Position numbers and translations under genes: made by a program. From Nitzschia sp. pyKryTriq1 (lineage: Eukaryota > Bacillariophyta > Bacillariophyceae > Bacillariales > Bacillariaceae), in the NCBI GenBank assembly GCA_956465555.1, contig OY101122.1:2243001-2307000 (forward strand): DNA of 64,000 nucleotides. Reading direction: 5' to 3'. Position 1 is the stretch's first letter; every line of letters begins with the position of its first letter. Positions 1 through 64,000 of the stretch are shown here, in pieces. Under the pieces are notes generated by a model. The model did no database searches. It was not told where the DNA came from and saw nothing but the letters and a program-made list of their open reading frames with translations.

Positions 1-467
1 AGCGTGAAAATTCAGTAGACTACAACATGGGTTACTTACTTACCGGACACCGCGACCGCACTACTACTGTACCGGCACTGTATACCAGTTCGTACCGATA
101 GTCTGTACCAGTACGGTCGGTATCGTGCGCTGTATGTATGTTGCTGGACATGTGAAGAATATTGAATGAATGAATCTTTGACACACACGCACGCACGATG
201 GGATATTCGATGATGATGTTCGTACAGTAGTATTCGGCATTCTCCACTTTCCTGTTTCCACTCCATACACCGGTACATACGAAGTACCGGTAGGCATGCT
301 TGATGCTTGCTGATGCTCTTGTACTCTTTAATTTCCGACCGACCATCATCAAGATGATATACCGGTAGTATTATCACGTTCATTGTTGAAAAGACTCGAA
401 TCATCGACTCTAGCTAGCTAGCTCAAGAAAAGACAAAGACGCAAGAATAAGCAAGCAGCAACACAAC
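1..467. other. Upstream intergenic region of the CLC gene
   Basis: No gene is supported here. It is AT/GC-mixed DNA with short palindromic words (ACCGGT, TAGCTAGCTAGC near 412-422) and presumably contains the promoter and 5' UTR of the CLC gene beginning at 468. The open frames on the minus strand show no recognisable domain and look like chance. Confidence 0.5.
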
Positions 468-1035
468 ATGGTATTAGGAGCACAAGCCGTCGATCTCGAC
501 GAAGAGGAGCAGCATCATGATAATGATAATGTTGATGATGATGATAATGATGATGATGATGATCCTTTGAGGAGGATGATTCTTCCTAACAATAATAATA
601 ATAATGATAATAATAATAATAATAATATTATTATTCCTCCACCCAGTACGACGCCCAAAGTGAGCAGTTTGGATTTTGAACGAATCGTCAATGATTATTC
701 CATTCAAGCAACACGGGATCGATATGGTCTGGACATTTGCCGCAGCAACAGCAACAACAGCAGCAGCAGTAGCAGCATCATGATGGACCAAGAGGATGAA
801 CATGGTCATGGTGATGATGATGGTGATGGTGATGATGATGAGAAGGATCAATCATCATCATCATCATTATTATTGATCAAGAAGAAGAAGACGAAGAATC
901 ATCATCACCATCATAGACCCACAGCATCCGGGGACTACGGAACACTTCCTCCTGCCAGTAATAATACGGCCAGTAATAATACGGCCAACAACGACAGCAA
1001 GGATACAGACGACGACGACAACAATAACAATAAGA

Positions 1036-1067
<32 letters not shown>

Positions 1068-4000
1068 ACCATTCACAAAAAGACGACGACGAAACAACAA
1101 CATCGACGACGATCGACGACACGAACCGCGACTCGATGGATCTTGTCCGCCCTGGTCGGTTTGGTGACGGGTCTGACGACGATTTTCATTGTTCATATTA
1201 CCAGTGCGATTGTACATTGGAGGATTCGGACGCTCGATACCATGTTGTGTCAAGAAAATTCCGCCAGCGACTCGATATTTATCTTTGTCGCATTTGCCAT
1301 TTGGAATTTGTGTTTGGCCACGAGTGCTTGCGGGTTGTGCATCTACGTGGCTCCCGAAGGGACCGGATCGGGCATTCCCGAAGTCAAGGCGTATTTGAAT
1401 GGCGTACGGGTCAAAAAATTTACGTCGTGGCGATTGTTTGGGGTCAAAATTGTCGGTACCATTTTGAGCGTCTCGAGTTCCTTGGCGGTCGGTATGGAAG
1501 GTCCCTTGATTCATATTGGTGCCATTGTCGGGGCGTCCTTTACCAAATCCTCGTCCGTCTTGTCCAAATTACTTTCGGCTACTACTAGTAGTACTACTAC
1601 TAGTACTACTGCTAGTACTACTGCTAGTACTGCCACAAGTACATCACCATCATCATCCAGAAGAACAAGAAGAAGATGCAAACCAACATGCCAGTCATCG
1701 TGTTGCTGCCCTGTTCCGACCAACATTACGGCGTCTTCTTCTTTGTCTCTATGGGCCCAATCTCTTTGGACCTTTACCACGACCAATCTAGCGCACTTTT
1801 CGATTGATGCCGAACGCCGCGATCTCATTAGTATCGGAGCCTCGGTCGGATTCGCCGCCTCCTTTGGGGCGCCCATTGGCGGCCTCTTGTTTATTTTGGA
1901 CGATATTTCCAGCTACTTTTCCAAAAACATGTTCTTACGGACACTCGTCGCCAATGCGATTGGAACCTTTTGTTTGGCCGTCCAAAGTGGAAATCTATCC
2001 AATTACAGTGTCATCAATTTGGGTTCCTATAAAGGAAGTGGTCAACAAGATGATATCTTTTTGGAACGTAAGTACAGTATACATACAGCATGATGATACT
2101 ACATGCCGCCGCCGCTACAACAATACTCTAACGCTCGCTCGCTCGTTCGTTCTTTCTTCCGTTCGTTCATTCATTCTTTCTTTCTTTCTTTCTTCCTTTC
2201 TTTCTTTTCAGGATTTGAGATTGTCCCGCTCTTTTTAGTGGTCGCCGTGGCCGGAGGCACGCTGGGAGGAACCTTCTGTGCGAGCTTTGAATATCTCAAA
2301 GTACACGTGATGGATCGACTCACTACTCCCAAGGCGAAACTAACTCAAGTGGCTGTAGTGAGTATCATTACGTCCGCCTTGACCTTTGGTCTTCCCTATG
2401 TTGCCTGGGCTTGTAATGATATCGATATCGATCCAGACGATGATACTAGTAGCGATAAACGGGGTCAACAATTCTTTTGTCAAGATGGCCAAGTCAATGA
2501 AATGGCGACCATGATGTTTGGATCACGAGATACTGCGATTAAACGAATCCTTTCCGATCCCACCCAATTTCAAGAACGTACGTTATGGGCCATTGGGATT
2601 CTCTTTTATGCCCTCATGACCTTGACGTACGGAAGTTTTCTTCCATCGGGGATCTTTACCCCCACCGTCTTGATTGGTGCTTCGTTGGGCGGCGCCGCAG
2701 GACTCCGATTTCAAGAATGGTTCGGACAGGATATCCCGGCGAGTACCTTTGCCTTACTCGGAGTCGCGGCCATGCTGGCGGGGATTCAACGTTCGACCGT
2801 CAGTATCAGTGTCATATTGGTGGAAGGAACGGGACAGATCAAAGTATTACTTCCCGTCGTCATTGTCGTTTTGGTATCACGTTACGTGGCCAGTAAATTA
2901 CATCCCAATGGATTGTATGAAACGTCCATGAAGTTGAAACAATATCCCTACATGGATCATGAACAAAAAGTCGGTTACGACGTCTTGCAAGTTCATCAAA
3001 TCATGAGCTCGCCGGCAAAAGTATTGTATCCACTCACTCAGGCTTCGCATCTGGTCCATATGCTACAAACGACCTCCCACAATGGGTTTCCCGTCATTGA
3101 CCCCCAAACGAAAAAGTTGTTGGGTTTGGTCCGAAGAGATCAAATTGTGGCGTTACTAGAATGTGGAGTCTTTGAAGAAGAAGTATCAGATGAAGAAGAA
3201 GCGATGATGATGACAACGACGACGACCGATTCAATGATGATGGTGGACGGCGGCGGCGTCGGTACTGCTGCTGCTGGTGTTGTTGAAGCTAGCACAAGGA
3301 GTGCAATATCGGATGTCTCTTCTCCCGGACGTATTACTTCCTCACATGCTCGACCGGGAATTGCATCAAGTCCACTCGTGCATTGGGCTTATCATATCAA
3401 AGATGATCGTTACGACTATCTCAAGAATGCCAAGGCGGTGACGAGAAGGAGAACAAGAAGAAGGAGCAGCATTGTAATATCCGCAGCAGCAGCCGCGGCC
3501 GCAGTGAAGGACCACGAAGATGAATTCGACCAACATGAGATGCTTCGAAATATCCGGAATACCATTCGAAGTATGCCCCCGAGAACTGCAACAATCGATG
3601 GTGACGGGGGTGCTGGTCGAGGCGGCGGCGGCGGCGGCAACAACAACCAAGACAACGCGACGCCCTTTGGCGGATACGATTGCTTTCCTCCTGTAAACGA
3701 CGTTCTGATGTTGCAACAAGAACAAGAACGCCGTCGTCTGGTGAAACAGGAAGACGAAGAAGACGACGACGAAGAAGAAGGAGAAGAGAGCGCTTCTTCT
3801 CCGCCACCTCCTCCCTCCACTCAAAGTACTACCAATCATCACCGTACGATATCTTCTAGCGTTGCTTCGACTACTTCCAACAGCATGATGTCCAATAATA
3901 CTATGGAAGCCCCCAAAGGATTTGCCGAAATCGGCGTGAACGAATATGGCAATCTCTTTGTCACCTGGCTCCATCCCGAATGTCGCCATCTCTACGTGAA

Positions 4001-4214
4001 TATTGCTGCAGTCATGAACCGGGGAACCTACTGTGTTCCGGAACATCTCCCCGTATCCAAGGCCCGCTACCTATTTACGCAACTCGGACTTCGTCACGTG
4101 GTCGTGTTGGGTGGACCATCCGGCGGCGAAGTGGTCGGCGTCTTTACCCGGGCCAACCTGCTGGAGGGATTCATCAAAGAACGAGTGGGTTTTAATCTCT
4201 ACTCTAGCTACTAG
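468..4214 (+). CDS. CLC-family chloride channel/exchanger with two CBS domains
   Basis: Two exons, 468-2067 and 2212-4214, joined through a GTAAGT donor and a CTTT-rich acceptor; the split codon gives Arg and the reading continues LER-FEIVPLF. The protein is 1200 residues. The three CLC selectivity motifs are present: GSGIPEVKAYLNG, GMEGPLIHIGA (gating-type Glu at about residue 344) and GIFTPTVLIGASLGG; FGAPIGGLLFILDD is also typical. Two C-terminal CBS domains lie near residues 790-855 (HQIMSSPAKVLYPL) and 1130-1195 (VMNRGTYCVPEHLPVSKA), separated by about 250 acidic, Ser-rich residues. The first 220 residues are Asn/Asp/Ser/His homopolymers including a His10 run, and a Thr/Ser insert interrupts the membrane domain around residues 365-420. 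CLC proteins move chloride (or exchange Cl-/H+) across plasma, vacuolar or endosomal membranes. Channel versus exchanger cannot be decided from what I read. Confidence 0.93.
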
Positions 4215-5300
4215 TAGCTACTACTATTAGCTAGTAATAACTCATACTCTTCTCTCTACTCTACTAGTAGTAGTAGTTTGAGACGCGAAACTCAATTGTA
4301 CGGAAACGAGTAGAAAGTAGTAGTAGTTTCGAAGAGCGGAAAACTACGAATAACCAAAAGAGCGTCAAGAGAGGAGGAGTCAATTGAGTCCTACTGTTCG
4401 AAGAAGTAATAATGGGGTATTTGTGTATTGGGGGAATTTGTACAGTATGCCTGGCGTTGCTGCCTTTCTCTATGGTGGCATAGATCCTTGGGGATTGGCC
4501 GAATAGCGTTCACATCTTTTATTAATGTACCACTTGTTTTGCGATTATTTCTCATGCCCATGAGTGATGGGCAGTAGTAATTCTCCGAGATAGTGGTTTT
4601 TCGTTGAAAGCGGCGAATCATGAATTAAATGTTTGTTGACAATTCCAGTAACATATAATGGTATCCTTGAAGAGTCAATCTATCTCAGCGCTTACAACAA
4701 TTAACAAAAAATATTGAAAGTGCGTCTTAGATAAGTGACCGTTCTCTAATTATAGATCGGAGAATCTATTGTTACGTCAGCCACATAAACGTTCTCTCCG
4801 ATTAACGCGAAAAGCATAAGTGATCGACCATCCTACTGGTATATCCGGTATATGTTATTTTACTTTCTTCCGAATAGCGAAATCATCTCAATACACTGTA
4901 ATTAAAAGTCTGAGACCGGCAGGCTAAAGCATGAACGGATAGTCTCTACCGGTACCGGTAGTAGAGTAGTAGATACTACTACAGGTAGTCTACCGATACC
5001 GGTAGTAGAGAGATTAATCAAGTCTACCGATAGATAGTAGAGAGATTAATAATTTACGTTCTTCCGAATAGCGAAAACATTGTGTACCGGTAGTACAGGT
5101 GGTGCCTCGACGCTACAACAATCCAAGTCGCAGATGAGCCAACAAGGAAGAAAGTCCAATTTTACCAAGGAGATTTTACTTATACTCCAAGAAGTTAATC
5201 GATCATCTTTTTAATGTACTAGTAGTGGTTAGTATAGGCTAGCTAGTTAGCTGTCTTCATGCGTATTAATAGTAGCATATGTGCATGGGGTAATCATTAT
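4215..5300. other. Intergenic region with palindromic words and one dispersed-repeat copy
   Basis: No supported gene. The region holds many CTAG, TACCGGTA and TAGTAG words. One copy of a dispersed repeat (core TGAAAGTGCGTCTTAGATA) is at about 4714-4755; related copies are at 6912 and 7051. The word TTCTTCCGAATAGCGAAA occurs twice, at about 4865 and 5060. The short minus-strand frame at 4391-4621 has no recognisable features. Confidence 0.5.
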
Positions 5301-6320
5301 TTACAGGTTGCGTGGATTCCATTCAAAGCCCAAGCTATTCATGAGAGCAATGCGGGATTGGTTGAGGCTATTCTTTTGTCCCTTGAGACGTAGCTTCATT
5401 TGACGTCGCTGACACTTGATCCATACGGCAAGTGCTCTGTCTTCTTGGTAGTGGGAGGGAACACAGCAGTGTCCATAGAGTGCTCGAAAGGCTTTCAGAG
5501 TCTGAAAATGCTCGTCCCAGGCGGCTTGGTGGGAATCCCACACAAAACCAAACGAGTCCAGCTGCTGTTGACGAGCGTCTGTGAGTGTGGAATGACGTCC
5601 TGCTTGCTTGAGCTTGTATTGGTATCGTTGTCTCTTGACCCATTGTGCCAACTTTTGATTGGCCGGAAACTCATGGGGCACCAAGCAGTGACCGGTGACA
5701 TCCTTGAAGTCGAGAAGCTCTTGGAAACGATCGTTCCACTGGTCTTCCTGGTATGTTCGGAAGATAGTACTGCTAGCAGACGAGTTTTGGCTTTCGTCTT
5801 CTGGTTCTTGGTCATCTTCGTTTGATTCACCAGACCATGAAGCGTTTTCGAGACGACGCTTCTTCTGCTGATGGAATGCTCCTGTCGAAGCGTGGTGGCA
5901 GTCGACGCTGAGCGAGAAGACTTGGTCCAGTTCTACTGGCTCCTCTTCGTGCTCTCGTTGGAACAAGAAGAAGGTCGCCGGACAAGGCACTTCCTCCTCG
6001 CACAGCGAGTTTCTGTTTCTCTTGAGCATGTTATTGATGTTATAACTAGGAACAATGGGGTCTGGTTCGGGAGAGAGAACGACATTCGGGCCGATGGGAG
6101 TCGGCTCAAGGTCATCAAAGTAGGATGACGGCGCGTCGAGGAGATCTTTAGTCTCGCAAATAATATCGAGTACGCTTTGGAGGTTGAATGCTGCTGGTGC
6201 GGAAACCGTGTCAGTACTCGTTTTGTAAGCAGGAGGGCGACCGATCATACTTGAGGAGCATCCTCCTGCCAGAGAATACTGGTGGTCACGAGCTGTTTGA
6301 TGTTTGATGAAGAAGTTCAT
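5301..6320 (-). CDS. Helicase-associated (HA) domain protein
   Basis: Single exon, 339 residues. The C-terminal half holds two consecutive HA-type repeats, at about residues 193-262 (WNDRFQELLDFKDVTGHCLVP ... GFVW) and 268-338 (WDEHFQTLKAFRALYGHCCVP ... LGFEWNP). Each has the W-x(n)-GHC.VP ... L..WV..QR..Y/M spacing of the helicase-associated domain family, which is often found without a helicase in diatoms. The N-terminal 190 residues are acidic and Ser-rich with a KKRR cluster, so a nuclear DNA- or RNA-binding role is plausible but inferred. The ATG at 6320 is the only good start. A degenerate copy of its acidic middle segment lies at 59272-59517. Confidence 0.85.
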   Translation of the reverse strand: MNFFIKHQTARDHQYSLAGGCSSSMIGRPPAYKTSTDTVSAPAAFNLQSVLDIICETKDLLDAPSSYFDDLEPTPIGPNVVLSPEPDPIVPSYNINNMLKRNRNSLCEEEVPCPATFFLFQREHEEEPVELDQVFSLSVDCHHASTGAFHQQKKRRLENASWSGESNEDDQEPEDESQNSSASSTIFRTYQEDQWNDRFQELLDFKDVTGHCLVPHEFPANQKLAQWVKRQRYQYKLKQAGRHSTLTDARQQQLDSFGFVWDSHQAAWDEHFQTLKAFRALYGHCCVPSHYQEDRALAVWIKCQRRQMKLRLKGQKNSLNQSRIALMNSLGFEWNPRNL

Positions 6321-6475
6321 GGCTGTCGATTAAAATATAGAAGAAGGGGAGGAATGAATGTGATGAATGCTGAGTGTGTGCACTCTCGTTTTATGAGAGT
6401 TGATGAGCTGAGCAGGATGCATGGTTGATGGTCGGGAACGAAAAAGCACGCTAACCGCCACCATCCGTCCAGATG

Positions 6476-7167
6476 GCCTTTCCGCTAATAATTTCCATCA
6501 ATTACGCCTTATTATTTAAAGAAGCCACGAACTTCCACAAACAAAAAATATTCTACCCAATTTTTTTATAGCCGCGAGTCGTTTACAAATAACTGGTACT
6601 GCTTGCGGGTTCTCATACCGACCGACCGAACAGTTTAAAAGACATTCCATTCGGATATGAATATGCCATCGACTTCTCTTTGACATTGTTTTGACATGAT
6701 GGACACATACGATGTCCACATTATTCTTCGATGACATTATTTGGCCAGCCACCCATTTTATAAACGTTTAAATACATGAGTTTAAAAAAAAGGAAAACTC
6801 CTCCCCGCCATGGGTTCTTTATGGCTAGCCACCCCCCACGTAGTTTGCTCGGATTTTATGAACTCCTCCCCGCCGCCATGGGTTCTTTATAGTTGATTCA
6901 AACGAAAAATAGTGAAAGTGCGTCTTAGATAGGTTGGCGTTCTCTAACTAGATAGTCTTTCCGCTAATAATTTTCATCGTTGCCACCGTAATTGATGTTC
7001 TTTATACGATTATTTTATATATTGATCGATACAGTTCATTTAAAAAAAAATGAAAGTGCGTCTTAGATAGGTGGGCGTTCTCTAATTAGAAGGTCTTTCT
7101 GCTATTAATTTCCTTCAATTACGCCTTATTGACACAAACGAAAAATATTCTACCCAAATTTTTCATA
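6476..7167. repeat. Dispersed/duplicated AT-rich element (two copies plus core fragments)
   Basis: Copies at 6476-6570 and 7088-7167 share the order CTTTC-GCT-A-TTAATTTCC, TCAATTACGCCTTATT, then ACAAAC-AAAAATATTCTACCCAA. A second motif, TGAAAGTGCGTCTTAGATA(G)G with GCGTTCTCTAA, precedes copies at 6912 and 7051 and recurs alone at 4714. It is probably the remnant of a small non-autonomous element. No terminal inverted repeats or coding capacity were seen. Confidence 0.6.
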
Positions 7168-8124
7168 CTAGCATCACACTTAACTCAAATTGAACACGCA
7201 CGACGTGCCAGCCATTACAATAACGCGCCACCACGCACAATAAGGACAAAGTTGTTCGTCCTTGATTGGCACATAAGATGGCACTCCGCCTCTATGTCAT
7301 CTTGGAACTTGGAACATCTCCATAAATGCCTAATCAATGAAACACCTACCGCTGCACTATATTATGTTGCCGGCGATGATGATTCTTCTCCGGGGTCCGC
7401 AAATAAAAAGGCTCAGCGCTTACCACAATGGACAGGTTACCGGAACAAGGGAGTCAAGTCAGTCCAAGCGATCGAGCGAGTCCTGAAATCAAGAAGCCGA
7501 CTAGTGTTGAAACAACGGTGAAAAGCCAGACTATTGTATCAGTAAGATAACAAAGTCAGTCTAAGCTAAACACACAGTGTAACAATAACTTTCGTAGTGT
7601 TAGATTCGCAAACAACAATGAGATCATCATGTAGATGATGCTCATGGTTCATCTAGGGGCCTGGCCACCGTCTTGGTTTCCGGTGCGCAGCGCGTTGGAT
7701 TTGCAAAATTGTTAAACCATTAGACCGGACGCAGATCATCTGGTGCGCGCGTACCCAGACTCGGATCTGGGTACGACAATTTCGGGAATGACCCAGTACA
7801 GTGCGTACCGGTAAAGTATGGAACACGTTCTTTCCGAATGATGCGAAAAGCATGCACGTCACAAGCAAGCAGGCCACCGGTACCTTGTACCGATAGCAGA
7901 CTCGTAGCATGAGGTACCAGTACCGTACCAGGTAACGCACTCGTACAGTTGTACGAACACGTGTTCTTGCCCCCAGAGCCCCTTTCAGTCCCCCGAATCC
8001 TACCGGTATTGTGTTATTGCCCGGCCCCTTTTGCTACAGTAGCTTCAGTCCCCCGAACTACTGTACATACAGTAAATCTGGCGAAACGTGCTCTTGATGT
8101 TTGTGTTAATTGAGGATAACAGTA

Positions 8125-8235
8125 TATTATGCCCATGTCTTGCCCAAAGTTTGACTGGCGCTTTCCATCTCTATCATTGATCCCAAGATTTGACTACTGT
8201 ATTATGCCCATGTCTTGCGTAAAGTTGGACTGGCG
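8125..8235. repeat. Two-copy direct repeat, period about 74 bp
   Basis: A 37-bp word beginning TATTATGCCCATGTCTTGC and ending GACTGGCGC occurs at 8125-8161 and again at 8199-8235 with three differences. It lies about 200 bp upstream of the ATG at 8437, so it could be part of that gene's promoter region. Confidence 0.7.
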
Positions 8236-8436
8236 CGTTCTTCGTACAGCACAACATACGTACCAGTAGCTACAGTACCAGATAGGAAAGAGGAGGCAGA
8301 GTCTTCACATCATCATCTGTCGTCTCGGTTTCATGGGAGAGTGGACCGATTGTGCATCTAATAATCAATCTACTCCAAGAACACCCATCAATGTCGATAA
8401 CGCTACGATTCGTACGTTTCGTCCATTTGTATAGCC

Positions 8437-11256
8437 ATGGCAATACTCAAAGCTTCTCCTCGACACGCAGCAACTACTACTACTAGTAGTAGTAGTAGGT
8501 CGAGGGAAGAAAATTCTTCCCATGCCCAAGCAGAAGTTTCTTCCAGTAGGAACGGTGCGACTCACAGCAGCAACAACGCCCATATTATTAATAGAATGTC
8601 TCCTCCGCCGACGCTTCGAAGTCCAATGGTGGTGGGTACTACTACTTTCCATAAGTTATTGAGTATCGGGTCCATGCCATCATCATCATCATCAGCATCA
8701 TCAGCTGGAGGAAAGAAGAAGACGTCCTATATTACCCATCGTGTGGACACTCCCGACTCTCAAGATCGAAGATCCTCCATTCATGGTGCCTTGCATCATG
8801 CTTTGGTTCACCCTCCTCCTTATTCCCCTTCACACACCGGAGGAGGAGGAGGAGGTCTTTTTCGAAGACGTCGTAGTTCCTGTACGGGATCCACCACTTC
8901 CGGAGCTGTCCAATTCTGCTCGATGGACGACGACGACGATGAAGATGAAGAAAATGAAGAATCTACTAGTACTACGCCAACAACGAAGAATGAAACACCC
9001 ATCAAAAAGAAGAAAAAGAAGAAATCCCAAAAGACAACGTCTACAACCAATGATAGTGGGGAAACAATCCAAGCTACCTCACGCTCCATCAGCACATCAT
9101 CATTCGACGAAATTACTAATACTACCACAACGACGCCCATACTAAAGAAGAAGAAAAAGAAAAAGATGAAGCAAAGAAGCGACGATGAGCAGGAAGCTTA
9201 TTCTTACAGTCTTGAGGGTCCTCAATTCGATTTAGCTTTGGAACTTTCCCAGCGTTCCTCTTCGGAACAACACCAACCACCGTCTGCTGCTGCTCCTGGA
9301 TTCTTGCCATTATCATCATCATCATCATCATCAGCGAGGACCTCTCTTCAAGGATCGTCCACATCATCCTTGACATCAGAGACGGTATTATTAGCAACTG
9401 CAACCACAACCACAACCACCTCCAAGCCTTTGAGCACTACTACTAGATCCGAAGTATCATCTTGTTCTGCTTCACCCAGTAAGCCCCCTCTATCGCCTCG
9501 AAAGAAGAAAGCAGCAACAACAGCAGCAACAGCAACATCAACCTCCCCGACGAGACTTTCAAAATCATCGGCACTGGTCCGCCACCTTGCTAAGAATACT
9601 ACTAGTAGTAGTACTGCTACTACAAGTGCTGCTGCTGCTGACGACGACAACGACGACGAGGAGGAAGGAACCATGGCTTTGAATGATGCTGAGGAATCAT
9701 CGACAGGTGAGATGACCATGAGGTCTACTACTACTACTTCTTCTTCTAGTACTTCTTCCTCGAGACCGTTGGTGCGAAAGCGATCCATTCGACCTACAAC
9801 ATCCTCTGCATCCGTATCCACCAGCAACAACAGACGCAGTCGTCCATCATCATTATCAGCATCATCAACATCTTCTACTAGTAGTACTACTACTAGTAGG
9901 TCTCATTCCCTTCCATCAACAGCTCATCGAAGGTCTCGATCCTCGTCTTCTTCTTCGACCCGTTCAAGCAGGACGACTCCTTCTTCTTCGTCGTCGGATG
10001 ATATCAACAAGAGTCTTCGGCGATCTAGATCTTCCGTGGGTGGTCGAAGAGCTAGACCGACTGGAACAACACCAACACCAACACCAACATCTTCCAATTC
10101 AAGTACTACTTCTACTGCTCCTACCTCCAGCAGTACCAACTGTAGTAGCACTCACTCTACTAGGAGGTCCCTATCCCTTCCAGCATCACCTCAACGACGT
10201 CAGTCGTCGTCTCGATCTTCGTCTTCATCGGTACCCGCAGTGCCAAAGATTCGAATTCCCCACGAGTCGTCACCATCATCATCACCTTCTACGAGTAGAA
10301 CAAGAAGCAGTGGCCGTCGTTCCCGATCCGTCAGCTCGGTCCGTTCCTCTCATCATGATCATCATTCTTCTGTAGGTGATCATCATGACGACGATAATGA
10401 CAATGATAATGATGATGCCGACCGCAGATCATCATCTTCCCACACTACGAGATCGGCGTTGAAATCAATACGAAGCAGCAAGAAGCGATCATCTTCCTTC
10501 TCCCCCTCCTCCTCCTCCTCGGAACGACAACGTCGAGAACGTTCCGCCTCTCCTACTAGTAGCAGCTTGCGACGAGATGCCCATACTACTACTACCACCA
10601 GGATGATTCGATCATCGGGAGCATCGTTACTACCGCTGGTGTCCTCGACGACGACCAAGAATTCAAATTCATCATCAACGACGAGAAGAGATGATCATCT
10701 ACAGCTCAACAAGAAGAAGTCGTTGTTGTCATCGAAAGACGATAACGCATCTACAGCTAGTACGAAAGAGACACAGTCTTGTTCGACCACCAGTTCTTCT
10801 GCTACTACTACTGGTGGTGGTGGTGGTGGAAGAAGGAGAACTCATGATGATCGTGCGAGGACATCCACAACAACACCGACAAGAAGAAGCGTAACGACAT
10901 CATCGTCCACCACCATCACCAGCAACAACACCAACAACAACCGTAGAAGATCGTCCACCCCTTCTTCTTCTGCTTCGTCTACTACTAGTAGTAGTATGAT
11001 GAATGGAAGAGAAAGACCGCCGGCCTCTCCTTCTTCTTCCATGATTCGACGATACAAGAACAACAACAACAACTACACCGAGCGATCTGCTATTACTTCT
11101 GGTTTGGACTCGTCCATTCGTTTGGATGATTTGGATGTGGTGGTGGGCAAGGAGGAAGGTGAAGGTGGACGACGACGAATTTCGTCTCTCACCTTGCATT
11201 CCTCGACGGAATCTTTGAATGCAGCAGCAGCTCTACCACCGTACGAACGATCATAA
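8437..11256 (+). CDS. Large Ser/Thr/Arg-rich low-complexity protein, function unknown
   Basis: One uninterrupted frame of 939 residues starting in a good context (GCCATGG). Almost the whole protein is Ser/Thr-rich and disordered. It contains Lys clusters (IKKKKKKKSQK, LKKKKKKKMKQ), proline-directed phosphorylation-like sites (KPPLSPRKKK, SLPASPQRR, SASPTSSS), repeated RS dipeptides (SRSVSSVRSS), and acidic patches. No globular fold, signal peptide or membrane helix is visible. RS-rich composition and basic clusters suggest a nuclear scaffold or splicing-speckle protein, but this is inference from composition only. Short better-ordered stretches occur near residues 248-265 (EAYSYSLEGPQFDLALEL) and at the C terminus (SGLDSSIRLDDLDVVVG). 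The length of the frame and its steady codon phase support a real gene. Confidence 0.6.
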   Translation: MAILKASPRHAATTTTSSSSRSREENSSHAQAEVSSSRNGATHSSNNAHIINRMSPPPTLRSPMVVGTTTFHKLLSIGSMPSSSSSASSAGGKKKTSYITHRVDTPDSQDRRSSIHGALHHALVHPPPYSPSHTGGGGGGLFRRRRSSCTGSTTSGAVQFCSMDDDDDEDEENEESTSTTPTTKNETPIKKKKKKKSQKTTSTTNDSGETIQATSRSISTSSFDEITNTTTTTPILKKKKKKKMKQRSDDEQEAYSYSLEGPQFDLALELSQRSSSEQHQPPSAAAPGFLPLSSSSSSSARTSLQGSSTSSLTSETVLLATATTTTTTSKPLSTTTRSEVSSCSASPSKPPLSPRKKKAATTAATATSTSPTRLSKSSALVRHLAKNTTSSSTATTSAAAADDDNDDEEEGTMALNDAEESSTGEMTMRSTTTTSSSSTSSSRPLVRKRSIRPTTSSASVSTSNNRRSRPSSLSASSTSSTSSTTTSRSHSLPSTAHRRSRSSSSSSTRSSRTTPSSSSSDDINKSLRRSRSSVGGRRARPTGTTPTPTPTSSNSSTTSTAPTSSSTNCSSTHSTRRSLSLPASPQRRQSSSRSSSSSVPAVPKIRIPHESSPSSSPSTSRTRSSGRRSRSVSSVRSSHHDHHSSVGDHHDDDNDNDNDDADRRSSSSHTTRSALKSIRSSKKRSSSFSPSSSSSERQRRERSASPTSSSLRRDAHTTTTTRMIRSSGASLLPLVSSTTTKNSNSSSTTRRDDHLQLNKKKSLLSSKDDNASTASTKETQSCSTTSSSATTTGGGGGGRRRTHDDRARTSTTTPTRRSVTTSSSTTITSNNTNNNRRRSSTPSSSASSTTSSSMMNGRERPPASPSSSMIRRYKNNNNNYTERSAITSGLDSSIRLDDLDVVVGKEEGEGGRRRISSLTLHSSTESLNAAAALPPYERS

Positions 11257-11480
11257 ACTGTCGGTTACATTACGTAGTACGTCCAGCACCACTCTCTTCT
11301 CTACCCTTACATACGTACTCTAGCTAGCTAGAGTAGCCGAAGACATTCTACACTTTACTGTCTTGTACCATGTACTACTACTCGTACTATTTTTAGTATA
11401 CTTTTCGCTCCATTGCTAGCTCTACTGGCTAGCTAACTAGCTAACTAGCTAACTAGCTAACTAGCTAGTAGCAGCAGTAC
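11257..11480. repeat. Convergent intergenic spacer with CTAG octamer repeat
   Basis: The spacer between two convergent genes contains about five tandem copies of the octamer AGCTAACT at roughly 11430-11468, flanked by other CTAG-rich words. It presumably holds the 3' UTRs and polyadenylation signals of both neighbours. Confidence 0.6.
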
Positions 11481-13034
<1,554 letters not shown>

Positions 13035-13775
13035 GATATATATCGTCTCTCTCTTTGGAACGAACGAATGTAAAGTAGATATACTACTTGTAGATCGATC
13101 CGATCGAAGGAAAGAAGAAGAATGACCGTGCTTCTTGCGTCGCGATGATCGATGGCGATGATTAATTTTGATGATGCATGCCTGCCTGCGGAAGGGGAAG
13201 GAGAATTTCATTCTTGTTTGTTTGGATGGATCGATCTTTTGTACAAATTGTACTGCATGCATACGCACGGTACGAAGATGTGCACAAAAACCAACCCAAG
13301 GCTCGAAGTTGTTCCTCGGAATTTTTCTGAAAGAGAGCCAATCAAAAAGAACACAAAGATACTGTATGTACAGTAGTCGCATGAAGCGCGTGCGTGCGTC
13401 AGATTTGTTTTTCGTTTAAAAGCGCTCGCTCGCTCGACTGACACCCCCTGGCTACACGTGGCACGTACATAGATCCGTCAGTGCATAGTACCGTTTTGCT
13501 CTGCGCGGGTTGAAACGCGATCTTTCGCGAGAGATCCAAGATGCATTCTTTGACGACTCCTCCTGCCTGATGCAGATGCACAACATCATCAGCTCTCAGC
13601 GCATCAACCCTGCCGACGACTCTCGACAAAAGATGCATGCGGGAATGGTTGATGCTGATACTGATGCAAAGTAAGGAAGATCGACTCCCAATTCCAAAGT
13701 CCAAATCGAAAGTCCAAATCGAAAGTCCAAATCCAAATCCAAATCCAACAGCAAACTAAACGAGCAACAACAACA
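13035..13775. other. Divergent promoter region, protease / carboxylesterase
   Basis: About 740 bp separate the starts of two divergently transcribed genes, so both promoters must lie here. There are homopyrimidine tracts and short repeats (CGAAAGTCCAAAT units at about 13705-13745 just before the esterase start). No gene is supported; the minus frames seen here continue the protease exon upstream without added domains. Confidence 0.5.
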
Positions 13776-16700
13776 ATGACGAGATATCGGCTTTCGTCCG
13801 GCGTTCTTCCGATCTTTCTCTTTGCATTCCTCGTTTGGAGAATCCTCCACGAGAATAGTACGAGTACTAGTACTAGCAATACATCAGGCTCTACAACTAC
13901 GAGTACGAGTACAAGTACCAGTACACGAAGTGGCTCCAATTCCTTCTTGTTTTCAGAAGCCGCTTCTTCCAGCGACGACGAAGAATCCTCCTCCTCCTCC
14001 TCATCGTCGTCGTCCTCTTTTTCTTCTTGGTATGTGCGAGTGAATCTTCCAGGATTGGGAACCCTGCAGGGGATTCGTAGTCTCGGATTGGACTTTTTTG
14101 GAGGGATTCCCTATGCGGCACCGCCCGTGGGGAATTTACGATGGGCGCCACCCGAAGAACCACCCAGCTGGAGACCCCATGTCTTGGATGCGACACAATT
14201 CGGACCCGATTGTTATCAAGTCGTTGATCACGTCATGAATCCCTTGGCCGATCCCAATCAAATGTCCGAAGATTGTTTGTATCTCAACATTTACACACCG
14301 GCCGGTGCGGCATCCCTTCCCAAAAACAAGTCATTGTTGCCCGTCATGATTTGGTTCCATGGCGGTGCCTTTCAACAGGGGGCGGCCAAACGTCCCGAAT
14401 ACGATGGCCGACGTTTGGCGCAAGAAGAAAATGTCATTGTCGTGACGGCCAATTACCGGCTGGGTTCGCTCGGATTTTTGGTCAGCAGCGAGTTGGGCCT
14501 GTATGGGAACTATGGATTAATGGATCAACGTGCCGTACTGTATTGGGTCCAACAGCACATTCCCCACTTTGGTGGCAATGCCGATTCCATTACCCTCTTT
14601 GGTGAATCGGCGGGCGCGGTCATGATTGGACTCCATTTATTAATGGAAAATCAAGTCGTCGTCCCTCATCATTCCAACAAGAACAAAAACAAAAATAACA
14701 GCCGACAAAGGAAGAATCATCCTGACGAACGAGAACAACAACAAGAACGACAACAACAACAAGAGCAAGATGGACAGGAGCAGCAATATGATGTTCCACG
14801 TTTATTTCATCGGGCGATATTACAATCCAATCCAATGGGGTATCAATTCCGATCAGTCGTCGTGGCGGATTTTTTGGGAGATGCCCTCCGGCGTGCCGTC
14901 GATTGTCGCGATATCATTTGTTTACGAGGAGAACCCGTCGAAGAAATTATGCGGGCCCAATCGAGTTTGATGGGTATTCCACGAAGTGTGGGAGACTTTT
15001 TTGCGTGGGGGCCTACATTGACGCATCATAGACAAGTTTCTTGGAATGCTGTGGGTGCGGGAGGAGGAGGAGGAAGTGGTGCAAGTGGAAACAGTGGTAG
15101 TGGTGGGGCAAGTGGAGGAGGCGTTGGCGGCGGCGGTGCTAGTGGTGGAGCAAATACTGCCAGTAAGGGTGGTGGTGGTGGTGGTAGAGGAGGTAGAGGA
15201 GGTAGTAGGTCTACCGACTTTTCCACGACCTTGTTATTGGAAGAACGATCCCTCTTTTCCGTCGAAACCTATGCCAAACAACGAGAATCGAGTAAATTCG
15301 CCGTCAATGTCAGTCAACCACTGTTGAATTTACATTTGGTTCCCGATGAAATACCCATTATTATCGGAACCAACAAGCATGAGGGGGAAATGTTTGTTCA
15401 CAGCGCCTTTCCACTCACCATGTCCAAGGCCGTCTACTGGATGTTTGTGGGAGCATTGTTCAAGGATTCGGCGTCGCGAGTACTCAAACACTATCGTACC
15501 TACGTGACGCAGCTCGAAGAGGAAGCTCAAGGGATTGCCGAAAAGCAATTGTTGGAAGAAGAACATCGACAATATTATATTGAGCATCAAGATGAACTCG
15601 AACAAGATTATGCTTGGATACTGGCTCAAAGCAGCAGCAATAGCGGCAACGTTGGTGATGATGCTTATGACGATGATGATGACGACGAGTCTGGACGGCG
15701 TCAAGTTGTGACACCCGAAACGGTCGAACAATTGGTCAATACTTTCAACTCGGGAGGAGGTGATGGCATTACCAGCACTGGTAATAGTACCACCACGGAT
15801 GACAAAACACCTTGGTGGCGTCGCGCCATGAATCGAGTCCTAGAAACACCGGATCCGCAAGTGATTGAAGCCCGCCGAGTGGCCCGTCAAGAACGAATCA
15901 AGGAACGAGCCCGGATGCGAGCACTCAAAGAAGCTGCCAAGGTGGTGGTGGATTATCGACCCGTCATGAGTCGCATCATCAACGACTACCTGTTTCGATG
16001 TCCCAGTTGGCACTATGCCCATTTGCTGTCCCGGAATCGAGTCGTCCGGAAACACAAAACGAATAACGTGTACGTGTATCGATTCAGTCAACCGACGCAT
16101 GTACCAGGATACAAGGAATGTTGGGGAAAGGTACGTAGTCTACTGTGCTCTACTCTACTCTACTCTAATGTATGGTGGGTGGACTGATTTCTTAGTCTAT
16201 CGATGATGATGATTATGAGTCTCACATTGAAACCTTCTTCTTCTTTGCTCTTCTCTGCTGCTGCCATGCTGCTGCGCTTCCATGCTCTGCTGCTGCTGCC
16301 ATGCTCTGCTGCTGCTGCTGCTGCTGCTGCTACCATATAGTCCTGCCATACCGCCGAACTACCCTACGTCTTTCGTTCGATGGAAGTGATTCGTAGCAAT
16401 TACTCGACTTTGAGCAAAATTGCCCAGGCCGAAGCTCCGACTGCACCCGAATATCCCTTTACCGACATGTTCAATGCCTATCGACAAATCTTGGGTCGAT
16501 TGGAGGACAGCAACAATAATAATCCCAACAAGAAGAAGAACAAGCCAGGAGAGAACTATCGTGAAGGACCTGGAGGACTGGGAATCGAAGATATCATGAC
16601 ATCGGCTGGTTCTTCGTCTTCTACCAGTAGTACTACTAGTAGTACTACTTCTGGTACTTCGTCATCGCCGCCCCAATCCAACCATACCATGTCCTTTCAA

Positions 16701-17635
16701 CGTATTCTGAAACATTTCTTTGACGATTACTTTCAGCGAGACGCGGATGATGAAACGTCAGCGGACATGGCCCAACGATGGGTAGCCTTTGCTCGGACGG
16801 GAGATCCCAACTATGAAGATTCCAAAGTGGAATGGGTTCCCTGGCGATACATTCCGGGAGACCAAAAAGAATCTATGGATGATTTGGACCGCCGTCAATC
16901 TTCTAGTGGTAGTAGAAGCGGCAGTAGCAAAGATCCACTGAGTGAGCTTTTCACAGAAGACTTGTGGATGGAAACCAGTGGCGAAGATGACTCGTGGGAG
17001 GATGACGAAGCAAGACTTGGGCGAGTCCTTCGAGAGCGAGCCCTACAAGCGCTCAATATGGAAGTGATTGAGGAGGATGAGCTTCGGACAGAGCTGAGAA
17101 AAACCAAGGTCACAAAACCAGATCCCGACAACCCTTTCTTTTCCTTGAAAGTCTTATCTTATTTGGGCATTACGTCACCAAGAGACCACCACGAGGCTGC
17201 TGAATCATCCACCAGCAGTGGAAACCTTCCTCGAGATGTCGTACGGCAAGCCCAGAAAGCCGCACAGGAAATGGGTGTGTTGGGAACGGGTCTCAAGGGA
17301 GACGATCGAGGAGGTGGGATTTTTCAACTTCCACAACAGACAAGCTGGGATGATGACTTTTTCCCACAGCTCTTGGAGCTCATGTGGCCTCCCGAAGGTC
17401 GCCTGGTCGAGCGTGACTGTACATGTGACTTTTGGGATCGCATTCGATGTAAGTTTGATGGTGGTTGTGGCGGCTGCTGGTGCTGTTGTTGATAGTTCTG
17501 TTTCTGTTTTTGTTTTGTGGAGTGTTTTGTGGAGTGTACTATCATGATTTTGATCTCAAGCAAGGCACTAACCATTCGCATCTTCTGTTCTTACTGACAT
17601 TCCCTTTCTCTACTCTACTACTAGATCGCTACTAA
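13776..17635 (+). CDS. Type-B carboxylesterase/lipase (cholinesterase family), membrane-anchored or secreted
   Basis: Exons 13776-16130 and 16341-17448, probably a tiny third exon 17625-17635 (GTAAGT donor at 17449, CTACTAG acceptor) giving a C terminus FWDRIRYRY; without that splice the frame ends at 17492 in a Cys-rich tail. Spliced product 1157 residues. A hydrophobic N terminus (LPIFLFAFLVW) is a signal peptide or anchor. Family motifs: GIPYAAPPVGNLRW, EDCLYLNIYTPA, nucleophile Ser278 in FGESAGA, acid Glu536 in GTNKHEGEM, and His788 in CHTAELPYVF, which is created exactly across the first intron; WVAFARTGDPN matches the C-terminal part of the fold. Two long inserts, a Gly/Ser tract (about residues 427-480) and an acidic, Gln/Glu-rich segment (about 575-690), make it roughly twice the usual 550 residues. 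It hydrolyses esters; the substrate is unknown. Confidence 0.92.
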
Positions 17636-17783
17636 CTTTCTACTCTAGTAGACCAGTAGAGTCTGAGTACCACTATTACTGGTTACCAATAGTCAAAGCG
17701 TTCCAACGGCAGAGTAGATATTCCAGCACTTGGTGATAGTACTACTACTTCGTAGTATAGTATATTAGTCTATAAGACTACTA

Positions 17784-18575
17784 TTACGCTTCATGTTCTA
17801 TACGCCGTGGCATTTGCGGCATAATATCCCCGCAGCTATGGCTCGTACTACTTGGAGCCAGCTTGTTCTTGGTAGTAGTAGAAGGTTTGGGAAGTTCAAA
17901 GCTTCTTCGATAAGGAGACGGTGGAAGTGAGTCTTCCGAGGCCAGCATATCCCATCGATCGGCTGATCGCACGGAGCGATACGAGGTCACCGGAGGCAAG
18001 TCTTCAAAGCGCTCCAACAACAACGCTTGTTGCGGAAACTTTTTTAATAGTAGGAGCGATGCTGATTCAAATTCAACGGCTGTGCTTCTGTCACTGTCAC
18101 TGTCACTGTCGTCGTCCGTAGTAATAGATCCCAGTGAGCTAATGCTGCTAACCGTGACGTGGAAACTGAGGCTTTTTACAATCCCTTCTGGCCCCCTAGT
18201 TGTTGCTGTTGCTGCTGCTGCTGTTGTTGCTTTTGTCGGTTGCACTCCCATACTCAACGACTTTTGCATAGTTTTTTGTTTGGTTGTTTTCGCTGGGTCG
18301 TCGTCGTTGCTCTTGCGATGGTCGGTTCCATCTGTTCTCCATCTTGGAGGGCGTCTTGTTCGCGACCTTGATGTTGGTTCTGGTGACGAGGACGACGACG
18401 ACGAAGGTGGTTTCAACGCCGACGGCGAGTGTGGCAGTGTCAGAGAAATGCTTTCCACTTTCACTTTCTCTTGGTGGTGGTGGTGGTGGTGGTGGTGGTG
18501 CTCGTCGCCAACATTAGCAACACTGCTCGTCAACAGGCAAGAAACAGATGTGGTTATTTTCGGAGAGGGGTTCAT
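17784..18575 (-). CDS. Ser/Thr-rich protein of unknown function
   Basis: Single frame, 263 residues from the ATG at 18575 (the open frame extends slightly upstream but without another ATG). It has a His9 run near residue 27, Ser and Thr/Ala homopolymers, an Asp-Ser acidic patch (DDDSDSDSDRS), and a more ordered C-terminal third containing LLLLKKFPQQALLLERFEDLPP, SYRSVRSADRWDML and SLPPSPYRRSFELP. The repeated -KSLS- motifs (MQKSLSMG, IVKSLSFH) resemble phosphorylation sites. No signal peptide, membrane span or recognised domain. It is convergent with the esterase. Similar in style to the other small disordered proteins in this window, but I see no shared motif. Confidence 0.55.
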   Translation of the reverse strand: MNPSPKITTSVSCLLTSSVANVGDEHHHHHHHHHQEKVKVESISLTLPHSPSALKPPSSSSSSSPEPTSRSRTRRPPRWRTDGTDHRKSNDDDPAKTTKQKTMQKSLSMGVQPTKATTAAAATATTRGPEGIVKSLSFHVTVSSISSLGSITTDDDSDSDSDRSTAVEFESASLLLLKKFPQQALLLERFEDLPPVTSYRSVRSADRWDMLASEDSLPPSPYRRSFELPKPSTTTKNKLAPSSTSHSCGDIMPQMPRRIEHEA

Positions 18576-20065
18576 GGTCACCAATCGGTGGAAGTAGTAT
18601 TGTTATCGGTATATGCTTTGAATGGGCGTGGTGGTGGTATCATAATGCGTTGCGTTGCGATGCGTTGCTGATGTTACCGCCGACCAATCAATCAATCAAT
18701 CCGAAGCGCATTTATCTGGTCCAAGGCGGGTTCGAGTGAAAAGAAGTGTAGTGATGTACAGTACAGTACAGTACAGTACCGGTAATATGAATGAATGTAG
18801 TGATGCACGAATGGATGTACAGTACCGTGCCGTACGGTGTGGTAGTGTTGAATGCAACGCGCGAGGCGTCGCCTGGGAAAATGTCTCTTCGAACGCAATG
18901 ACCAGTATACAGCAAATCCTTGGTAGGAAGTGTACCATTGGTCCTTTTTGCTCGCATTCATTGATTGTTTGGTTCGGGTTGAGGGTTATGCTCCTGCCCA
19001 CCACTCTCCCGGATTGATCTTTTTGAAAATGTCAACGAGAGCTCGTCCGCTTTCTTCGCTCGGTTCTTGTCTTCGGTTCCTTTAATTGAAAATTAGCGAC
19101 TCTAAATGCATTATTTGTATTGCTTGACACGATTCTTCCTTCTCCTTTATACGGACCTATGCCCTTGACACATCGTTTTCAAAAAGCGAATTTTCAGTTC
19201 AATAAGGCATAAAGCAAGTACGTACGTATGTCATCAGCCACCGTATTATCGGCGCGCTTTTTAACGAGGGAGAACAAGGAGAAATTCGTACGTATTGCAA
19301 CGTTTATTAAATACGTATAAGAGAAGAAGTTCTGCGGACAGCAGATACTGGTACTTCACGTGGGAAAGAGCAAGGAGGAATAAGCTCCTCGTTCACTTCA
19401 CTTCCGTACAAGTTCTGTTTGTGATGATATTGTGTGCAACGTCAGTAACTTTTAACTTCCACTACCATCTGTTTGAAGTTGAAAAGACTGAACGATGACA
19501 CCAATCATCAATCCCGGTACCGATATTGTACTAGTCTACCACGAAAGACACCGAAATGAGCAGATGATAGATGAATGAATGATTTAAAGGGAATGTCTTC
19601 TGTATTTGTTTGGCGCTCTGCCAATTTGAAGATGTCTGATTTTCATTAAGTAAAGCTGCAATTCCAACAAAAATGTGTGATTTGCATTAAGTAAATCTGC
19701 CAATACAACAGGAAAAAAATTGATGACATTGCCTTCTTTCAACGAATCAAAATTGATTGCTAGAATTTTCGACCTGACGTGGTCGAATCGGGCATATTAA
19801 ACGGTGTCAAGTTTGGCTTTCGCTTCAAACACACGCCCTATTGGTTTCGATAGACAACATTCTTGTTGCAGTATGATGTACCGGTAGTGCACACCTACTA
19901 GAAGAAGGAGACAAGAAGAATCCAACAATCATCGAATGCATGAGAACGCGAGATTCATTCGTCGTCCGCAAAAATAATATGCTGTAGACACAATTTCCAA
20001 TCGTCTATTTTGGACACTGCTCATAAAACACTTACGCCCACCCCTTCCCGTACAGCAGCCACACG
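18576..20065. other. Intergenic region without supported genes
   Basis: About 1.5 kb. It contains a GTACA tandem tract at 18757-18780, and a direct repeat of about 42 bp (TGATTTTCATTAAGTAAAGCTG at 19637 and TGATTTGCATTAAGTAAATCTG at 19679). Overlapping minus-strand frames at 18692-19004 exist only because of the GTACA repeat. The last few hundred bases should contain the promoter of the TPR-like gene at 20066. Confidence 0.5.
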
Positions 20066-20797
20066 ATGACATCTTCCCCCACTCCATCAGCATCATGCAG
20101 TCTGGACCAAGCTATCCGATTGAACAATGATGGTACCGCTCACGCTATGAACGGCGACGACGACCGTGCCATTGCTTCCTTCTCTCGGTCTCTGTGCATG
20201 TTCAAGCAGCTCATCTCGCAAGAAGAACCAGCGGATGAAGCAAACGAGGACCAATCGATGAGTGACGACTCCTCTGATCGATCACCTTCTCAGCTCCATT
20301 CCACGGGCCACGCTCTGCCGCAACTTCGAGACTCCGGCTTCTTCCTCTTCAACCAGGTCACGAGTCTCGCCCACACCACTTCCATCCGACCGGAGGACAA
20401 CCACATCTACTGCTCCATCATCATCCTCAACCTGGCCGTCTTGCACCACCAAACCGCACTCCGCGGCGACTCCCTCGCTCGAAGGTCCGACGCCCTTCGC
20501 AAGGCTGAGCGATTCTACGACATGGTGACTGCGATCCTTGCCAACGAGCAGTACGCAGTTTTGAGCGAGTACCAACCAACGGGTGTCCTCGCTCGCCTGG
20601 CGGCATTGAACAACCTTGCCTACATCCGCATGGAAAAGGGAGACTTTTCCGCATCGGGCCACTGCTTCCAAATGCTCGCGTGGCTGGTTAACTTGACACA
20701 AGTCGAAGAATCAAGTATCTTTGACGAACAAGACCTCGAGGGCATGATGCTCAACGTGCTCATGGCCAACCGTCAATCCGTGGCACCTGCTGCTTGA
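20066..20797 (+). CDS. Tetratricopeptide-repeat-like protein
   Basis: Single exon, 243 residues. The N terminus LDQAIRLNNDGTAHAMNGDDDRAIASFSRSL fits a TPR helix pair (residues about 13-45). A second region, IYCSIIILNLAVLHHQTALRGDSLARRSDALRKAERFYDM (about 111-155), and a third, LAALNNLAYIRMEKGDFSASGHCFQML (about 180-210), repeat the A-x-x-x-G-x-x-x-x-A pattern. TPR arrays are protein-protein interaction scaffolds; no partner can be named. Codons are clearly richer in C at the third position (CTC, TTC, AAC, ATC) than in neighbouring genes, possibly reflecting high expression or a different history. It is flanked by long gene-poor stretches. Confidence 0.7.
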   Translation: MTSSPTPSASCSLDQAIRLNNDGTAHAMNGDDDRAIASFSRSLCMFKQLISQEEPADEANEDQSMSDDSSDRSPSQLHSTGHALPQLRDSGFFLFNQVTSLAHTTSIRPEDNHIYCSIIILNLAVLHHQTALRGDSLARRSDALRKAERFYDMVTAILANEQYAVLSEYQPTGVLARLAALNNLAYIRMEKGDFSASGHCFQMLAWLVNLTQVEESSIFDEQDLEGMMLNVLMANRQSVAPAA

Positions 20798-22321
20798 TTG
20801 ATCATTGAACATACTACTTCTACTTCCACTACCCCCGCTCCCATCGCAGCAAGAAGCTAAGCATACGCTGCTGCTGCTGCTGCTGCTTGTATACTACTAC
20901 CAACCAACCATCCGAACAAACGTGCCTTGTTCTTGTACATACTTGTACCGCACACTCACGACTGTACTAACAACATCAAGCTCCATCGGAGGATGACCAC
21001 CAGCATGGATGGATGGAACAACCCGCGCTGCTATTATTACTGCTACTACTTCGTCACGACGACAAATCAATTTTCCTAGCTCCTGCTACTAAAACACCAA
21101 TAGCTTTACTAGTTTACCATCATCATCATCATCATCAAATAATAAGAATCATCATCAAACGATTTTTCTTCTTTCAGCTACTAGTAGATTGCTCTAGCTG
21201 CTTCCTTTGCTACTTGTGCTACTCTACTACTCTAGAGTGGAGAGCTATTCTACCGCTAGTTTCTGTAGTCTACTCGTACTCTACTACCGGTAGTAGAGAG
21301 AATATTCTACTCGATACTCTAGCTACTAGTAGTAGTAGATGACGGTTTAGCCTCTGCTCTAAGTAGATTAGCAAAAGGCATGGTGGTACGAAAACACGAC
21401 TATTCATTCTTCAATCACGCCACTGCGTTTATCTTTCATGCGGCGGCGAATGAAATGAAAGAGGCCCAGCTGCTTTTCAAAGGGCACATGTAGGAGATGA
21501 AACGTTCTCGTCAAGATGTCATTCGTTCTTAATTACTCGAGTACGAGTAGAAGTACGCTTGGCGGCCGGCATTGCCAATCAAAATCGATTCTTCATGCAT
21601 ACGTGGTGGTGTGGGAGGGAATTTCTACCTACAACGTAGCTAACGATATGCTACTCGTAGTATGTAGTAAACAACACACCAACTTTTTATATGATTGCTT
21701 CGAAACCTTGATTTCATTTGATGACTGGTTCATACAGGGACAGGGACAGCAGCAGGTCCAAGCACCTACTACAGTACCGGTACAGTAGTACAATTCACCC
21801 TCGATTACGACCTACTTTGATTGGCTACTGCTCCTAGTATACATACAAATAATAATAAAGAGTAGTAGATAGTGGGGTACCGGTAGCTGTTGAAGTTTAG
21901 CGAGATTGAAGATCGATGAGGTCTACCTACCGGTACTAATTACGCTCTTCTATTCTCTACCATACTAGCTCCTAGTAGCTACTACTAGTAGCAGACTCTT
22001 TACAGATGATGATTGGATTTAGCAGTAGAAGTAGTGGTGCTATTACTACTCTAGTAGAGTAGGAGCAGTAGTAATTCTTCCTTCTGCAGCACCAGCAAAA
22101 AAGAGTGCACACTATCTCATTAGTGCCACCGAGTGCCTTGTCGATCGATAACTGGATCATCGAAGAAGAAGAAGAAGTACACCAGAAGTACTAGTACCAG
22201 TACTACTACTCTAGAGTAGATCATGCTGTAGTGCGAGGAGACTACCGGTAGTAGCTAGCTAGTATGTATAATCGTACATGGTGCTACTGCTAGTAGATGG
22301 TACTAGATGGTAGTATTACTA
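20798..22321. other. Intergenic region, CTAG/TAGTAG rich
   Basis: About 1.5 kb with no supported gene. Short simple repeats (CTG and CAT runs near 20865-20887 and 21118-21135) and dense CTAGTAG / TACCGGTA palindromes. The short open frames on both strands consist mainly of the repeat translations. Confidence 0.5.
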
Positions 22322-24193
22322 CTATGACTTTTTGCGGCCAAAGAACGAGAACGGTGCTCCTGGTTGTGGTATTTGAGAAGGATTGGTTTGGCTCCGCTCT
22401 TGTTGCAGTTGTTGTTGTTGTTGTTGCCGTTCTTGTTGCTCTCGGGACCATGCTTCTTGAATCGCTTCGACGGCATTCGTAGCGTCCTGTAAAATGGCTT
22501 TTCGAATCGCGTTGGTACCTCTTTCTTCCACTTTGGCTCGAGACGCGGGTAGGAGACGTAGGAGTAGCTTGGGGAATTCAATCTGAATGGCACATTCAAT
22601 ATCCAATTGAAAACCAACACCCGTCGGAGCAGGATTTTTTTGGTCGAGTGTCGTCGGTGGTGGTGGTGAAGATGCTGCTGCTGCTGCTCCTGCTCCTGCT
22701 TCTCCTGCTAATGACGAGGAAGAACTTCTTGTTGGTGGCGGCGACAATGACAATGACGATTCCTCGTCAGATGATCCTGCTGCTGATGATGATGATGATG
22801 ATGATGATGATTTGCGTGAGTAAATAGAAACTTGAGTGATGGCTCTTGTCTCGGAGGGCCTATAAGATGATACCGAGGATAATAATAATTGGTGTTGATC
22901 ATCAGTCCTCGTCATGCTGGTGGTCGTGCCATGTCCTCCTCCTTCCTCTTCTTTTTCCTCTTTAGGATCATCATCATGATCATGATCATCATTGGTGCTG
23001 CTGCCGCCCATCAATTTCTGTACCAACCATACGACCGGTGCTGGTCCCACCATTCGTTTCTTATCGGCAATGAGATGGAATTGGTATACCATATCTTGAC
23101 GATTTTCGCGTGCTGGTGCTTCTAGTAGTAGTATCGATCGTTCCTCATTGTCGTTCTTCTTCTTCTTCTTCTTCTTCTTCTCTTTTAAAGAAGCGCCACC
23201 ACCACTACCACCACCAAAGAACGACGAACGCCTTGTTGTTGTTCCACCTACGAGTCCTCTCGTAGTAGGAGTACTACTAGGGGATGTAGATGTACTACTA
23301 ATACTAGTAGTATCTGTTTGTGATGGAGGAAAGAGCTGACATCCATTCATGACGCTATTGATGGTTTTGAACCCTGGAAATTGGGCTTCCGTCTCGGTAA
23401 CCAACGCCGCAATTTGGACTTGTTGTTGTTGTTGTTGTTGTTGCTGTTGTTGCGGATGATGGCGGTGTGAATGTGGCAACGACGACGACGATGAAAGACG
23501 CCAAAGAGGATTCTTGTTGTTGTTCTTGTTGTTGTTGTTGGATCCAACAGTGCTGCTGCTGCCGCCGCCAATGGCCAATACTTCGGGCAACGCATCCATT
23601 CCATAGTACTTTTCACAAGCCAGTCTCCAGAGTCCTGCGACACTACCATCATCATCCTCAGCACCAGCCCCACCACCCCCATTTCTGCTAGAATCATCAT
23701 CATCGTGATCAGCATCCTTGCCATCATCACCAGTAAGTAATAGTATTATTGGAACCTCTTGACAGGGTCGTTTTCCTCCCGCCGACAAGAACAAATTCCG
23801 TACCGATGGTCGTTCGAGAAATTCTCTCAAGACGGCCGGATCATCACACGGGGGGTTGTGAAGTTCTGTCAAGAGTTGGCATTGTGCTTGAAACGTCAAA
23901 GTTGCCTTGTTGTTGCTGTTGCTGTTGTTGTTGCTGTTGTTGCTCTTGTTGTAGGTTTTGGTATTACTGCTTATTGGGTTCTTTTTCGCTTCGCAAAAGC
24001 AGCAGAAGCCGTTGTTCATCCTGACGGTATCATCGTTATTAGTAATCGTAGTAGAGCAGGGCACCAACACCATTAGCGCGACAATGAATAATGCCCGCAC
24101 TACCATTACTGCTTTGACTCGAAATAATAATAGACGAAAGAAGGAGGATGGGGCGGTCGCCGCCAGCAAGATCATCACCATGATCATGCTCAT
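22322..24193 (-). CDS. Probable DUF1997/SRPBCC-like protein with hydrophobic N terminus
   Basis: Single frame, 623 residues. Hydrophobic stretches in the first 50 residues (MVMILLAATAPSSFF, VVRALFIVALMVLVPC) suggest a signal peptide or membrane anchor. Conserved-looking blocks, separated by Ser/Asn/Gln/Lys homopolymers: LREFLERPSVRNLFLSAGG, LWRLACEKYYGMDALPEVLA, QFPGFKTINSVMNGCQLF, MVYQFHLIADKKRMVGPAPVVWLVQKLMG, and a C-terminal IQIEFPKLLLRLLPASRAKVEERGTNAIRKAI. The order (FPG block, query-like beta strands, PVVWL.., then a FP-LL-LLP block) resembles the DUF1997 family of plant and cyanobacterial proteins with an SRPBCC fold. That match is from memory of the pattern and should be treated as tentative. 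Five low-complexity inserts double its length. Confidence 0.65.
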   Translation of the reverse strand: MSMIMVMILLAATAPSSFFRLLLFRVKAVMVVRALFIVALMVLVPCSTTITNNDDTVRMNNGFCCFCEAKKNPISSNTKTYNKSNNSNNNSNSNNKATLTFQAQCQLLTELHNPPCDDPAVLREFLERPSVRNLFLSAGGKRPCQEVPIILLLTGDDGKDADHDDDDSSRNGGGGAGAEDDDGSVAGLWRLACEKYYGMDALPEVLAIGGGSSSTVGSNNNNKNNNKNPLWRLSSSSSLPHSHRHHPQQQQQQQQQQQVQIAALVTETEAQFPGFKTINSVMNGCQLFPPSQTDTTSISSTSTSPSSTPTTRGLVGGTTTRRSSFFGGGSGGGASLKEKKKKKKKKNDNEERSILLLEAPARENRQDMVYQFHLIADKKRMVGPAPVVWLVQKLMGGSSTNDDHDHDDDPKEEKEEEGGGHGTTTSMTRTDDQHQLLLSSVSSYRPSETRAITQVSIYSRKSSSSSSSSSAAGSSDEESSLSLSPPPTRSSSSSLAGEAGAGAAAAASSPPPPTTLDQKNPAPTGVGFQLDIECAIQIEFPKLLLRLLPASRAKVEERGTNAIRKAILQDATNAVEAIQEAWSREQQERQQQQQQLQQERSQTNPSQIPQPGAPFSFFGRKKS

Positions 24194-25759
24194 CTTCTTC
24201 TTGTGTTGGTGTTGGTGTTTTTTTACTAATACGGAAGTGTGATGCTACGACAGCTTCTTCAGTACGGCGGGCGGTACTGCTGGTACTGCTGGTAGAGGAG
24301 GAGGATCGATAATGGAATGGAATGGAATGGAATGGAATGAACTATTTTAAGCCGCTACTAGCTAGTAGTACTGTAGCTCTCAATCTCATCCTTATCGTGA
24401 TGACACCAGCATGACCTCTACTACTACTACTGCTGCTACTACTCCTGTAGTAGCAGTAGTAGAGTAGACTGCATCAAGGAAGAATCAATCTTCATCGTGC
24501 GTACGCGTACGTACCTGCGAGCGGGTACAAGAATACTGTACCGGTACCAGGTACCGGTACGTAAAAAGATCTCACTTTGAACTTGGTCTTTTGGAGAGAT
24601 ACACAGTCGGTCCGTGATTGTCCGACGTCCGACTACGTTCGGACTTGAGGGGGACGACTTGACTGACGGACTAACTGACGAAGACTGACGACTGACGACT
24701 GACGACTCCTTCGACCTCGTTGCGTTGTTGACAAAGAAGGCGGTCGTGCGGTGCATGATGATGATTGTCTCTACCGGTACTGGTACCAGTACCTGGTACC
24801 TGTATTTTCTTCTTCTTGATGATGATGATGATTCCATGGTTATTCTCTAGTAGAGTAGAGAACAATCTGGTAGACGACTACCGGTAGTACACAGGTACCA
24901 GTATGATTGTTCTACGAGGAGTCGTACAGTAGTACCAGTAGCCACAGACAGACAGAAAGACTGACTGACTCAGTCGTCCGTTCATATTATTGTCATTCTC
25001 CAATAATTCCGTATTCCGTCGTCTCATCATCGGCCGCCATCTGCTCGCTCGCTCGCAGAAAGCATTCTTTGCGACATGAGTTATCGTATGGGAACGTGGT
25101 GGTGGGTGGGTGTGAAGGACAGACAAATCTAGCATTTCCTACCGTACAATACGTAGACTACAACTACCGGCAGTCCCCAACCGACTGACTGTGCCAATCA
25201 TCCGCTCCCCCATAAATCCCCGATATCTGAAATCGCGAAGATCTTTGATCTTCCCGAAGATGCGAACTCCGAATCTTACCCCCTACTGTAGTAACGGAAA
25301 GTTCATTACTTATTGTGAATTAGTTCTACTCATCACTCGGGGGTAAACAGAAAGCGAAGAAAGCCATACACATCATCCTGCACTACATACTGTACGGGTA
25401 CAAGTAGTACAGTACCGGCACGGTAGTAGCGCATCATGTGTTGTCGCCGTTCCTCGAGAATGATGATGCTGCTCTTTTCTGCTCGACCGACCGACCATGA
25501 GCCGCAAAATATTAGTACGACTTCCGACCTTATGCTGGTTGGTGTCGTTGGGATACTTGCAGTACTTTCTTGTATATTCATTCTCTTGACGACTACGAGT
25601 ACCCCTACTCCTCTCTACTAGTAGAGTATTAACTACCGTCTCTTCCTTCCTTCCTTCCTTCCTTCCTTCATCGTACCGAATCATCATCACCAATCTATCC
25701 AGCATCTTTGTGATATCTATCCAGCATCTTTGTGATATCTATATTCCGCATCCAGCATC
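24194..25759. other. Intergenic region, divergent promoters
   Basis: No supported gene. It contains an AATGG pentamer array (24311-24339) close to the start of the minus-strand gene, TGACGAC repeats at about 24680-24705, a TTCC run at about 25646-25668, and a tandem 22-bp duplication at 25695-25738 just upstream of the SDHA start. The region separates two divergent genes and so contains both promoters. Confidence 0.5.
25695..25738. repeat. 22-bp tandem duplication in the SDHA 5' leader
   Basis: Two perfect copies of a 22-bp unit starting CTATCCAGCATCTTTGTGAT, 20 bp upstream of the SDHA ATG. A third partial copy (CATCCAGCATCATG) overlaps the start codon region. Confidence 0.8.
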
Positions 25760-26092
25760 ATGTTGTCTAGCGCCTCTCGTCGCTTGGTCCAACGGTCCGT
25801 CACTGCTTGCACTTCCGCCCGTTCTCTTTCTACTACTACTACTACAAATATCAAGGGCGACTATACCATTGTCGATCATGAATACGATGCGGTAGTGGTC
25901 GGTTCCGGCGGAAGTGGCTTGCGAGCCGCCATGGGATTGAGCGAGGCGGGCTTTAAAACGGCCTGTGTCACCAAACTCTTTCCGACTCGTTCGCATACCG
26001 TGGCCGCCCAAGGTGGGATCAATGCGGCATTGGGTGAGTAATACTGATAATAATAATCATATTGTTCATGTTGTTGTTCATGTTCATGTTCA

Positions 26093-26136
<44 letters not shown>

Positions 26137-28119
26137 CTGTACTGTACTGTACTGTACTGTACTGTTCCATCGGAGTCGAGTCGAGGAGTATCAAGGATCG
26201 TTCTCTCACACAACGCCCATCCCACTTACTTTCATCCATCATACTGATAATCATTATACATATATATTACTCCTTCCCTTCCAGGCAACATGTCCAAGGA
26301 TGATTGGAGGTGGCACATGTACGATACGGTCAAGGGCAGTGATTGGTTGGGCGATCAGGATGCCATTCATTACATGTGTCGCGAGGCGCCCCAGGCCGTG
26401 ATTGAATTGGAATCCTTTGGCATGCCCTTTTCCCGCACCGAAGACGGCAAGATTTACCAGCGGGCCTTTGGGGGACAATCGCTCGAGTTTGGCAAGGGCG
26501 GGCAGGCCCATCGATGTGCGGCGGCGGCCGATCGGACCGGACATGCCATGCTCCATACCTTGTACGGGCGCTCCTTGGCCTTTGATACGACGTACTTTAT
26601 TGAATACTTTTGTTTGGATTTGCTCATGAGTGAGGACGGTACGACCTGTGTCGGGGTCATTGCCATGAATATGGAAGATGGAAGTTTGCATCGGATCCGG
26701 GCCAAAAATACCGTCCTGGCCACGGGAGGATATGGCCGGGCCTTTTTTTCCTGCACATCGGCCCATACCTGTACCGGAGATGGCAATGCCATGGCATTGC
26801 GCAAGGGATTTTCCAATCAGGACAATGAATTTGTCCAATTCCATCCGACGGGAATTTATGGTGCCGGGTGTCTCATGACGGAAGGATGTCGTGGAGAGGG
26901 CGGTATCTTGCGCAACAGCGAGGGAGAACGATTCATGGAACGATACGCACCGAGTGCCAAAGATTTGGCATCCCGGGATGTTGTCAGTCGGGCCATGACG
27001 GTCGAGATTCGGGAAGGACGAGGTGTCGGACCGAAAAAGGATCATGTACGTTTTTCGTAGTTTGGTATTGGTATTGGTATTGGTATTGTCGTTCTTGTTC
27101 TGGTTGTTCGTTCTTGTTGTGCGTTTGCCTTTTTTTATATTAAAACATGGACTCACTCACCCATCTTTCTTGTACTCTTCTTTACTCTACTCTTCTTCAC
27201 TACTCTACTTCTACTGTATTCCTTTTCACTCTACTCTTTATTATAGATCTACTTGCACTTGGATCATTTGCCGCCCGATCTATTGGCCGAGCGTTTGCCA
27301 GGAATTTCCGAAACGGCCGCCATCTTTGCCGGAGTCGATGTCACCAAGGAACCGATCCCCGTCTTGCCCACGGTCCATTACAACATGGGAGGTATCCCTA
27401 CCAACCATCATGGTCAAGTCTTGCATACCGAATTTGATGCCGCGACGGGAGCTTGGAAATCCGACACGGTCGTTCCAGGCCTATATGCCGCAGGAGAAGT
27501 CGCCAGTGCTTCCGTTCATGGAGCCAATCGTTTGGGTGCCAATTCCCTGTTGGATATTGTCGTCTTTGGACGTGCCTGTGCCCTTCAAATTGCACAAGAA
27601 CACAAGCCGGGCGATAAAATCGCTCCCATGGCGGAAGATGAGGGTATGGAATCGTTGGCCGATATGGATGCCATGCGATATGGCAATGGACAAATCCCCA
27701 CGGCCGACTTGCGAATGGAACTTCAAACGACCATGCAAGAACATGCGGCGGTGTATCGAACAAGTGATACATTGAAGGAAGGAAAGAAAATGGTCGATGA
27801 GATTGTTCACAAGTTCAATACCGATTGTAAGGTCACGGACAAGTCATTGATCTGGAATACCGATCTCGTCGAGACGTTGGAACTCAAGAATCTCATGGCC
27901 TGTGCCTCGACGACCATTACCGGTGCCGAAAATCGTACCGAAAGTCGAGGTGCGCATGCCCGAGAAGACTTTCCCGATCGGAACGACAAGGACTGGATGA
28001 AGCATACCCTGGCCTACTTTGATGGCTCCCGAACCACCTTGAATTACCGTCCCGTGCATTACTATACCTTGGATGAAAATGAATGCAAGGTTGTACCTCC
28101 AGTCGCTCGTGTGTATTAA
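25760..28119 (+). CDS. SDHA: Succinate dehydrogenase flavoprotein subunit (complex II), mitochondrial
   Basis: Exons 25760-26033, 26285-27045 and 27247-28119; 635 residues, normal for the family. Junctions restore [22 protein letters not shown] and [16 protein letters not shown]. The N terminus ([17 protein letters not shown]...) is a basic, Ser-rich mitochondrial presequence. Seen: dinucleotide fold [16 protein letters not shown], the flavinylation motif [15 protein letters not shown] (His79 expected to bind FAD covalently), [65 protein letters not shown], and the C-terminal [12 protein letters not shown] and [18 protein letters not shown]. It oxidises succinate to fumarate in the TCA cycle and passes electrons to the iron-sulfur subunit. 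Intron 1 contains TGTTGC and GTACT microsatellites. Confidence 0.97.
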
Positions 28120-28910
28120 GTATAAATATAATACTATCATTCATCATTCATCATTCATCATTCATCATGATCATCATCCATCAAAGTGATTGAGTGGATG
28201 GATGGGTGGATGGATGGATGGATGAGAACAAAAGGAAAATAGTTGAGGAGGGTATTCTTGCGTTTTCCCGCGAATGCCTTATAGTACAAGTTCAAAATAA
28301 TGATAAATAATAATAGTCTACTACGACCCAAATGTACCTACTAAGTCGTCGTCTACTAGTAGTAGTAGTAGTAGCTACTATTCTTGGGAGGCTTCTTCTT
28401 CTTCTTCTTCTTCTAAATACTTTAGAGCCCCTTTTCGTCAGCTTGCTGCTGATGGACTGCTGACTACTACATCATGGTCGTAGCCGGAGGACACTGTATG
28501 TACCGGAAATTCCCATCTACATGCACTTGCTGTACTTGTAACCCAAAGCGTGAGAAACGAAGCGACAATCAACATGTTCTAGGAGTACTGTACTACTACT
28601 ACTACTACTGTTCTTCGTGTGCTACTAGTACTCCTCCTAGCTAGCCCGCAAAGTGATGACGGACGAAAAAGGATAACGTTTCGATCATGATGTTTGTTGT
28701 AGTAGTACTGTACTACTGCAACTGCAACTGCAACTGCAACTACATGATCCTTGCTAACGAGTAGTTTTTCTTAATACGTTTATATTGATATTCTACTATA
28801 GCAGTAGAACAGTCACACAGTCACACAAACGGCAATCAGGACGATGATGATGATGATAATGATGAAAAGATGTTCTTGATGATGTTGATGAAAATCATGG
28901 TCGTCTTCTT
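28120..28910. other. Convergent intergenic spacer with simple repeats
   Basis: No gene. It holds CATCATTCAT runs (28137-28165), GGATGGATGGAT (28195-28222), CTTCTTCTTCTT (28397-28413) and CAACTG repeats (28718-28740), with CTAGTAG words between. It contains the 3' ends of SDHA and of the silaffin-like gene. Confidence 0.5.
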
Positions 28911-29593
28911 TTATCGCTGTTGTTGTTCGTCTTCCACGGGGTACTTTTGCTGCAATCGCAAATCCGTTGTCATCCTTCTTGATTTGATACTCGGCGCTTT
29001 GGTAGAGCTGACAGAGGGTGCCTTGGACGATTTGACACTGGGAGCTTTGGAGGATTTGACCGACGGAGCCTTGGACGACGACGATTTGATACTGGGAGCT
29101 TTGGTGGATTTGACCGACTTGGAGGACTTGGTAGATTTGATCGATGGTGCCTTGGAAGATTTGATCGATGGTGCCTTGGAAGATGAGGACTTGGACGACT
29201 TGGAAGATTTGATACTCGGCGCCTTGGTCGATTTGGATCTATCCTCCGATGAGGTCTTGGATTTTTTATCCTTTTTCAAACCTCGTTCCCTCTCCTCATC
29301 CTGTTCGTCACCGTCGTCGTGGTCGTGGTCGTCATCGTCGTGAAGAACGAAAGAATAAGAATAAGAAGTAACGTGAGTATGGTTGGTGCTATTGCGGCTA
29401 CTTGTTGTTGTTGCCGTGTTGTGTCCTCGTCGTACAGCCAATCACCAGCTTGAAATCGTCTTACCGTTTTTCTGTCTAGCCAAAAGATACTATCGGCACT
29501 CTCGGCCTGGTTCTTTGCGTATGACACTGGCGCCACAAGAACAATCGCTGCTAGGATGAAACACAAAATGTGAAATGTTCGAGAATGCGTCAT
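28911..29593 (-). CDS. Secreted Lys/Ser repeat protein, silaffin-like candidate
   Basis: Two exons in transcript order: 29593-29465 and 29300-28911 (GTAAGA donor, CAG acceptor, phase 0); 172 residues. Exon 1 encodes a clear signal peptide (FHILCFILAAIVLVAPVSYA) plus a short acidic stretch. Exon 2 encodes a Lys/Ser domain with eight KAPS units (KAPSIKSS, KAPSVKSS variants) spaced so that lysines fall in KxxK and KxxxxK patterns, ending in a short RRMTTDLRLQQKYP tail. Secretion plus alternating Lys and Ser is the signature of silaffins and related biosilica-associated proteins, where lysines carry polyamine modifications and serines are phosphorylated; that role is inferred. The acceptor choice is mine; an unspliced reading would break the link between signal peptide and repeat. 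Confidence 0.7.
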
Positions 29594-30369
29594 GATGATG
29601 ATGAAGCAGGTGCTGCTGTTGCTGGTGCGGTTATGAATGAAATACAAAAGGAGGTTGTCGACTTTTGCAAGTTTTGAAAGATAATGAGACTTTCAGAATG
29701 GAATGGTAAATTCTTCATCATCATCATCAATCCCAGATTGCAGGAATGTCGCCAAAGCTTTGCTCCAAACGACTCGAATGAGGAAATGTTGGCAAGGAAT
29801 CTGAGCAAAGGTCGAATTTGTGGCCAGTTCGCACGAGACGAGCTCGGCAGGCGAGATTTGTGGCGAGTCCACAAGACTGTTGCACGGGACTCGAAAAAAG
29901 ACTCCTTGGACTGCAAGATTGCAAGATTGAATATTCGGCTCCAGGGTTGTTGTGAAGCGGATCTTGAGAGTTCAAGATTCCTGATTCCTCTTGCAGAACA
30001 CAAGAACGGAATTCCGCCGCTCCGCTCCGTTTCTTCCAAGCATGACGTCAGCCGTGATCTTCCGCGTCTTTCCATGATGATGATTGATTGATTGATGTTC
30101 GAGAACTGTCACGTCTGTCCCTTGCTCGGAGCATCTTGAACCACGAAAGATCGCGGCTTTGGGACGATGGAGCGACTGCTTCAAGCTACGGTACGCCGGA
30201 ACGGCAATCTCGCCTTTTTTTCTCGTACGCAAGCAGCAAGCAAGAATGCAAGCAAGCAAGGGATCGCGATCGAAAATGAGATCGCCCCTCGCTCGTTCTA
30301 TCTTCCATTGTCGATACTATACTCTTTTGTTAGCCGCCAAACCTTTATCTACGTACAAATATTTCCAAC
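29594..30369. other. Divergent promoter region, silaffin-like / PsbW-like genes
   Basis: The 776 bp between divergent starts must hold both promoters. A perfect CRE-type palindrome TGACGTCA lies at 30043-30050. The 161-codon minus frame at 29590-30075 and the plus frame at 29684-30091 lie on opposite strands of the same DNA, lack recognisable features and are rejected. Confidence 0.5.
30043..30050. promoter_or_regulatory. CRE-like palindrome TGACGTCA
   Basis: A perfect bZIP-type site 320 bp upstream of the PsbW-like start and 450 bp upstream of the silaffin-like start. In diatoms TGACGT-type elements have been described as CO2/cAMP-responsive promoter elements; a function here is inference. 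Confidence 0.4.
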
Positions 30370-31131
30370 ATGATGAAGACTATCTTTGCCTTTCTTGCCC
30401 TTTTGGTTTCGGCTAACGCCTTCATGCCGGTCAACCAAGCTGCTGGTAGGTGCTTCTTCTTCTTCTTCTTCGTCTTTATGCTGCTGCTCTTCGTTTGCGC
30501 CGCTGTTGATCATGATGGCGGTTTCCGGAGTCTTGCGTACATACAGTACGGCTATAGTCTTCGAGGCCACTTGAACGGAGGACGCTGCCTTGTTTGTAGG
30601 CTGGTGCCTCCTCCTTTGGAAATGCCTCGGATAGATGATTCGTTTGATCAGCAGAGGCTGTTGCCTCGAGCGGGGGCGATCTTGACGATCCTCGACTAGT
30701 ATAGTAGGCTGATGGTTGATGGCCGTTGCTGACTTTTGACTTTGCAAATCTTGATTGAATCTTGCTGTTTCTCACATTCTTGTCGTCTCCTATGAACATC
30801 AACTACACACACACACACACACACACACATATGAATAGCTTTCGGTGTTCGCCAAGCCGCTGCTCCTCTCTCCATGGCCTTGAACTCCCTTCCCAAGAGC
30901 GGAATCATTGCCGGAATTGCCGGAGCCGTTCCTGCCATCCTTTCGAGTACGGCTGCCGTCGCCACGGAGGGAACTGGTGAATGGTTCGGAGTTGACGACC
31001 TTCGTCTGTTGGCTGTCTTGTTTGTTGTGCACTGGGCCATCTTGACCTTGTGGTTGCAACAGTTCGGAAAATACGATGAAGCCGAGGACTTTTTTGGAGA
31101 AATTGACTACACTGGAAACGGAAAGAAGTAA
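30370..31131 (+). CDS. psbW: PsbW-like photosystem II subunit, nuclear-encoded plastid precursor
   Basis: Exons 30370-30445 and 30839-31131 (GTAGGT donor, TGAATAG acceptor); 122 residues reading [19 protein letters not shown]. The N terminus is a signal peptide ([18 protein letters not shown]) ending in SANAF-MP, an ASAFAP-type site with the key Phe that directs proteins into complex plastids. A short transit region and a second hydrophobic segment ([21 protein letters not shown]) with an AVA cleavage site follow, as expected for a thylakoid transfer signal. The mature part, [16 protein letters not shown], then one membrane helix ([15 protein letters not shown]) and an acidic tail, resembles green-lineage PsbW (STEGTG..FG, one helix, acidic end). 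PsbW is a small PSII subunit. The intron is 393 nt with an AC microsatellite. Confidence 0.75.
30805..30829. repeat. (AC)n microsatellite in the PsbW-like intron
   Basis: About 12 AC dinucleotides ending 8 bp upstream of the acceptor AG, occupying the position of the usual polypyrimidine tract. Confidence 0.85.
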
Positions 31132-32270
31132 ACAAGTACTACAGTACAGTACCTTAACTACTTTACTGATGATTGATTCACTCCTTCCGACACCAGCAAT
31201 ATTGATATTGACTACTAGCCTGCGGTTTTCGTTGCTTGTTTGTTTTGTTTGTTAATCCAAAAGGACGGACGGACGAGCGATATAAACATGTAGACGAAGA
31301 CTGATTGATTGATTGATTAAAAACGAATAATAGAGAATGCTACTTTCGTTGTTCAGTAGTATGCATGCATTCATGAGTGGCACTTACAATAACGTTCTTG
31401 TTGGCGCTACTCGTCTACTGGAGCAGTAGTCGAAGCTAGTAGTGGTAGTAGTACTACCGTCCCTCTCTAGTAATGTACCGGTACCGGTAGAGATAGCCAT
31501 CACAACAATGAGCTTTTGTTGATTGCTTCATTCTCCTTTCATGTACAGTATGTATTCCTAGTACGAACTACGTTCATTCATTGATCGATCCCTCGCTCCC
31601 TCCCTCCCGAAGAAGAAGGCATGATGATGGTTCTTCGGGTAGACGAGGAGTACTGTCGTTTCAAAACTACTACCACCGAGACGACGAGGACCACGATTAC
31701 TCCTTCTTTGCTTCCGCACACAACAGCAGCAGTACTCTAGATTAGGTCTATTGAAGCTTCTTTTACTCCTCCTCTAGTTACTCTCAGTAGAGAGTGGTCG
31801 TGGTCGTCAAGTAGTATTACTACTAGTACTAGCTAGTATGATGATTTTTCTTCTTCTTGAAGCGATCATCCCCCCCGCCCCATCGTAATCGTCGTCGTCG
31901 TCTCTCAAAAGCAGAGGTCTTCGGTAGTGCAGACCTCGTGGACCATCGGTCTCGCACAGCACGCACCGGACGAAGAAAGAAAGAATGACGTCACTGCAAA
32001 AACTCTGACAGAGGAAAACGTAGGCCGGCCAGACGATTTACGAAATCCCAACTCCCGTAACAAAGCTTCGCACGCGCGCACTTACCAAAATGCTATCTAC
32101 ATTACTGAAGATTAGAGAATGGTCCGCCGTTGGGACACAACAGATTTTGAACCTTGGCGCGCGAGTGAGTCGGTTGTTCCGAAGCACATGCGTCCCAAGA
32201 CCATCTCATCCGTCCACCACTCCGCGCATAATTACATTATTTTATTGCCTTTGCATCACATAATTTGACC
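31132..32270. other. Intergenic region upstream of the large unknown gene
   Basis: No supported gene. It contains GATT tandem repeats (31301-31318), CTAG/ACCGGT words, and a perfect TGACGTCA palindrome at 31986-31993. The short plus frame at 31927-32115 spans that site and has no recognisable features. Confidence 0.5.
31986..31993. promoter_or_regulatory. CRE-like palindrome TGACGTCA
   Basis: Second perfect copy of the bZIP-type palindrome in the window, 278 bp upstream of the ATG at 32271. A regulatory role is inferred from the motif only. Confidence 0.35.
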
Positions 32271-35200
32271 ATGGTCGTCGCTACGCGCACAAGCCCTTGT
32301 CGCGACTGGACGACGAAGACGACGACGACAACTCAAAATCAGATGTCTCCCTTTTCTTCTTCTGATGATGTCGATGACATTCCCATGCTTCCCTCGGTTG
32401 TGAGTCAAGAAGATGAAGACGTCAATAATTCCAGCGAGGGCAGCAGCAGCAGCAGCAGCACCAGCAGTCCCGACAAAAAGCTCCAACAGCATCCGGTGGA
32501 AGAGGAGCCCTCCTTGCTCCCAAGTCGCACGAGTAGAACTGCTGCTGTTCCATCCTCCCCGCTTCGACGATCCCCTCGACGGCGCCGTTCATCATATCTG
32601 GATGCACCAGCTGTTAAAATGATGACTCCCAATACCACCACCGGTACAGCTAGCAGCAGCAGCAGAGGAGGAGGAGGAGGAGTTGGTTTGCTCCCGCTTC
32701 CGCCGCCTTCTTCATCCCGCAAACGCAATGGTCTCTTACCACCGCTGGCACCACCACCACCACCAACAACAACAACGATGACACCATCCAAAGTACAAGT
32801 AGTACCCACCGCATCCTCTACGACGCCTCTCAAAATCAATATTCCCAGTGTCCAAAAGAAGAATCATCATCATCATCATCATCCTCGTCGACCACCACCA
32901 CCTCCTCTCGAGGAGCCCATTTCCGATATTGGTATGGATATGGATATGAATGTACTAGTCGATGTTACCAACAAGACCGATCTCATCACACCGACCAATC
33001 ATACTAATACCAACAAGATGAATCAAAATGCGGCCTTCTTCTCGTCGTCTGCCTTTTTGAAGCCGCTGATTGGAAAGACACCCCTCAAAGAAGATGGTAC
33101 TCCGTTGGAACAGCGACAACCGAAGCCAATTTATATGGATTATCACCATGAGGATGACAACAATGCTGGCGGCGGCGACGACGAGGACCATGAGGATAAT
33201 GATGATGATGATGCTCGTGGTGTTGGCGTCGTGGATCATGTTGGAAACGAACAAGAGAATGAGTTATTACCTGGAGTCGTTGCGGCCATTCCTCCTACTT
33301 CTCCACTTGCTGCTGCTACTACTACAAATACTGCTGTTGGTATTCCAAAGTCGAGTCCGAAGAAAAGTGGTGCTTCTACGACCAGTACTCGTACTATTCG
33401 TAGTCCATTCGCAAGACCCACTCGCCGATGTCTGGACGACCCGCCAAATCAACAACAACATCAAACAGAAGAAGAAGAAGCTCGAACAGTCACAAAGTCT
33501 ACTACTACAACTACAACTACGAATATCATTACCGTTATTACATTGGATCAGCTACACAAACGAATGGAGTTGTTATTTCCTCAACTATTGTTGTTGGCGG
33601 AAGATCCAACAAAGTCGTCCATGATGGTACGTATCCAGTATACTGTATTGGCACTGGTATTGTACTGAGGGGAGTCACATTGTATGGTACTGAGTTGGAC
33701 TCGTGGTCAGTCCTTGCTTGACACATACCACATTCCACATACAACTTGCGTTCTTTCATCTCATCCTTTTCATTTCATCTCATTCTATTTTACTAGAACT
33801 GCGTGGCTCCGAGACTCTTTGCTTGTTATAGTCTCTACCATGATGCAGTTCTATCGAATAATAAGAGGAATGATACAACCAAACCATCCCCACGCAAACG
33901 ACCTCGTCGACAAGCCACTCATGGAAAAGAAGTCCTCGTTCCGCTCGAATCCATTCTACCGACACTTTCTGCCTTGGTCGACTTGGAATTGGAATTGTTG
34001 CAAGAACCCAAAATTGGTAGTGCCACGGCATCTACTACTACGTCTACTCAACTGCAAAATCAGTACCGTAGTAGTGGTCGAAAACGGATGGTTCATTTTT
34101 CTGCCTTTGATGGATCGGCTTTGCAACCACCTTCGGACGTCCTAGAAGATTCGCACGCTCATATTCACTCTGCCATGGAAGGTTTGAAACGTGTCATCGA
34201 GTCGGTAGATCTGCTACTCAAGAAACAACAAGACTCGGCAACTACTACTACTACTTCTATAGGTACAAGTGCCACCACCACCACCACCACTACTGCGCCT
34301 CGAAAACTCTTGCAAGAGTTGGTGGATTACTTGCAAGGACCCAACTTTTTGTTATTGGACCACCACATTGATGATGGCAGAGATGGTGCTGCTTCTGCTG
34401 GTGCTGGTCATCATGCGATTATCTGTGCACAAAGTCTTTCGACTCGATCCATGGAATTTCCCCAACCACGAGTTCAAAAGGCAGCTCTACGATATGCCTC
34501 CGATCTCCAACAGCTGGTGAACGACTCTTCATGCACTGGTAACCTCTCTTGGCACTGCCGATTGGCAGATACGGCCGCACAACTCGTCCGATATTGGTTG
34601 CGGACTGAACTCAATCCTGTTCCAGATCGAGCTCCTTGTACCAAGTATTCGAATGGTTGGAACAATCGAGTTTGCGATTTGGTCACGTTGCAAGTCGACA
34701 AGGAATCGTCATCCTTCAATACTTCCGTGGCTACTGCGGTCGATGATGGCTCCCTGAGTAGCTTGGTCAGTAATGCGGCCAGCCACATTTGTCACTACTT
34801 TGGAATAAACAACAACGGCAACGACACCGATGACGGCTGCTGCTGGCAAGCGTGGAAAAGTCATGTCGATGCGACTCCGAATGATTTTTTCGGATCCTCC
34901 GAATTGGCTCAAAAGGGAATCGCTCCATCGTCCTCCAATAGTCCTGGAGGCAGCAGCAGCAGCAGCAGCAATAAGAATCATCGAAGAAGAAAGTCGGGAC
35001 CCGTTCTCAGAGAATGGACTCCTGCCGATTGGCATCAAGTGGCGCATCAAGTCGAAGTGGCAACTGGCTTCTTGGCTGCCGTCAACGGTGCCAAATTCTT
35101 GTACGAACTACTCACGATTGTCGTCCAGTTTCCCGAATTTCAACGTTCGTGGCAAAAGACCATTCAAGCGTCGGCCCAGGCGTTGACTTTGGTAGCCGAT

Positions 35201-35557
35201 AGTTTACAAGAACAAGACGTCCATCTCTTGTTGCTACGTTTCTCGCCCACGACGCTCCTCCAACAATTGCCCGTCTTGATTCATTGGCCACGCAAACAAG
35301 CGTGTGAAGACTTTTTACGTCACGTTCCTCGTTTCTTTTTATTTGGAAGTAATAACAATGCCAATAACAGCAACAATAACAACAACAATGCGACGACGAG
35401 ACGCAAACGAGCCTATCAACCCCATGTCGGATGGTTGGAACATTCCTTTGAAATGGCCATTTCCAAAGTGGCCTTTCCTAGTGTTCTTCTTGCCGAACAT
35501 GATGAGGACGACGACGATGAGGAGGAGGAGTCTACTACTATTACTACTACGGAATAG
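32271..35557 (+). CDS. Large protein of unknown function with helical C-terminal half
   Basis: Exons 32271-33626 and 33797-35557 joined in phase 0 (ATG-GTACGT donor, TTTTACTAG acceptor), giving 1038 residues and a junction SSMM-NCVAPRLFACYSLYHDAV. The start ATG is in CCATGG context. The N-terminal 420 residues are disordered: basic Ser/Pro stretches (SPLRRSPRRRRSSYL, SPFARPTRR), poly-Pro, a His8 run and acidic Asp runs. The remainder looks folded and helical: LDQLHKRMELLFPQLLLL, VPLESILPTLSALVDLELELL, YASDLQQLVNDS, LADTAAQLVRYWL, DWHQVAHQVEVATGFLAA, LYELLTIVVQFPEFQRSW. KRPRRQ and RRRR are possible nuclear signals. I do not recognise the family; candidates would be chromosome- or cell-cycle-associated helical proteins, which is a guess. 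Confidence 0.75.
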
Positions 35558-35623
35558 AATCATAAGAATTATTCTTTACAGTCAAATCTACTAATAGTAG
35601 TAGCTCTAGTAGTAGAGTAGTTT

Positions 35624-36334
35624 TTATTCTCGCAAAGAAGCCGCCCACCGTTCTTCCATTTCGTGTAGATGATGGTTCGAGAGGTTCAAGGCTTCGGCGA
35701 GTATCGATAGAGTACTAGCTCTCCTCTTGGTGATCCTGCTCGAAGAAGAAGAACAACTCAATCGTCTTGGAAGAGGAGCAGCAGAAAGAAACATTCGGGG
35801 AGAATTCGGCGAAGGATAATTATTATTTGGTGCTTCCGTTTCTTGTTGTCGGTGTGGTTCATAGAGGCAGTTGCCATCAGGCGATCTCCTCGGTGAGAAG
35901 AGTGGTACTTCAGCTGCTGCTTCAGCTGCTGCCGTTCTTTGAAGGTCCATGAGATTGCTCGGAGATAGCATTTGATAGAACATGCTGGGACACTTGGAGT
36001 TTCTTCTTGCAAATCGCCGCTTGGGATTGCTGATGCGCTGTTCACTTTCTTCGTCTTCCGTCGTCGTAGCATGAGTAGACGGCGGCGTTCTTGAGAACTC
36101 TTCGGGGAGGTCCATCATCATCGAGACGATGCGCTTTCGTTTGTTGTTCTTGTTGTTGGTCGTGTTGTTGGCGCTGCTGCTGCTGCTGCTGCTGGGCTCC
36201 TCCATCATCTCCACTGGCGATGGTGACGAGGACGACGACGACGACGACGGATAGGATTGATTATTATTTACTCGTGCTTCTTCTTCTTCTCGTTGTTGTT
36301 GAGTATCATCATGGATATCAACAATGGCGGCCAT
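35624..36334 (-). CDS. Small basic protein, unnamed family A, copy 1
   Basis: Single exon, 236 residues. Paralogous to the gene at 37727-38371. Shared blocks in order: a short N terminus (MAxxxI.D), NKRKRIVSM..DLPEEF, NPKRRFARRNSKCPSMFYQM, LSPSNLMDLQRTAA, SPNSPR, LPRR(L/M)S, and a C-terminal helix TLSILAEALNLSNHHLHEMEER. Between them are Ser, Asn and acidic runs that vary. The KRKR and PKRRFARR clusters suggest nuclear localisation. Ser residues in RRNS and KRIVSM contexts resemble basophilic kinase sites. No known domain is recognised. It converges with the preceding large gene, with stops about 65 bp apart. Confidence 0.7.
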   Translation of the reverse strand: MAAIVDIHDDTQQQREEEEARVNNNQSYPSSSSSSSSPSPVEMMEEPSSSSSSSANNTTNNKNNKRKRIVSMMMDLPEEFSRTPPSTHATTTEDEESEQRISNPKRRFARRNSKCPSMFYQMLSPSNLMDLQRTAAAEAAAEVPLFSPRRSPDGNCLYEPHRQQETEAPNNNYPSPNSPRMFLSAAPLPRRLSCSSSSSRITKRRASTLSILAEALNLSNHHLHEMEERWAASLRE

Positions 36335-37726
36335 GGTAAGAACTGATGTACGGTACGTAGGATGAGCGAAGGTTGAAATGACTTATTTTGCTTGGTGTGT
36401 TTGTGATTATTTTTATTTTGTGAGAACGCGGCTTCTCCGAGTAAATAACATAGTTACTGGTCGTGTATGGGAGGGGGAGTACAGTACTGGTACTGTACGT
36501 GCGTTATGTGTGAGAAGACTGCCGATTTTCAAGTTCTGATGGCGATCGTGAAGCCACATACAAGCCATACGATTGATTCATCATCATCCAGTGTCAACAA
36601 CTCATCTAAGTATTCTTATTTCTTCGCCTATTTCTTGGTTCGCCTCGAAAAGACTTCCTAGCCTTCAACTATCGATGGGTCATAGTAGGCCCTAGAAGGA
36701 AGTAAGACTGGCTCCTACAATGTAGTGCAATCTTGCATTCGGATATGAATATGCCCTTCTTACAATTGGTCCTGATGATGAAAAATACGCGCTATTGAAG
36801 TTTCTGTGTGCTTCTCCTACTAGTACTACGTGGTCCGAGGTACCGCCCGTAGAGTACCTGCAATCAGTAGTACTGTAGTACAGTACCAGTAGTAGATCCA
36901 GTTCTACCTACAATTCATTGGAGGTAAACAGCTGGCTACCCTAGTCTACTACTACCGGTAGTACTGCACAACGAGAAGCCACAAGAAGCGACATCCAATA
37001 CACCGCTCATAACTAACCATCAAACATCGCATCAATGGAGTGTTGCTGTGTTGTTTTTGTTGTCGTCGTCGTCGTCGTCACAGAAACGATCCAACAACAA
37101 GAACATGCAGAAATCCGACGATGATCCTCGTGATGATGGATTCGTTCGCTTTTTTTGCTTGGATATGGTCGGCGATTCTCATCACATAAGAAGAATTGAC
37201 GAATTGTGGAGAGAGCAAGAACTTCAAAGAGCAGACCTTCAAAGAATACATGACGAAGGCGTCTTACTACAGGTACTACTACTACTACTACTAGTACCTA
37301 CTAGCTACTACATTCACGAAGCCATCATCCTGCAACTGTCCTTCGTTCTACTACGAGTACTAGCTAGTACTACCAAGAACAGAACTCTACTACTCTACTG
37401 GTAGCAATAGTAACAGATAGTAGAGTAGTAGCGCGGGACTTCTTTAATTACACGTGGTGGAGTGGTAGCAGTACTGCTGTGTAGCAGTACTGTAGCAGGC
37501 TTGGGTCTCGATTGTTGTTACTACTACTAGTAGAGTAACTTCTACTGCTACTCTTGCTCGGTGCTACTCTAGACTAGTAGTAGTATTCGAAAGCAGAATA
37601 GGAAAACTGAGATGATTAGTAGCATGATGAGGATCCCGTACTAGTAGCAGTAGTAGCTGCCTAATCGCTCCGTACTACCAGAAGTACGCCGTGTCCTTGC
37701 AGCGTGTGATAGACTGCTGCTGTCCT
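36335..37726. other. Spacer of the duplicated block, with a possible gene fragment
   Basis: The proximal part (36335-36600) resembles the upstream region of the paralogue (38372-38600): TGTGTTTG.. GATTATTT..GAGAACG and AAGTTCTGAT...GAAGCCACA. A CATTCGGATATGAATATGCC word at 36736 also occurs at 6651. From 37048 an open frame includes DDGFVRFFCLDMVGDSHHIRRIDELWREQ... whose first part recurs at about 39165-39240. Confidence 0.5.
37048..37404 (+). pseudogene. Possible gene fragment within the duplicated block, copy 1
   Basis: A 118-codon frame whose middle part looks protein-like: RDDGFVRFFCLDMV, then GDSHHIRRIDELWREQELQR and ADLQRIHDEGVLLQ. After that it runs into CTACTA repeats that are unlikely to code. 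The same DDxFVRFF segment occurs downstream at about 39165-39240. It could be an exon of an unrecognised gene or a relic copied with the family A genes. Confidence 0.3.
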
Positions 37727-38371
37727 CTATTCTCGCAGCAAAGCCCGCTCGTCCATTTCATGCATTAGGTGATGGCTGGAGAGGTCCAAAGCTTCGGAGA
37801 GTATGGATAGAGTGGCTCTCTTGTTGTTGTAGCAGGCGCCGCCCTCGCTCGATGAAGACGAAACAATGGAACTCATTCGTCTTGGAAGCGTAGTACCAGT
37901 AGTAGGCGGGGGAATCGACCGACGAGGAGAATTCGGCGAAGGATGATGGTTCAGTGCTCCAGCAACAACAAAAACAGGCGAGGATCGCGGTGACAGTGCT
38001 TCAGCGGCCGTTCTTTGAAGGTCCATGAGATTGCTCGGAGATAGCATTTGAAAGAACATGCTGGGACACTTGGAGTTTCTTCGTGCAAACCGCCGCTTGG
38101 GATTGCAGCACTCCGGACTTTCCTCCGAGTTTCTTCCATTAGAGGTTGGTGTTAAGAATTCTTCGGGGAGGTCCATCGAGACGATGCGCTTTCGTTTGTT
38201 GTTGGTGTTGGTGGTGCTTGTTCCAGAAATAGTAGACGACGTGCTGGTGGTGGCGACTGCGCTGGGCTCTTCCATTATGTCATGCAGGGAGGACGAGGAT
38301 GAGCAAGACAATTGATTATTTCGGGCTTGTTGTTCTTGACGATCAGTAATGGTGAGGCCGGCCATCATCAT
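37727..38371 (-). CDS. Small basic protein, unnamed family A, copy 2
   Basis: Single exon, 214 residues from the first of three in-frame ATGs (38371; the third, 38365, matches the start of copy 1 best: MAGLTITDRQEQQ). Conserved with copy 1: NKRKRIVSMDLPEEF, NPKRRFARRNSKCPSMFFQM, LSPSNLMDLQRTAAEAL, SPNSPRR, LPRRMS, and TLSILSEALDLSSHHLMHEMDER. The spacers are shorter and differ in composition. The strong conservation of the basic cluster and the C-terminal helix against divergent homopolymers argues that both copies are under selection. Function unknown; nuclear localisation is likely from KRKR and PKRRFARR. Confidence 0.7.
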   Translation of the reverse strand: MMMAGLTITDRQEQQARNNQLSCSSSSSLHDIMEEPSAVATTSTSSTISGTSTTNTNNKRKRIVSMDLPEEFLTPTSNGRNSEESPECCNPKRRFARRNSKCPSMFFQMLSPSNLMDLQRTAAEALSPRSSPVFVVAGALNHHPSPNSPRRSIPPPTTGTTLPRRMSSIVSSSSSEGGACYNNKRATLSILSEALDLSSHHLMHEMDERALLRE

Positions 38372-39164
38372 AATAGCTGATGTGGATGGAGCGATGATTT
38401 TTGTGTGTTTGATGTGAATTATTTGGGAGAACGATTTTTTTTTTGCTGTTGTACTGTACCGGTACGAACGAACGAAGAGGTCCCCCACCGCGAGTTTGAA
38501 GTTCTGATATTAATTGCGAAGCAAGCAAGGTGTTGAAGCCACAAGGCGAACCAAAACAACAACGCCATCTCGCACGAACCATGAACAGGAGAAAGAACAG
38601 ATTCATAGACTAGCGATATTAAGAAGGCAGAAGGCTACCTCATGAAAAGGCCCTATATTTGTTCGCTAGTGCGTGAAACTTCAGGCAAAACCGAACACTA
38701 CTGCTACTTCACTGGATGCCTCTTTTAAAAACAGCTTGCGGACAAAGGGTCATGTTGAAAGGCCACCATAAATCTAAAAAGGAGAACCAGGAGAGAAGAA
38801 CACTCGAAGCGAAGCGATGCAGCCACACAGAAAGTCGACTCGGTTTTACTCTACTAGTAGTAGGTACCAGATTGCCACTTGAGAATCAAACCCTTGTCTT
38901 ACTGGTTATCTGTACCAGATAAGATAGAACATGACTCTCTATTATCTGGTGGCACCGGTCTGTCTGAAGTTGAACGAGAAGCCATGCATGCACGATGAAC
39001 GACCACCACCATAAATCTGAAAATGGGACCCGAGAATCGAGGCGATGACGATATCCCTATCCCGAGCGAGAGAATAAACCATCAATAAATGGAACAGCCA
39101 CAAAACATTGTCGCGTTGTTTGGACAAGAGGGAAACAGAACACCTAACGCAGCCACCAAAGCTT

Positions 39165-39240
39165 GCTGCATGCGGGCGCGATGATGATTCATTCGTTCGC
39201 TTTTTCGCTTTGGTTATGGTGATGATGATTCCTTCACCCG
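39165..39240 (+). pseudogene. Relic of the duplicated-block fragment, copy 2
   Basis: Nucleotides GATGATGATTCATTCGTTCG and the following CTTTTTCGCTTTGGTTATGG match the copy at about 37129-37175 in sequence and orientation. Downstream the similarity fades and the frame has no continuation of the IDELWREQ part. This marks the far end of the tandem duplication containing family A. Confidence 0.35.
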
Positions 39241-39562
39241 GTGAGCGAGGTGTCCCGCCACTGGTCGATGATGGTTGCAGTTTGCAATATGCGATGATGA
39301 TTCTCATCTTGACTTTTACTATTGAGAGAACTGCTAGTGTGTGGATCGTTGTGTTGCAATGAGAACCCAGACGGACACTCTACTAGTAGCTAATAGCTAC
39401 TACTAGCTAGTAGTTGTAGTAGCCCCATGCCAATCTTTCCTACCGGTATGTCGGCGACTTCACAAGAAAGAACTTCTCAAGACTTCGTTTACTGCTACTA
39501 TACTACTACAACAGCTACTTTTGGGAGGTGAAAAGAGCAAGGCAATCTATCCCGTGCATCCT

Positions 39563-39730
39563 CAAAAAGAACAAGATCATTGGGACCATCGTGCTTTCAT
39601 CGATCTGTCCGCCAATCGTACCGCTACTGTAAAAGAAGGCCATTTTCAAAAAGAACAAAAACATTCGGACCGACATCATGCTTTTCATCGATCCGCTGAT
39701 CGCACTACGTGTACAACAAAACAAATCATC
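39563..39730. repeat. Imperfect two-copy tandem repeat, period about 84-88 bp
   Basis: Both copies carry CAAAAAGAACAA, CATT-GGACC and TTTCATCGATC in the same order, starting at 39563 and 39647. The reading frame is preserved through both copies (QKEQ..H..DRHHAF.RSADRT), so it may once have been part of a coding repeat, but no gene structure surrounds it. Confidence 0.55.
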
Positions 39731-41250
39731 GTCCTTCATCTACCGGTATGAACCGGTAGCGCAACAAGGATGACGACGTTCGTTCTTGATGGACCTTGGA
39801 TGGGTCGTCAATGGATGGACGCCATCATCGGCCAGCTTGCGTCTTGCTGCTGACGTCCATCGTAAGTCGGCGCAGCAGCTGAAAGCTGTTTTCTACTATC
39901 TTGTTGTTGTTGCTGCTCCCTCCAGCTGTACTGTCGTAGTAATGCCCTTCTTCTTGGGTTACGATCATGTCTGACCTTCCTTTGTACTGTCTTCTTCTTG
40001 AGGCTCGCTCCAGCTTTAATCCTGTACACGACGTAGTACTGTCCTTCTGGTTTGGTTTCGTGGTCGTGCTCGGGCCTTACGATATCATGATGTTTGACAT
40101 TCCTCCCGTGCTGTAACTTGATGATTACTTGCATCTTGAACATGAATCTTTCTGAAACAACGACTTGCTATCATGGCTATCATGAAAATGACGCTATGCA
40201 GCAGTGGAGGAAGGAGTAGTAACTTGTGATTTTTGTCGACAGCCAGCCAGCCAGCCGGTCAGCCAGCCGGTCAGTCAAGTGGATGGTGGGTAGCTTGTGC
40301 AATAGAAGATAATGATACACCAGCAGGTACAGGCTGATGACGCTACCAGATAGGCTCATCATTGATTGATATCCTGCTGGCATTCTCGAGATGATGAGCA
40401 TGTTTGAGTCGTAAGAACATCGTAGTACTCTGATTGATGCATTATGCTCGTCCTCGGCGATGTTCCAGTGACCATAAGCGATGATCTGATGGATTAATAC
40501 GTAATGATAGGCATCCGTCGTCACCAGTACTTGTTTATACACTGCGGACGACGACCATGTCATACCGGTGGATGATGAGATGCGCAAGCCACTACTAGTA
40601 GTAGACCTTGTTAGCAATACATAGAATCATCGACTGATCCACGGTCGTCTTGATGCGAAGTCTTCACCGAGGATGACGAGTCAGTCGCCCGAGCATTTTT
40701 CCATTCCTCCCTTTGAACCATACATACTCAATACAATCGATCGATCACTGATACTTGTCCTCGCTCTGTGTGCCATGGCATCTGCGACGAGAACACAAAT
40801 GCTTTTGTAGTAGAACGTTTCTCACCAAGTCCAAATCCAGTATCGGTACTCGTACTGGTGTCATCACCCGAGTCAGGACAAGTCCCAATAACTGGTACTT
40901 GTATATCTTGTTTTGCTTACGGGGAGCCGTTCTCGTGCAGGTAGTATCGTTGATCTGTCCTTTCTCATATGCATTAATTCGTCATCGTCGACACTCTTTC
41001 CGTAGTTTAGAGTACCGGTAGCGTACCTGGTTTTGACACCTGAGATCATCATCTTAACTAATACTAGCGTTGTTTGACTGAGATGAATTCGACTTGCATT
41101 ACGGCGCCACGAATGAATAGTCATAGTCAGCCGTCTTTCGAGTTTTACCACGAAACGCTTTAGAGTGGTTATCCTCTCCGTATCCATAATGTTGATATGA
41201 TGTCGTGGATGAAGACGACGGTGGTATTGATATCGATCGATATCCATCTC

Positions 41251-41253
<3 letters not shown>

Positions 41254-41282
<29 letters not shown>
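41254..41282. repeat. (GA)n microsatellite
   Basis: A perfect GA dinucleotide run of about 14 units in the spacer downstream of the macro-domain gene. Confidence 0.9.
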
Positions 41283-41284
<2 letters not shown>

Positions 41285-41364
41285 TTCAGGTGATCGTATG
41301 TGAATGAAAGAATGATGATCATCATCATGACATCCTAGTCATTCGTAGTCAGTCTTGATATCAT

Positions 41365-42354
41365 TCATTCATTCATTCGTCGTTCTTCTTCTACTTTCTT
41401 GATTGCCCAACGCCGATCAATAGCTTCTATCAAAGATTGCCTCAATTCTCCATTTGGAATCGCAAAGGCTAGGGTAATTTTGGCATTTGATTTCGAATTT
41501 GACTTTGATGCTGATAATGATGATGCTGTACTACTACTACAACATTCGTCCACCAAGACATTTGCGGCTCTTTCAATGGCTTCATCAGTTGGAAATCCTC
41601 GGCACCCGGCTCCCAATAGTGGACATGCGACTCGAATTTCCATTTCCATTTCCGTGTTGTTGTTGTTGTTGTTGTCTTGTTGTTTCTCAGACAGCGGCGG
41701 CAGCAGCAGCATTCGATCATGAATCAATTGTAACGAGTTCCGATAACAATCTTCCAGTAGGGAAGGATCCGCATGTCCATAAAAGGGCGGCACCGTATGC
41801 ACAATCGCATCAAAGTGTAGACTCAACGAAGAACCACCACCACCACTACTCCTGGTAGTAGTAGTATCCGTCCAAACGGCTTGTCCTTCCGGACAGGGCG
41901 CCTTTCCTCGCAATGCCTCTCGCAACTCTGGTCCACCCAATTGATGTACCAGTCCATCAACGACATTGGCCGCAAACATCATTCCCTGTCCGACTTCCAT
42001 TCCACCCCATCGCGTCACATATCCCATGATAGGATGCGCTTCCTTGGCGGGAAGTTTTGTCGGCTGAGGACCACCCTTGGGAAAGTACGAAAAGTCCGAG
42101 ACGCCCGACAAGTTGGGATTGGCGGGATTGATGAGTATGGTTGCTATGGTCGCCGAAGAAGAACCACTACTAGTAGCACTACCGGTAGTACCACCACCAC
42201 TAGCAGCAGCAGCAGCAGCAGCACTCGTCGTGGTCGTAGTCGTCGTTTTCTTTCCAAAATTGGTCACGACACAAGTCGTATCCCACACTTCAATCGCATG
42301 CAGCAAGGTTTTTGGTGTTGCACTATTACCGGCCCCGGTGCCGGTACCGGTACG

Positions 42355-42385
<31 letters not shown>

Positions 42386-42453
42386 ATAGTGAGCCCTTTC
42401 CATCTCCTCACCAGACTGGGCACCACGTTGGATCGATACCATGCGGTAGACAT
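41365..42453 (-). CDS. Macro-domain (ADP-ribose binding) protein
   Basis: Single exon, 362 residues. Two hallmark segments of the macro fold are present: ATILINPANPNLSG (about residues 102-116; the INPAN version of the ADP-ribose-binding loop) and IRVACPLLGAGCRGFPTDEAIERAANVL (about 275-302; the second loop and following helix). Between them are WGGMEVGQGMMFAANVVDGLVHQLGG and LHFDAIVHTVPPFYG, consistent with the intervening strand and helix. Thr, Ala/Gly, Asn and Ser homopolymers break up the domain. Macro domains bind or hydrolyse ADP-ribose derivatives. The N terminus (MSTAWYRSNVVPSLVRRWKG) is basic and amphipathic and could be a mitochondrial presequence, which is inference. Confidence 0.85.
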
Positions 42454-42790
42454 TCGTAGTAGTAATTATTGTTGTTGTATAGTATTGATGCTGGGAGTGA
42501 TAGTGAGCGATGAGGAGGAGCCGACAATGTTATTACTGCTCTCCAATATTACTACTCTACTCTTGTATGTAGAGAGCTATTACCGAGTAGTGCTATGGCT
42601 CGTGTCGTGTGTTGTGAACAATAACAATAATATCATCACGACACGCCGCGACGCCGATGATAGAGTGATGATAATAATGATGATGAATAAATGGATGATG
42701 TGCAGAAAGAGAGTTATTGTTATTGCACACGATGATCATGATGTTGTGAGTTGTGACGAATGTTGTGCTTTTTTATAATTATTTTTTGTG

Positions 42791-42803
42791 TGACGTGTGA
42801 CGT
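42791..42803 (+). promoter_or_regulatory. Tandem CRE half-sites TGACGT-G-TGACGT
   Basis: Two direct TGACGT words one base apart, about 650 bp upstream of the first cyclase-PDE start and 340 bp upstream of the macro-domain start. Such words resemble bZIP and diatom CO2/cAMP-responsive elements. Given a cyclic-nucleotide enzyme next door this is worth testing, but function is inference. Confidence 0.35.
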
Positions 42804-42820
42804 GGTATTCCTCAGTTCGG

Positions 42821-42892
42821 GTCGGTCGGTCGGTCGGTCGGTCGGTCGGTCGGTCGGTCGGTCGGTCGGTCGGTCGGTCGGTCGGTCGGTCG
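42821..42892. repeat. (GTCG)18 microsatellite
   Basis: Eighteen perfect tandem copies of GTCG (72 bp), the cleanest tetranucleotide array in the window. It sits between two divergent genes. An open frame running through it encodes SVGR repeats and is not considered coding. Confidence 0.95.
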
Positions 42893-42894
42893 TT

Positions 42895-43248
42895 ATGGTT
42901 GATGGCGGGGCGGTCTTTATGGTGGGTCTTCATGGTGGTGCTGACGTTTACAGTCGAACCAACGCCTTCATAAATATTGCCGGAAGATACTCTGATTCAG
43001 TAGTGCCGGAAGCAGGCGACGAAGGGCCTTTTCGCGATCCGGATATGCCCCAAGTATTGAAAGTCCCCCCTAACCTTCGGGAGAAAATGTCATTTGATCC
43101 ATTGTTCAGTACCCCGTCACGACCTACCGATGCAACTACTGTCCCTACTCCATATACAATTACCAAAGAATTCGCCGAGGGATTTCCGATCCATCGAAAA
43201 ACGATAATAAAAATGGCAGATGCTTCGGAGGAATGGAAGAATAGATAG
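42895..43248 (+). CDS. Possible small protein or exon fragment, unknown
   Basis: 117 codons from the ATG just after the GTCG array to a stop. Unlike most chance frames here it is not repeat-derived and has balanced composition: FINIAGRYSDSVVPEAGDEG, MPQVLKVPPNLREKMSFDP, TPYTITKEFAEGFPIHRKT. No domain is recognised, no splice partner is evident, and the cyclase gene starts 200 bp downstream on the same strand. It may be a real small gene, a relic, or a chance frame. Confidence 0.35.
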   Translation: MVDGGAVFMVGLHGGADVYSRTNAFINIAGRYSDSVVPEAGDEGPFRDPDMPQVLKVPPNLREKMSFDPLFSTPSRPTDATTVPTPYTITKEFAEGFPIHRKTIIKMADASEEWKNR

Positions 43249-43449
43249 GGATCGCTTTATGCGAATAATATCACGATCCTCATCAGTCATCATCATCAAA
43301 ATCATCATCATCATCTTTTGCGACCATACCAGTACGTACCCGCACCATACCGCACACCCCACACGACGCGAAAAACACACAAACAGAAACCAGCAAACCT
43401 CCCATTATTCCTTTGTAGCAGCAGCAGCAACAACAGCAACAACAATACC

Positions 43450-46400
43450 ATGGCACCTCAGCAAGGAACCAAACAAGTACTGGATGTGGAAGGCGGAGCC
43501 GGCGGCAGCGGCGACGACGACTTGTCGAACTTTTCGGGGATGGACGACGATCCGTCGCAAGATCATTCTTCGGAAGGAAGCGCACTCGGAGTCTCGTTGG
43601 AAAATTCGTCGAATGATGGCCATTCCTCTTCGGGGAACTCTACTGGAAACAGCTCGTATGACCTCTTCGGCTTTACCAGATTCCACTTTCAAGCCGTCAG
43701 CTCGGCACGTTGGGTCTTTTTGGGAACCTTGCTCCTTGCCGCTGTGGGGCTATCGACGGGCGTCTACTTTTTGTTGGAAGATGAACAAGCCGATGACTTT
43801 CAATTGGAGGTACGTACGATACTAGTAGTACTAGTTGTTGATTTTCAACTTCACTTTGGATTGACTTTCTTACCGAGATAGAGCTCACTTCTTATGTCTG
43901 ATGTCTGTCCTCCATGCCATGCGCGTACCTACCACCAGTTTGATAATCTTGCCGTCGAAGTCATCGACGTCGCCAACGAGCACGTGATGAATGTCTTTCA
44001 ACTCATGGACGGACTGACTACGACTGTCACTTCGTTCATCGAAGTCCAGTCCGAGGATCCAAACTTTGCATACCCCAGCGGGTTCATCACCCTGCCGCAC
44101 ATGGAACAGCATTTCGGTTCCGCTCGCAACGCTAGCGGAGCAACGTTACTGGCATACGTTCCGGTGGTCGAGTCGGACCAATTGGAACTTTGGGCCAACT
44201 ATTCGTTGGAAAACCAAGGATGGATTGCAAAGGCCAATGGTGGCGAAGAGGTTGCCCAACCCATTCTCAAGGATATTTGGGATTACGAGGACGATAGCCA
44301 TGATAATGGTTTTCATGAGTATCTCCGAAAATGTGTCGAGAATTCCGAGCTAGAGCAGCTGGACTTTGACACGACGAGTCTGACGCGCGTCCCTCATAAA
44401 CCCGAGGATGGACCGTTCTCGCCCGTTTGGACCTTTTCTCCCGCTCCCAAGCCTTCGGATACTACCATTATCAACCACGATCTCTTTGCTCGCGAACAGT
44501 TCCAACAGGCAATCAAGAGCGTCGATGCGACTCGGAAACCTTTGTTCATTGACGTTTGCAACTTGGCTAGTTGGTTCAACATCGAAAAGGAGACCAACTA
44601 CCTCGAAGCCGTGGTAGTTTATCCCGTATTTGATGGTTTCAGTACTAGTAGTGACAAGAGGGAGGAGGAGGAGGACAAGATGAGGATGATTGTCGGCCAC
44701 ATGATTGAGATTATTCCATTTGCGTACTTTTTCGAAAACATTCTCCCCGAAGGAACGCTACCCCTCGAGGTGGTATTGGAAAGCTCTTGTGGACGCACCA
44801 GTACCTATGAAATTCGTGGTCGAGACGTCAAACTCCTCTCACGCGATACAGACTTGCATAATCAAGACTACGATTCCATGGTCGTCACGTCGATCTTTGC
44901 AGACTTTGCCAATTCTCCCGATTTGTTGTTGATCGAAGAAGAACAGCAGGAGCAGCTGGCCAGCGGCATGGACAACGAAACAGCAGCAGCAACAGCAGCA
45001 GGTATTTGCATCTATACGGTATCCGTCTATCCGACTGTGGAATTCGAAGCCGTCTACGACAGCCCCAAACCGATGCATTATGCGTTGGTCGTTCTGGGAG
45101 TCTTTCTTTGTACGGCCCTTTTGTTTCTCCTCTTTGATGTTCTCATGACCCGGCAACGAGATCAAGTCATGGAAACGGCCAAGAAACAAAATGCTATTGT
45201 ATCGAGTCTCTTTCCCAAGAATATTCAAGCCAAAATGATGCAACAGGTGGACATGGAAAACAACAAACTGTCTAAAATGGGCAAGGCGGGCTTGAAGAAC
45301 TATCTCTTTGATATTCAAACCAATGGCGGGTTTGGCGGCGGCGCTGGTGGTGGAGTTGGTGGTGGCGATCATGTAGCCAACAACAATCATACTAATGCTG
45401 CATTGGCTGGCAAGGGATTCGGACCCTCTGATAAGACCAAGCCTATTGCCGACTTGTTTCCAGAAACTACCATTATGTTTGGAGATATCGCTGGGTGAGT
45501 CATGAATTGAAACGGTATTGTTGCTGGGTGCTGGACGGACGGGATGGAATCCAGATGGACTATACGTACTTTACTCACTCACGCACTCACTCACGCACTC
45601 ACTTGCTCTTTCATCGTATACCAGTTTCACAGCTTGGAGCTCGGCTCGAGAACCATCCCAAGTCTTTATCCTTCTCGAGACGATCTACCACGAATTTGAC
45701 ATGATTGCCAAACGTCGAAGAGTCTTCAAGGTGGAAGTCGTCGGAGACTGCTACGTGGCCGTTTGTGGTTTGCCCGACCCTCGAGCCGATCATGCCGTCG
45801 TCATGGCCAAGTTTGCCATGGAATGCGTCCGGGTACGTACATGGATCATTCTTCGATAATAAGCACAACATGGACATTCCCCTCATCCCGTTTTCTCTCT
45901 CTGCCTCTGTCTCTGTTTTTGGATCGTAGGAAATGAGCCGACTGGTGAACGAATTGGAAATCGAACTTGGACCGGATACGGCTGAGCTAGCATTGCGTGT
46001 GGGGCTTCATAGCGGGCCCGTCGTCGCCGGAGTGTTGCGTGGAGAAAAGTCTCGATTCCAATTGTTTGGAGATACGATGAATACAGCGGCGAGAATGGAA
46101 TCCAATGGTATCCCCAACATGGTTCAGATCTCTCAAGAAACAGCCGACCTTCTCGTCGTAGGCAACAAGAAACATTGGTTCGAACCGCGTACTGAAAAGA
46201 TCCAAGCCAAGGGCAAGGGCGCACTGACGACCTATTTCCTCAAGATGAACCATGGAATCGACAGAAAGTCTTCCACCATGTCTTCTTCATCGAGCCATTC
46301 TTCTTCGACGGATGATGCCAGTACCAGCGGAAGCTTGCACTCATTCCGTGACGAAGCGGAAGTCATCGAGAAGCGCAATCGAATTGCCGATTGGACAGTC

Positions 46401-47998
46401 GAGACAATGGCCGGTTTGCTCAAGGAGATTGTCGTTCGACGAATGGCTGCCAACACCAAAAGCGATCCTAGTCATAAACTCTTTCGGATCGAAAATCAAG
46501 CCTCCTTTTCCAAGGACGGCTCAACTGTCATATCCGAAGTGCAAGAAATCATCGAGCTGCCCCAATTTGATGCCGAAGCCGCCACGAAAGAGGGTGAAAT
46601 CGATGCGAATGCCGTGACATTGCCGGCGGAGGTCGTGGACGAGCTCCGAGAATTTGTACGCACCATTGCTTCCATGTACCACGAGAATCGTAAGTTCTGT
46701 CTGTACTGTTCTGTACTTGTTTGTCATCATCACTTCCATCCATTGACAAACAACGAACTTTTCTCGCGTTCCTGCTCTTGGTTCTAATCATTTCTCTCTA
46801 AATCCTTTTTCTTCTTTCGTGTACTCGTACAGCTTTCCATAACTTTCCTCATGCCAATCATGTGACCATGAGCGTGGTCAAGCTACTCAGTCGAATCGTC
46901 GCACCAGATGTCGAAGAAGTCCACAGTAGTCTTCATGACCACACCTACGGTATCACCTCGGATCCATTGACTCGTTTCTCTGTGGTATTGGCCGCGTTGA
47001 TTCATGACGTGGATCACATGGGAGTTCCCAATGCGCAATTGGTCAAGGAAGGCGATCCCGTGGCGGAACTTTACAATAACCAGAGTGTGGCCGAACAAAA
47101 CTCAATCGATATCGCTTGGGACTTGTTGATGGAGCCTCGCTTTATGCATCTTCGTCGTCAAATCTATACGACGGAAGCCGAGTTCAAGCGATTCCGTCAG
47201 TTGGTCGTCAATAGCGTATTGGCGACCGACATTATGGACAAGGATCTCAAGGAATTGCGAAACAAGCGTTGGGCTACAGCCTTTGCAGTGGAAGGGGATA
47301 AATCCACTCGTCAAGCTGTCAACCGCAAGGCTACGATCGTGATTGAGCACTTGATCCAAGCGTCCGATGTTGCTCATACGATGCAGCATTGGCATATTTA
47401 TCGCAAATGGAATGAGCGACTGTTCCAAGAAATGTACAAAGCGTACGAAGAGGGTCGCATGGAACAAAATCCCGCCGACAACTGGTACAAGGGCGAGATT
47501 GGATTCTTTGACTTTTACATTATTCCTCTGGCGAAAAAGTTGAAGGACTGTGGCGTGTTTGGCGTCTCGAGTGACGAGTACCTCTCGTATGCGTTGCAAA
47601 ACCGCAAGGAGTGGGAAGCTCGTGGAGAAACCATCGTGGAAACAATGGTCCGGTCGGTGAAGCGAAAAACGGTAGCACAATCTGTGTTTGCGGCCGCTCA
47701 AGCCGCCATCGACCTCCAGGGACGAGAGATTGTGGCGGACATGTCCGCTAGCTTGCGTCGGGATGCGTTGGAAAAGAGTCAACGTCGCGATCAAGTGGAA
47801 AAGAGTCCGCCGGCGCGATCCAACACCAACACCAGCAAAACATCATCATCATCATCCTCACCACGCGGCAGCGACAACCCTATCGCTACTAGTACCGCTA
47901 CTAACAAAGCACATCGAACGAGCCTGACCAACCATCGCGACGACAAAGACGACGACGACGAAGAGGACGATGAGTATGCGGTCGGTCTCAAGCAATAG
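43450..47998 (+). CDS. Receptor-type class III nucleotide cyclase fused to class I phosphodiesterase, copy 1
   Basis: Five exons: 43450-43809, 43939-45494, 45625-45832, 45930-46689, 46833-47998; 1349 residues. Layout: acidic cytoplasmic N terminus; helix 1 (ARWVFLGTLLLAAVGLSTGV, about 86-106); an extracellular domain of about 390 residues; helix 2 (HYALVVLGVFLCTALLFLLF, about 500-520); a linker (RQRDQVMETAKKQNAIVSSLF); cyclase domain (about 628-800) with metal Asp636 (FGDIAG) and Asp680 (VVGDCY), and transition-state Asn759/Arg763 (NTAARM); PDE domain (about 962-1250) with HNFPHANHV, ALIHDVDHMG, TDIMDKDL and QASDVA. Cyclase purine-selecting positions are Glu676 and Gln752; the usual PDE glutamine is Glu1183. 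It should both make and destroy a cyclic nucleotide at a membrane, under control of an external signal. Confidence 0.93.
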
Positions 47999-48805
47999 AA
48001 GGATCATTGTCATTTACTATACGGATTGAGGGGGGGGGAAGGAGGGGCTCGCTGCTTATTTTCAAATGAAATGTTAATCAAAGAGCTTGCTGCTTCAATT
48101 AGCTACCGTTGTTCTTATTCTTGTTCTTGTTCATATTCTTGTTGTTGTTGTTGTTGTTGTTGTTGTGATTCTGATGGGGAGCCGGCCGGCGTGGGTCGGC
48201 ATCAAATACGAATAATGTCCATCCAATACGACGAACTGGTACTGTACGCACCGGTACCTGGTACCGTTACTGTACAAGCACAGACCTGCTGGTACACTAC
48301 CGGTACCAGTAGAGAGAGAAACGGTGCCAGGTACTGGTAGATACTACGAATAACACGAACGATAATATATTTTTTGTCCGTGCCTCCGGCCCGGCGGGGA
48401 ATACATTATATATTGCGGGTGTCAAGCAAGTGCTCGTCCTTCACAAGGGCAATTGCAATTGCCTTCTGTGCTACTTATGAATTTCTACCCATTGATGTTT
48501 TCTGCGGAGAAAGATAAACGCTCTCGAATGAAGCTTCGCTCCTTTCCTTGTTTGTGGAAGCGCACATTGATCGTTCATTTGCATAATGTCCATCTGAATG
48601 TCTACAGTATTTTATCTTCTCGTTGAGAAGAACGACGACGACGACGACGAGCGACTTTTCATTTCATTTCATTTCATCGGATTTGATTTCATTTCATTTC
48701 TACTCGAACCTCTTTCAACTAAAAGAGAACTAACTAGCTAACTGCTAACAGAAGCAAGCAAGCAAGCATAGCAAGCAAGCATAATATAGCACCATCATCC
48801 TCGTC
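47999..48805. other. Spacer between the tandem cyclase-PDE genes
   Basis: About 800 bp with no supported gene. It contains a GTT run (48138-48163), TACCGGTAC palindromes near 48250-48305, a CGA run (48632-48650), ATTTC pentamers at 48658-48700 and AGCAAGCA repeats just before the next start. It should contain the second gene's promoter. Confidence 0.5.
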
Positions 48806-51800
48806 ATGTCGCCACCACCGCCGCAGTCGCTCAACCCCCGAGTCGCCCAAAAGAAAAGCAGCATAATGAAGCAGAAGCAGGAGCAGAAGCAGGAACAAGA
48901 ACCGAAACAACTGTCGCTCGCCAACGACTTCTCGGATGATGAATTCGAATCTTCGGGCGCGGGGCTCGGCGGCAACAACGACGATGGTGATGGCATGTCC
49001 TCCTCGGGGGCTTCCTCTTATACCGAAGGCGGAACGCCCAAGAAATACAGCGCCGTGGTAAAGCGTGTCAGAAATGTCATGGGAGATAAGGTCAAACGGT
49101 TGGGACATTTGGAACTCTTTGGTGTGACCTGGTTTGACTTTGCGGCTATTTCTTGTGCGCGATGGATCTTTATATTCGCCCTCTTGGGTGCTGCGGCAGG
49201 ACTCGCGACAGCTGTTTACTTGAAATTGCAAAATGAAGAAATTGCCAATTTCGATGAAGAAGTAAGTCACAGTATACTGATGCTACTGCTACTGCTACTG
49301 CTGCTACTACCTCTGCTTGATGGGTCAAAGAACTATGTATCGACAAGCTCACTCTCACCTTTCTATCTATCTATCTATCGATCCATCTATAGTTCGAAGA
49401 CATGGCGTTGGAAATGATCGAACTGGCCAACGCTCAAGCCTTGAGTGTCTTTAAAATCATGGCCGGTGTCACGACGACCATGACGAGCTCGATTGGTCAA
49501 AAGGCGTACAATTCCTTGTATCCACGTTCCTTTCATACCATGCCCGATATGGAACAACATTTTGGTACGGCACGAAATGCCAGCGGGGCCCTCGTCTTGG
49601 CCTATGCACCCATCGTGTTATCCAATCAACTCGGAGATTGGGCCGAATATTCCGAAGCGAATCAAGGATGGATTCAAGCGATTAACGAACAAGAATACCT
49701 TTCTCACAATACTACCTTGGCCATGAGCGACGTCCAACCCATTCTTCCATATATTTGGGATTATGCACCCGATGATGAGATCCATGCATATTTGAAAGAA
49801 TGCAAGTCCTCGGATCATGATGATCATGGTGATAATCATGCTCCGCATCGTCATCGTCATCGTGATCGTCAACGACGTGGACTGGAACAACAAGCACGAG
49901 AAGCAGAGGTGCGAATCCCCTTGCTGCCTCGCGATGGACCCTTTGCTCCGCTATGGACCTATTCGCCCGGTCCACCGGCGCAAGATACGACCAATATCAA
50001 TATGGATTTATTTGCCAAACCACGTCTGGAAGAAGCCATCAACAGTATCAACCTGGCACGACGAGCCATGTTTTTGGATGTTTGTAATTTGGCCGCTCTA
50101 TTTCTTGTGGATCATAGTCATCATCCAGATGATAAGGACGAACAGGATGAGGATGTGCATGAATTATTGGAAGCAGTCGTGGCTCATCCTGTCTTTGCCA
50201 GTTTTGATGACAATGCTCCGATTGTTGGAAATATGATTGAGATCTTTCCTTGGAGATCCTTTTTTGAAAACATTTTATCGGATCGTAAGAAACCCGTCCA
50301 TGTCGTACTCGCCAATTCGTGTGGACAAGTCGCAACCTTTTATATCACGGGTCCGACGGCGACACTCTTGGCGCATGCCGATATCCATGATGCAGTCTAC
50401 GAAGACATGGCCTTGTTTTCGGAATTTGCCGCCTTTTCGAATCCCAAGCAACAACAACAACAACAACAAGTCGATAATAAGAATATTACAACTCAAGACC
50501 AAGAAGACCAAACAACGATGATGCAAGGCATCTGTTCGTACAACATGACGGTATATCCCACTGCAGATATGGAAGAGGGATACAACACGACGCAACCACT
50601 ATGGTTTGCCATGGTCGTATTGCTCGTCTTTTTTGTCACGGCCGTGGCATTTTTCATGTTTGATCGACTCATGACTCGGCAACGAGACAATATCATTCAA
50701 ACGGCTAAGAAGCAAAACATGATCGTCTCGAGTCTCTTTCCGAAAAGTGTTCAAGCCAAAATGATGGAACAAGTCGATGCCGATCAAATGAAACTTTCCA
50801 AAGTCGGCAAGGCCGGACTTCGACAATACATTAGTAATGAAGAAAAGGGCTTTGGGAATAATAATAATATTGGAAAGCATCAGCATCCTAATCACCATCA
50901 GGCTCATTCTTCGACGACTGGGGGTGGTGGAATCATGATGGACAAGAGTAAACCGATTGCCGATTTATTTCCAGAGACTACCATTATGTTTGGAGATATT
51001 GCTGGGTAAGTCAAACAAGATGAGGAAGACAAACAAAGCTGCTGCTGCTGCTGCTGCTACTACTGCTGCTACTACTTGAAGCAGTAGTAGACGTTTCTCG
51101 TTGAACAACGACGATGCATCTACTATTGCTCAAGTAGTAGTAGTAGTAGTAGGATGATGATGATGATGATGGCTCCGTGTACTACGTTGTAACGAATACT
51201 CACCGACCCGCATCTTTCACTCTTTTTTCCCACCATTTTCTTTTCAGTTTTACGGCTTGGAGCTCGGCCCGAGAACCATCCCAAGTCTTTATCCTTCTCG
51301 AGACGATCTACCACGAGTTTGATGCTATCGCCAAGCGTCGAAGAGTCTTCAAGGTCGAAGTAGTAGGAGACTGCTACGTGGCCGTTTGCGGTTTGCCCGA
51401 TCCTCGACCCGATCATGCCGTTGTCATGGCCAAGTTTGCCAGTGAATGCATTGATGAAATGAGTCGATTGACGCAAGAACTGGAAGTCGAACTCGGTCCC
51501 GACACTACCGAACTCGCCCTTCGTGTAGGATTGCACAGTGGTCCCGTCGTTGCGGGTGTCTTGAGAGGTGAAAAGTCTCGATTCCAACTCTTTGGAGATA
51601 CAATGGTGAGTTTTGCTTCGTTCGAACGTTTGCAAGCCAATGGCCAATGGTGATGGTACCCACTTGCACGGGTATTGATACCCGTTCTTTCGTGCTACCG
51701 TTTTGTTTCTCATCCAAATCTGCTTTCATTGTTACGTTGTTAGAATACGGCGGCCAGAATGGAATCGAATGGCATTCCAGATCGTGTTCAAATCTCCCAG

Positions 51801-53664
51801 GAGACGGCCGATTTGCTGGAAGTAGCCAACAAGGGCCATTGGTTCGAAGCTCGACCGGACAAGATCCAAGCCAAGGGCAAGGGAGAGCTCACTACGTACC
51901 TTCTCAAGATTCATGGCGGCGGCGGCAGTGGCGGTGATGCAACCAACAAAAAGAAGTCAGGCTACGAATCGGATGCTCAATCCGTCGCCTCAAGCTTGAA
52001 TGGAAGCAATGATCATTATCACGATGACTCTCATGTGGCAGAAAAGCGTAACCGTATTGCGGACTGGACGGTGGAAGTCTTGACCGATCTGCTACTAGAA
52101 ATTCAAGTCCGTCGAGAGGCCTCTCAGGTCAAGCAAGAACCCACGTACAAGATTTTACAAGTCGAACAAGAGTCCACCTATCTTGGTGAGAAAACGGTGA
52201 TTGATGAAGTCAAAGAGATTATTGAGCTGCCGGAATTCAACGTTTCTGCTGCGGAACGAGAGGCCAGGATTGATAAGAACACAGTTGCACTCTCTCCCGA
52301 TGTGATTCAAGAGCTTCAAGACTTTGTCCGTACTATTGCATGCATGTACCATGATAATCGTAAGTACATGGAAACGTTTGATCGTGACAGCAGCATTCAT
52401 CGCATCTACATGACATCTCTTACCCATTATTTTGCAATTTCTCCGTCTTCTCTCACCGGCTCTACCCTATCTGCTACTACTAGCCTTTCATAATTTTCCC
52501 CATGCCAATCATGTTACGATGAGCGTGGTCAAACTGTTGAGTCGTATCCAGGCTCCCGACTTGGAGGAAGTTGGCAAGCACACTCTTCACGACCACACGT
52601 ACGGTATTACGAGTGATCCATTGACAAGATTTGCCGTCGTATTTTCGGCACTGATCCATGACGTTGACCATTTGGGTGTTTCGAATATGCAATTGGTCAA
52701 AGAAAACGATCCGATGGCAGAGCTGTATCGCAATAAAAGTGTCGCCGAGCAAAACTCCATCGATATCGCTTGGGACTTGTTGATGGAACCTCGGTTTGAC
52801 AATTTGCGTCGTCAGATCTACACAACAGAAGCCGAGTTCAAGCGCTTCCGTCAGTTGGTCATCAACACGGTCCTCGCCACGGATATTATGGACAAGGATC
52901 TCAAGGAATTGCGCAACAAGCGTTGGGCTACTGCCTTTGCAGTGGAAGGAGATAAATCCACTCGTCAAGCTGTCAACCGCAAGGCTACGATCGTGATTGA
53001 GCACTTGATCCAAGCGTCCGATGTTGCTCATACGATGCAGCATTGGCATATTTATCGCAAATGGAACGAGCGACTGTTCCAAGAAATGTACAAAGCTTGG
53101 GAGGCTGGTCGTCTCGAGACTGATCCTTCGTTGGGCTGGTACAAGGGCGAGATTGGATTCTTTGACTTTTACATTATTCCCCTCGCCAACAAATTGAAGG
53201 ACTGTGGCGTGTTTGGCGTTTCTAGTGCCGAGTACCTCTCGTACGCGACGCAAAATCGCAAAGAATGGGAAGCAAGGGGAGAAGAAATTGTCGATGAAAT
53301 GGTCAGGAACGTCAAGCGGAAGAAGGTAGCCAACTCTGTCTTTATGGCCTCTCGAGATCTGATCGACCACGAAGGGACTGAGATCGTTGCTGAAATGTCG
53401 AGGTCCTTGCGTCGATCCTCTGCAATTGAAACTACGTCTAGCTCCGAGCTACCTAAAACGAACGAGGGAAGTGGCAAGCCGCCACAATTTTCGTCGGTAG
53501 ATGCGATTCATGAAACCATGAGCGCCACTGCGTCCAATAGCAGCTCTCGAGGATTGGATCGTCAAAAGACCGAGGAGGAGGAGGAAATCATGGATTCAAG
53601 CGTCAGCCAGATCGAAGACAGCGACTACGAGGAAGAGCTCGAAATGATGCTTCAGCCAATGTAG
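48806..53664 (+). CDS. Receptor-type class III nucleotide cyclase fused to class I phosphodiesterase, copy 2
   Basis: Five exons: 48806-49261, 49393-51005, 51248-51605, 51744-52359, 52484-53664; 1407 residues. Same architecture as the upstream copy: helix 1 (ARWIFIFALLGAAAGLATAV), extracellular domain with the shared MEQHFGTARNASGA motif and a His/Arg-rich insert (HRHRHRDRQRR), helix 2 (LWFAMVVLLVFFVTAVAFFMF), cyclase domain with Asp687 and Asp731, purine positions Glu727 and Gln803, then PDE domain with HNFPHANHV, LIHDVDHLG and Glu1237 in place of the usual glutamine. Introns 1, 2 and 4 match copy 1 in position and phase. Copy 1 has an additional intron before EMSR that is absent here; copy 2 has one inside GDTM-NTAARM that copy 1 lacks. 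The N and C termini have diverged strongly, while part of the PDE domain is almost identical at the DNA level. Confidence 0.93.
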
Positions 53665-54645
53665 TACCGGTAGTAGTGGGGGTAATAGCGGTGCAATAAT
53701 ATATAACCTTGGGGGAATAACGCGGAATACTACTCTACTAGAGTAGAGCAAATATTGATACGTAAGTAGCTCCACAAGAGTACAGACTTTGAGTATACAA
53801 GTAGTGGGACGAAGAGTAGAGCTACCGGTACAAGTAGTATACTACTACTCGTACTACGAGCTTGTAGTATGGTAATTCTCCTACTACTCCTACTACTACT
53901 CTACTACTAGTAGTAGTAGTACAAAAGCATAGTAGTAGCTCTCTACTACTACAGAATAGTAGCAGAGCTTCGTGGTCGGCTGTCCTTGAACAAGAGCGAA
54001 GAGTATCATCCTACTACTACTATTACTTCATCGTCGCTGCTTTAACTCGCTATTACGGTAGAATAGTTCTAACATACTATCCTAGCTACAGTAGTAGTAG
54101 CAGTAGCAGTAGCAGTAGCTTCTGTAGTCGAGCGCCGAACGAGCAGTGGCTTCCTCATCGTCCAACTATTGCTCGACCAACAAGAAACTACTAGAAGTAG
54201 TAGTAGTAACAGGATGCTTCTACGACCAGGGCCATGCTAGTAGTAGAGTTTATCGTAAAGTAGTACTCGTACGAGTACGCCGCTGTAAGATCTCAGAGTG
54301 CTACGTGTTGGTACTACTAGTAGTAGAACCACGATTCTTGTTGTGCAAGCAGAACAAGTCTTGTGCTTGAAGAAAGAACATGTGAAAACATGAATTATGC
54401 ATGATTATGATAGTATCCCCTAGTAATATAGTACTCCTGCAGCACCGCTTGCATGATGCAGCATCTCAAGGACGAGAACTCATCGTTCGTTTCGGCAACG
54501 ACAACAACTCGACTAGTGTAGCGTTTCTTGTTGTTTCATCGTTGTCTTGTTGTAGTAGTAGTAGTCCTTGATGGTTGGTTCATGTTGTTGGTGCGAACCG
54601 GAGACGACTCTTCGGTTTCTTGGATATTGTTAGAGGACGTTCTTC
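53665..54645. other. Intergenic region, TAGTAG/CTACTA rich
   Basis: No supported gene. Very dense TAGTAG/CTACTA and CTAGTAG words (e.g. 53880-53935) and AGTAGC runs at 54090-54118. Short frames in this stretch are translations of these repeats. Confidence 0.5.
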
Positions 54646-55308
54646 TTATTGTTGTTGTTGTTGTTCTTCTTCTTCATGATCTCGAAGAGGAGGTGGAGTG
54701 CTCGTTCGAATAGGAGGGGGGAATAGAGGAGGACAACAAGAAGAAGAAAAATACTCTGCCGAAGAAGAAGAAGAATCCAAAATAGTCAAAGCCTTGTCGA
54801 GAGAGTCCGCCAGTGAAGAAGCAGGGTTGTTGTTGTTGTTGTTGTTGTTGTTGGGGGCGGAGAGTCGTCGGGATGAGGACAACGATGACGATGACTTTCG
54901 CAACGACACCCCTGATGGACTTTTCAGACGCATCGGCATGGGAGGCGGCAACGGGCAAACATGATCTTCTAATGACTTCGAAAAAGAGCTAGTTCGAACG
55001 GGGGGAAGCTTTCGTAGTAGAAAGTGATGATGATGCTGGTGCTGCTGGTGCTGCTGCTGGTGGTGGTCATGATGTTGTGGATCATCATCCTCGTCATCCT
55101 CATCATCGGCATCATCATCCTCAGTAATATTCTTCTTGCAACCAATAGTAGGAACACCGAATCGCTTCTTCAAATCCTCTTCGACCATCATATATTTTGC
55201 TCGACTGCTGCTTCTCGCATCGTCTCGTACAAGAGTTAGAACACTTGTAGCAGCGTCGTCCTCTTGACTTCTTGTTCGTAGATCCCAAAAGTAGAGTGCA
55301 AGCGCCAT
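54646..55308 (-). CDS. Small disordered protein, unnamed family B, copy 1
   Basis: Single exon, 220 residues. Related to 56890-57555 and 58280-58843. Shared features in order: an N-terminal M(S/A)L-x-x-YF-x-x-LR motif (MALALYFWDLRTRS), LVRDDA (LTLVRDDARSSSR), a (K)RFG motif, PMPMRLKSPSGVSLRK, and (S)LDKAL(T)ILD (SLDKALTILDSS). Between these are His/Gln, Asn9, Ser and acidic runs. No signal peptide, membrane span or known domain is seen. The motif-plus-homopolymer style suggests a disordered regulatory or adaptor protein with short linear motifs; this is inference. Confidence 0.7.
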   Translation of the reverse strand: MALALYFWDLRTRSQEDDAATSVLTLVRDDARSSSRAKYMMVEEDLKKRFGVPTIGCKKNITEDDDADDEDDEDDDPQHHDHHQQQHQQHQHHHHFLLRKLPPVRTSSFSKSLEDHVCPLPPPMPMRLKSPSGVSLRKSSSSLSSSRRLSAPNNNNNNNNNPASSLADSLDKALTILDSSSSSAEYFSSSCCPPLFPPPIRTSTPPPLRDHEEEEQQQQQ

Positions 55309-56492
55309 AATGATGATGATGGGAGTACTTTAACTTGTACTACTACCGGTGTGGTTTGTGAGTAAATATAATGCACAATACAACAACAACGGCAAGATGC
55401 GACGATGTACTACTAGATGAGATATTATATATGTGTTGTTGGATGTTATTAGACCGCGGCTAACAACATCATATTGGATTCTGCGGATACCGGGTATCTT
55501 GCTTTTCTTGAGTTCGTTTTTGAATGACAGTGGTTTGATGATACCTTAGTTGTTTGTTGGTATACATTAGTTTTTTGGATGTCCGCGGTCACAGAAATGC
55601 TTCCTTCTGGTTGGTATTCGTGAATGCCTATTAAATACTAAATATCAAAAGTCATATGATAAAACGAAGACCATCTTGATATTATTATTATCAACAACGT
55701 CTTGCATTCGTCCACTTGTCGCTCAGTGCCGTACTACTTGTACGTATTCGTGAATGCATCGAAAATAATATCAAAAGACATGAAGAACAACTTGATGCTT
55801 TATTATTTATCGACAAAACCATAGGGAACATGCTTCACTATAAATGAATCAAACAATAAATAATAGAGTAATGAGAGAACTCAGCGAAGGCATCTTCGAA
55901 CAAACCACCAGTTTCCTTTTTTTAAGTAGTTCTGCTTGTATGGCCTGCCTTCGTTCGCGGAGTCATTCAGCCGGAGAAATAATATCAATGGACACATTCA
56001 TACCACGTTCTCACGCCACGTACGAGTACAGTACCCGTAGGACTACCAGCCTTACCTGGTACGAGTAGAGTAGAACATACACGCCACAAGTACTACAAGA
56101 ACCCCAGCTCCTCTTACTACAGTGGTACTGCATGATCATGCTGATTCATGATGTATTCGTGGTATTCGCAACAACAATTAGCGTTTAGCGTTTAGCGTTG
56201 GTTACTGCTACTACTAATACAGCACTACTACAAGACTAATCTGATAGTAGATGAAAGGGTGCTAATTATTCTTACAGCTATGATCATGCACTTCTTCTTC
56301 TTCCTCGTCTTGCTTCTTCTTCTTCAAGAAGATGATGATGATCTAAATCGATCGAGGATCGAGGAGGACACTACTAGTAGAGTACAAGAACAAGCAGCAC
56401 CATTAGTATTACTACTACGAAGTCATGATCATGATCGACCACCAATATGCGCAATCATGTTCTTGTAGGAGCATACTACCGGTAGTAGTAGA

Positions 56493-56690
56493 CGACGAGG
56501 AGGACAAGGAGGACGAGGAGGACGAGGAGGACGAGGAGGACGAGGAGGACGAGGAGGACGAGGAGGACGAGGAGGACGAGGAGGACGAGGAGGACGAGGA
56601 GGACGAGGAGGACGAGGAGGACGAGGAGGACGAGGAGGACGAGGAGGACAAGGAGGACGAGGAGGACGAGGAGGACGAGGAGGACGAGCA
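56493..56690. repeat. 9-bp minisatellite (GAGGACGAG), about 22 copies
   Basis: Nearly perfect tandem array of GAGGACGAG with two GAGGACAAG variants. All frames through it stay open (poly Asp-Glu-Glu on plus; poly-Ser or Pro-Pro-Arg on minus), so several long frames appear here, none credible as a gene. Confidence 0.9.
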
Positions 56691-56721
56691 GCGATCACCA
56701 TGCAAAGACTAACAGCAGTAT

Positions 56722-56800
56722 TGGTAGCAAGTATCTACTCGTAGTAGTAGACTACTAGTACTGGTAGCAAGTATCTACTCGTAGTAGTAGACTACTGGTA
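56722..56800. repeat. 40-bp tandem duplication
   Basis: A 40-bp unit beginning TGGTAGCAAGTATCTACTCG and containing GTAGTAGTAGACTACTAG is repeated directly at 56722 and 56762 with one or two differences. The unit contains an imperfect hairpin (CTACTCGTAGTAGTAG). Confidence 0.75.
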
Positions 56801-56889
56801 GATTTGATTAGGAAAGAATAGCTATACAAAGAAGGCAACGTCATCGTCTATTGTAGTAGTAGCTAGTACCACATACTCAAGCGATATGA

Positions 56890-57555
56890 TTATTCACGAA
56901 CAATGGGGTCAATAACTTCTCGTGGAGAGAGAGTTCGTGTCGGTACTCGGGGTGGCGATATTCTTTTCTTGGTGGTGGGAGTAACGAAAGTTGATTCTTC
57001 TTCTCTCGTTGGGTAGGATGAACGTCTGTTGCTGGAACGACGTGGCGTCATAGGACAGCATTCGGAATCGAGTAGACAGAGCGCTTTGTCAATGGACTGG
57101 AGAAGCGAAATACTCGACGCGGAGGACGACAACGACGACGACGAAGAAGAAGAACATGATAATGTCCGTTCAAGCAGCGCCGGCACCGACTCCTGGATCG
57201 TTGTATTGTTGTTGTCGTTCTCGGAATGCAAAGTTTTGCGCAATGATCCAGCAGGACTTTTGAGGCGCATTGGCATCGATGGCGGTCGTTCACAACAGCC
57301 TTCGGACTTGGTTGAAAATGATCTGTTTCGAGCCTTGTTGTTATTGGTGGGTCGCTGCTGCTGGTATCGACACGATGATGGAGCAGTACTAATGATATTA
57401 TTAGTATGAATAATGACAATGCCGAAACGCTGAAAGTCCTCAGACTTCTTTCGGCTCACGGCGTCGTCTCGAACAAGCATAAGCTCGGCGCTCCCGGTAC
57501 CTAGTAGGCCATTGTGCTGGTTCCGAAGAGAGCAAAAGTAGAGATCGAGGGACAT
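56890..57555 (-). CDS. Small disordered protein, unnamed family B, copy 2
   Basis: Single exon, 221 residues from the ATG at 57555, chosen because MSLDLYFCSLRNQ aligns with both paralogues (the open frame continues upstream without similarity). Shared motifs: LMLVRDDAVSRKK, FQRFGI, PSMPMRLKSPAGSLRK, and SIDKALCLLDS. It ends with RISPPRVPTRTLSPREV, where SP/TP sites suggest proline-directed phosphorylation. The homopolymers differ from copy 1. No recognised domain. Confidence 0.7.
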   Translation of the reverse strand: MSLDLYFCSLRNQHNGLLGTGSAELMLVRDDAVSRKKSEDFQRFGIVIIHTNNIISTAPSSCRYQQQRPTNNNKARNRSFSTKSEGCCERPPSMPMRLKSPAGSLRKTLHSENDNNNTTIQESVPALLERTLSCSSSSSSSLSSSASSISLLQSIDKALCLLDSECCPMTPRRSSNRRSSYPTREEESTFVTPTTKKRISPPRVPTRTLSPREVIDPIVRE

Positions 57556-58251
57556 GGTGGGTATGGCTTTTGGGGCGTTCTGGGTTGTGTAGTGTAGTGT
57601 AGTGTAGTGTTGTGTTGTATTTGTTGATCTATGATGAGATCGTTTTTCCACTTCTATTAGCAATAATATCATCTCGGAAGTTTACTGCGCGCACGGAGCT
57701 TGAATTATCTCAACATTTAACCGCTTCTCATCCGTAAGTGATAATATCCGTCCCTTCCTTCAAGCAGAAGGCCTATGAACGACCGTTAAGAAAAAAGACA
57801 TCCGGAGAAACTAAAGTACAGTGTCATTTCTGTCACACAGCTCAAAAAAAGATGATAAAAATGATGACGACTTCCAATTACCCCGACAGGAAGCCATCCG
57901 CGCTACGCGAAATGTCTACGTCCATCGTCTTCTACGAACCAGGAACATTTTTTCACCAGCGGGGTGTTGGGTGGTACGTACCAACGGTAATTGTTCTAAC
58001 TTTAGCATTACTACTAGAGGATAATTCACGAGCTGAAAAAGTCTGCACTACGGCATATTCTACCGTGGTAGACTACTGTACCTGTACCTGATGACTTATT
58101 ATTCCGATTAGCGATTGAAAAGCAAGCCAAAACCGTTCCTTGTCTTCCATGATCCCGTTTCGGCGCATATCAAATAATCATCGTTTCGTGAGCGTTGTAC
58201 TCACAATTTTCATTTCGAACAAAACTACGGGCAGACTTATTACGAATCTCT

Positions 58252-58279
<28 letters not shown>
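57556..58279. other. Divergent promoter region of family B copies 2 and 3
   Basis: The stretch between divergent starts. It contains GTAGT repeats close to the minus-strand start and a CAA run (58251-58279) immediately before the plus-strand ATG. The frame at 57738-58091 starts at GTG, has no recognisable domain and is rejected. Confidence 0.5.
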
Positions 58280-58282
<3 letters not shown>

Positions 58283-58843
58283 TCACTTGACCAGTATTTT
58301 AGCAATCTTCGAGCACAGCTCGCTGATGCCGATGGCTCCTTTGTCCTCGTAAGAGATCATGCGGCGTCCTGCTCTTCGGCAAACAATTCTCTAAGCAGTT
58401 CTAGCCACCATCGCAATACTGCTAGCGGCGGACGACGGCAACGAACTTCTTTTGATGAGTCGCCAGAGATCAGTCAATTGCCACCCTCATGTCCTAGGAG
58501 ATCTGCCAGTCGCGAATATTCTTCTACAAATTCCACGTCGAACAACAAGGGACTGGAACATGATGATCATCGGCATGATAACGACGATCTTGTTGGTCAT
58601 ACTATCGACAAGGCCCTCTGCCTGATAGATGGCAGCGACCCGGACGATGATGATGATGATGACGACGACTTCTTTGTGGATCAAGATCGATTCTATGACG
58701 CACTGCGACCTATCAAGACAAAAAGCGGGGGTGCAATCTATTCGTTTGGGGGTAGTAAGAAGCAGCAGACGAGCATGCCACCGATCGTTCCCCAGCGGAA
58801 GGTTTCGATCGAGCCATCATCCCCGTCGCTGCTCTACCGATAG
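58280..58843 (+). CDS. Small disordered protein, unnamed family B, copy 3
   Basis: Single exon, 187 residues, on the opposite strand to its two paralogues. Shared motifs: MSLDQYFSNLRAQ, FVLVRDHAAS, and TIDKALCLIDGS. The PMPMRLKSP block is reduced to a Pro/Arg-rich remnant (QLPPSCPRRSASRE). An Asp9 run precedes a divergent C-terminal region (DQDRFYDALRPIKTKSGG). A CAA-repeat leader ends at the ATG. The inverted orientation shows the cluster was not made by simple tandem duplication alone. Confidence 0.7.
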
Positions 58844-59675
58844 TAGTAGATGCATGATCATTGACTAGAATAACAATAGCGTTACTGTACTGGCAAGAAG
58901 CAACCATTACCGGCAAGAAGAATACCTTCGTCCATTCGTATATCTACCTGCTGTCTTTGAGATCATGAAAACTGTTAACGTGCGCCACGAAAAGAATCGC
59001 CCCCATGGCTCTCACGTGCGTGCTTGTGTCAAATGCATTTTCGTCCGCCTTAGTCGGAACGAACGTGTTCGTTACTGGCTGTGGCAAGTCATCATTCTAA
59101 TCATCTTCGTTGTAGAGAAATTAGCGCCTAACACGCCCTTTCAATATATGGGTGGAATACTCCTAATGAACTGTCTCGACAGAGAAGTCATGTGGCATAT
59201 GTAGGTCAATATATTACAGTAGCGGATTGCTGTATGCGCGACCCTTTTAGTTGTCAGTTGGTCGTCGGTGAATGGTGTGGTTGTGCGAGGACACGACTCG
59301 CCACCAGCATAGACCAGCAGAACTGGACCAAATCTTCTCTTTCAGCGTCGAGTGTCAACACGCCAAGAAGCGCCGTCTCGACTACTTTTCATCGTCGGAA
59401 TCAAACGATGACATGCTCACGAGGAAGCAGGAGACAAATCGTCTTCGGCTACTAGTTACCCGACACCAGTCGTCCCTACCTTCTACGTGCACCTTCGAAC
59501 GAAAGTCTTTTGCATGATACAATACAGTACATCAGTCTAAGTTAGTATACAATGTAGTGGTAGTAAACATTCAAAATAATGTACAGATGAAGATCTCGTC
59601 GGGGGTGGACTTGCACTTGTACCAGTAAAGATAAAGCAAAAGTGCAGAATCCACAATAGCTCAAACCTGTCACCT
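58844..59675. other. Intergenic region containing an HA-gene relic
   Basis: No intact gene; the relic at 59272-59517 is described separately. A further frame at 58965-59204 has no recognisable domain. Confidence 0.5.
59272..59517 (+). pseudogene. Truncated relic of the HA-domain gene
   Basis: The frame contains PAELDQIFSFSVECQHA, KKRRLDYFSSSESNDD, matching PVELDQVFSLSVDCHHAS and KKRRLENASWSGESNEDD of the HA-domain protein at 5301-6320, in the same order. The helicase-associated repeats that should follow are absent, and so is the N terminus. It is either a decayed copy or a partial duplication. A start codon exists at 59272 but the context does not suggest an expressed gene. Confidence 0.65.
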
Positions 59676-62600
59676 TCAGTTCTGACTTGGTTTGTCCCAA
59701 AGCAGATCCGAAACCAATTGAGGACCCAATGGTAGCGTATTCAAGAGGTTGCGTCCTTTACGGTCCAATCCTCGAGGGGTGGCAGCGCGTTCCCATATTT
59801 CGGCATACGATCCCACTGCCCGAATCACGTTGCGGAACAAGTCGTCGTTCACTAGGGGCTGGAAAAGATCGACCCGGGGCATTTGCTGAAAGGTCGCACT
59901 GGTAATGTTGTTTTCTTCAGCGTACTTTGTAGCCGTCACGACGCTCGCTACCATGTTGGACCAGACGACGTCGTCTTCGCGAGTGACCAGCGCTAAGGAC
60001 TCTCTGGAATACGCAGTGGGTCCAATGTCGTATTCACCTGAATAGCCCAAACCGGCAATGTTGTTGGGATTTGTCTCGACAAAACCGGCAGCAATGGCAT
60101 TGCAATCCCCTTGGACGAATCGTTCAATGGTTTCGGATGTGTCCGAAAGCTCGAGCACGTGATCCGAAGCCATGACTTCTTTGAGTCGTTGGCTTTGAGT
60201 CGTACCTTGAGTAACGCACACCAACAGATTCTGGCATTCCGCCGTTTGAGTATCCAGATTATCGGCGCACAAATGGAATCTGAGAGGGAGACGGGAAGAG
60301 AGAGAGAGAGAAAATAAAGCGTGAGAATGGTACAGTATCATGAATACCCACAGCTGTGGGAGTGAACGTGGTAATCTCCCGAGGCTATGGGCAGAACTTA
60401 CGGTGGAACGCCAGCGAAATGAATTTCGTCGTGAAAGTTCGGAGGCGAGAAGGTAAAGCCTTTTCCAGTCGTTGGTTCCAAAACGTCACGTTCCATTGTA
60501 TACGTCGTGACCCTCGCTAGGACGTCTACGCGACCGTCATCAAGTGCTTCGAAGCGATCCAAGGGGTCAAGCACGTTGTACCGTACGTGGACCGACCCAT
60601 CGAATATGGCCGCGGATAGCGCTTCACAGAAGGAAATGTCCATTCCGCTCCACTCCCCATCGTTGAACTCGGCAAAGATGGCCGCTTGAGTGATTCCACA
60701 TCGCAAATGACCACGATTTCGGATGGATTCAAGCGTTCCACCGGAAACGTTTGGGACGAACTGTGGCTTGAGGTTACCAAAGGGCGTTGCGTACATGTTG
60801 GCAGTATCTCCCATGTTGATTTGATTGGCAGGTGATCTAGCCACGTATCGTTCCAAATGTCGATTGTAGATACTGTTGTAATCTCCCACCACGGCAAAGG
60901 CATCTTGGAACATGAATTCAAACCGCTCTCCAAAAAAGTATGGAGTGGGCAAGTCCGAAAGGCTAGTGGAAGATCCGCTGCTTCGAACTTCTTCGGCCGA
61001 GAATAGGGATTGAACTATCCAGTTACAAAAGGACGAGAACTGTAGATCATCGTCCCGCGTGACAAGAGCAATTGGTTCCTTGGAATGGATATTCGACCCA
61101 AAGACATAGTCACCCAGGGACGATTCTGTCTGGTCGACAAAGAACAAATCCACTTGCTCCCCCGCCAAGACATTGCAGCCACCATCGACATAGATTTGAC
61201 GAAACGCATCATACGTCGGAGCAACGACAATAGTAGCATCGGGTAAGATTCCTTCCACTACCTCACGATGAGTTGTGCCATCGAGCACACAAATCTTGGT
61301 ATTTTCACACCCACCAGAGGTGACATTCAAGCTATCGGCACACGGTACGAAATCGGACCGGCCAGCGAATGTGAGTCCGTTATGAAGATAGGGAACGCTG
61401 AACGTAAATCCTCTTTTCGTGGTAGGCTCGAAGAGTTGTCGTTCCAATGTATGAGTAGTAATAGCAAAGAGGACGTCGACGTCTCCCTTGGCCAAGGTGG
61501 GGAATCGCTGCTTCGTTTCGACGAATACGTATTTGACTGGCTCGTCGTTATGGTTTTGAGTATTGAACTGCTCCCTCCCAAAGATTCCGGCCGCTACAGC
61601 TCGACACTATCAGAAAAGAGAAGACGACGAGAAAGCATCGTGAGAGAATAATGGAAGCGAAAGAAGAAAAAGAAGAAGAAGACCGAACAAGATAGACAAC
61701 CCAGAGTAGGTCGCACAACAACTTACCAGATCCACTTCAAAACCTTCGACGACATTCGTAGTTGAGTTCCGAGAACTATATCCTGGTTGATTGGCCACTC
61801 CACAAGTCAAGTAGCCTTTGGAAACAATCTGTTCCAAGGTCGACGATCGAACGCCACCCTCGCCACCATTCAAAGTGGGAGCAGTCGTCGGTGCGGACGG
61901 GAGATTTGAGGAGGCTCCATCCGCGCCGCGGCCGTAGCTGACTGCTACTAGTACTACCAGAACGAAAATGATGCCTATTGCCAGAGACAGAATGGCACGA
62001 TAGTGCTTGGACCAGCAAGTACCATCGTGTTGACCGGCAAGTACCGCATTGACGGCGATCGCCGAGGCATGCTGTGGTGGGTTGACACCATTGCCGGTAC
62101 CGCCGCTGTTACTGGAAAGGCCCTTTTCGGCCGTCTCGAGGGTCAGGTCGTCATCGGCGACGGCGGCCCCACCCTTTTCATCCCCTGGAAGATGAGCATT
62201 TGCACCCCCTTGAGGAACGGATATATGGAAAATAGCGGGTCCCATGGAAGAGCGTCCGGACTGACTGAGAAAGGATGGATTTCGTTGGTGGTGCGGAGAA
62301 GAGTAGGACGAGAATTGAGGACTGGATGGATTTCGTTCGTGGTGCGGAGAAGAGTAGGACGAGAATTGAGGACTTGCCGTCCCGGCAGCACTCATATTCA
62401 TATTCATACTCATGTTCATGCTATTCATAGCATTCATATGGTTCATCGCGTTCATGTTGTTCATATTGTTCATCCCATTCATAATGTTCATATTGTGCAT
62501 TCCAAGCATTTGTTGCGATGGCATCTGCATTCCAAGCGTTTGTTGAGGTGGCATCATCATGAGAGGTGGCGGGGGTCCCAAGCTGAGTGGAGGCGGAGGC

Positions 62601-63388
62601 GATCCTGGATTGCTCGATATGGGATGAAAGGGCAGTGGGGAAATGTCTGGCGACATGGGCCTGGGTGCTGGTGGTACAGTAGGTGGTTGCTGATCGTTCG
62701 CCGCCCATAGTTGGACAAACTCGCTATCGAGCAAGTCTTCTACCTTGATAGCATCCCTCAGTCCATGAGAGATCTTTCCTCTAATCTCTGCCGCCGTAGC
62801 TGGTTTGCATCCTTCCGACGGCTCTTGATTGTTGCACGGTACTAGAAATCTAGCAGTTCCGTTTCCGGCTATAGCTTGTTGGATTTGCTGGATCGTCTGC
62901 GACTTTTCTTGTTTGTTGGCCTTACGATATTCGTTCGTGTATCGTTTGATAATGTCTCTCATTCTCATGTTTCCTGGATGATCTCGAAGGGGCTGCCCTC
63001 TGCCGAAAATAACATCGAGCGGGCGCGGCTTCATGTGGAACTCAGTTTCATGATCCTGACTGGTGGCGGAGTGAAAGTCGTCATCGTCTTCTTCTTCGTC
63101 GTCGTCTCCGGCCCCGTCCGAGTCACTAATCAAGTGCTCCATGGTCGGTGTACCCGTAGTTGCTGCTGATGTCACCCTAGGTGATGGCGACGACGATGCT
63201 TCTACGGAAGATACTCGGCGCGGCGCTGATGCTTCTTGCTGTTGCTGCTGATCCTCGTCAGTCGTAATCATCATAACATCATCGGGAATGTGGGAAACGA
63301 CCCGATGGGCAGTGCTAATATCCTGGTGAGGAAGTCGGATGGGTGTGGGTTCCATGTCGTCATCGTCAATGTCCATGAGGTGATCCAT
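59676..63388 (-). CDS. DUF6824 domain - membrane helix - two bacterial-type solute-binding domains (putative sensor)
   Basis: Three exons in transcript order: 63388-61727, 61606-60402, 60279-59676; 1156 residues. Junctions read FEVDL-CRAVAAGIFG and FAGVP-P-FHLCADNLD, each matching the equivalent position of the other repeat. Layout: acidic N terminus; DUF6824-type domain (about 118-225: PLDVIFGRGQPLRDHPGN ... ARFLVPC ... KISHGLRDA); a Pro/Met/Asn-rich linker with MNxMN repeats; one membrane helix (ILSLAIGIIFVLVVLVAVSYG, about 464-486); then two family 3 solute-binding (amino-acid periplasmic binding) domains, about 515-835 (LEQIVSKGYLTCGVA) and 845-1156 (LESIRNRGHLRCGIT). Both include TLERQLFEPTT / TMERDVLEPTT and paired Cys segments. 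The predicted topology puts binding domains outside and DUF6824 inside, as in a ligand sensor. Ligand unknown. Confidence 0.9.
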
Positions 63389-64000
63389 CCCTCTCGATGT
63401 TGCTTTCGATATTGAAATTGATATCGATATATTGATGTTGATATCGTGCGTTAACTACACTCGCTTTCCTGTATACTACTGTTGTTGACGCTCTCTCTTG
63501 GACGTCCCGCAGTATACTTAATGCTCGAGGGTCTTGTTGCGCTACCGGTACCTGGTATTGTTTCTTGCTTCCTCAGCGGTTGCTGCTGGTATCGCTCACC
63601 TCTCAAAGAGTGGACGGGAAGGAAAAGAAACAGCGCTGATGCGTTGATGCCAGACGCTACAACACCATGGGTGTTGGTTCTTCTTCCCACAAAAAGAAGC
63701 GCACATTATTGATCTCCTCTGTTCTTCTTTGATCTTTTTGAGAGTGCGATTTTCCCGCACTAAATCTTGGTACTGAACCTATGTAGCATTCCACGAATGG
63801 CGCCTCTTCCGTTAAAAACAGGGAATCATCAATCTGCTGGACGAACTCTCTTCCTCCAATCAAATGACTGGATTTATGCTGCGAGTAATGCGACATTGCC
63901 TCGGACATGGCGTGATGTTTGTGAATACATAACAGATCTGAAGACAACAGGATTGGAGAACAACTATTCACTTAGGGAATACAATTATCTATTTAATGCC
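63389..64000. other. Right-hand intergenic end of the window
   Basis: It begins with the promoter region of the sensor gene, including TATCGATAT-type palindromes at about 63405-63440. The minus frame at 63657-63971 (MSEAMSHYSQHKSSHLIGG ...) is open for 104 codons without a recognised domain and could be part of a gene, but I cannot support it. Confidence 0.45.

Follow-up and report, generated by a model that had tools for sequence, protein, structure and literature searches.

A candidate single-pass receptor of a diatom that combines a DUF6824 domain with two amino-acid-binding modules of bacterial type

Background

In the ionotropic glutamate receptors and in the GLRs of plants, the ligand-binding parts are modules related to those considered here. 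As known from HisJ and from the glutamate receptors, the SBP fold holds its ligand by an arginine, which grips the carboxylate, and an acidic residue, which grips the amino group. The protein described below, which is encoded in a stretch of 64,000 nucleotides from the genome of Nitzschia sp. pyKryTriq1 (hereafter, the window), resembles these receptors in that a related module with the expected Arg/acid grip is, probably, exposed outside the membrane. Unlike them, it has one helix and no pore, carries its modules in tandem and has a DUF6824 tail, a domain for which we know of no established function.

Other described systems bear comparison as well. Diatoms possess class C GPCR-like proteins with 7tm_3 and PBP1 domains (PMC3727952); these are likewise membrane proteins with an outer portion of bacterial periplasmic-binding ancestry, but the window protein has one helix and SBP_bac_3 modules rather than the 7tm_3 and PBP1 pair. 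Membrane-bound regulators have been found via rare pairings of a helix with a transcription-type domain (PMC13294678); here the likeness is in the joining of a helix to a domain that is mostly soluble elsewhere, and the difference is that DUF6824 has no known role in transcription and that its release from the membrane is putative. As to ligands, two transmembrane proteins of Seminavis have been proposed as possible receptors of diproline (PMC8027222), and the authors of a 2025 review stated that they were aware of no algal pheromone receptor (PMC12352721). Among the titles and abstract openings listed in searches of the open-licence literature, we found no description of the DUF6824-helix-SBP-SBP architecture; there, the combination of diatoms with SBP_bac_3 leads, judging by title and abstract, to work on ocean bacteria.

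The gene and its product

The gene occupies positions 63388-59676 of the minus strand (C8:2302676-2306388 in genome coordinates, some 10 kb from the end of the contig), and its three exons yield 1156 residues in one frame. Its parts are as follows.

61727-63388, minus strand: exon 1, residues 1-554, starting with the earliest ATG of a frame that is already open at 63454 (ATG at 63388); in order, an acidic low-complexity N-terminus, DUF6824, a Pro/Met/Asn-rich linker, the membrane helix and the initial 39 residues of module 1
62753-63016, minus strand: DUF6824 domain, residues 125-212, from Pfam match and alignment
61934-61996, minus strand: single membrane helix, approximately residues 465-485, from hydropathy
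60740-61843, minus strand: module 1, residues 516-843, membrane-proximal SBP_bac_3, split by intron 1
61607-61726, minus strand: intron 1, 120 nt, GT-AG, phase 0, between EVDL and C
60402-61606, minus strand: exon 2, the bulk of module 1 and the beginning of module 2
59679-60739, minus strand: module 2, residues 844-1156, membrane-distal SBP_bac_3, split by intron 2
60280-60401, minus strand: intron 2, 122 nt, GT-AG, phase 2
59676-60279, minus strand: exon 3, the rest of module 2, with the stop codon at 59676-59678

The sequence-only reading of this DNA had taken the three phase-compatible exons as one gene, and the GT-AG joins indeed give a single protein of 1156 residues. The fusion of DUF6824, helix and module does not depend on splicing because DUF6824, the helix and the beginning of module 1 are all encoded within exon 1; the last residues of this exon (516-554) align to the start of 4z9n, a bacterial binding protein of solved structure. 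In the paralogue C12, a single frame of 814 codons runs without interruption through DUF6824, the helix and the initial part of module 1. Furthermore, the site and phase of intron 1 are common to the paralogues C16, C11 and C13 (the intron is absent from C12), and those of intron 2 (phase 2) to C12, the next introns of C16 and C11 being located elsewhere; the junctions in the paralogues were placed by eye from GT-AG and alignment. Taken together, the content of exon 1, the C12 frame and the common intron sites appear to make the three-exon model sound. It could be objected that a model drawn from the genomic sequence is wrong or merges two separate genes, an outcome that the earlier reading had named as its own refutation; given the same three observations, we consider this very improbable.

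When exon 1 is read on into intron 1 (61610-61726, minus strand), the frame continues for 38 codons, a hydrophobic stretch among them, so that retention of this intron would yield DUF6824 and the helix without the modules.

The domain content had been anticipated as DUF6824, one helix and two SBP family 3 domains, with a profile search against PF00497 and DUF6824 suggested as a check. In Pfam, the scores are 53.5 bits for DUF6824 (PF20710; cut-off, 27) and 53.2 bits for SBP_bac_3 (PF00497; cut-off, 26.4), the latter in two stretches; both families are thus above their cut-offs. The window DUF6824 keeps FGRG, HPGN, RFL and KISHGLRD and has lost the Trp that is common in the alignment. The helix has a mean Kyte-Doolittle value of 3.2 over 19 residues, and all 19-residue windows above 1.6 overlap residues ~465-485. 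Besides this one hydrophobic segment there are no candidates for 7tm or pore helices, and Pfam matches with E values of up to 1 include no such domain. Judging by the one helix and by the lack of a pore or 7tm domain, the protein is neither a class C GPCR nor a glutamate-receptor channel.

The helix is, probably, a signal anchor with the N-terminus inside and the C-terminus outside. We favour this orientation chiefly because Cys-rich modules of the periplasmic type would belong outside: 13 of the 16 cysteines follow the helix and three precede it. Within 15 residues of the helix there are two Lys/Arg before it and one after it. The sequons, three before and four after, leave the topology undecided, as does the net charge, which is negative on either side of the helix, and in C13 the cysteines are evenly divided, eight before and eight after the helix.

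Paralogues and the age of the tandem

In the genome (40.65 Mb in 20 contigs), silicon transporters are matched eight times, with seven of the matches reaching E 3.7e-262 or better, in agreement with the earlier attribution of this DNA to a diatom; among 14 control genomes only one gives a match, and that under the cut-off. The PF00497 profile finds six matches in four genes (four above the cut-off); C13, the fifth gene, came from a protein query. Thus, at least five genes carry tandem modules, namely, the window gene (C8), C12, C16, C11 and C13, module 2 of the last being internally deleted.

DUF6824, the helix and two modules are found in one protein in the window gene, and the same order recurs in a diverged paralogue. 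This paralogue, C12, repeats the whole order with 49% identity over 774 columns of helix and modules (blastp), the modules 1 and 2 being 50% and 58% identical, respectively; its DUF6824 (62.8 bits, two stretches) is 35% identical to that of the window gene (E 4.3e-15). The other paralogues are built differently before the helix or the modules. In C16, no DUF6824 match was found in the 113 residues ahead of the helix. C13 (1052-5514 of locus L022) has 793 residues before the helix if the earliest Met in the frame is taken as the start; this part is of low complexity and gave no match to DUF6824 or any other Pfam family. In C11 (4718-7679 of locus L017, C11:1537217-1540178), a Cys-rich, weakly EGF-like part precedes the modules (19.2 bits against a cut-off of 24.3), and no DUF6824 match was found in the part read, which leaves out the 5' end.

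In a tree of the ten modules and three bacterial sequences, C8 and C12 are sisters both for module 1 and for module 2 (support of 100/99 in each case), and C16 comes next in each group (82/85 and 90/94), the other forks being open. Since C8, C12 and C16 group together for each module, the tandem predates these three genes.

The binding modules and their ligands

A profile built from eight modules of four genes matches 4z9n, the periplasmic amino-acid-binding protein of a bacterial amino acid ABC transporter, with E 1.2e-51 and 178.7 bits over profile positions 2-304 of 318; the second-best match is at E 1.1e-18 and 70.3 bits. Taken alone, each module also finds 4z9n first, module 1 with E 5.5e-18 over residues 2-247 and module 2 with E 6.2e-25 over residues 2-250. 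Judged by sequence, both lobes of the SBP fold thus appear to be present, and the earlier description of the modules as domains of a bacterial amino-acid-binding type is supported. The NCBIfam families of amino-acid-binding proteins stay below the cut-off, the best of them, TIGR01096, scoring 65.6 (module 1) and 49.2 (module 2) against 256.35 bits.

Six Cys columns are common to the eight modules of C8, C12, C16 and C11 and to module 1 of C13. Four of these are also Cys in three bacterial relatives (L019-L021), and the other two, an extra pair, are not. These relatives, three loci of 15 pattern matches retrieved with module 2 of C16 as the query, are near-identical, come from gammaproteobacterial MAGs and are ~30% identical to the modules; a single-protein scan of bacterial genomes such as this one reaches close relatives only and does not point to a donor lineage. 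Among viral contigs, no relatives of module 1 were found. One of the bacterial genes, L020, is followed downstream by two PF00528 permease genes, the order expected of AapJQM. The best match to 4z9n and the shared Cys pattern, with the link made through the order of L020 and the permeases, suggest that the modules fit this AapJ-type subfamily. They resemble AapJ-type proteins in the nearly full-length profile match, in the four common Cys columns, in the Arg of both window modules and in the acid of module 1, but differ in the extra Cys pair, in the Gly that replaces the acid in module 2 and in the low identity to L019-L021; moreover, the window protein is tandem and membrane-anchored.

The positions expected to contact the ligand were read on a 13-row alignment of the ten modules of the five genes and the three bacterial sequences. 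In module 1, both the Arg and the acid (Glu) are present in all five genes (Arg610 and Glu704 in the window protein), and module 1 of every gene looks like an amino-acid binder. In module 2, the Arg is kept in three of the five genes (Arg927 in the window protein), and the position of the acid is occupied by Gly in three of four genes (Gly1021 in the window protein) and by Asp in the fourth, the fifth gene being deleted there; it is C11 whose module 2 lacks the Arg and has the Asp. Module 2 of the window gene, hence, does not look like a standard amino-acid binder, and the two modules are probably not equivalent since module 2 is without the acidic residue.

Receptor or importer

In bacteria, modules of this kind are subunits of importers, as illustrated by L020 and its two permease genes, and it could be envisaged that the tandem modules merely concentrate amino acids at the cell surface for an unrelated transporter, with the cytosolic part serving only to anchor or position them. 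The lack of a DUF6824 match in two paralogues, C16 and C13, would suit such ligand capture. However, a six-frame, exon-by-exon search of the genome for the PF00528 permease gave no match, as compared to matches in all 14 control genomes (a heavily split gene could escape this search, and organelle DNA may not be in the assembly), and C8 and C12 have both retained DUF6824 in spite of a module identity of only 50-58%. We consider ligand capture quite unlikely; a receptor is likelier than an importer because no PF00528 permease was found. The interpretation of the protein as a sensor, already put forward from the letters of the DNA, appears to remain the best one, given this result and the Arg and acid of module 1.

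The DUF6824 domain

DUF6824 is hugely expanded in this genome, with at least 150 scored matches, all above the cut-off, out of 237 candidates; some copies are close together or occur two to a frame. We surveyed 57 frames from 47 fetched regions, a sample that leans to the strongest of the 150, among which the C8 and C12 copies are not found. DUF6824 is recognised in all 57 frames, and a single frame has a further Pfam match, to a spore-coat model. A hydrophobic segment is seen in two of the 57, in both cases ahead of the first Met of the frame (helices in other exons would be missed by this count), which is why the coupling of DUF6824 to a helix looks unusual; in one of the two, L044, the first Met is inside DUF6824, so that the segment may belong to the protein via an upstream exon.

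The end branches of the two receptor copies in the DUF6824 tree are 1.97 and 2.36, as compared to a median of 0.88. The C8 and C12 copies are 34-35% identical to each other, and some soluble copies are no more distant, at 34% and 35% identity to the two of them, the window copy being 34% identical both to C12 and to a soluble relative. A common origin of the C8 and C12 domains is weakly supported (91/63, with long branches meeting). Such fast divergence, next to modules that are 50% and 58% identical, speaks against a strictly kept function and would agree equally with signalling and with a role that is relaxed or peculiar to the receptors.

The long branches, along with the lack of a DUF6824 match in C16 and C13, where helix and modules are nonetheless present, count against the receptor reading. 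Together with the loss of the common Trp, they would fit a vestigial DUF6824 in the window gene, with signalling proceeding via a partner or the linker. Yet FGRG, HPGN and the C-terminal motif remain, the domain still scores 53.5 bits, and C12 retains its copy with an even higher score; we judge the vestige improbable.

Searches for solved and viral relatives of DUF6824 were made with an alignment of seven other family members, not with the window copy. The 21 structure matches up to E 10 were all rejected as chance, including the best one (5.7e-5), to designed helical repeats over ~25 positions in pieces of at most 5.4 bits, and one to a homing-endonuclease construct (E 0.025). No relatives were found among viral contigs with this alignment, and a search of open-licence papers gave none on DUF6824 or PF20710.

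A possible mechanism

We believe, with rather more confidence than doubt, that the protein is a one-pass chemosensory receptor with its N-terminus in the cytosol and its C-terminus outside the cell or in the lumen of the endomembrane system. The gene is a real, if unusual, receptor candidate with a putative signalling half. The membrane-proximal module 1 would close on its ligand, an amino acid or a molecule resembling one. Module 2, being devoid of the acid, might bind a different carboxylated molecule, or else modulate module 1 or the pairing of receptors. Closure could move the helix, alone or within a dimer, and the cytosolic DUF6824 tail might change its binding partners in response.

The tail might also be released by intramembrane proteolysis of the S2P or SPP type, a step that seems unlikely although conceivable. 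It overlaps with a special case of the receptor reading in which the protein is a membrane-tethered regulator: upon ligand binding, the helix would be cleaved and the soluble DUF6824 tail would go to the nucleus, the model being ATF6, a type II tethered factor. The N-in/C-out orientation would place DUF6824 at the cytosolic N-terminus, as this case demands, and DUF6824 occurs mostly in helix-free frames among the 57 sampled, the two exceptions showing no segment after the Met. The genome also has the respective proteases, with four M50 and six A22B matches, which makes release compatible with the gene content; still, the presence of M50 says little because this family is found in all 14 prokaryote controls. 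Moreover, DUF6824 lacks a convincing solved relative and diverges fast in both receptors. On the whole, we view the tethered regulator, like the release step itself, as unlikely.

Other genes in the window

The receptor gene shares the window with the following genes.

414-2093, plus strand: CLC chloride channel (Pfam)
13665-16187, plus strand: carboxylesterase (Pfam)
26251-27060, plus strand: FAD_binding_2 protein (Pfam)
35624-36382 and 37727-38509, minus strand: pair of similar proteins with a common NPKRRFARRNSKCPSMF-QMLSPSNLMDLQRTAA, no Pfam match
41365-42465, minus strand: Macro domain protein (Pfam)
43882-47998 and 49393-53664, plus strand: tandem genes with Guanylate_cyc and PDEase_I, a hydrophobic segment preceding the domains
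56890-57681, minus strand, and 58178-58843, plus strand: adjoining the receptor gene, with similar starts (MSLD-YF--LR) on opposite strands; the protein of the latter has no Pfam match

The earlier statement that no pathway member is visible nearby calls for a qualification in view of the two tandem cyclase/phosphodiesterase genes, whose ends are 11.7 and 6.0 kb away from the receptor gene, although nothing links them to it. Genes with the same pair of domains are induced by sex pheromone in Seminavis (PMC8027222).

Implications

A broader reading can be considered, one that we hold tentatively and regard as less than probable: these proteins would constitute a class of receptors in which tandem modules of bacterial ancestry and the expanded DUF6824 domain respond to a cue outside the cell (an amino acid, a dipeptide or something peptide-like) with a signal through DUF6824, which might be released to the nucleus. 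If so, plausible ligands would include polar cues derived from peptides, for instance diproline, the Seminavis pheromone. The window gene and its paralogues are candidates for the sensing of amino-acid-like cues in a diatom, and their modules are separable. Finally, should the receptor indeed signal, it would give a clue to the capabilities of the large DUF6824 family.
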